Positions 1 through 21,331 of a stretch of DNA of 21,331 nucleotides are shown piece after piece. Made by a program: the position numbers and the translations under genes. The DNA is taken from IMG/VR virus record IMGVR_UViG_3300017771_000141, positions 1 to 21,331 of that record, one strand, 5' to 3'. Positions within the stretch are counted from its first letter, which is position 1. The number at the start of each line of letters is the position of its first letter. The notes beneath the pieces are model-generated. The model saw only the letters and a program-made list of their open reading frames with translations. It was not told the DNA's origin and searched no databases. This DNA comes from a virus.

Positions 1-423
1 GGTGGTTTTGAGGCTTTCAAAAAATTTCAAGATATGTCTGCTAAGATTGAGGCATATACTGCCCCGGACCTCAGTGGATTTGACAAGAAGATTGCTCTCG
101 TAGAGACACAAACAGATGCACAAGTGGAGCTCGTATCTCAGCAACTAGACGCTTTGAAAAGCGAATTAGAAATTATATTAGGCGAAATAGACCTAATAAG
201 TCAGGTTAGTCGTGAACTTAAAGATGACCTTAAAACGGATTTACGCAACGTTGAGCAAGACGTGAGACACATAACCGAAATTGTAAATGACGTGGAAGAT
301 AGACAAAAAGAAGACTCAAGAGAGCTTATAGAAGAGATGAAGTTATTAGAAGAAAACCTTGACTTAAAGATTAATAAGGCTTTAAATAACCCTTTAAGTG
401 GGATGTCCGCAAAAACAAAGTAA
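1..423 (+). CDS. Coiled-coil protein, 5'-truncated by window edge
   Basis: The reading frame is open from base 1. The first ATG inside the window is at 34, but the eleven codons before it (starting GGFEAFKKFQ) read in frame without a stop, so the gene probably begins upstream. The visible C-terminal part is almost entirely charged and heptad-like, with long runs of Glu, Lys, Asp, Leu and Ile from about residue 25 of the 34-start numbering to about residue 118. That predicts an extended coiled coil with no signal peptide or membrane segment. The next gene starts 11 bases after the stop behind a strong Shine-Dalgarno. I do not recognise a family. Its position beside small basic proteins and upstream of head-tail genes suggests a virion or morphogenesis role, which is inference only. 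Confidence 0.75.
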   Translation, partial: GGFEAFKKFQDMSAKIEAYTAPDLSGFDKKIALVETQTDAQVELVSQQLDALKSELEIILGEIDLISQVSRELKDDLKTDLRNVEQDVRHITEIVNDVEDRQKEDSRELIEEMKLLEENLDLKINKALNNPLSGMSAKTK

Positions 424-427
424 GGAG
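422..427 (+). promoter_or_regulatory. Shine-Dalgarno AAGGAG for the Cys-rich microprotein
   Basis: AAGGAG overlaps the TAA stop of the coiled-coil gene and lies 6 bases before the ATG at 434. It is the best ribosome site in this stretch and the main reason for accepting the 17-codon ORF at 434 as translated. Confidence 0.6.
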
Positions 428-433
428 TACGCT

Positions 434-487
434 ATGTGTGATTGTAAAACAGATGAGGATTGTATATGTCGTTTAAAATCGAAATAA
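434..487 (+). CDS. Cys-rich microprotein 1 (17 aa), possible leader peptide
   Basis: This short ORF encodes MCDCKTDEDCICRLKSK. Four cysteines at residues 2, 4, 10 and 12 make a CxC-x5-CxC pattern, the same spacing as a second tiny ORF at 860. An AAGGAG site sits 6 bases upstream. Its Asp-Glu-Asp codons contain GAGGA at 455-459, which is placed to serve as the ribosome site of the overlapping gene at 466. Translation of the microprotein and of the downstream membrane protein are therefore likely linked. The cysteines could bind a metal such as zinc, or the ORF could be only a coupling leader. I know no named family. Confidence 0.5.
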   Translation: MCDCKTDEDCICRLKSK

Positions 488-693
488 AAACAATACTGCC
501 ATATGTCGTGCTTATTGCAACGATAGGCATGACTTGGGGCATGTGGTCAGAACGTCTTAATGCAGTTGAAAAAAAGGCAGATAGTGTTTCAAAAATGCAA
601 CAAGATATCGCCATTATTAAGACAAAAATATTGTCTATGGATGACAGAGTAGCTTGGATAGAGGAGTTTTTAATTAAAACCTCTGATTATTAA
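466..693 (+). CDS. Small membrane protein with C-terminal coiled coil; holin-like candidate
   Basis: The 75-residue product has a short N-terminal basic/polar stretch, then one hydrophobic segment at about residues 9-28 (LPYVVLIATIGMTWGMW). A charged coiled-coil segment of about 40 residues follows. I chose ATG 466, preceded by GAGGA at 455-459, over the upstream in-frame TTG at 460. A small protein with one membrane span and a coiled coil fits several phage lysis or envelope proteins (holin, spanin subunit, XhlA-like). No endolysin is visible in the window to support a lysis cassette, so the holin idea is only a candidate. The gene overlaps microprotein 1 and its stop forms TAATG with a possible start at 693. 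Confidence 0.7.
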   Translation: MSFKIEIKTILPYVVLIATIGMTWGMWSERLNAVEKKADSVSKMQQDIAIIKTKILSMDDRVAWIEEFLIKTSDY

Positions 694-746
694 TGGTAAT
701 ATCTAGGGCACAAATGAAAAAAGAAATATCCACAGGGAGTAAAAAA

Positions 747-860
747 ATGAAAAAAAATTTAAAAAAAGTAGACAAAAAGAAAAACCCAGGGTTAGCTAAA
801 TTGCCAACCAAAGTAAGAAACAAAATGGGTTACATGAAAAAAGGTGGTAAAGTCAAATAA
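747..860 (+). CDS. Small Lys-rich protein (37 aa) ending in a KKGG tail
   Basis: ATG 747 has GGGAG at 735-739, seven bases upstream, and encodes a 37-residue protein with about sixteen lysines. A central NPGLAKLPTKVRNKMGYM segment is followed by a KKGGKVK end. An in-frame ATG at 693, joined as TAATG to the previous stop, would give 55 residues, but its extra N-terminus is poorly supported by a ribosome site. The basic composition and the GYMKKGG ending resemble small Lys/Gly-rich proteins I associate with marine phage genomes. A nucleic-acid-binding or virion role is possible but unproven. The stop forms TAATG with the next microprotein. Confidence 0.6.
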   Translation: MKKNLKKVDKKKNPGLAKLPTKVRNKMGYMKKGGKVK

Positions 861-925
861 TGTGTAAATGTAATGAAGATTATATTTGTGTGTGTGGACT
901 AGAAACGGAGGACGATAATGGGTAA
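860..925 (+). CDS. Cys-rich microprotein 2 (21 aa), paralogue of microprotein 1
   Basis: The ORF starts inside the previous stop (TAATG at 858-862) and begins MCKCNEDYICVC. Cysteines fall at residues 2, 4, 10 and 12, identical in spacing to the ORF at 434, and the acidic residues lie in the same interval. Its Thr-Glu-Asp codons contain GGAGG at 907-911, the Shine-Dalgarno for the next gene at 918, which overlaps its 3' end by 8 bases. The repeated arrangement (CxC-x5-CxC peptide with an internal ribosome site and an overlapping downstream gene) argues that both small ORFs are real. Metal binding or a leader role are the two simplest readings. Confidence 0.5.
   Translation: MCKCNEDYICVCGLETEDDNG
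907..911 (+). promoter_or_regulatory. Shine-Dalgarno GGAGG inside microprotein 2
   Basis: GGAGG ends 6 bases before ATG 918 and fixes that start. It lies within the coding sequence of microprotein 2, so the two genes are probably translationally coupled. Confidence 0.6.
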
Positions 926-1187
926 ATTATGTCCAAGAGGTAAAGCGGCGGCTAAACGTAAGTTTAAGGTATACCCTAGTGCGTATGCAAATATGTATGC
1001 TAGTGCAGTCTGTAGTGGTAAGGTAACTCCTGGTGGTAAAAAGGGAGCTAAGAAAAAAGCTACAGGTGGTATGATCAATAAAAGATCTCAGGAGAGAAAA
1101 GAAATTTCTAATTTCAATCAAGGTGGCATTGCTAAAGGATGTGGTGGTGTGATGGAGAATAGAAGAAAAGTCACTAGCAGAGCGTAA
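918..1187 (+). CDS. Small basic protein with PSAYAN motif (89 aa)
   Basis: The start is fixed by GGAGG six bases upstream. The N-terminal half carries CPRGKAAAKRKFKVYPSAYA at about residues 5-24 followed by NMYASAVCSGK, a pattern I recognise from small proteins of marine phages and large algal viruses with no assigned function. The C-terminal half is Lys/Gly-rich and ends in GGIAKGCGGVMENRRKVTSR, another segment I recall from marine phage proteins. The three cysteines (residue 5, about 32, and in the KGCGG tail) do not form an obvious zinc knuckle. The stop forms TAATG with the next gene. The strong positive charge suggests contact with DNA, RNA or an acidic virion surface, which is inference. 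Confidence 0.75.
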   Translation: MGKLCPRGKAAAKRKFKVYPSAYANMYASAVCSGKVTPGGKKGAKKKATGGMINKRSQERKEISNFNQGGIAKGCGGVMENRRKVTSRA

Positions 1188-1462
1188 TGGCTAAAAAAGG
1201 ACTTAGATCTTGGGTAAAAGAAAATTGGGTAGACATAGCCAATAAAAAGTCTGACGGATCTTATCCTAAGTGTGGTAGATCAGGTGGAGAAAAAAGAAAA
1301 AATTATCCTAAGTGTGTGCCAATAGCAAAAGCTAGAGCCATGTCAAAAGGGCAACGTGCAGGAGCAGTAAGAAGAAAACAAGCTAAATCAAACACAGGTC
1401 CCACACCCTCAAGAGCAAGAACATTTGTCAAGAAAAAAACAAGCAGAAAAAATAAAGCTTGA
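1187..1462 (+). CDS. Small basic protein, DUF5872-like (91 aa)
   Basis: The sequence begins with GLRSWVKENWVDIANKK, then YPKCGRSGGEKRKNYPKCVP and an Arg/Lys-rich tail. The tryptophan-rich start followed by two PKC elements matches a family of short viral and phage proteins that I believe is called DUF5872; the name is from memory. Cysteines near residues 29 and 43 sit in duplicated YPKC contexts and could pair or share a metal. The start codon overlaps the previous stop as TAATG, and the 3' end overlaps the next ORF by 38 bases. The function is unknown. It belongs to a run of four small, highly basic proteins here. Confidence 0.75.
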   Translation: MAKKGLRSWVKENWVDIANKKSDGSYPKCGRSGGEKRKNYPKCVPIAKARAMSKGQRAGAVRRKQAKSNTGPTPSRARTFVKKKTSRKNKA

Positions 1463-2009
1463 TGTAATTAATTGGTCCAAGACTGTCTTGGAGCCAATGA
1501 ATAAACATATAGGTTTCCCAGCGTGTCCATTTGCAGCTAAATGGAGAAAAGATGATAAGCTTAGAATAGAAGTTAGACTTGATAAATCAAAATATGAAAA
1601 ACATTTAACTAATATTTTAAAATCTTGGGACAAGAAAAAGCATGATATAATAATATTTTGTGATCCTTATTGGGAACAATATGATGGCCACAAGTTTCAA
1701 CAAAAAATAGATTTCTACAATAAAACTTATAATCGTAGAGATGTATATTTTATGGGGTTTCATCCTTCTTCTCCAGCAGATCCTGATGAACAAGAGTTTT
1801 TAGTAGATCCTACTGATGAACCTGTAAAACACAGTGATTTAGAGTATTCAATGATGTTAATACAAAAATTTAAACAACTGTATGATGCAAGTTGCAAACT
1901 ACATAAGATAGGCTATTATAAGAAATGGCCTAAGGAATACTACGATGAAGTAGTAGCTGAAAGGCAAAATACTTACGAAAAACTTTTTAAAAAAGGAGTA
2001 AAATCATGA
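1425..2009 (+). CDS. Conserved hypothetical protein with PACPFA motif (194 aa)
   Basis: A soluble protein with no signal peptide or membrane span. Near the N-terminus a segment reads INWSKTVLEPMN, then GFPACPFAAKWRKD (about residues 30-43), followed by an alternating strand/helix pattern that includes KKHDIIIFCDPYW and RDVYFMGFHPSSPADPDEQE. I recall the CPFA-containing element from uncharacterised proteins of marine phages and bacteria. No nuclease, kinase or transferase motif is evident. The first codon of the frame is TTG 1425, overlapping the previous gene by 38 bases with no good ribosome site. The next ATG, at 1497, would delete the conserved N-terminus, so I keep TTG with reservation. 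The stop overlaps the next ATG at 2006. Confidence 0.7.
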   Translation: MSRKKQAEKIKLDVINWSKTVLEPMNKHIGFPACPFAAKWRKDDKLRIEVRLDKSKYEKHLTNILKSWDKKKHDIIIFCDPYWEQYDGHKFQQKIDFYNKTYNRRDVYFMGFHPSSPADPDEQEFLVDPTDEPVKHSDLEYSMMLIQKFKQLYDASCKLHKIGYYKKWPKEYYDEVVAERQNTYEKLFKKGVKS

Positions 2010-2209
2010 TGGCAAAAAAGAAACAAGTAATGAAAAAAGGTGGCATGGCCAAGAAACGTGGTGGTGGCATGATGAAAAAGCGTGGTGGTGGCATGGCTAA
2101 GAAAAAGCAAGTCGCTAAAAAGCGTGGTGGTGGCATGATGAAAAAAATGAAATCAGGTGGCACTATCAACCAACACAAGAGAATGGCAATGGGTGAGAAA
2201 GTAAATTAA
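2006..2209 (+). CDS. Lys/Gly/Met-rich low-complexity repeat protein (67 aa)
   Basis: GGAG at 1995-1998 precedes the ATG by seven bases, and the start overlaps the previous stop. The product is built from three copies of a KRGGGM-MK/AK unit separated by KKKQV linkers. It ends in a non-repetitive MKSGGTINQHKRMAMGEKVN tail, whose QHKRMAMGE element I have seen in small marine phage proteins. Acidic residues are almost absent, so it is strongly cationic and probably disordered. It could coat nucleic acid or bind an acidic virion surface; no enzymatic role is plausible. It sits directly upstream of the head-tail connector gene, two bases away. Confidence 0.75.
   Translation: MMAKKKQVMKKGGMAKKRGGGMMKKRGGGMAKKKQVAKKRGGGMMKKMKSGGTINQHKRMAMGEKVN
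2057..2137 (+). repeat. Three direct copies of CGTGGTGGTGGCATG
   Basis: Exact copies lie at 2057-2071, 2081-2095 and 2123-2137. They encode the RGGGM core of the basic repeat protein. Being nearly identical at DNA level, they are candidate sites for slippage or recombination that changes copy number. Confidence 0.8.
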
Positions 2210-2211
2210 TA

Positions 2212-2895
2212 ATGGCTACCTCGAATACAACCACTTTTAATCTAGAAATAGATGAAATTATAGAAGATGCATATGAAAGATGTGGTGTTGAAACTAGATC
2301 AGGTTATGATTTAAAATCAGCTAGAAGAAGTTTGAACATTTTATTTTCTGAATGGGGAAATCGAGGTATTCATTTATGGAAAGTAACCAATCAAACTTCA
2401 AATTTAACAGCAGGAACTACTACTTACACTGCACCTAGCGATGCATCTGATGTTTTAGAAATGACATTTAGACAAATTTCTTCAGGAACTACTACCGATA
2501 CAACTATGACTAAAATATCTAGGTCAGAGTATCAGGCTCTACCAAATAAATTTTCTCAAGGTCAACCTAGTCAATATTACATAAAAAGAAATTTAGCTAA
2601 TGTTGAAATTAATTTGTATCAAACTCCGAACACAACAGATACTCAAATAAACTATAACTATATAGGTAGAATACAAGACGCTGGAGCTTATACTAATGAT
2701 CCTGATGCTCCTTTTAGATTTTTACCTTGTATGGTTTCAGGTTTAGCTTTCTATCTTTCTCAAAAGAAAAATCCTCAAGCCACTCAAAATTTAAAGTTAT
2801 ATTATGAGGATGAGTTACAAAGAGCTCTTACTGAAGACGGTCAAAGATCATCAGTTCACATTGTTCCTCAAAATTATTTTGTAAACGGATCATAA
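2212..2895 (+). CDS. Head-tail connector, P22 gp4-like
   Basis: The N-terminus carries the pattern DEIIEDAYERCGVETRSGYD, a helix with K-ARRSLN-LFSEW, and GIHLWK (about residues 12-62). This matches the first helices of P22 gp4-type tail accessory/adaptor proteins, which sit below the portal ring and prepare the head for tail attachment. The middle is beta-rich, and a helix with LPCMVSGLAFYLSQKKNP leads into a C-terminal LKLYYEDELQRALTEDG helix, also normal for the family. At 227 residues it is somewhat longer than P22 gp4. The gene starts two bases after the basic repeat protein and abuts the zinc-ribbon gene. The family call rests on recalled pattern, not a search. Confidence 0.75.
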   Translation: MATSNTTTFNLEIDEIIEDAYERCGVETRSGYDLKSARRSLNILFSEWGNRGIHLWKVTNQTSNLTAGTTTYTAPSDASDVLEMTFRQISSGTTTDTTMTKISRSEYQALPNKFSQGQPSQYYIKRNLANVEINLYQTPNTTDTQINYNYIGRIQDAGAYTNDPDAPFRFLPCMVSGLAFYLSQKKNPQATQNLKLYYEDELQRALTEDGQRSSVHIVPQNYFVNGS

Positions 2896-3228
2896 ATGGC
2901 AACCTTTGCTACAGGTAAATATGCTCTTGCCATATGCGATAGGTGTGGACAACAATATAAATTTCTTCAATTAAGACAAGAGTGGAACGGATTAAAAACT
3001 TGTCCTGAGTGTTTTGAAACAAAGCACCCACAATTAGATCCACCTTATCATAGTGCAGACGCTCAAGCATTGCCTTGGGCTAGACCTGCTAGACAAGAAC
3101 CTGTTATTGTTTTTGTTGGAGCACCAGGAGATTCAGCTTTTGAATCTGACGGTATGCAACCTGCTGATCAAAGCAGAGAGTTGCTTATTGGATCAAGTAT
3201 TGGTACAGTGACAGTGGTGATATCATGA
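2896..3228 (+). CDS. Zinc-ribbon virion-region protein (110 aa)
   Basis: Two CxxC knuckles (C14-xx-C17 in ICDRCGQQ and C36-xx-C39 in TCPECF) lie 18 residues apart, a four-cysteine zinc ribbon. The LRQEWNGL helix between them and the KHPQLDPP run after them match a small family I recall from marine podovirus-type genomes. The C-terminal half is rich in Pro, Ala and Val with no further motif. It sits exactly between the gp4-like connector and the SU10-type adaptor: its ATG follows the upstream TAA directly and its stop overlaps the next start as ATGA. A structural or assembly role at the portal-tail joint is therefore likely. The exact function is unknown. Confidence 0.7.
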   Translation: MATFATGKYALAICDRCGQQYKFLQLRQEWNGLKTCPECFETKHPQLDPPYHSADAQALPWARPARQEPVIVFVGAPGDSAFESDGMQPADQSRELLIGSSIGTVTVVIS

Positions 3229-3899
3229 ACTATTCTGAACTTTTAACAAATGTAAGAAACTATACCGAAGTTACTAGTGATGTTCTAAGTGATGCAGTTA
3301 TAAATGTTTTTATAACTAATATTGAAAATAAGGTAGCTAGACAAATAGATACTGACGATCAAAGAAGATATGCAACTACAACTTTTGAAGCTAATAATGC
3401 TTTTTTAGATGTATCAGGTCCTGAGGGTGGATTTAGATTTGCTAGAGGATTGCAGTTAGTTGAAACAGATGGAACTAGAACTTGGTTACAACAAAGAGAC
3501 GCTACTTTTATGGACGAGTATTCTCCTGAAAGATCTACTACTGATGTTAATTTTACAGGTAAACCAAAGTATTGGGGAAATTGGGATGGAACAACTTTAG
3601 TTGTAGCTCCTACCCCTAACGTGGCTTACACAGTGGAGATGTGGTACGATGAGACTCCTGAGCGATTGACTAGCACAAATACCACCACTTTTTTATCTAA
3701 CAATGCACCTGAAGTTTTGTTATACGGAACTTTATCGGAAGCTTATTCATACTTGAAAAATGTTCAAGATATGCAATTATACGAAGGTAAGTACCAAGTA
3801 GCTCTGCAAGATTTTGCACAGGAGCAAATGGGTCGTAAACGTAGGGATGAGTATCAAAATGGTGTGTTACGAATTCCAATTAAATCGCTAACACCATAA
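3225..3899 (+). CDS. Phage adaptor protein, SU10-type
   Basis: The start NYSELLTNVRNYTEVTSDVL, followed by a helical FITNIENKVARQID and a beta-rich core (PKYWGNWDGTTLVVAPTPNV, YTVEMWYDETPERL), is typical of phage adaptor proteins of the SU10 type. The C-terminal helices carry APEVLLYGTLSEAYSYLK and a basic GRKRRDEYQNG end. These proteins connect the portal to the tail in short-tailed phages. The start overlaps the zinc-ribbon stop as ATGA, so the connector, zinc ribbon and adaptor are one translational unit. No membrane or signal segment is visible, and the length fits the family. Confidence 0.7.
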   Translation: MNYSELLTNVRNYTEVTSDVLSDAVINVFITNIENKVARQIDTDDQRRYATTTFEANNAFLDVSGPEGGFRFARGLQLVETDGTRTWLQQRDATFMDEYSPERSTTDVNFTGKPKYWGNWDGTTLVVAPTPNVAYTVEMWYDETPERLTSTNTTTFLSNNAPEVLLYGTLSEAYSYLKNVQDMQLYEGKYQVALQDFAQEQMGRKRRDEYQNGVLRIPIKSLTP

Positions 3900-3914
3900 A
3901 GGGAGTAAATAAAA

Positions 3915-4358
3915 ATGGCAATAAATCAAGCAGTCTGTGCTTCGTTTAAAAAAGAGTTATTAGCGGGCGATCATGATATCGATAATGATACAATCAATCT
4001 CGCTCTGTACACAAACTCTGTAACTTTAAATGGAAACACAACAGCCTACTCAGCAACCAATGAAGTAGGTAATTCAGGAACATATGCAGCGGGTGGTGCA
4101 ACTCTAACGAGTCCAACTATCGGTTTAACAGCAAGTAGTGCAACAGCTTCAACAGCTTTTGTTGATTTTGCAAACGTAAGTTTCACATCAGCAACAATAT
4201 CTGCTCAAGCAGCTTTGATCTATAACAGATCTTCAGCTAACACAAATGCAGCTATAGCAGTTTTAGATTTTGGAAGTGTTAAAACATCAACAAACGGTAC
4301 ATTCACAATCGCATTCCCAACCAATGATGCTTCAAGTGCTATATTAAGATTATCTTAA
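3915..4358 (+). CDS. Small beta-rich phage virion protein (147 aa)
   Basis: GGGAG at 3901-3905 lies nine bases before the ATG. The N-terminus (AVCASFKKELLAGDHDIDND, then INLALYTNS) and the continuing Ala/Thr/Ser-rich beta pattern (TAYSATNEVGNSGTYAAGGA, SFTSATISAQAALIYNRSS, AVLDFG) are those of a common phage family often found beside tail or head genes. No enzymatic motif is present. I call it a structural, probably tail or decoration, protein; which of the two cannot be read from the sequence. It has its own ribosome site and is separated by 15-17 bases from both neighbours, so it is less tightly coupled than other genes here. Confidence 0.65.
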   Translation: MAINQAVCASFKKELLAGDHDIDNDTINLALYTNSVTLNGNTTAYSATNEVGNSGTYAAGGATLTSPTIGLTASSATASTAFVDFANVSFTSATISAQAALIYNRSSANTNAAIAVLDFGSVKTSTNGTFTIAFPTNDASSAILRLS

Positions 4359-4375
4359 TATAAGGGAGCATTACC

Positions 4376-5362
4376 ATGGCAGATGCTTGGGGTGAAAATA
4401 ATTGGGGCGAAGGCTTTTGGGGCCAACAAAGCTCTGTTACAGTATCTGTTAGTGGGTTATCTACAACAACAGCATTAGGCACTGAGTCTTTTGTTGGTGA
4501 TGTCACAATTACACTTGATTCACTTCAAGTAACTTCTGCTTTAGGCACAGCGACAGGTGAGCCTGAGCATAGAATTTTTCCAACAGGTGTTTCATTTGAA
4601 ACACAGTTATCAGGTAGTTTAGTAATTAATGAAGGTACAGGTGTTGTACTACCTAGCCTTTCTATGGCCTTTACTGCAGGTGACGAAACAGGTTCAGGTA
4701 CAGTAGACGCAGGTTGGGGTAGAAATACATGGGGTTCATTCGCATGGAATGAAAACATAGAATTTATTCATGACCTTACAGGGGTCTCAATGTCAACTTC
4801 TTTGGGTACAACCACACAAGAAGTTGGAACAGGAGTTATTGTAAGTCCAACAGCAGTTACAATGACAAGTGCGTTAGGCACTACATCTCAAACAGGAACA
4901 GTTGTAGAAACATTAGATAGCTTAACTGTAGGAGTCGCTTTATCAGGAGTTACTGTTTCAGGTGAGGGTAGTGTTGGTGTTATTGCACCTTCGGATCAAC
5001 TTGATTTTGCTATTGGCACACCTGTTATTGATATTTTCACACAAGTAGATCCTACAGCAGTTACAATGACAACTGCTCTAGGTTCAGTTACTCCACAAGC
5101 TGATGCACTAGTAACCCTTGGTAGTTTATCTTCTAGCTTTAGCCTTGGAACTGAAACTGTAGAGGTAGGAACAGGAGTTACAGTAAGTGTATCTACTGTT
5201 GCTTTAAGTTTTGCTCAAGGCACACCAACTCCAATAGCTGAGGCTGTCGTAAATGTTACAGGATTAGATTTAACAATAGTCACAGGCAATCCTTTTGCAA
5301 CACCTTGGGCAAATGTAGTAACAGGTGCAAGTAATACTTGGACAGAGGTAGACGCAGCCTAG
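4376..5362 (+). CDS. Repetitive fibre-like virion protein (328 aa)
   Basis: GGGAG at 4364-4368 precedes the ATG. The N-terminus has tryptophans at residues 5, 10 and 15 in WG contexts, and a second triplet lies at 114, 119 and 124. The rest consists of beta-strand repeats ending in ALGT-like turns at about residues 33-36, 55-58, 142-145, 166-169, 212-215, 234-237, 256-259 and 280-283, often 22-24 residues apart, with VSPTAVTMTSALGT as the clearest unit. Such Ser/Thr/Val-rich strand repeats suit a trimeric fibre or baseplate-like virion protein. I recognise no catalytic or receptor-binding motif. It is followed one base later by the carbamoyltransferase gene. Confidence 0.65.
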   Translation: MADAWGENNWGEGFWGQQSSVTVSVSGLSTTTALGTESFVGDVTITLDSLQVTSALGTATGEPEHRIFPTGVSFETQLSGSLVINEGTGVVLPSLSMAFTAGDETGSGTVDAGWGRNTWGSFAWNENIEFIHDLTGVSMSTSLGTTTQEVGTGVIVSPTAVTMTSALGTTSQTGTVVETLDSLTVGVALSGVTVSGEGSVGVIAPSDQLDFAIGTPVIDIFTQVDPTAVTMTTALGSVTPQADALVTLGSLSSSFSLGTETVEVGTGVTVSVSTVALSFAQGTPTPIAEAVVNVTGLDLTIVTGNPFATPWANVVTGASNTWTEVDAA

Positions 5363-5363
5363 T

Positions 5364-6851
5364 TTGTCAAAAATTTTAGTAGGGCTATATATATGTAGAC
5401 ATGATGCAAACATGTGTACATTTGATGGAAAAAATTTTAAATACTTACAATTAGAGAGATACTTTAATGTTAAGCACTATTCTAATCCCAATCTTTTTGA
5501 ATGGAAAAAAATTTTAAAAGATGTATTTCATTATGATACATCTGATATTAAAGCCATAGGTATCTCCTTAAACAATAATTATAATGGCAACTATCATCAA
5601 AACAAAAGCGATGTTGTTGAACAAAAAAATATTTTTAATTTAGACATACCTACCTTTAATGTTGATCATCATTATGCACATGCATTATCTTCTTTAAATA
5701 AAACTAAAAATCATTTTGTATCTGACTGTCAGGGTAATCATAGAAGATGGATATCTGTACTACATGATAAAGAAATTATAGACACAAAACACGATCCTAT
5801 AGATGGTAAGTCTTTTGGTTTAGCTTTGGATGAAATGGGTTTTTTCATGGGGGTAGGACCTGCTTATCATTTTGATAATGCAGGTAAAATCATGGCTTTC
5901 AATGGCTACGGTGAACTTAATCAAACCTATCTTAATTTTATGAATAAGTATGGATTAGAACATTCTCATATAACACTTGAATACAATAACTTAGAGAATG
6001 TATTAAATAAATTTTTGACTCCAAAAGATACATGGGATTTTGTTAAAACCTTTCATTATAGATACTCTAATTTATTTAAAGACTATTTGTCAAATTTTTT
6101 TAAAAATGATGATAGCTTCACATATTCAGGTGGTGTAATGCAAAACATTGTTATCAATACCAAATTAAGAGAAAAGTTTTCAAACATTGAAATTAATCCT
6201 GTCGGATATGATGGAGGACTATCGATAGGAGCTCTTGAAGCAGTAAGACAAATATACGATTATCCTCCAATTGAAATATCTAATTATCCTTTTATTCAAG
6301 AAGACGAGAGCCCTGAAGACCCTACACAAGATACAATAAATAAAACTGCTGAACTATTGGCACAAGGTAAAGTTATAATGTGGTATCAAGGTAAGGGAGA
6401 GGCTGGTCCAAGAGCCTTAGGTAATAGATCAATATTGGTAAATCCAAATGTTAGATACGCAAAAGAAATGGTTAATCAAAAAGTAAAAAAAAGAGAATGG
6501 TATAGACCTTATGGGGCTAGTGTAAAATTAGATAAGTATAAAGATTATTTTAAATTGGATTGGGAGAGCCCATATATGTTATATCAGGCTCACTGTCTTG
6601 ATCCTTTTAATTTGCAGTCAATTACTCATGCAGATGGCACTTGTAGAATACAAACGGTTTCATCTGATAATAAAATATTTTATAGTTTATTAGATAGTTT
6701 TGATAAAATTACAGGTTTTCCAATATTATTAAATACTTCTATGAATTTACCTGGATATCCAATAACAGGAAGTTTTGAGGTTACCAAAAAAATGTTTGAC
6801 AATTCTCAATGTGACGCTTTAATATTAGGCAATAATATATTTACAAAATAG
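5364..6851 (+). CDS. O-carbamoyltransferase, NodU/CmcH family
   Basis: These enzymes move the carbamoyl group of carbamoyl phosphate, through an adenylated intermediate, to a hydroxyl of a sugar, antibiotic or other acceptor. The N-terminal kinase-like domain has DHHYAHALSS (about residues 101-110) and SGGVMQNIVIN (255-265). The C-terminal YrdC-like domain has GPRALGNRSIL (348-358), VKKREWYRPYGASV, THADGTCRIQTV (421-432) and LNTSMNLPGYPI (456-467). All hallmark blocks are present, so the enzyme should be active. It is 495 residues, slightly shorter than typical NodU. The start is TTG 5364, one base after the previous TAG, with no strong ribosome site. It lies between two tail genes. The acceptor is unknown: glycan, fibre, metabolite or hydroxymethylated base all remain possible. 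Confidence 0.92.
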   Translation: MSKILVGLYICRHDANMCTFDGKNFKYLQLERYFNVKHYSNPNLFEWKKILKDVFHYDTSDIKAIGISLNNNYNGNYHQNKSDVVEQKNIFNLDIPTFNVDHHYAHALSSLNKTKNHFVSDCQGNHRRWISVLHDKEIIDTKHDPIDGKSFGLALDEMGFFMGVGPAYHFDNAGKIMAFNGYGELNQTYLNFMNKYGLEHSHITLEYNNLENVLNKFLTPKDTWDFVKTFHYRYSNLFKDYLSNFFKNDDSFTYSGGVMQNIVINTKLREKFSNIEINPVGYDGGLSIGALEAVRQIYDYPPIEISNYPFIQEDESPEDPTQDTINKTAELLAQGKVIMWYQGKGEAGPRALGNRSILVNPNVRYAKEMVNQKVKKREWYRPYGASVKLDKYKDYFKLDWESPYMLYQAHCLDPFNLQSITHADGTCRIQTVSSDNKIFYSLLDSFDKITGFPILLNTSMNLPGYPITGSFEVTKKMFDNSQCDALILGNNIFTK

Positions 6852-6866
6852 AGTTGAATATAAGGT

Positions 6867-6884
6867 TAAAATATATATATTTTA
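6867..6884. repeat. Perfect 18-bp AT palindrome between genes
   Basis: TAAAATATATATATTTTA reads identically on both strands and fills the centre of the 46-base gap between the carbamoyltransferase and the tail fibre gene. It could form a weak hairpin or be a protein-binding or promoter-like site. There is no GC stem, so it is not a classical terminator. Confidence 0.55.
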
Positions 6885-6897
6885 GTGAGGTTTAAAC

Positions 6898-8223
6898 ATG
6901 TCAAGTAATTATTCAGATAGACTTAAATTAGAGTTAATGGCAACAGGTGCCAACGCTAATACTTGGGGCACAAATACTAATAATAACTTAGATGTAATTG
7001 ACGCTTTCGTGTCAGGTTATCTTTCAAAGTCAGTTGCAGGATCAGCTAACATTACACTTTCTACAGCAAATGCTTCAGATACAGCAGAATCATCAAATAG
7101 AACAATAGAATTAACAGGTGCCTTAACAGGCGACATTGTTGTATTTATTCCTGCCGCAGAAAGTAAATATTCTTTTTTTAACAATACATCAGGTTCTCAA
7201 ACTCTAACAATTGCAGCAACAGGGCATACTGCAAATGGTATTGCTATTGCTCAAGGTGCAAAAACCACAGTGTTCTGTGATGGTGCATCAAACTTTAACG
7301 TAGAAATTCTTTCTTCCACAGATGCAGGAGCATTAGGCTCAGGTACTTTAGCAGATGCTAGATTTCCTGCAACCTTACCAGCAGTAAGTGGAGCAAATTT
7401 AACAAATTTAGACGCAGCAGATTTAGCATCAGGAACAATTCCTGACGCAAGATTTCCTGCAACCTTACCAGCACTTAATGGATCTGCACTTACAAATTTA
7501 GATGGAGATGACATTGCAACAGGAACAGTAGCAATCGATAGATTACCTACAATAACAACTGCTAAGGGTGGTACAGGATTAACTTCACTAGGATCAGCAG
7601 GACAAGTTCTTAGCGTTACAGCACCAGGTGCGGCTTTAGAATTTGCTGATGCAGGTGGTGGAGCAGTAGGTAACGTAACATCTATAACCCAACTTACAGG
7701 ATCAGGTAATATTTCGACTAGAGCAGATACTTTATTTGCTATCGCAATTGCTGTTGGTGGTGGCGGATCAGGTGGCTGTGGTGGACACGGTTTTGGTCAA
7801 GGGCAAGGACAGCCCGGTGGTTCAACTTCAGGGTTGGGCATGACAGGTGCCGCAGGATCACAAGGTGCCGCAGGTTTTCCAAATCCAGGATCAAACGGTG
7901 GAGCAGGTGGATCAGGTGGTGGTATGCTAGGTGGTGCTCCAGGAAATAATGGCTCTCCAGGTATCGGTGGTAATAGTGGTGGATCAGGAGGAACAAATCC
8001 TTTCTCTCCATTAGGCAACGGTGGAACAGGTGATCCAGGATCTAGTGAGAATGGTGGTGGTGGTGGAGCAGGTGGTGCTTTCAGTGATATCACAGGACCT
8101 TTCACAAGGGGTGCAACAGTTTCAGTAACAGTAGGAGCAGGTGGTATTGGCAGACCAGGAAATAGAGGATCAGGTCAACCGGGAACTGCAGGAATGTTTA
8201 GATATGCGGAGTATTATACATAA
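6898..8223 (+). CDS. Tail fibre with glycine-rich receptor-binding tip (441 aa)
   Basis: GAGG at 6887-6890 lies seven bases before the ATG. The N-terminal part has LKLELMATGANANTWGTNTN (about residues 9-28), a widespread marine phage tail-protein start, followed by a beta-rich region (SSNRTIELTGAL, VFIPAAESKYSFFNNTSGSQ). Residues 151-210 are a 30-residue tandem duplication. TTAKGGTGLTSLGSAGQVLS at about 220-239 is a common fibre shaft element. Residues 286-430 are glycine-rich with one cysteine near 294, ending in VSVTVGAGG-G. This resembles the Gly-rich domain at phage fibre tips, where polyglycine loops contact the receptor. It probably decides host binding. The stop forms TAATG with the chaperone gene. 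Confidence 0.82.
   Translation: MSSNYSDRLKLELMATGANANTWGTNTNNNLDVIDAFVSGYLSKSVAGSANITLSTANASDTAESSNRTIELTGALTGDIVVFIPAAESKYSFFNNTSGSQTLTIAATGHTANGIAIAQGAKTTVFCDGASNFNVEILSSTDAGALGSGTLADARFPATLPAVSGANLTNLDAADLASGTIPDARFPATLPALNGSALTNLDGDDIATGTVAIDRLPTITTAKGGTGLTSLGSAGQVLSVTAPGAALEFADAGGGAVGNVTSITQLTGSGNISTRADTLFAIAIAVGGGGSGGCGGHGFGQGQGQPGGSTSGLGMTGAAGSQGAAGFPNPGSNGGAGGSGGGMLGGAPGNNGSPGIGGNSGGSGGTNPFSPLGNGGTGDPGSSENGGGGGAGGAFSDITGPFTRGATVSVTVGAGGIGRPGNRGSGQPGTAGMFRYAEYYT
7348..7527 (+). repeat. Tandem 90-bp repeat in tail fibre gene
   Basis: Residues 151-180 and 181-210 of the fibre are two copies of a DARFPATLPA-(V/L)xGxxLTNLDxxD-(L/I)A(S/T)GT unit. The DNA copies are 7348-7437 and 7438-7527 and share the stretch GATTTCCTGCAACCTTACCA. 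This suggests shaft growth by duplication. Confidence 0.8.
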
Positions 8224-8570
8224 TGGCTAAGTGGTGTAAGATTAATGATATTAAAGTAGTAGAAGTTTCTGACACAGAGGTTGTAGGTTGGCATGAAACA
8301 ACAAATGACAGTGTTGTACAGGGTTGGTGGTTTCAAAATGGTGATGTTGCTAACTCATATACTTATGGCATCGATGATTTAAGAAAAGCTAGAGACTTAG
8401 AATTATCAGCTTGTGATTGGACACAATTAGCTGACTCACCTTTAACAGATTCAAAGAAAGCAGAATGGGCAACATATAGACAGGCATTGAGAGATTTTCC
8501 TGCAAGTAACACAACATTTACTGTAACCTTAGATGGTTCAGATACAGCATGGCCTACTAAACCTTCCTAG
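8223..8570 (+). CDS. Phage tail assembly chaperone-like protein
   Basis: The C-terminal half, RKARDLELSACDWTQLADSP followed by LT-SKKAEWATYRQALRDFP (about residues 55-96), is the signature of the Phage_tail_APC (tail assembly chaperone) family. That family is commonly encoded just after fibre genes and assists fibre folding or attachment. The N-terminal half is a small beta-rich domain (KWCKINDIKVVEVSDTEVVG). Length (115 residues) and position after the fibre agree. The start overlaps the fibre stop as TAATG, and its own TAG overlaps the GTG start of the first oxygenase as TAGTG. Translation could therefore flow from fibre to chaperone to oxygenase. Confidence 0.8.
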   Translation: MAKWCKINDIKVVEVSDTEVVGWHETTNDSVVQGWWFQNGDVANSYTYGIDDLRKARDLELSACDWTQLADSPLTDSKKAEWATYRQALRDFPASNTTFTVTLDGSDTAWPTKPS

Positions 8571-9178
8571 TGTTTTTAGAAAATAATTATTGGTTCTACG
8601 ACAGAGCACTTAATCCAAAAGTGTGCCAACAAATAATTCAGTATGGTAATTCTTTAAAAGAAAATGTCGGTGTTACATCTGATACAAGTGAAGGCACTGA
8701 GGAAAATAAACAGAAATTAGCAAAAATTAGAGATTCTAGAATAGCTTGGATTCCACAACTAAGATGGCTTAATATTTGGTTTTGGAATTGTGCTATGGAT
8801 GCAAACAAATTTGCAGATTGGAATTTCAATATTGATACATCCGAACAGTATCAATTTACAAAATATAAAGAAGGTCATTTTTATGGTTGGCATCAAGATT
8901 GTGGACCTGATACCATTGGAGATGGTTTACAAAGAAAATTATCTTTAGTTTGCACGTTAACTGACTCTTCTGAGTATGAAGGTGGACAATTAGAAATATG
9001 TAATCCACAAATGTCTCCCATTAAAAAGTTGGAAGATAAAACAGATAGTGAAGAAAAATGGTTTAATCAAGGAACTATAATTGTTTTTCCTAGTCATATG
9101 TGGCATCAAGTAAAAAAAGTCACTCAGGGGACTAGATATTCTTTAGTAACATGGTTTAGAGGAAAGGATTTTGAATGA
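8570..9178 (+). CDS. 2OG-Fe(II) oxygenase, PKHD/PiuC-type (oxygenase 1)
   Basis: A dioxygenase that should couple decarboxylation of 2-oxoglutarate to hydroxylation of a substrate. The double-stranded beta-helix iron site is complete: H108-x-D110 in FYGWHQDCG, distal H179 in FPSHMWHQV, and R189 in TRYSLVTWFRG for 2-oxoglutarate. GTIIVFPSHMWHQVKKVTQG is a classical PKHD-type block, as in PiuC/YbiX proteins. At 202 residues it is a near-full-length single domain. Start GTG 8570 overlaps the chaperone stop, and the stop overlaps the next ATG as ATGA. The substrate is unknown. Adjacency to fibre and chaperone makes the fibre one candidate, by inference only. Confidence 0.9.
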   Translation: MFLENNYWFYDRALNPKVCQQIIQYGNSLKENVGVTSDTSEGTEENKQKLAKIRDSRIAWIPQLRWLNIWFWNCAMDANKFADWNFNIDTSEQYQFTKYKEGHFYGWHQDCGPDTIGDGLQRKLSLVCTLTDSSEYEGGQLEICNPQMSPIKKLEDKTDSEEKWFNQGTIIVFPSHMWHQVKKVTQGTRYSLVTWFRGKDFE

Positions 9179-9828
9179 GCAAATTTGAACAAGATAATTA
9201 CATTATAATAAACAAAGCTATTAGTGAGGAGATAGCTAGTTTTGTATGTGAATATTTTAATATGAAAATGAAAGTCACAGCAAAAATGTTTGAGAGTGGA
9301 ATGATATCACCTTATGAGGAAAACTACGGAGTGTTTGATGATGGCCAAGTTCCAGGTGCTTTTTCTGCTTATGCAGATATAGCCATGGAAGTTTTACTCA
9401 ACGCCTTACATCCTTTAATGGAAAAAGAAACAGGTATTAAATTAACACCTAATTATTCTTATGCTCGTGTGTATTTAAAAGGTCAAAAATTACCAAGGCA
9501 TAAAGACAGATTTGCATGTGAAATATCTACCACTCTTAATTTAGGGGGAGATTCATGGCCAATTTATTTAGAGCCTGATGAAACAAAGGGCACAGATGAT
9601 GGTACTAAATATATTTCTGAAGATACTAAAGGTATTAAGGTAGATTTAGGACCTGGTGATATGTTGATATATAAAGGCAACTTATTAGAGCATTGGAGAG
9701 AGCCTTTAGAAGGAGACAGGTGCTCACAAGTATTTCTTCATTATAATAGAGCTGATCAAAAAGAACCACCATTTGATGGAAGAGATTTTTTAGGTTTACC
9801 AAGTTGTTTCGTATTAGGCAAAAAATAA
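9175..9828 (+). CDS. 2OG-Fe(II) oxygenase (oxygenase 2)
   Basis: The iron ligands are H109-x-D111 in LPRHKDRFACE and distal H173 in LLEHWREPL. A basic residue for 2-oxoglutarate is probably R175 or R182 in the WREPLEGDRCSQVFLHYN block. LNLGGDSWPIYLEPDE and LGPGDMLIYKGNLLEHWRE are characteristic of a group of small oxygenases common in cyanophages and marine bacteria. No extra domain is present in the 217 residues. GGAAAGG about 7 bases upstream and the ATGA overlap with oxygenase 1 fix the start. The sequence is clearly divergent from oxygenase 1, so the pair is not a recent duplication. The substrate is unknown. Confidence 0.88.
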   Translation: MSKFEQDNYIIINKAISEEIASFVCEYFNMKMKVTAKMFESGMISPYEENYGVFDDGQVPGAFSAYADIAMEVLLNALHPLMEKETGIKLTPNYSYARVYLKGQKLPRHKDRFACEISTTLNLGGDSWPIYLEPDETKGTDDGTKYISEDTKGIKVDLGPGDMLIYKGNLLEHWREPLEGDRCSQVFLHYNRADQKEPPFDGRDFLGLPSCFVLGKK

Positions 9829-10511
9829 AATTTTATAGTAAGCATTTTTCTCTTTTAGAAAAACCTATACCTTCCAAGAAGAAAGTGCCTCTGTGGTATA
9901 AGAAAATGCAAAATTTTCCAATGGGTAAAAAAGAAAGTGGATCTGTTAAAAGATGTGTTCCTTTTTTGGATGCTCTGACATCAGGATATTATATTGTAAA
10001 CAACTTTGAAGTATTAATAACATGGCGTGAACCTGGTGTTTTAGATATAAGATACAATCAAAATTTAGAAAAAGGAGAGGCTTATGAACTTGACTCAGGT
10101 ATTAAAACTCATTTGGCTTGGCAAGTGAATGATGATTTTTATAATGACAATGAAATAAAACATCCTTTAAAATTTGATAATCCGTGGAGAATAGAAACTC
10201 CTAAGGGATATAGTTGTATGTTTTTGAACCCTCCAAATAATCCATCACCTTTTAGATTAGCAGAAGGTGTTGTTGATACAGATCAATACAAAATGAATAT
10301 TAATTTTCCCTTCCTTTTAAAAGGATTTGAAAAAGAAGTATCAATACCTGTTGGCTTACCTATAGTATGGGTAGTGCCTTTTAAAAGAGAGTCATGGCAA
10401 ATGGAGACACATGATCATGATTTAGAATCAAAGGATTATCATACAAATTTTTTTAAAGAGTTTGCTGATAATTATAGAAATAAAATATGGAGTAAAAAAG
10501 AATATGATTAA
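9804..10511 (+). CDS. DUF6065-like protein (235 aa)
   Basis: The order of motifs is PIPSKKKVPLWYKKM, CVPFLDALTSGYYI (about residues 51-64), FDNPWRIETPKGYSCMFLNP (about 123-142), GVVDTDQYKMNINFPF and IPVGLPIVWVVPFKRESW. This recalls DUF6065-type proteins, whose core reads PWI-TPPGW, then a VETDW block and a GEPF-P block. The family call is from memory. No metal triad is obvious, and the fold could be a jelly roll. The frame's first start is TTG 9804, overlapping oxygenase 2 by 25 bases with no ribosome site, so the true start is uncertain. It sits between an oxygenase and a glycosyltransferase, which hints at a role in the same modification pathway. Confidence 0.65.
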   Translation: MFRIRQKIKFYSKHFSLLEKPIPSKKKVPLWYKKMQNFPMGKKESGSVKRCVPFLDALTSGYYIVNNFEVLITWREPGVLDIRYNQNLEKGEAYELDSGIKTHLAWQVNDDFYNDNEIKHPLKFDNPWRIETPKGYSCMFLNPPNNPSPFRLAEGVVDTDQYKMNINFPFLLKGFEKEVSIPVGLPIVWVVPFKRESWQMETHDHDLESKDYHTNFFKEFADNYRNKIWSKKEYD

Positions 10512-11325
10512 ACCTGAAGAACTAAAAGAAAAAAACTTTAAAATATTTTTAGGAATGCCTATGTATGGTGGAATGTTATCTGAAGCTACATTACACGGTT
10601 TATTGGAACTACAACAATGGTCGATGTCAAAAGAAAAAGATGTTCAAATGAGAATACAGACCATGGGTAATGAAAGCTTAATAACTAGAGCAAGAAATAC
10701 ACTTGTGTCAATGATGATGGATGCACAAGATTATGTTGCAACTCATTTACTTTTTATAGATGCAGATATTGGATTTAATTGGAGAAATGTTGAGAGACTG
10801 ATTTGTGCTGATAAAGACATTGCTTGTGGAGTATATCCTAGAAAACATTTACATTTGGAAAAGGCTAGTAAATGGATTCAAGAAGATCCTAATATAAGTC
10901 CTGATGACCTAGAGGCTAGAATACTAGGTTATAATATTAACTTTGATGATCCTAAAAATATAAGAGGAGAGAATGGATTTTTCAAAGTACAAGAAGCCGC
11001 TACAGGAATGATGTTAGTAAAAAGAGAAGTCATAAGAAAAATGATGAAAGCTTATCCTGAGAGAAAGTATGAGTCTGATCAAATTGTAAACGGTGGCTCT
11101 TATAAGTCAGATAATTGTTATGATTTGTTTGCAGTTGGTCCTTACGAAACTTTAGGTCAAAAAAGATACTTATCAGAGGACTATTACTTTTCGAGATTAT
11201 GGCAAGAACTTGGTGGAGAAATTTGGGCAGATTTAGCAAGTCCATTAACTCATTTTGGAAATAGAGCATTTAAAGGGCATGTTGGTACTTTAGTAGCAAA
11301 AGCAGATGATCAAAATAATAAATAA
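10504..11325 (+). CDS. GT-A-type glycosyltransferase-like protein
   Basis: ATG 10504, with GGAG at 10489-10492, is preferred to an upstream start at 10462 that would lie deep in the previous gene. Residues 58-66 (SLITRARNT) and HLLFIDADIGF, with D86-x-D88, form the nucleotide-sugar and metal-binding DxD element of a GT-A fold. AATGMMLVKREVI (about 165-177) and YLSEDYYFSRLWQELGGEIW, with E225-D226, then ASPLTHFG with H250, follow as in acceptor-side and metal-binding parts of phage GT-A enzymes. The product is 273 residues, soluble, with no membrane anchor. It should transfer a sugar from a nucleotide sugar. The acceptor could be a hydroxyl made by a neighbouring oxygenase, a fibre residue or a base; none is proven. 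Confidence 0.75.
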   Translation: MIKPEELKEKNFKIFLGMPMYGGMLSEATLHGLLELQQWSMSKEKDVQMRIQTMGNESLITRARNTLVSMMMDAQDYVATHLLFIDADIGFNWRNVERLICADKDIACGVYPRKHLHLEKASKWIQEDPNISPDDLEARILGYNINFDDPKNIRGENGFFKVQEAATGMMLVKREVIRKMMKAYPERKYESDQIVNGGSYKSDNCYDLFAVGPYETLGQKRYLSEDYYFSRLWQELGGEIWADLASPLTHFGNRAFKGHVGTLVAKADDQNNK

Positions 11326-11815
11326 TTTTTTTAGTGTATACAGTAGAGATTACTATTTATTTGCAAAACAACTTACTTTTCATGAGTCATCGGATTATAA
11401 AAATCTCATGGGATTTACTAGTAAGTATGTAGATTTTCCAGGGAGAAGAACTTTACAGCTAAGCAAAGAGTCACCTTTTTTTTATCTAAATATTGTAAAC
11501 AATGTTTATGATAAGTTTGGCATAAAGTTAGATGATCAAGCAGGAGTATATTGTCATGTTAGATTTCAAGATGATAGAGATGATTGGATACACACTGATA
11601 GAGGAAAAACAATATTAGTATTTTTATCTGAAACTAATTTAGAGTCAGGAACGTGTTTTTTTGATAATAATGAGAATCTTACTGATAATATAAGTTTTAT
11701 ACACAATAGAGCTGTAATGTTTGATGGTAACATAAAACACATGTCAAAAAAAAATTATGGATCTTCGGTAGAAGATGGAAGAATGACAATTAATATATTT
11801 ATTGAAAATGCTTAA
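11306..11815 (+). CDS. 2OG-Fe(II) oxygenase (oxygenase 3)
   Basis: Ligands H96-x-D98 (DWIHTDRGKT), distal H145 (GNIKHMSKKN) and R159 (EDGRMTINIF) complete the 2-oxoglutarate/iron site in a 169-residue single domain. ILVFLSETNLESGTCFF is a typical strand-loop-strand of the superfamily, and the NRAVMFDGNIKH block precedes the distal histidine as expected. The ATG overlaps the glycosyltransferase stop by 20 bases, so the two are probably translated together. The arrangement resembles oxygenases I know from cyanophages and DUF6445-type proteins. The substrate is unknown. Confidence 0.88.
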   Translation: MIKIINNFFSVYSRDYYLFAKQLTFHESSDYKNLMGFTSKYVDFPGRRTLQLSKESPFFYLNIVNNVYDKFGIKLDDQAGVYCHVRFQDDRDDWIHTDRGKTILVFLSETNLESGTCFFDNNENLTDNISFIHNRAVMFDGNIKHMSKKNYGSSVEDGRMTINIFIENA

Positions 11816-12347
11816 TTCTATCAAAGAAGGATCTATATTATTAAAGCCACAATTTTTACCGTTAGAGGTTTACAACTCCACACTTAATTTATTCAATAAT
11901 AATAAATTTTATGCAACATACCAACCTACAGAAATATTCTATGGCAATAGATTACAGGCATATCCTTGTTATCAATATGTACTTAAAGAAAATGAAAATA
12001 TAATATTTGAAAAATTGTTATCTGATTATTTAGACACCCCTGTTGATGTCTTAACTATTGCAAGAAAGATTGTAACATCAGAAATACAACAATCAAAATG
12101 CAACACAAAATATGGGTACATACATCAGGATTCTCATTGTGATTTAGCAGCAGTATTACCTTTTGATCAAACAATAGATGGAGGAACAGCTTTCTTTGAA
12201 AATATTTGGGATAAGTATCCTGACATAACCGTGGGAGCGTATCCCAATAGACTTGTTATATACAACTCACAAAGACCTCATGCACCATCACATGATTTCA
12301 CATTTGTAGAAAGAAAGGTTTTAGCCTTTATGATAAAGGTAAAATGA
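11808..12347 (+). CDS. 2OG-Fe(II) oxygenase, DUF6445-like (oxygenase 4)
   Basis: I chose ATG 11808 over an in-frame TTG at 11802; the start overlaps the previous stop by eight bases. Ligands are H106-x-D108 (YGYIHQDSHCDLAAVLPF), distal H158 (SQRPHAPSH) and R169 in VERKVLAFM. HQDSHCDLAAVL, then GGTAFFEN and YPNRLVIYNSQRPH, match DUF6445 proteins as I remember them; in proteobacteria those occur near tryptophan-halogenase-like and cupin genes. A halogenase and cupin-like genes are present about 6-9 kb downstream, so the association may be meaningful. The stop overlaps the next ATG as ATGA. The product is 179 residues with an unknown substrate. Confidence 0.85.
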   Translation: MLNSIKEGSILLKPQFLPLEVYNSTLNLFNNNKFYATYQPTEIFYGNRLQAYPCYQYVLKENENIIFEKLLSDYLDTPVDVLTIARKIVTSEIQQSKCNTKYGYIHQDSHCDLAAVLPFDQTIDGGTAFFENIWDKYPDITVGAYPNRLVIYNSQRPHAPSHDFTFVERKVLAFMIKVK

Positions 12348-12895
12348 AACTAGAAGTAATACAGTTTTCAATTCATAGTTTATATTCTGCCTATATTATA
12401 AGAGATTATTTATCTCAAGAAGAGTTGTACAAACTTGATAAGGTCCTTAGAGATAAAACAAAAATAGATGAGATGAATAAGTCTACCAATGTAAAAGGTA
12501 ATATGACCTCTTATTCTGCTTTACAGGACGTACAAGAGTGTGCAGATCTGATTAGCAAAGCAATCTTTACTATTGATTCAATAGTTAAATTAAGAAGTTC
12601 TCATGGAAGAGATAGCTTCATATATCGTGTGACTGATGCTTGGGGAATGAGACACAATACAAATGATTATTCTATAAATCATGCTCATTATCCGTCTCAT
12701 TGGTCTGCTGCTTTCTATACCACTGTGCCTGATCCTAAACCTATCATGAAGCTTATTGAATTTAATGATAAAGTGGAGCTAGACAATAATATGTTAGTTA
12801 TATTTCCTGCTATGGTAAATCACGAGGTATCTATTAATAAATCTGATAAAGAAAGAATATCAATGGCTTTCAACATTGATGTGGAAAAACAATAA
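12344..12895 (+). CDS. 2OG-Fe(II) oxygenase-like, HxH variant (oxygenase 5)
   Basis: This resembles the PF13759/TIGR02466 branch of 2OG-Fe(II) oxygenases. RVTDAWGMR (about 95-103) is the strand that reads SW in relatives. NHAHYPSHWSAAFYTTVPDP carries H113-x-H115 followed by Y-P, and the C-terminal block LVIFPAMVNHEVSINKSDKE plus RISMAFN has distal H160 and R171. The usual acidic ligand (HxD) is replaced by His, as in other members of this branch here. At 183 residues it is one domain. It is coupled to oxygenase 4 by ATGA and ends the first oxygenase run; a 20-base gap separates it from the hub gene. Activity and substrate are unproven. Confidence 0.78.
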   Translation: MKLEVIQFSIHSLYSAYIIRDYLSQEELYKLDKVLRDKTKIDEMNKSTNVKGNMTSYSALQDVQECADLISKAIFTIDSIVKLRSSHGRDSFIYRVTDAWGMRHNTNDYSINHAHYPSHWSAAFYTTVPDPKPIMKLIEFNDKVELDNNMLVIFPAMVNHEVSINKSDKERISMAFNIDVEKQ

Positions 12896-12915
12896 AACTG
12901 TAGTATATTAGACAA

Positions 12916-14742
12916 ATGCCCCTAGTAAATTTTAGACCAGCCGCAGGTATTAATAAAGAAGTCACCGATTATACAGGTGCAGGTAAGTGGACTGATGGCG
13001 ATATGGTTAGGTTTTTTCAAGGATTACCACAGAAAATAAAAGGTTGGGAAAAATTTATATCTACAACTCTTGTTGGTGTGGCAAGAGATCAACACTCTTG
13101 GGTAGCATTAGATGGCACAAGGTATAATGCCATAGGAACAGACAGAAAATTATATGTAATAGAAGAGGGTAGTGCATTTGATATTACTCCTTTAAGAAGA
13201 ACACAGGCTCGTACAAATCCTTTTACTACCAATGCCACAACTTCAGTTGTTGTTACTGATACAGGTCATGGTGCTTCAAAAGGTGATTTTGTTACCTTTG
13301 ACAGTTTTAGTGCAATAGATGGATTGGACATGAATAAAGAATTTGAAGTAACTTCTATTGTAAACACTGCGGCATATGTTGTAACTCATACAAGCACTGC
13401 TTCAGGATCCACTGCTTCAGGTGGTGGCACAGGAAATATGAAGTATCAAATAAACGTTGGTCCTTCTTTATCAACTTCAGCTTTCGGTTGGGGTACAGAT
13501 GGTTGGGGATCAGGTTCATGGGGTACACCCTCCACCACTTCAAACGTAACATTGGAGGCTAGACAGTGGTCACTAGATAATTTTGGTGAAGATTTAATAG
13601 CTACTGTTTTAAATGGTGGTGCTTTTAAATGGGATACTTCTTTAGGTGTATCAACAAGATGCACTGCAATCACTAATGCTCCAACAGCTTCTAGATTAAG
13701 TTTGATATCTACTCCTGATAGACATCTAATGTTTATGGGCACTCAGGCCACTATCGGAGCAGGAAATGCTCAAGATGATTTATTGATTAGATTTTCCGAT
13801 CAAGAAGATATTAACACGTATCAACCAACAGCAGAAAATACTGCTGGTTCTTTAAGAATAGCAGACGGATCACGAATAGTGGCCGCAGAAAGATCAAGAG
13901 GTCAGATACTCGTATGGACCGATACTTCTTTGCACTCTCTACAATTCATAGGTCCACCATTTACTTTTGGTTTAAGACAGTTAGGTCAAAACTGTGGTAT
14001 AGTCGGAAGTCATGCTGGTGTCGATATTAATGGTGTAAGCTATTGGATGTCACAAGACTCATTCTTCTTATTTGATGGTTCCGTTAAAAAATTACCGTGC
14101 ACCGTGGAACAATTTGTATTTGATAATTTAAATCAAACAGGAGCAGAAAATGCTTTTGCTGGACATAATGGTGAGTTTAATGAAATTATGTGGTTTTATC
14201 CTAGAACAGGATCCGATCAAATAAACGCTATTGTAGCCTATAATTATTTAGAGGGAACTTGGTGGACAGGAACATTGGCTAGAACAACTTGGACAGATAG
14301 AGAAGTTTATGATAGCCCTATAGCTACTGAATTTTTAGCTTCAACAACAGCTAACAATGAAGTTATTCTTGGACTAACAGCAGGAGCTACTCAATCATTT
14401 ATACATGAAACAGGTAATGACGCTGACGGTTCTGCAATCACTGCCTTTGTAAAATCAGGTGCAGTAGAAATAGGAACAGGAGATGAATTTTCTTTTGTAT
14501 CAAAATTAATTCCTGACATACAAAATCAAGAGGGAACTTTAAACGCAAAGTTAGAATTTAAAAACTATCCAAATAATAGCACAAGTGTTATAAAGACTGC
14601 TACCTTTACTGACAGCACAGAGTTTGTTAGTTTAAGAGGAAGAGGCAGAGAATTTACTGTTAATCTTGTGTCCAACACTACAGGCACAGCTTGGAGAGCA
14701 GGCACTCAAAGATTTGACATACAACCTGATGGTAGAAGATAA
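12916..14742 (+). CDS. P22 gp10-like tail hub / DNA stabilisation protein (608 aa)
   Basis: The N-terminus (NFRPAAGINKEVTDYTGAGK, then WTDGDMVRFFQGLPQKIKGW) is the hallmark of large phage virion proteins I associate with P22 gp10-type packaged-DNA stabilisation or tail hub proteins. The body is a string of beta-propeller-like blades (HSWVALDGTRYNAIGTDRKL, RGQILVWTDTSLHSLQFIGP, VDINGVSYWMSQDSFFLFDG). Residues 192, 197 and 202 form a W-x4-W-x4-W motif shared with the fibre-like protein at 4376. No enzyme motif is evident. There is no clear ribosome site before ATG 12916. The stop forms TAATG with the next gene. It returns the window to virion genes after five oxygenases. Confidence 0.7.
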   Translation: MPLVNFRPAAGINKEVTDYTGAGKWTDGDMVRFFQGLPQKIKGWEKFISTTLVGVARDQHSWVALDGTRYNAIGTDRKLYVIEEGSAFDITPLRRTQARTNPFTTNATTSVVVTDTGHGASKGDFVTFDSFSAIDGLDMNKEFEVTSIVNTAAYVVTHTSTASGSTASGGGTGNMKYQINVGPSLSTSAFGWGTDGWGSGSWGTPSTTSNVTLEARQWSLDNFGEDLIATVLNGGAFKWDTSLGVSTRCTAITNAPTASRLSLISTPDRHLMFMGTQATIGAGNAQDDLLIRFSDQEDINTYQPTAENTAGSLRIADGSRIVAAERSRGQILVWTDTSLHSLQFIGPPFTFGLRQLGQNCGIVGSHAGVDINGVSYWMSQDSFFLFDGSVKKLPCTVEQFVFDNLNQTGAENAFAGHNGEFNEIMWFYPRTGSDQINAIVAYNYLEGTWWTGTLARTTWTDREVYDSPIATEFLASTTANNEVILGLTAGATQSFIHETGNDADGSAITAFVKSGAVEIGTGDEFSFVSKLIPDIQNQEGTLNAKLEFKNYPNNSTSVIKTATFTDSTEFVSLRGRGREFTVNLVSNTTGTAWRAGTQRFDIQPDGRR

Positions 14743-14912
14743 TGGCTAAATTAATTATACAAAGATTTCCTGACCCAGGAGAGGAATATGAAAGACAACA
14801 ATTTTCAACTCTGATAAGACAATTGGAATTTATGATACAACAACTAAATAGTTCTTACACTAACGATACTCAAGAAGAGGCAACAAGAAGGGCATGGTTT
14901 TTAAGTGGCTGA
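14742..14912 (+). CDS. Small helical virion-region protein (56 aa)
   Basis: A 56-residue protein beginning MAKLIIQRFPDPGEEYERQQ, with a helical middle rich in Gln (LIRQLEFMIQQLNSSY) and ending EEATRRAWFLSG. It starts in TAATG overlap with the hub gene and its last 8 bases overlap the GTG start of the next gene, so it is clearly part of the structural unit. I recall the LNSSYTxDTxEEAxRRAWFL ending from small proteins next to tail genes in marine phages. The amphipathic helix may form a coiled coil. The function is unknown; a small tail or joint component is likely by position. Confidence 0.7.
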   Translation: MAKLIIQRFPDPGEEYERQQFSTLIRQLEFMIQQLNSSYTNDTQEEATRRAWFLSG

Positions 14913-15261
14913 CGTATTTAAAAGATTTATAACAAATGTAACTACAACAGATTTGACCACTGTGTTTACAGTCCCTGTGGCCAACGTTGCAGCATCACCA
15001 CCAACACCTGTTTCAACTTTTATTGTTAAAACAATTAATACTCATAATTATGATGGTAGTAATGCAGTAACCGTAAACTTTGATCACAACAATGGTAGTT
15101 CTGATTTACAAGTATTTCAGGTTGATGTGTCTGCCTCAGATACAAACACTATTAGCACAAGCATGGTATATCAGGAAGGTGACAGCATGAAGGTTCAAGC
15201 TAATGCTGCTTCTAGAGCCATGGTAGAAGTTTCCGTATTGGAGATTAAACAACAGCTATAA
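14905..15261 (+). CDS. Small beta-sandwich virion-type protein (118 aa)
   Basis: The frame opens with GTG 14905 (MADVFKRFITNVTTTDLTTV) within the end of the previous gene. The product is rich in Val, Thr, Asn and Ser with alternating hydrophobic strands (FIVKTINTHNYDGSNAVTVN, LQVFQVDVSASDTNTISTSM, MVEVSVLEIKQ). This predicts an all-beta sandwich such as a tail or decoration protein. There is no cysteine, signal peptide or catalytic motif. Its stop joins oxygenase 6 as TAATG. I recognise the general type from phage virion loci but no named family. Confidence 0.65.
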   Translation: MADVFKRFITNVTTTDLTTVFTVPVANVAASPPTPVSTFIVKTINTHNYDGSNAVTVNFDHNNGSSDLQVFQVDVSASDTNTISTSMVYQEGDSMKVQANAASRAMVEVSVLEIKQQL

Positions 15262-15755
15262 TGAGATTAATACAGGATGGCATGTTGGATAAATCAGCCT
15301 GTGATACATTAATTAATTTATATCAAGACAATAGGCCACTGACAAAATTGTGGCATAGCACAAATACATTAAATTTAGCACAAGTAGAAGATCAACACGA
15401 TCAGTTAGCTAAAAAAATAATATTTGGTATGACAACTTTTTTAAGCACAAAAGGAGCAGTAGCTTTTCCTGAACTTTGTCAAGTAGTTCATAGACCTGAA
15501 GGCACTTCACATGGTTTACACATGGATGATGCAAGAACTTCAACGGTAATGACATCCATAACATATCTTAACGATGATTATGAGGGTGGAGAAACATTTT
15601 TTGAAGATGGTCTTACAGTGGCACCTAAGCTAGGTAGGTCTTTGTTTTTTGATGGAAGAGCTTTCAGACATGGTGTAAACGAGATTAAAGGTAATAGATT
15701 TACATTGGCAATATGGTACGCATCTGACATAAACGACTTTTATGGAATTAGTTAA
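15261..15755 (+). CDS. 2OG-Fe(II) oxygenase, prolyl-4-hydroxylase-like (oxygenase 6)
   Basis: This has the clearest P4H-type signature in the window. H87-x-D89 lies in GLHMDDARTS, followed by ITYLNDDYEGGETFF (about 100-114), then VAPKLGRSLFFDGRAFRHGV with distal H137, and R146 in NRFTLAIWY. All iron and 2-oxoglutarate contacts are present. P4H-like phage proteins are usually supposed to hydroxylate peptides, but that is family inference; no proline-rich target is visible nearby except perhaps the Gly/Pro-containing fibre tip. The protein is 164 residues. It starts in TAATG overlap with the virion gene, and its end overlaps the next gene by 14 bases. Confidence 0.9.
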   Translation: MRLIQDGMLDKSACDTLINLYQDNRPLTKLWHSTNTLNLAQVEDQHDQLAKKIIFGMTTFLSTKGAVAFPELCQVVHRPEGTSHGLHMDDARTSTVMTSITYLNDDYEGGETFFEDGLTVAPKLGRSLFFDGRAFRHGVNEIKGNRFTLAIWYASDINDFYGIS

Positions 15756-16407
15756 ACCTTCACTTCCTAAAGCTATAGAAAAAAGAATTGTAGAGAAACA
15801 AGCTCTTAGTTATCAGTTTGTTACTTATCTACAGGATCTTATGAAGGCTATTATTAACAATGAGGACATTGTTAGATATCAGTTCTCTAAACTAGCCAAA
15901 TATAGAGTTTTAAAAATAAACGAAAAAGATGTTCTAGAAAAAGTAGCAGACAGATACAGGTGGCCTAGAGAGTATGAGGAAAAACAACCCTCAATGGAAG
16001 TTATAACCTTAAGTGGTAAGGTAATAAAAAGTGATTTTAAAGAAGATAACTTTGCTGATTCTTTTGAAAATACTTGTAGATACCTTGCAGGAGAGGAGTT
16101 GGTCCTACATCGCTGTCAGACTTTAACAAAAAATTTAACATTTGCCTGTAATCTTTTTTCATCAATACTAGGTAGAGATTTAAACTTTAGTGGATATCTT
16201 AGATTGGGCAGTAAACCAATAAAACCAACAAGTTTTTCTTACAAATACAACATTATAATAAAAAATGCTTATGGCCTTTTAAAATGTAGTTTAAATGGTA
16301 AGATAAAAATATTAAAAAAAGAAGGTGCTATCTTTGTTCGCAAAGGTACGAAAGTTAGAATAGAAGAAATTAAAGAACCAACGTTTTATATAATTTATCA
16401 TTTATGA
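15742..16407 (+). CDS. Degenerate JmjC/cupin-like protein lacking metal ligands
   Basis: No family is obvious at first sight. Residues about 110-218 line up by eye with the intact JmjC-like protein at 20577: a YLAGEELVLHRCQTLTKN block against YAINNVCFIQDCSRVNKR, then YNIIIKNAYGLLKCSLNGK against HNLIIQVEGKTNFTVKDE, then LKKEGAIFVRKGTKVRI against LEPGDCVFVPLGVYHQA. At the positions of the HxD pair this protein reads PTS, and at the distal His it reads Val, so the iron site seems lost. The N-terminal 80 residues are helical. A non-catalytic partner or scaffold role is possible. ATG 15742 overlaps oxygenase 6, and the stop overlaps the next ATG as ATGA. Confidence 0.55.
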   Translation: MELVKPSLPKAIEKRIVEKQALSYQFVTYLQDLMKAIINNEDIVRYQFSKLAKYRVLKINEKDVLEKVADRYRWPREYEEKQPSMEVITLSGKVIKSDFKEDNFADSFENTCRYLAGEELVLHRCQTLTKNLTFACNLFSSILGRDLNFSGYLRLGSKPIKPTSFSYKYNIIIKNAYGLLKCSLNGKIKILKKEGAIFVRKGTKVRIEEIKEPTFYIIYHL

Positions 16408-16922
16408 ATATTTTTAAGGCACAGATAAAAAAAGACATTATAGATCTTTCTCTAGACACAATACAAAATATGAAAAAGTCTATGAACGAAGTAAGTTGGA
16501 ATTGTGATATACGAACATCATACAATCTTACTGACAACATTTTAAATGTTAAAGAATTATGGCCATTAAAATTTTCTATTCTTGAAAGCATACACGAATA
16601 CATGCTTAATAATAATAAGTTCTTTGAAGGATTTATAAAAAAGTCTTGGGTTAATATATATGAAAAAGGTTTTTATCAAGAGTTTCACAATCATAAAGAC
16701 GAAATTGCAAAATATATTTGTGGTGTGGTTTATTTTACACCCATGTCAAGTTCAATAGAGTTTGGTATTGAAGAAAGAATAGAACATAAACCTGAAGTTG
16801 GTGATATTTTAATCTTTAATGATGATCAATTACACAGAGTTTTACCACACAAAGACAGTGATTTAAGAATAAGTTTAGCTTTTAATTATCAAAAGATAGA
16901 CACATGGAATGGACTTAAGTGA
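16404..16922 (+). CDS. 2OG-Fe(II) oxygenase-like, HxH variant (oxygenase 7)
   Basis: This belongs to the PF13759-like branch: SWVNIYEKGFYQEFHNHKDE (about 81-100) holds H95-x-H97, CGVVYFTP follows, and EVGDILIFNDDQLHRVLPHK carries distal H144, with R155 in LRISLAFN. The second ligand position is His rather than Asp; D99 and E100 just after could compensate but are out of register. The 10-residue spacing between H97 and the following Gly is three longer than in the relatives at 16919 and 20003. The gene is 172 residues, coupled by ATGA upstream and by GTGA downstream. The substrate is unknown. Confidence 0.8.
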   Translation: MNIFKAQIKKDIIDLSLDTIQNMKKSMNEVSWNCDIRTSYNLTDNILNVKELWPLKFSILESIHEYMLNNNKFFEGFIKKSWVNIYEKGFYQEFHNHKDEIAKYICGVVYFTPMSSSIEFGIEERIEHKPEVGDILIFNDDQLHRVLPHKDSDLRISLAFNYQKIDTWNGLK

Positions 16923-17533
16923 TAATAGAATCACATACATTACCGTTATTTCCAACAGTGGTTCAAAAGATAGTTGTTGACTATGATTTTAAAGAATTAA
17001 AAGAAACAGTTCAAAGCTTAGAATATAGAGACATAGAAACAGACTTACCTAATCCTCCTCAAGTATCACATGATTTTTATTTATTAGATAAGCATCAAAA
17101 AGAAAAGAGTTTGTTTAAGGACATATTTGATAGACACTATAAAGAAGATGTTTTTCAATATCACAGCACTGATTTTAAGATAACAACCTCTTGGTCCACC
17201 AAGACAGGTCAAGGAGCATACGGAGGTCATTATCATAGACATAAGAATTGTATGTTCTGTGGTGTTTTTTATTTTGATAATTTAAAGACTCCAATAATAT
17301 TTAACGGACAAAATATAATAGATGAGGATATATTGGTCAATGAACCTACCTCTTGGAATGTTTATAATTCAAGAGAAATAAAAATTTTTCCCACAGCTAA
17401 TACTTTGTATTTATTTCCTAGTTATTTACAGCACAGGATAGGAAAGAACGAAGAGGACCAAGTAAGATATTCTTTAGCATTTAATCTTTTTCCTGTAGGA
17501 GTTTTTGGTAAACTAGATTCGGAGTTAAAATGA
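16919..17533 (+). CDS. 2OG-Fe(II) oxygenase-like, HxH variant, TIGR02466-type (oxygenase 8)
   Basis: The N-terminal LPLFPTVVQKIVVDY is the usual start of TIGR02466 proteins (LFPTPV-like). The core has TSWSTKTGQGAYGGHYHRHK with H104, H106 and H108, then CGVFYFDN, and NTLYLFPSYLQHRIGKNEED with distal H172, R183 and the closing RYSLAFNLFPVGVFGK. Metal binding by histidines is likely, but no HxD exists. Its ending is shared with the 20003 protein (SLAFNxFxxGVxGKxD), so the two are paralogues. Start GTG 16919 is inside the previous stop (GTGA). The stop overlaps the halogenase ATG as ATGA, so it may be expressed in step with the halogenase. Confidence 0.82.
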   Translation: MIIESHTLPLFPTVVQKIVVDYDFKELKETVQSLEYRDIETDLPNPPQVSHDFYLLDKHQKEKSLFKDIFDRHYKEDVFQYHSTDFKITTSWSTKTGQGAYGGHYHRHKNCMFCGVFYFDNLKTPIIFNGQNIIDEDILVNEPTSWNVYNSREIKIFPTANTLYLFPSYLQHRIGKNEEDQVRYSLAFNLFPVGVFGKLDSELK

Positions 17534-19020
17534 AAATTTGTATACTAGGTGGTGGCACAGCAGGTTTTATGACTGCAGCAACATTGGTCAAATTATTTCC
17601 ACAACATGAGATAAAACTAATAGAGTCCCCTCAGGAAAAAACTGTCGGTGTTGGAGAGAGCACAATATTAGGTTTTAAGGCATGGCTTAATCTTTTAGAT
17701 ATTAAAGACGAAGACTTTATGAAGGATTGTAACGCAATTTACAAACTTAGTATAAAATTTACTGATTTTTATAAAAAAGGTGAGAGCTTTCATTATCCAT
17801 TTGGAGAACTTAAATATCCATTGGACGATTGGTGGCTATGTAAGATAGCTAATCCTGATTTACCCAACGATACTTATGCCTCTTATAACTATGAAGCTAT
17901 GACTCAAATAGAACAAGGCTTGATGTATGAACACTCTGATTTTAAAAATGAGACTGCTTATCATTTTGATGCAAAACTTTTTGCAGATTGGCTTAAAAAC
18001 AAATACTGCATACCTAAAGGATTGAAATATGTCTCTGAACATATCGAAGATATAAAACAAGATGATGATGGAATAAAATCACTAAATGGAAAACACGAGG
18101 CTGATCTATATATAGACTGTACAGGTTTTAAATCTATGTTACTTGGAGAAACTCTTAAGGAACCATTTGAATCCTATGAAGATTTACTACCAAATAATTC
18201 AGCTTGGGCAACTAGAATACCTTACAAAGACAAGGATAAAGAATTATTACCCTACACAAATTGCACTGCTTATAACAATGGATGGATATGGAATATACCT
18301 TTGTGGAATAGAATTGGTACAGGTTATGTTTATTCAGATAAGTTTACTAGTGATGAAGATGCACTGTCAGACTTTCACAATTATCTAGGCATAAAAACAG
18401 ATTTAGAATTTAACAAAATAAAAATGAGAGTAGGTATACACAAAAGACTTTTTGTAAAAAATGTATGTGCTGTTGGTTTGTCTGCTGGTTTTATTGAACC
18501 CTTGGAGAGCAATGGTTTATACACTGTTCATCAATTTTTAATTAAACTTGTAAGACAAATGCAAAGAGAAAAAATAAGTCAATGGGACAAAGACAATTAC
18601 ACATTCGGTTGTAAAAAAATATTTAAACCTTTTGCTGATTTTGTAGCTCTACATTACGCTTTATCTCATAGAACTGACACACCTTATTGGAAAGCTAATT
18701 TCAACAAAACTTGGGAGGAAAGATTATACACCCTAGAACCTACATCGGTCTATACGCTTCTTAATCACGCTTTTTTAAGAGACGAAAACTTCTCTTTTGA
18801 CACACAGGGTGGTGCACACTGTATAGCAACAGGTATGAATTGGAAACCAAATGATGAAAATATGGCAAAGCTACAGAACAATATACAGTTGAGTGAGATA
18901 GTAGACAAAGCAAAAGACGTATTAGGTGAATTACAAAACAGAAAAGAAAAATGGAAAGAGGAATGTGAAGAAGAGGGCGTGTCTTTTCATGACTTTCACA
19001 AACACAATGTTTATTACTAA
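17530..19020 (+). CDS. Flavin-dependent tryptophan-type halogenase
   Basis: The family uses FADH2, O2 and halide to make hypohalous acid, which is relayed through a tunnel to a lysine. The FAD box GGGTAGFMTAA (residues 7-17), VGVGESTILGF, catalytic-type K72 in the AIYKLSIKF segment, the halogenase signature WIWNIP at 252-257 followed by IGTGYVYS, and FIEPLES with E326-S327 are all present. C-terminal FVALHYALSHRTDTPYW is also typical. At 496 residues it is a little shorter than PrnA (538). GGAG just before ATG 17530, together with the ATGA junction, fixes the start. A flavin reductase is not encoded in the window and would have to come from elsewhere. Substrate and halide are unknown; a cyanophage relative, VirX1, is reported to iodinate. 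Confidence 0.93.
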   Translation: MKICILGGGTAGFMTAATLVKLFPQHEIKLIESPQEKTVGVGESTILGFKAWLNLLDIKDEDFMKDCNAIYKLSIKFTDFYKKGESFHYPFGELKYPLDDWWLCKIANPDLPNDTYASYNYEAMTQIEQGLMYEHSDFKNETAYHFDAKLFADWLKNKYCIPKGLKYVSEHIEDIKQDDDGIKSLNGKHEADLYIDCTGFKSMLLGETLKEPFESYEDLLPNNSAWATRIPYKDKDKELLPYTNCTAYNNGWIWNIPLWNRIGTGYVYSDKFTSDEDALSDFHNYLGIKTDLEFNKIKMRVGIHKRLFVKNVCAVGLSAGFIEPLESNGLYTVHQFLIKLVRQMQREKISQWDKDNYTFGCKKIFKPFADFVALHYALSHRTDTPYWKANFNKTWEERLYTLEPTSVYTLLNHAFLRDENFSFDTQGGAHCIATGMNWKPNDENMAKLQNNIQLSEIVDKAKDVLGELQNRKEKWKEECEEEGVSFHDFHKHNVYY

Positions 19021-19540
19021 AGATAATTTTTTATCAAAAGACAGCATTGATTTTATTGAAAATCAAATATTGAGCAGTTCTTTTCCATATTATTTTAATG
19101 CACATACAATACACGATCCACCTGATAACAACGCATATATGGGCCATGATATACTTAGAAGACCTGAGGAGAGAAATGAGGGGGAGACATTTAACTCCAA
19201 TTATGGAGAACAATTTTTAAAAATATTAAAAGAGTTTACAGACTTAATTAACTATAATCTTACAGATATATACAGGATATCAGTAAATATCACCTTTGCA
19301 GGAGCTACAGGGAATTGTCCTATACACATAGATCATCCTTATTCTCATCATCAGTTATTAGTATATTTAAATGACTGTGATCCTGTATCTAAGACTGTTG
19401 TTTTATCACAAGATAAATCAGAAGTTGAACATATAATATCACCAAAAAAATATATGGGAGCTTGTTTTAGTTCTGCACCACACTATATGATTTTTCCTAA
19501 AAAAGGAGCTAGGGCAGTAATTGTCTATACATTTAAATGA
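19007..19540 (+). CDS. 2OG-Fe(II) oxygenase (oxygenase 9)
   Basis: The open frame reaches back to 18926 within the halogenase, but ATG 19007 (MFITKDNFLSKDSIDFIENQ) begins where homologous folds begin; ATG 18989 is an alternative. Neither has a strong ribosome site. Ligands are H107-x-D109 in CPIHIDHPYSHHQLLVYLND, distal H159 in SSAPHYMIFPKKGAR and R169, so the site is complete. The halogenase overlap is 14 bases and the next gene joins as ATGA, placing this oxygenase directly in the halogenase operon. The protein is 177 residues with an unknown substrate. Related small oxygenases occur in cyanophages. Confidence 0.86.
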   Translation: MFITKDNFLSKDSIDFIENQILSSSFPYYFNAHTIHDPPDNNAYMGHDILRRPEERNEGETFNSNYGEQFLKILKEFTDLINYNLTDIYRISVNITFAGATGNCPIHIDHPYSHHQLLVYLNDCDPVSKTVVLSQDKSEVEHIISPKKYMGACFSSAPHYMIFPKKGARAVIVYTFK

Positions 19541-20010
19541 TTCAATTTGTAAATAATGTTTGGTATGGCGATGACACTTACAACTCAAATGAATTAAAAA
19601 AAATTTCACAAGAAATAAGAGAGGGGAATTGGCAATACAAAGGTAGCTCAGGAACAATTGGAGATGATAATAAGTTTTGGTATCAACCATTAACAGAGCA
19701 ACACACAAATTTTTTTAGAACCATAACAAATAATAAAGTTATAAGAGCTTATGCAAACGGTCAGACAATGACACAGCACAGTGGTTTTCACGCAGATGAT
19801 GGTGACATGACTTATTTGATATACGCAGATGAGTGGAGTTTAGCTGATGGTGGAGGTACTGAGTTTCTTCTTAATGACAATACCACTTGTAGCGTTTATC
19901 CTAAATTTAATAGAATAGTAAAGTTTAAAGCAGACATATCTCACAGAGCTTTACCTAATATAAAACAACATTCTTTTAGAATGACTATAGCGTTGAAGAC
20001 ACATGAGTGA
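19537..20010 (+). CDS. 2OG-Fe(II) oxygenase, P4H-like (oxygenase 10)
   Basis: H85-x-D87 lies in GFHADDGDMTYLIYADEW, followed by LADGGGTEFLL. The block YPKFNRIVKFKADISHRALP holds distal H136, and R148 sits in FRMTIALK. The order and spacing follow PF13640-type prolyl hydroxylase-like enzymes. At 157 residues it is the shortest oxygenase here, yet all contacts are present. It begins in ATGA overlap with oxygenase 9 and its last eight bases overlap the start of the next gene. The substrate is unknown. Confidence 0.88.
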   Translation: MIQFVNNVWYGDDTYNSNELKKISQEIREGNWQYKGSSGTIGDDNKFWYQPLTEQHTNFFRTITNNKVIRAYANGQTMTQHSGFHADDGDMTYLIYADEWSLADGGGTEFLLNDNTTCSVYPKFNRIVKFKADISHRALPNIKQHSFRMTIALKTHE

Positions 20011-20605
20011 AGTTATAAGTCTATTTCCTATAGCTATTAGCGTACATAATATTGACATTAATTTTTCTGATGAAGATAAAAAATTTATAAATCTATGTCT
20101 AAATGATCAATATGAAAACACAGGTAACACTACTTCATACGATACTTATGTTTTGGAAAAACTACCAAGCTTAAAAGAAAAATTAATGAGTAAAGTTAAT
20201 TTTCATTTTTATGAAACTTTGAAGCATGTCAAAGAAAGTGAAATATATATTACACAGTCTTGGTTAAATCTTACAAAGAAAGATCAATTTCATCACACAC
20301 ATAAGCATCCCAATTCTATTTTAGCAGGTGTATTTTATCTGCAAACAGTAGACGATGATTGTATTTCTTTTGATAACACATTAAGAGTAGATCAAGTTAG
20401 GCCATCAATTGAGTCTTTTAATTCTTGGAACTCTAGTTTGTATAATTTACCTGTTCATAAAAACATGTTAGTAATATTTCCATCTAGTTTAATGCACAAT
20501 GTGCCAACTGTAAAATCAGATCAAGTTAGAATTAGCCTAGCATTTAATACATTTGTGAAAGGAGTTTTAGGTAAAGATGATCAATTATCAAGAGTCAATT
20601 TGTAA
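20003..20605 (+). CDS. 2OG-Fe(II) oxygenase-like, HxH variant, TIGR02466-type (oxygenase 11)
   Basis: SLFPIAISVHNIDI at the start and TQSWLNLTKKDQFHHTHKHP (about 84-103), with H98, H100 and H102 before Pro, are textbook TIGR02466/PF13759 features. SILAGVFYLQT follows, then MLVIFPSSLMHNVPTVKSDQ with distal H165, and R176 in RISLAFNTFVKGVLGKDD. It is a paralogue of oxygenase 8 with the same C-terminal ending. Expected metal ligands are histidines, without an HxD. The ATG overlaps the previous stop by eight bases and the 3' end overlaps the JmjC-like gene by 29 bases. Confidence 0.83.
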   Translation: MSEVISLFPIAISVHNIDINFSDEDKKFINLCLNDQYENTGNTTSYDTYVLEKLPSLKEKLMSKVNFHFYETLKHVKESEIYITQSWLNLTKKDQFHHTHKHPNSILAGVFYLQTVDDDCISFDNTLRVDQVRPSIESFNSWNSSLYNLPVHKNMLVIFPSSLMHNVPTVKSDQVRISLAFNTFVKGVLGKDDQLSRVNL

Positions 20606-21185
20606 ACAAGTAGCTGAATTTAAACCTTTTGCTTATAAGAATAAAATAAATAATATTTTTTCTTGGGAGGAGTTAGCCTATATATTAAATACTCCACTAA
20701 GCACAGAAAAATTTCATGCAACAGGCATTGATTGTAAACCAACTGATGTGCCTTATGAGTGGCAAACTACTCCAAACATTATATCTCCCTCCAATATTTA
20801 CAATTATGCAATCAACAACGTGTGTTTCATACAAGATTGTAGTAGAGTAAATAAAAGAATTAACAAAATTGCTCATGATTTAGAATGGGCCACAGGTTAT
20901 TCATGTGATGCACATATCTTTTTTTCTGTTTTAGATAACGAAAAGGATACTGATGGCTTTGGTATGCATAAGGATGTATGTCACAATTTAATTATTCAAG
21001 TTGAGGGCAAAACTAATTTTACCGTCAAGGATGAGTTTGAAATAGTATTAGAACCAGGAGATTGTGTTTTTGTACCACTTGGCGTGTATCATCAAGCTAA
21101 ATCTATAGAAAAAAGACTCTCAGTTAGTTTTCCAATGAACCCTGAACATAAGACAAAACAAGACAGATTTTGGATTGATTTCTAG
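20577..21185 (+). CDS. JmjC/cupin-like 2OG-Fe(II) oxygenase (oxygenase 12)
   Basis: This is a JmjC-like or cupin_4-type (ROXA-related) protein. H131-x-D133 lies in GFGMHKDVCHNLIIQVEGKT, then IVLEPGDCVFVPLGVYHQAK carries distal H172; LSVSFPMNPE closes the barrel. Bacterial ROX enzymes of this type hydroxylate ribosomal proteins, and JmjC-like relatives also occur next to halogenases, so a protein target is a reasonable but unproven inference. N-terminal helices include IFSWEELAYILNTP. The product is 202 residues, shorter than ROXA, which carries an extra C-terminal domain. ATG 20577 overlaps the previous gene by 29 bases. This is the last oxygenase before the right-hand edge. Confidence 0.82.
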   Translation: MINYQESICKQVAEFKPFAYKNKINNIFSWEELAYILNTPLSTEKFHATGIDCKPTDVPYEWQTTPNIISPSNIYNYAINNVCFIQDCSRVNKRINKIAHDLEWATGYSCDAHIFFSVLDNEKDTDGFGMHKDVCHNLIIQVEGKTNFTVKDEFEIVLEPGDCVFVPLGVYHQAKSIEKRLSVSFPMNPEHKTKQDRFWIDF

Positions 21186-21209
21186 TATTTTCGCCTATAA
21201 AACTATAAT

Positions 21210-21331
21210 ATGGCAAAAATTGTAGATGAACCAAAACTTCTACGGTACGATATGTTGGATGGGGTCAAAATACCTGTCTATAGTGCTAAAGTAGAAACAA
21301 CAGTAACTAATATTAAAACAGGTCAAGAGTA
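21210..21331 (+). CDS. Hypothetical protein, 3'-truncated by window edge
   Basis: ATG 21210 opens a frame that continues to the last base without a stop (40 codons plus two bases). It begins MAKIVDEPKLLRYDMLDGVK followed by IPVYSAKVETTVTNIKTGQE. I recognise no family. The 24-base gap before it is one of the few real gaps in this region, and there is no obvious Shine-Dalgarno, so a new transcription unit is possible. The content is too short to assign a role. Confidence 0.5.
   Translation, partial: MAKIVDEPKLLRYDMLDGVKIPVYSAKVETTVTNIKTGQE

Follow-up and report, generated by a model that had tools for sequence, protein, structure and literature searches.

The DNA analyzed here (the window; 21,331 nucleotides) is a linear 21.3-kb contig of a marine podovirus akin to the HTVC023P-type pelagiphages, and 12.6 kb of it hold 12 predicted double-stranded-beta-helix oxygenase genes, eight with an HxD...H and four with an HxH...H site, plus one catalytically dead relative. 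Our tentative reading, to which we give a probability of about 0.4, is that these genes form a late operon of variable content whose oxygenases modify proteins, with the phage's own tail fibre as the probable target.

The preliminary description had placed 12 non-haem iron oxygenases in ~12.6 kb of one strand. Its coordinates and start codons were correct throughout, all genes are on the + strand, and the eight HxD...H and four HxH...H sites are all present in the genes it named. Besides oxygenases, the block (8570-21185) encodes a halogenase, a DUF6065-like protein, and a possible glycosyltransferase, and it includes two genes of the virion region. Its genes lie end-to-end with overlaps of 1 to 29 nt, co-directional with the tail genes, and internal breaks occur only around V and Y. 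The gene order is identical (100%) in the independent assemblies L004/L005 and nearly the same in the diverged loci L007 and L142/L220; the locus is therefore not an assembly chimera. No RNA families, tRNAs, or replication genes were found in the window, and a near-identity DNA search among named phages gave no match to it. The genes around the oxygenases are as follows:

5364-6851, + strand: NolO-like carbamoyltransferase (PF16861, 2e-50; phrog_1601, 3e-131)
6898-8223, + strand: tail fibre, N-terminus conserved, tip Gly-rich; candidate substrate
8223-8570, + strand: tail (fibre) assembly chaperone (PF16778, 5e-19)
9804-10511, + strand: C, DUF6065-like protein (PF19541, 1e-4, below cut-off; phrog_7084, 2e-43)
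10504-11325, + strand: D, strongly conserved core protein carrying a DxD motif (phrog_1574; 32/32 loci)
12916-14742, + strand: V, core virion stabilization/structural protein (phrog_3287, 4e-81)
14905-15261, + strand: Y, small structural-region core protein (32/32 loci)
17530-19020, + strand: VirX1-like flavin-dependent halogenase (PF04820, 3e-102; K at 76, WxWxIP at 252)

In some relatives (L024, L075), the carbamoyltransferase family has a member within the variable locus itself, and V is 84-100% identical in the best 80 viral contigs. The protein at 17530 is predicted to be a flavin-dependent halogenase by its PF04820 domain, catalytic Lys, and WxWxIP motif. Its closest solved structure is the marine viral halogenase VirX1 (6qgm, E 1.8e-99), from which the window copy differs in being embedded in an oxygenase operon. 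D is possibly a GT-A glycosyltransferase, a putative assignment at the level of a motif: it matches the glycosyltransferase family phrog_34859 at 5e-5, but its AlphaFold model was too poor to use (pLDDT 51) and had no fold match, and its sequence gave one chance match in the PDB. C was considered as a hidden double-stranded beta-helix and rejected, as it showed no profile relation to A or 15742 and no PDB match.

The first two oxygenases of the block adjoin the fibre genes:

8570-9178, + strand: A, P4H/PKHD-type 2OG oxygenase, partner of B (PF13640, 5e-18, over cut-off; phrog_61; HxD at H108)
9175-9828, + strand: B, 2OG-type oxygenase annotated elsewhere as 'ferrochelatase' (phrog_2954; HxD at H109; AF2 model, Foldseek)

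A matched PiuC/P4H structures in the PDB at 1e-11 to 1e-7, and its invariant R189 is a candidate 2OG-binding basic residue. B belongs to a family that is present in 156 phage records and in many of these is named ferrochelatase in RefSeq. A ferrochelatase was defined here by a PF00762 domain and a length of ~320 aa. B had no Pfam match, PF00762 included, and neither had five named phage 'ferrochelatases' that were scanned; the named proteins are 190-214 aa long and carry HxD...H. PF00762 exceeded its cut-off in 0/12 phage records, 10 of which contained phrog_2954 instead, and was positive in 10/14 control genomes. In B, an HxDR...HWR motif is invariant and HxD...H is kept in 32 aligned sequences. 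Its AlphaFold model (pLDDT 86) matched prolyl-4-hydroxylases in the PDB by Foldseek, with the Pseudomonas putida enzyme solved with EF-Tu (4iw3) as top match. The motif, the predicted fold, and the absence of PF00762 rule out a ferrochelatase, and by the same features we newly assign the pelagiphage/cyanophage 'ferrochelatase' family to the 2OG-type oxygenases. B lacks the usual Arg/Lys ~10 residues past the distal His, which leaves 2OG as its putative cosubstrate. The P. putida enzyme and vCPH of PBCV-1 (5c5t) share the fold of B and the family of A, whereas B is not a member at sequence level.

Six contigs from phages and two from bacteria encode B and A fused into one protein (for example L068:3586-4698); the two families therefore probably act jointly, a pairing that is also new. 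In bacteria, a lasso-cyclase-like (asparagine-synthase-type) and/or PqqD-like gene lay near B in 7 of 17 loci, some of which also had PF13640 neighbors; the cyclases did not reach the NF033535 cut-off. These lasso-peptide-like surroundings, likewise newly noted, point by analogy to peptide substrates. Lasso-peptide hydroxylation is established for CanE, a 2OG enzyme (PMC9266682). Because A resembles P4H/PKHD enzymes and the bacterial relatives of B often lie in such clusters, we infer with moderate confidence that A-B is a paired peptidyl oxygenase. The window itself was rejected as a lasso-peptide biosynthetic cluster, since Pfam recognized no cyclase or PqqD-like/protease gene in it and such genes occur only near the bacterial relatives of B.

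The remaining oxygenases and the dead relative lie on both sides of V and Y:

11306-11815, + strand: HxD...H oxygenase-like, phrog_274 group (H96; HxD invariant in alignment)
11808-12347, + strand: HxD...H oxygenase-like, phrog_1644/274, rare (H106; HxD invariant in alignment)
12344-12895, + strand: HxH...H oxygenase-like, PF13759 (2.5e-13, over cut-off)
15261-15755, + strand: 2OG oxygenase, PF13640 (H87; 1.3e-9, over cut-off; phrog_2297, 1e-35)
15742-16407, + strand: dead cupin/JmjC-like protein (metal ligands lost; dN/dS 0.14)
16404-16922, + strand: HxH...H oxygenase-like, PF13759 (1.1e-9)
16919-17533, + strand: HxH...H oxygenase-like, PF13759 (8e-11)
19007-19540, + strand: HxD...H oxygenase-like, phrog_274 (H107; 3e-26; HxD invariant in alignment)
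19537-20010, + strand: 2OG oxygenase, PF13640 (H85; 1e-6, over cut-off)
20003-20605, + strand: HxH...H oxygenase-like, PF13759 (3e-19)
20577-21185, + strand: JmjC_2/Cupin_8-type HxD...H oxygenase (1.4e-8 and 3.8e-8, over cut-offs)

Eight of the 12 oxygenases exceeded curated Pfam cut-offs: 8570, 15261, and 19537 for PF13640, 12344, 16404, 16919, and 20003 for PF13759, and 20577 for both JmjC_2 and Cupin_8. The proteins at 11306, 11808, and 19007 fell under the Pfam cut-offs, yet they match phrog_274/phrog_1644, and profile comparison connects them with one another (97% and 92%). No profile link was found between 11306 and 8570 (3%); the connection of the phrog_274 group with PF13640 therefore runs solely through the Pfam-confirmed 15261 and 19537, to which phrog_274 extends. 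All 12 proteins are predicted members of the 2OG-Fe(II) superfamily, these three by profile links only. Judged from the sequences, eight have the HxD/E...H metal triad, and H131, D133, H172, and R180 of 20577 are invariant, R180 being, like R189 of A, a candidate for binding 2OG; the four PF13759 members have HxH, which is usual for that family. The likeness to DUF6445 (PF20043) that had been suggested was not upheld, 11306 scoring 15.2 and 11808 13.5 bits against a cut-off of 24. The suspicion that 15742 is a dead JmjC-like protein was borne out: the cupin/JmjC-like HxHD...H of its relatives, which show weak Cupin_2/JmjC_2 matches, is gone from the window copy, and its profile matches 20577 at 72%. 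Despite the lost ligands, 15742 is still constrained.

Among 32 related loci, the number of oxygenases ranged from 3 to 12 (median 5). That the count is an outlier is only partly upheld: the window has the maximum, but the range is continuous, and other marine contigs carry 10-12 oxygenases in 7.6-9.4 kb or 11 in a 7.8-kb contig. Genes are swapped one by one around a near-constant frame of tail fibre, A-B pair, D, V, and Y (A in 28/32, B in 30/32, and D, V, and Y in 32/32 loci), and accessory families vary. For example, the close relatives L007 and L142/L220 are without 16919, which was therefore recently gained or lost. Each window oxygenase is nearer to those of other phages (34-60% identity) than to any in the window (at most 30%). 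This supports the repeated acquisition proposed in the preliminary description but not its one pair of recent paralogues, as even the closest in-window pair, 16919/20003, is only 30% identical. Its idea of a dedicated system gained support at the level of a dedicated locus: the oxygenases of related podoviruses lie nearly all at one tail-fibre site and are under purifying selection, with dN/dS of 0.05-0.22 for every window oxygenase that has an orthologue.

Such clusters are not unique to the window. Oxygenase clusters are already published for the HTVC023P-type group, which has eight non-orthologous, often co-located oxygenases and in which A and B are likewise adjacent, as '2OG plus ferrochelatase' (Wittmers 2022, PMC9599517). 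That group is probably related to the window, judged by gene content; a 38.6-kb sister contig has 14/42 ORFs in common with HTVC023P at a mean identity of 38%, and near-complete relatives have 25-29. The cultured phages HTVC023P and HTVC033P both carry homologues of A-B, or B next to 2OG genes. In contrast to those clusters, the window has twelve oxygenases rather than a few, adds a carbamoyltransferase, a VirX1-like halogenase, and both a JmjC-like and a dead cupin-like gene, and the supposed ferrochelatase partner is itself a predicted oxygenase. Cyanophage S-SCSM1 has a similarly large, divergent set from the PF13640/PF13759 families, with 24 2OG-Fe(II) oxygenase ORFs per genome; in the available part of that report, the ORF numbers spread genome-wide and a single 12.6-kb block of 12 is not described (PMC9602691). 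S-RIM44, Sf-CH11, and Pelagibacter phage HTVC008M share overlapping oxygenase families and a halogenase beside structural genes, but have 4-7 oxygenases per 12.6 kb and 13-20 per genome at several sites.

The fibre tips of the relatives fall into two clear classes, Gly-rich or collar-type, and the A and B families co-segregate with tip type, a new observation. The nearest neighbors of A and B were of the same class in 32/33 loci, compared with 24/33 for D and 26/33 for V. After regression on V, the association remained for A and B (permutation p 0.0002-0.0006) and was not significant for D (p 0.13). The chaperone (8223 type) occurs only with Gly-rich fibres (p 1.7e-6). C is tied to the Gly-rich class (12/18 versus 3/24), the 16404-like family shows 0/18 versus 12/24, and families downstream of V had no clear tie to fibre class. 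No correlation was seen between the number of oxygenases and the share of glycine in the fibre (rho 0.13, p 0.49), and a Gly-rich tip was rejected as a predictor of that number. Because A and B sequence types track tip type, the phage's own tail fibre is their putative substrate, a weak inference; A and B also adjoin the tip, so one linked recombination block could yield the same co-segregation.

In the mechanism that we propose, a variable cargo site in this podovirus's operon of late tail genes would supply an oxygenase panel that hydroxylates protein side chains during virion assembly. The A-B pair would modify the tail fibre, and the accessory oxygenases, halogenase, and carbamoyltransferase may chemically diversify the exposed adhesin as an alternative to sequence change. 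Besides the possible linkage and the missing ties to glycine content and to the families downstream of V, two further points count against the fibre as target: the literature searched gave no modified phage fibre, and in cyanomyoviruses the family members are scattered, some among replication genes, as with the P-SSM7 'ferrochelatase', which adjoins a dam methylase and gp62.

The oxygenases could instead act late on the host surface or on host proteins (receptor, translation factors, ribosome), blocking superinfection or retuning the host. The EF-Tu prolyl hydroxylase match of B speaks for this, as does 20577 as a member of JmjC_2, to which ribosomal oxygenases also belong; the carbamoyltransferase and glycosyltransferase-like protein would suit surface chemistry. 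We nevertheless regard it as unlikely, since the genes sit within a late structural operon, whereas host-directed phage genes are usually in early regions, and A and B follow fibre-tip type. A cargo hotspot, in which similar short genes, mostly with separate roles, collect between the core tail genes at a site prone to recombination, would explain the gene-by-gene presence and absence between conserved flanking core genes. The strong bias of the cargo to oxygenases, and the constraint on those with orthologues and even on the dead copy, make it distinctly unlikely.

A metabolic role, in which small metabolites are oxidized or 2-oxoglutarate/iron is drawn down (nitrogen-stress modulation, the 'AMG' view), has been proposed for cyanophages (PMC3037559) and pelagiphages (PMC11561400, PMC12753301), and the VirX1 halogenase is known to accept diverse small substrates (Gkotsi 2019, cited in PMC10452541). 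We consider it improbable here: draw-down would need a single enzyme in abundance instead of 12 divergent ones conserved at low dN/dS, and the iron link rests partly on a 'ferrochelatase' that is not a true one. Very improbable is DNA hypermodification by TET/JBP-like base oxidation and subsequent decoration. A weak Tet_JBP match of 15261 (E 0.044) and the nearby carbamoyltransferase and possible glycosyltransferase would fit it, but that match stays under the PF12851 cut-off (13.4 bits against 34.9), no Tet_JBP domain exceeds it, Pfam recognized no methyltransferase or nucleotide gene in the window, and the position is in the tail module.

Recognition of the 'ferrochelatase' as an oxygenase removes the basis of published iron/haem interpretations, and B with its sometimes-fused partner A makes a concrete two-domain enzyme. 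The bacterial lasso-like context and the co-segregation with fibre type make the substrate question directly testable. The fullest form of the fibre-directed reading remains doubtful, namely that a rapidly reshuffled operon in abundant ocean phages tailors their own adhesin by A-B hydroxylation together with accessory oxidation, halogenation, and carbamoylation. If true, enzymes would diversify receptor-binding chemistry beyond what sequence alone provides.

All twelve oxygenase genes that the preliminary description had placed in the window carry complete metal-binding motifs at the claimed start positions, eight of HxD...H and four of HxH...H type. The window is an entire IMG/VR virus record (21,331 bp, GC 0.34), a linear fragment whose main genes all lie on the + strand. 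They include the following, listed by start or range:

8570, +, A, an oxygenase of P4H/PKHD type (PiuC, P4H)
9175-9828, +, B, phrog_2954, adjacent to A
9804, +, DUF6065-like gene
10504, +, D, core protein
12916, +, V, virion stabilisation protein
14905-15261, +, Y, small core protein
15742, +, dead JmjC-like protein

Curated Pfam cut-offs were passed by 8 of the 12 oxygenases; the remaining four (9175, 11306, 11808, and 19007) are backed by PHROG profiles, profile-profile links, and an invariant HxD in alignments. A confident AlphaFold model was obtained for 9175 (pLDDT 86), with 4iw3 as the top PDB match (E 2e-9) and 2OG oxygenases making up nearly all of the best 50 of 628 matches (E ≤ 0.001). 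The protein at 15742 had been regarded as probably dead; indeed, HxHD...H is kept in its cupin/JmjC-like relatives and lost in the window copy. The oxygenase block is real and well constrained, but not unique. Upstream of the tail genes lie two small basic Lys/Gly-rich proteins (918-1462 and 2006-2209), one of which has repeated GGMAKKRGG-like units.

B matched phrog_2954, labelled "ferrochelatase", at 1e-45. Six proteins with this label (HTVC023P gp67, HTVC033P gp58, those of HTVC008M and Sf-CH11, S-SM1 YP_004322951, and P-SSM7 YP_004324990) are members of the 9175 family and have the motif HxDR...H(W/Y)R in common. Pfam gave no match at E ≤ 1 for the five of these six that were scanned. PF00762 exceeded its cut-off in 0 of 12 phage records, 10 of which carry phrog_2954, and in 10 of 14 control genomes. 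In B, the basic residue customary in 2OG enzymes is absent from its customary place. Judged by sequence and model, the phage "ferrochelatase" (phrog_2954, T4-GC 615; 156 phage records) is a mis-annotated, predicted oxygenase. The label is at least as old as cluster T4-GC 615, "Hyp. with ferrochetalase domain" (PMC3037559), and is used in statements on iron/haem partner genes (PMC9599517, PMC11561400); the misnaming is present in RefSeq names and published AMG analyses. The families phrog_274, phrog_2297, and phrog_1644, labelled "DNA endonuclease V," "DNA endonuclease," and "minor coat protein," also matched oxygenases here, and some GenBank records copy such labels (e.g., 023Pt_psg01 URG13117).

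The block is no chimera, because two other contigs (L004, L005) repeat its gene order at 100% identity and diverged contigs (L007 and L142/L220, 11 oxygenases each) hold nearly the same set. Window oxygenases with an L142/L220 orthologue, that is, all except 16919, showed dN/dS of 0.05-0.22, and 15742 showed 0.14. These are therefore maintained genes, and 15742 is probably a working pseudoenzyme. Y is only 48-53% identical to its counterparts in L142/L220 and L006, whose adjacent genes mostly reach 84-95%, but 87% identical to that of the more distant L007, the pattern of an allele exchange by recombination.

Assembly by repeated acquisition, as originally proposed, agrees with the data. Full-length identity is ≤30% for every pair of window oxygenases, which removes the supposed pair of recent paralogues. 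The nearest relative of each is always another phage's (34-60%), never a window neighbour, whereas V, Y, and D, which belong to the frame of the locus, share 82-90% identity with other phages. Locus content turns over by single genes: 16919 is limited to the window type, 9804 is absent from L220, and families Q and R are swapped in L007. The identity pattern and these changes support the view that marine phages have repeatedly exchanged such genes among themselves. In three loci (L052, L053, L084), R/B/A or Q/A/G oxygenases sit as a unit on the strand opposite the tail genes. A NolO-like carbamoyltransferase (5364-6851; also L024, L075) is a further mobile passenger at this locus.

Profiles were seeded with window proteins, so that counts for other phages are lower bounds. 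The 32 related loci, each covering the tail fibre up to the next structural gene (near-duplicates included; window, L004, and L005 are of one type), hold 3-12 oxygenases (median 5). Complete or near-complete podovirus relatives have at least 3-7 per genome, nearly all at a single site. Oxygenases are scattered in HTVC008M, Sf-CH11, and S-RIM44 (at least 20, 16, and 13 per genome; maxima per 12.6 kb of 7, 4, and 5). The window lies at the maximum among its relatives, but other contigs are equally dense (12 in 9.4 kb, L179; 11 in 7.6 kb, L276; 10 in 8.2 kb, L200) and the phenomenon is published: HTVC023P-type phages have eight non-orthologous oxygenases, often close together (PMC9599517), and cyanophage S-SCSM1 has 24 (PMC9602691). 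The window therefore sits at the top end of a phenomenon already known. A 7.8-kb contig of a Flavobacteriaceae MAG (L310, GC 0.27), probably an unrecognised phage contig, has 11 oxygenase-family ORFs and is denser than the window.

Among the cultured relatives are two that infect Pelagibacter, as well as phages of Roseobacter and ones listed under Gammaproteobacteria. Since two Pelagibacteraceae assemblies (L305, L313) have contigs with B and the fibre, V, and Y genes, SAR11 is a likely host at the level of the phage group. A 38.6-kb sister contig has 14 of 42 ORFs in common with HTVC023P (mean identity 38%). Several contigs of Maricaulis MAG IN14 (L303, L308, L309, L312, L316, L328, L334) carry phage tail or oxygenase genes and are likely phage contigs binned into it.

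The favoured mechanism, to which we give a probability of about 0.4, is protein hydroxylation by A-B: the pair would modify the fibre as virions assemble, and accessory enzymes would add variation. We show sequences, predicted folds, selection, gene fusion, and statistical associations; we infer chemistry and target. One clue to the substrate is that A is of P4H/PKHD type. At 7 of 17 bacterial chromosome loci, B lies beside asparagine-synthase-type cyclases and/or PqqD-like chaperones, in some cases with PF13640 proteins (binomial p ~3e-7, given our assumed 3% chance per locus). These cyclases resemble lasso-peptide cyclases, scoring below the NCBIfam cut-off; CanE is a known lasso-peptide 2OG hydroxylase (PMC9266682). 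Fibre tips are either collar-type, with a Gly fraction of at most 0.23, or Gly-rich, with at least 0.35, and none is intermediate. The nearest neighbour had the same tip class for 32 of 33 sequences of A and of B, 26 of 33 of V, and 24 of 33 of D. For A and B this tracking persisted after regression on V (p 0.0002 and 0.0006), but for D it was not significant (p 0.13). A chaperone, the DUF6065-like gene, and the 16404-like family are likewise tied to tip class. Families downstream of V did not track fibre class, and the fibre N-terminus showed no mean difference between classes.

Linkage can mimic this association if fibre tip, chaperone, A, and B move as one exchange block. Rival readings are that the enzymes modify a host protein or surface, serve metabolism, or modify DNA, or that the locus is a cargo hotspot. 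The value of the finding lies in the reinterpreted "ferrochelatase" family, the A-B unit, and the testable hypothesis that the fibre may be its substrate.

Follow-up and report, generated by a model that had tools for sequence, protein, structure and literature searches.

Does a phage halogenase whose reading frame overlaps an oxygenase gene on each side work with these oxygenases on one target, or is it one exchangeable gene in a crowded region? The question was raised by a linear IMG/VR virus record of 21,331 bp, which was analysed over its whole length and is called the window here. All the genes described in it lie on the + strand. A halogenase of 496 aa (17530..19020) stands between a putative oxygenase gene (16919..17533) and another at 19007..19540. 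The initial annotation had proposed that the halogenase is genetically coupled to both neighbours, and that halogenation and hydroxylation act on the same target. From sequence comparison and predicted structures, we believe that the halogenase is probably a working viral enzyme of the VirX1 clade and one of several exchangeable genes in an oxygenase-rich "tailoring" island. This island adjoins tail-fibre genes, and the phage is a marine podovirus akin to HTVC023P and HTVC027P.

The ORF at 17530..19020 matched PF04820 with 343 bits in a whole-domain profile search (cut-off 21) and phrog_2928, "tryptophan halogenase", with 476 bits. Its closest solved structure by sequence was VirX1 of cyanophage Syn10 (6qgm, E = 1.8e-99). 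Structure prediction, which the initial annotation had called for, gave an AlphaFold model with a mean pLDDT of 91.6 and a pTM of 0.91. Foldseek ranked VirX1 first for this model (TM 0.92 on the query, 37% identity). In VIA-align, AbeH had a Z of 48.8 and VirX1 46.1, and several tryptophan halogenases scored slightly above VirX1; among the top rows listed, VirX1 had the longest alignment and the lowest rmsd (490 residues, 1.9 Å). The key motifs reported at first reading were all found. The GxGxxG motif of PF04820 halogenases is GGGTAG at residues 7-12, with glycines invariant in 60 aligned sequences (the window and its viral relatives), and WxWxIP is WIWNIP at residues 252-257. K72 aligns to K79 of PrnA and was Lys in 60/60 sequences; E326 aligns to PrnA E346 and was Glu in 59/60, the remaining one being an ambiguous X. 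Compared with relatives at 90% identity, dN was 0.053-0.063 and dS 0.87-1.15 (Nei-Gojobori method, dS close to saturation), a dN/dS of about 0.05-0.06. This indicates strong purifying selection on the protein. The halogenase is rare, present in 13 of 240 loci across three related phage clades (80 loci each, chosen by a structural gene and not by the halogenase), as a decaying or inactive passenger might be. Such a passenger is very improbable in view of the purifying selection, the retention of every catalytic residue and the high-confidence predicted fold. The gene is real, and the encoded enzyme looks intact in both sequence and model.

The type of halogenase was examined with PrnA numbering taken from a PrnA-like protein of a Pseudomonas genome (L194, 538 aa, expected residues in place), along with other bacterial halogenases. 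The lid was compared on the sequence alignment. In the window halogenase, in 58 of the 60 viral sequences and in both halogenases of Syn10, the alignment shows a gap at the segment that carries PrnA Y443 and Y444. PrnA W455 corresponds to D424, and H101 to Y89. PrnA E450 aligned to a Glu in the window enzyme, at a position that is not conserved across the viral set. The residues expected of a free-tryptophan halogenase (Y443, Y444, W455 and H101) are therefore not found in this ORF, and the helical lid (Thal 445-466 region) is missing in the alignment, as in VirX1. With PrnA, RebH, Thal and PyrH, the window enzyme shares the family, the fold (VIA Z 41-48), the FAD motif and the equivalents of K79 and E346, but it differs from them at the lid segment and at these two substituted positions, and it belongs to a separate clade. 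With VirX1 (PDB 6QGM), it shares the fold, the catalytic Lys and Glu, WxWxIP, the YPFG and GEST motifs and the missing tryptophan lid. In published comparisons with Thal, VirX1 is said to owe its large pocket, its broad substrate scope and its iodination to the lack of the helical lid (PMC7948982; see also PMC8407142). Because the lid segment is missing as in VirX1 and H101 is Tyr, the ORF is, by its aligned residues, a VirX1-type enzyme and not a free-tryptophan halogenase. Family, fold and catalytic set thus support the first assignment, a flavin-dependent phage halogenase like VirX1. The database label "tryptophan halogenase" should not be read as the substrate of the ORF.

In a FastTree phylogeny of 147 halogenases, the window sequence grouped with VirX1 of Syn10, apart from the bacterial enzymes, in a main phage clade (47 rows, support 100) that also held IMG/VR and isolate phages and two MAG sequences; this single tree method easily joins long branches, so the details within clades are provisional. 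A second, small and divergent phage group included HTVC008M. One of the MAG sequences in the main clade (L171) lies on a contig with a phage structural gene and oxygenases, evidently a phage contig. The other (L170) is surrounded by genes for an AMP-binding enzyme, a methyltransferase and AcrB, and its neighbourhood looks bacterial. According to the initial annotation, halogenases of this family in proteobacteria often neighbour JmjC/cupin and DUF6445-type proteins; our small sample, in which a TonB-dependent receptor was one of the neighbours, did not confirm this.

The phage itself was placed by two proteins. A relative contig of 43.8 kb, with a halogenase 90% identical to that of the window, encodes a PolA-type DNA polymerase, a primase and a helicase; among isolates, its polymerase was closest to those of 023Pt_psg01 (53%) and pelagiphage HTVC023P (52%). 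The structural protein of the window (12916..14742) was 40-45% identical to those of DSL-LC04, HTVC027P and other isolates. These matches make the phage a relative of the HTVC023P-type podoviruses, and a SAR11 host is plausible.

The two flanking ORFs were then considered. The upstream ORF matched PF13759 above the cut-off (42.7 bits) and phrog_81, and H106-x-H108, H172 and R183 are invariant in the family alignment. It thus carries HxH...H in place of the HxD/E...H triad, with the Arg kept, and we regard it as a putative 2OG-Fe(II) oxygenase of the PF13759 kind. A sequence search of solved structures with this protein returned a single weak and unrelated match, a HIT hydrolase (E = 0.019), and the same search with OG9175 returned no match. 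The downstream ORF has the HxD...H triad and the 2OG-binding Arg (H107-x-D109, H159 and R169, invariant in the alignment). Its model (pLDDT 90.1) shows a double-stranded beta-helix with a prolyl-hydroxylase-like fold and matched 6n1f and PHD2 in the PDB. Its PHROG (phrog_274) is labelled "DNA endonuclease V", which is at odds with this fold.

The gene overlaps described at the outset were confirmed by the ORF coordinates. The halogenase ATG lies within an ATGA at 17530 that covers the stop of the upstream ORF (4 nt of overlap), and the ATG of the downstream ORF at 19007 lies within the last 14 bases of the halogenase (14 nt). From 8223 to 21185, overlaps were found at 15 of 17 consecutive gene seams, the exceptions being those before 12916 and before 14905. 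Since almost all seams in the island overlap, the halogenase overlaps are ordinary for this region and are no sign of a special partnership.

The island is bordered by genes of the phage particle. A NodU/Nol-like carbamoyltransferase (5364..6851; PF16861, 170.9 bits; phrog_1601, 440 bits) is followed by a tail fibre-like protein (6898-8223; phrog_12796, tail fiber) and a fibre-assembly-like protein (8223-8570; phrog_4912, tail fiber assembly), which form one border. The first cargo part (8570..12895) encodes, by profile searches, 2OG oxygenases, a DUF6065 protein and a glycosyltransferase-like protein. The virion structural protein at 12916..14742 (phrog_3287, 274 bits) is the island border in relatives. 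Beyond it lie two members of the 2OG-Fe(II) oxygenase family, at 15261..15755 (PF13640, 39.3 bits) and 16404..16922 (PF13759, 39 bits), and between them a cargo gene (15742..16407) that matches phrog_29157, a family with no assigned function. The second of these oxygenase genes adjoins the halogenase upstream in close relatives. After the halogenase and its downstream neighbour come a further family member at 19537..20010 (PF13640, 30.1 bits; phrog_274), an HxH 2OG-Fe(II) oxygenase family member at 20003..20605 (PF13759, 69.7 bits; phrog_81) and a JmjC/cupin-like oxygenase at 20577..21185 (PF08007, 34.8 bits; PF13621, 34 bits). The ORFs overlap without a gap from 15261 to 21185, which leaves no room on the coding strand for a separate RiPP-like precursor. 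A promoter scan found 48 sites, little more than the 40.9 in shuffled sequence, and was given no weight; its top site (14714-14743) reaches up to the non-coding gap that precedes 14905.

The 4-nt and 14-nt overlaps would suit a dedicated pathway in which the halogenase and the two flanking oxygenases are co-translated and act on one target, but overlaps are general in the region, and the relatives do not keep these neighbours. None of the close relatives checked (L004, L006, L007, L009 and the sister L085) has the upstream oxygenase, a block of about 0.6 kb. In these five, the preceding gene ends just before the halogenase start or overlaps it. L085 branches outside the other relatives; the upstream oxygenase therefore looks like an insertion gained in the window's own lineage. 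The downstream oxygenase is missing in L006, where the first codons alone remain. In more distant relatives, the halogenase stands beside other neighbours, among them a second halogenase. A conserved adjacency of the same partners was thus not found.

At a larger scale, halogenases do occur near oxygenase genes, which also speaks for such a pathway. In 17 isolates (T4-like cyanophages and HTVC008M), whose large genomes have 2OG genes scattered through them, we compared manually entered gene positions with random rotations. Around the 21 halogenase places, 49 2OG-family genes lay at a distance of 5 kb or less where 17 were expected, and 0 of 20,000 rotations reached 49. At least one 2OG gene was near 16 of the halogenase places, compared with 8.6 expected (P = 0.0009, a value that, like the rotation result, is optimistic because the phages are related). 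In the environmental loci, which likewise are not independent samples, the halogenase adjoined a 2OG gene in 72 of 109 cases, against 55 under permuted gene order. The data indicate that halogenase and 2OG genes are loosely clustered in phage genomes, well beyond chance.

This clustering is not particular to the halogenase. The carbamoyltransferase (CarbT) and DUF6065 cargo genes had 2OG neighbours at a similar rate. Among halogenase-less control loci with a complete upstream island, 102 of 112 carried 2OG-type genes (53/53, 40/48 and 9/11 by clade). In the window's clade, the mean number of 2OG-type genes per island was 3.75 without a halogenase and 5.0 in the three islands with one. The abundance of 2OG genes in halogenase-less islands means that the oxygenases do not depend on the halogenase. 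A candidate subfamily tied to the halogenase, OG19007, was found in 10/17 loci with it and 5/29 without it (p = 0.008), a difference that fails correction for 16 tests and is confounded by clade. GT10462 was strongly depleted with the halogenase (2/17 compared with 29/29 without it), which is confounded by clade as well. The window itself holds both OG19007 and GT10462.

Taken with the lineage-specific upstream insertion, the loss of the downstream partner in L006 and the differing neighbour families, the equal frequency of oxygenases without the halogenase makes the dedicated pathway improbable. Of the coupling first proposed, the overlaps and the loose 2OG clustering stand; a conserved unit with these neighbours does not. 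Action on the same target is unsupported, as the neighbours are inherited independently, the oxygenases are as common without the halogenase and no subfamily is tied to it; their co-residence leaves it possible and no more. The halogenase shares a functional island with the neighbouring oxygenases, which are not obligate partners. The clustering near structural genes may stem from a site that tolerates insertions rather than from a shared substrate.

Similar companions are found in other phages. Viral halogenases have been known since cyanophage genomes were studied (PMC3037559, PMC2984593), and VirX1 has been characterised. In Syn10, a DUF6065 gene comes after the VirX1 gene, along with several 2OG-type and cupin genes; their families are those found in the window, and their annotation is only "hypothetical". 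The halogenase neighbourhood of P-TIM40 resembles that of Syn10. The settings differ: Syn10 is a 177-kb cyanomyovirus with tandem halogenases, whereas the window belongs to a podovirus lineage on the scale of about 40 kb and has a single copy, known from sequence and model. In Synechococcus phage Sf-CH11 (PV340848), 2OG oxygenases lie directly on both sides of a halogenase that is 48% identical to that of the window; the flanking oxygenases are of other subfamilies, and the phage is large and T4-like with a Synechococcus host. In HTVC023P, HTVC027P and 023Pt_psg01, the island lies in the same place and shares its oxygenase families with the window (OG8570, OG9175 and others), but the stretch examined shows no halogenase. 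Co-located 2OG-oxygenase/"ferrochelatase" partner genes of HTVC023P-type pelagiphages have been published with the halogenase unmentioned (Wittmers et al. 2022, PMC9599517). This study adds a VirX1-type halogenase to this podovirus lineage. It also shows, by gene family assignment, that the own locus of VirX1 has the same predicted companion families as the window; in the open-licence literature, we found no paper stating this.

VirX1 prefers iodide, then bromide. We infer the activity and the halide choice of the window enzyme from its family. FADH2 would be supplied by the host, because no reductase was found. The initial annotation had noted the lack of a flavin reductase, and searches with PF01613 in 12 IMG/VR records, and with PF00175 and PF03358 in 12 records, three of them isolate phages, found none (most contigs are fragments). 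By the chemistry of the family, FADH2 and O2 would form a C4a-hydroperoxide, which a halide would attack to give hypohalous acid at the flavin. The hypohalous acid would pass through an internal tunnel to K72, from which the halogen would be delivered, with the assistance of E326, to an aromatic ring. Because the tryptophan lid is missing, this ring would be held in a solvent-open pocket. The open pocket suggests bulky or macromolecular aromatic substrates rather than free L-tryptophan.

The halogenase could also be an auxiliary metabolic gene. During infection, a small aromatic metabolite of the host would be halogenated, altering host metabolism or yielding a bioactive compound. In vitro, many small aromatics are substrates of VirX1 (PMC8407142), and cyanophage halogenases are treated as auxiliary metabolic genes in the literature (PMC10452541, PMC2984593). 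However, there are no biosynthetic genes nearby, the halogenase lies beside tail-fibre genes among protein-hydroxylase-like enzymes, and the breadth on small substrates in vitro may be promiscuity. We hold this reading to be possible, at something under even chances. Tailoring of the virion or host surface is given the same tentative weight. Aromatic side chains on a phage adhesin or fibre, or on a host envelope molecule, would be halogenated, and the oxygenases, glycosyltransferase and carbamoyltransferase would act on the same target class. The position of the island between the fibre and fibre-assembly genes and the virion protein, the lidless pocket in the alignment and the protein prolyl-hydroxylase-like fold of the downstream oxygenase are consistent with this; peptide-acting halogenases exist, and MibH was among the fold matches. 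Against it, the Trp/Tyr content of the fibre protein, examined as a sign that the fibre is the target, was no different in loci with the halogenase and in those lacking it, and several isolates have the halogenase at a distance from the fibres (S-B64; near the terminase in HTVC008M). The His content of the fibre was lower in halogenase-bearing loci, an unexplained observation that is confounded by clade. Overall, the island suggests several enzymes that tailor one class of targets.

In tightly packed phage genomes, gene overlaps are no proof of pathway partnership. The island context recurs in phages of two unrelated types, and also at the VirX1 gene. This narrows the question of the natural substrate of viral halogenases, and directs it, beyond small aromatics, at phage and envelope macromolecules together with the island oxygenases. 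A broader proposal, which we consider rather unlikely, is that VirX1-type halogenases together with 2OG, cupin, DUF6065 and glycosyl- or carbamoyltransferase genes form a swappable island common to marine podoviruses and T4-like cyanophages, which remodels a macromolecule such as a phage adhesin or the host envelope. If this is true, the halogenase would be the first known viral enzyme that halogenates a protein or a surface.

The protein encoded at 19007-19540 of the window is a member of the phrog_274 family. This family is labelled "DNA endonuclease V" in both PHROGs and GenBank. We rejected this label because the predicted model of the 19007-19540 protein has a prolyl-hydroxylase-like 2OG oxygenase fold, with an HxD...H...R pattern. 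Four further window proteins are of the PF13759 kind (12344-12895, 16404-16922, 16919-17533, and 20003-20605). All four retain HxH...H and an arginine, that is, three histidines in place of the His-Asp-His of 2OG oxygenases. Judged by these residues, the PF13759-kind HxH proteins should be regarded only as putative 2OG oxygenases.

Halogenases of the VirX1 clade were also found in two bacterial MAGs. Locus L170, from a Deltaproteobacteria MAG, encodes a clade member with 49% identity (4977-6578), and its neighbours are AMP-binding, methyltransferase, and AcrB genes. This halogenase is apparently a cellular member of a clade that is otherwise viral. Locus L171, binned in a Dehalococcoidia MAG, is evidently a phage contig within a bacterial bin, because it carries a phage structural gene and 2OG genes together with the halogenase. 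Overlapping tandem halogenase gene pairs were observed in eight of the compared loci: L058, L068, L069, L071, L080, L081, L165 (Syn10), and L169 (P-TIM40). In the first four, one halogenase of each pair falls in a far more divergent group.

The glycosyltransferase-like gene (window 10504-11325) was present in all 29 loci that belong to the window's clade and lack a halogenase, versus 2 of the 17 halogenase-bearing loci, a comparison confounded by clade. The fibre-like protein at 6898-8223 has a long, glycine-rich C-terminal part, and we presume that it is similar to the glycine-rich phage adhesins.

The window protein at 9175-9828 belongs to phrog_2954, and its homologues occur in the isolate phages HTVC023P (gp67), HTVC008M, and 023Pt_psg01. 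Proteins of this family are named ferrochelatase in phage records and PHROGs. A sequence search of solved structures returned no relative of the window protein. The window copy shows a residue pattern, H-x-D ... H ... R, that is characteristic of 2OG oxygenases. An iron-partner hypothesis in the literature makes use of the ferrochelatase label of these phage proteins, and the residue pattern suggests that this label may be wrong.
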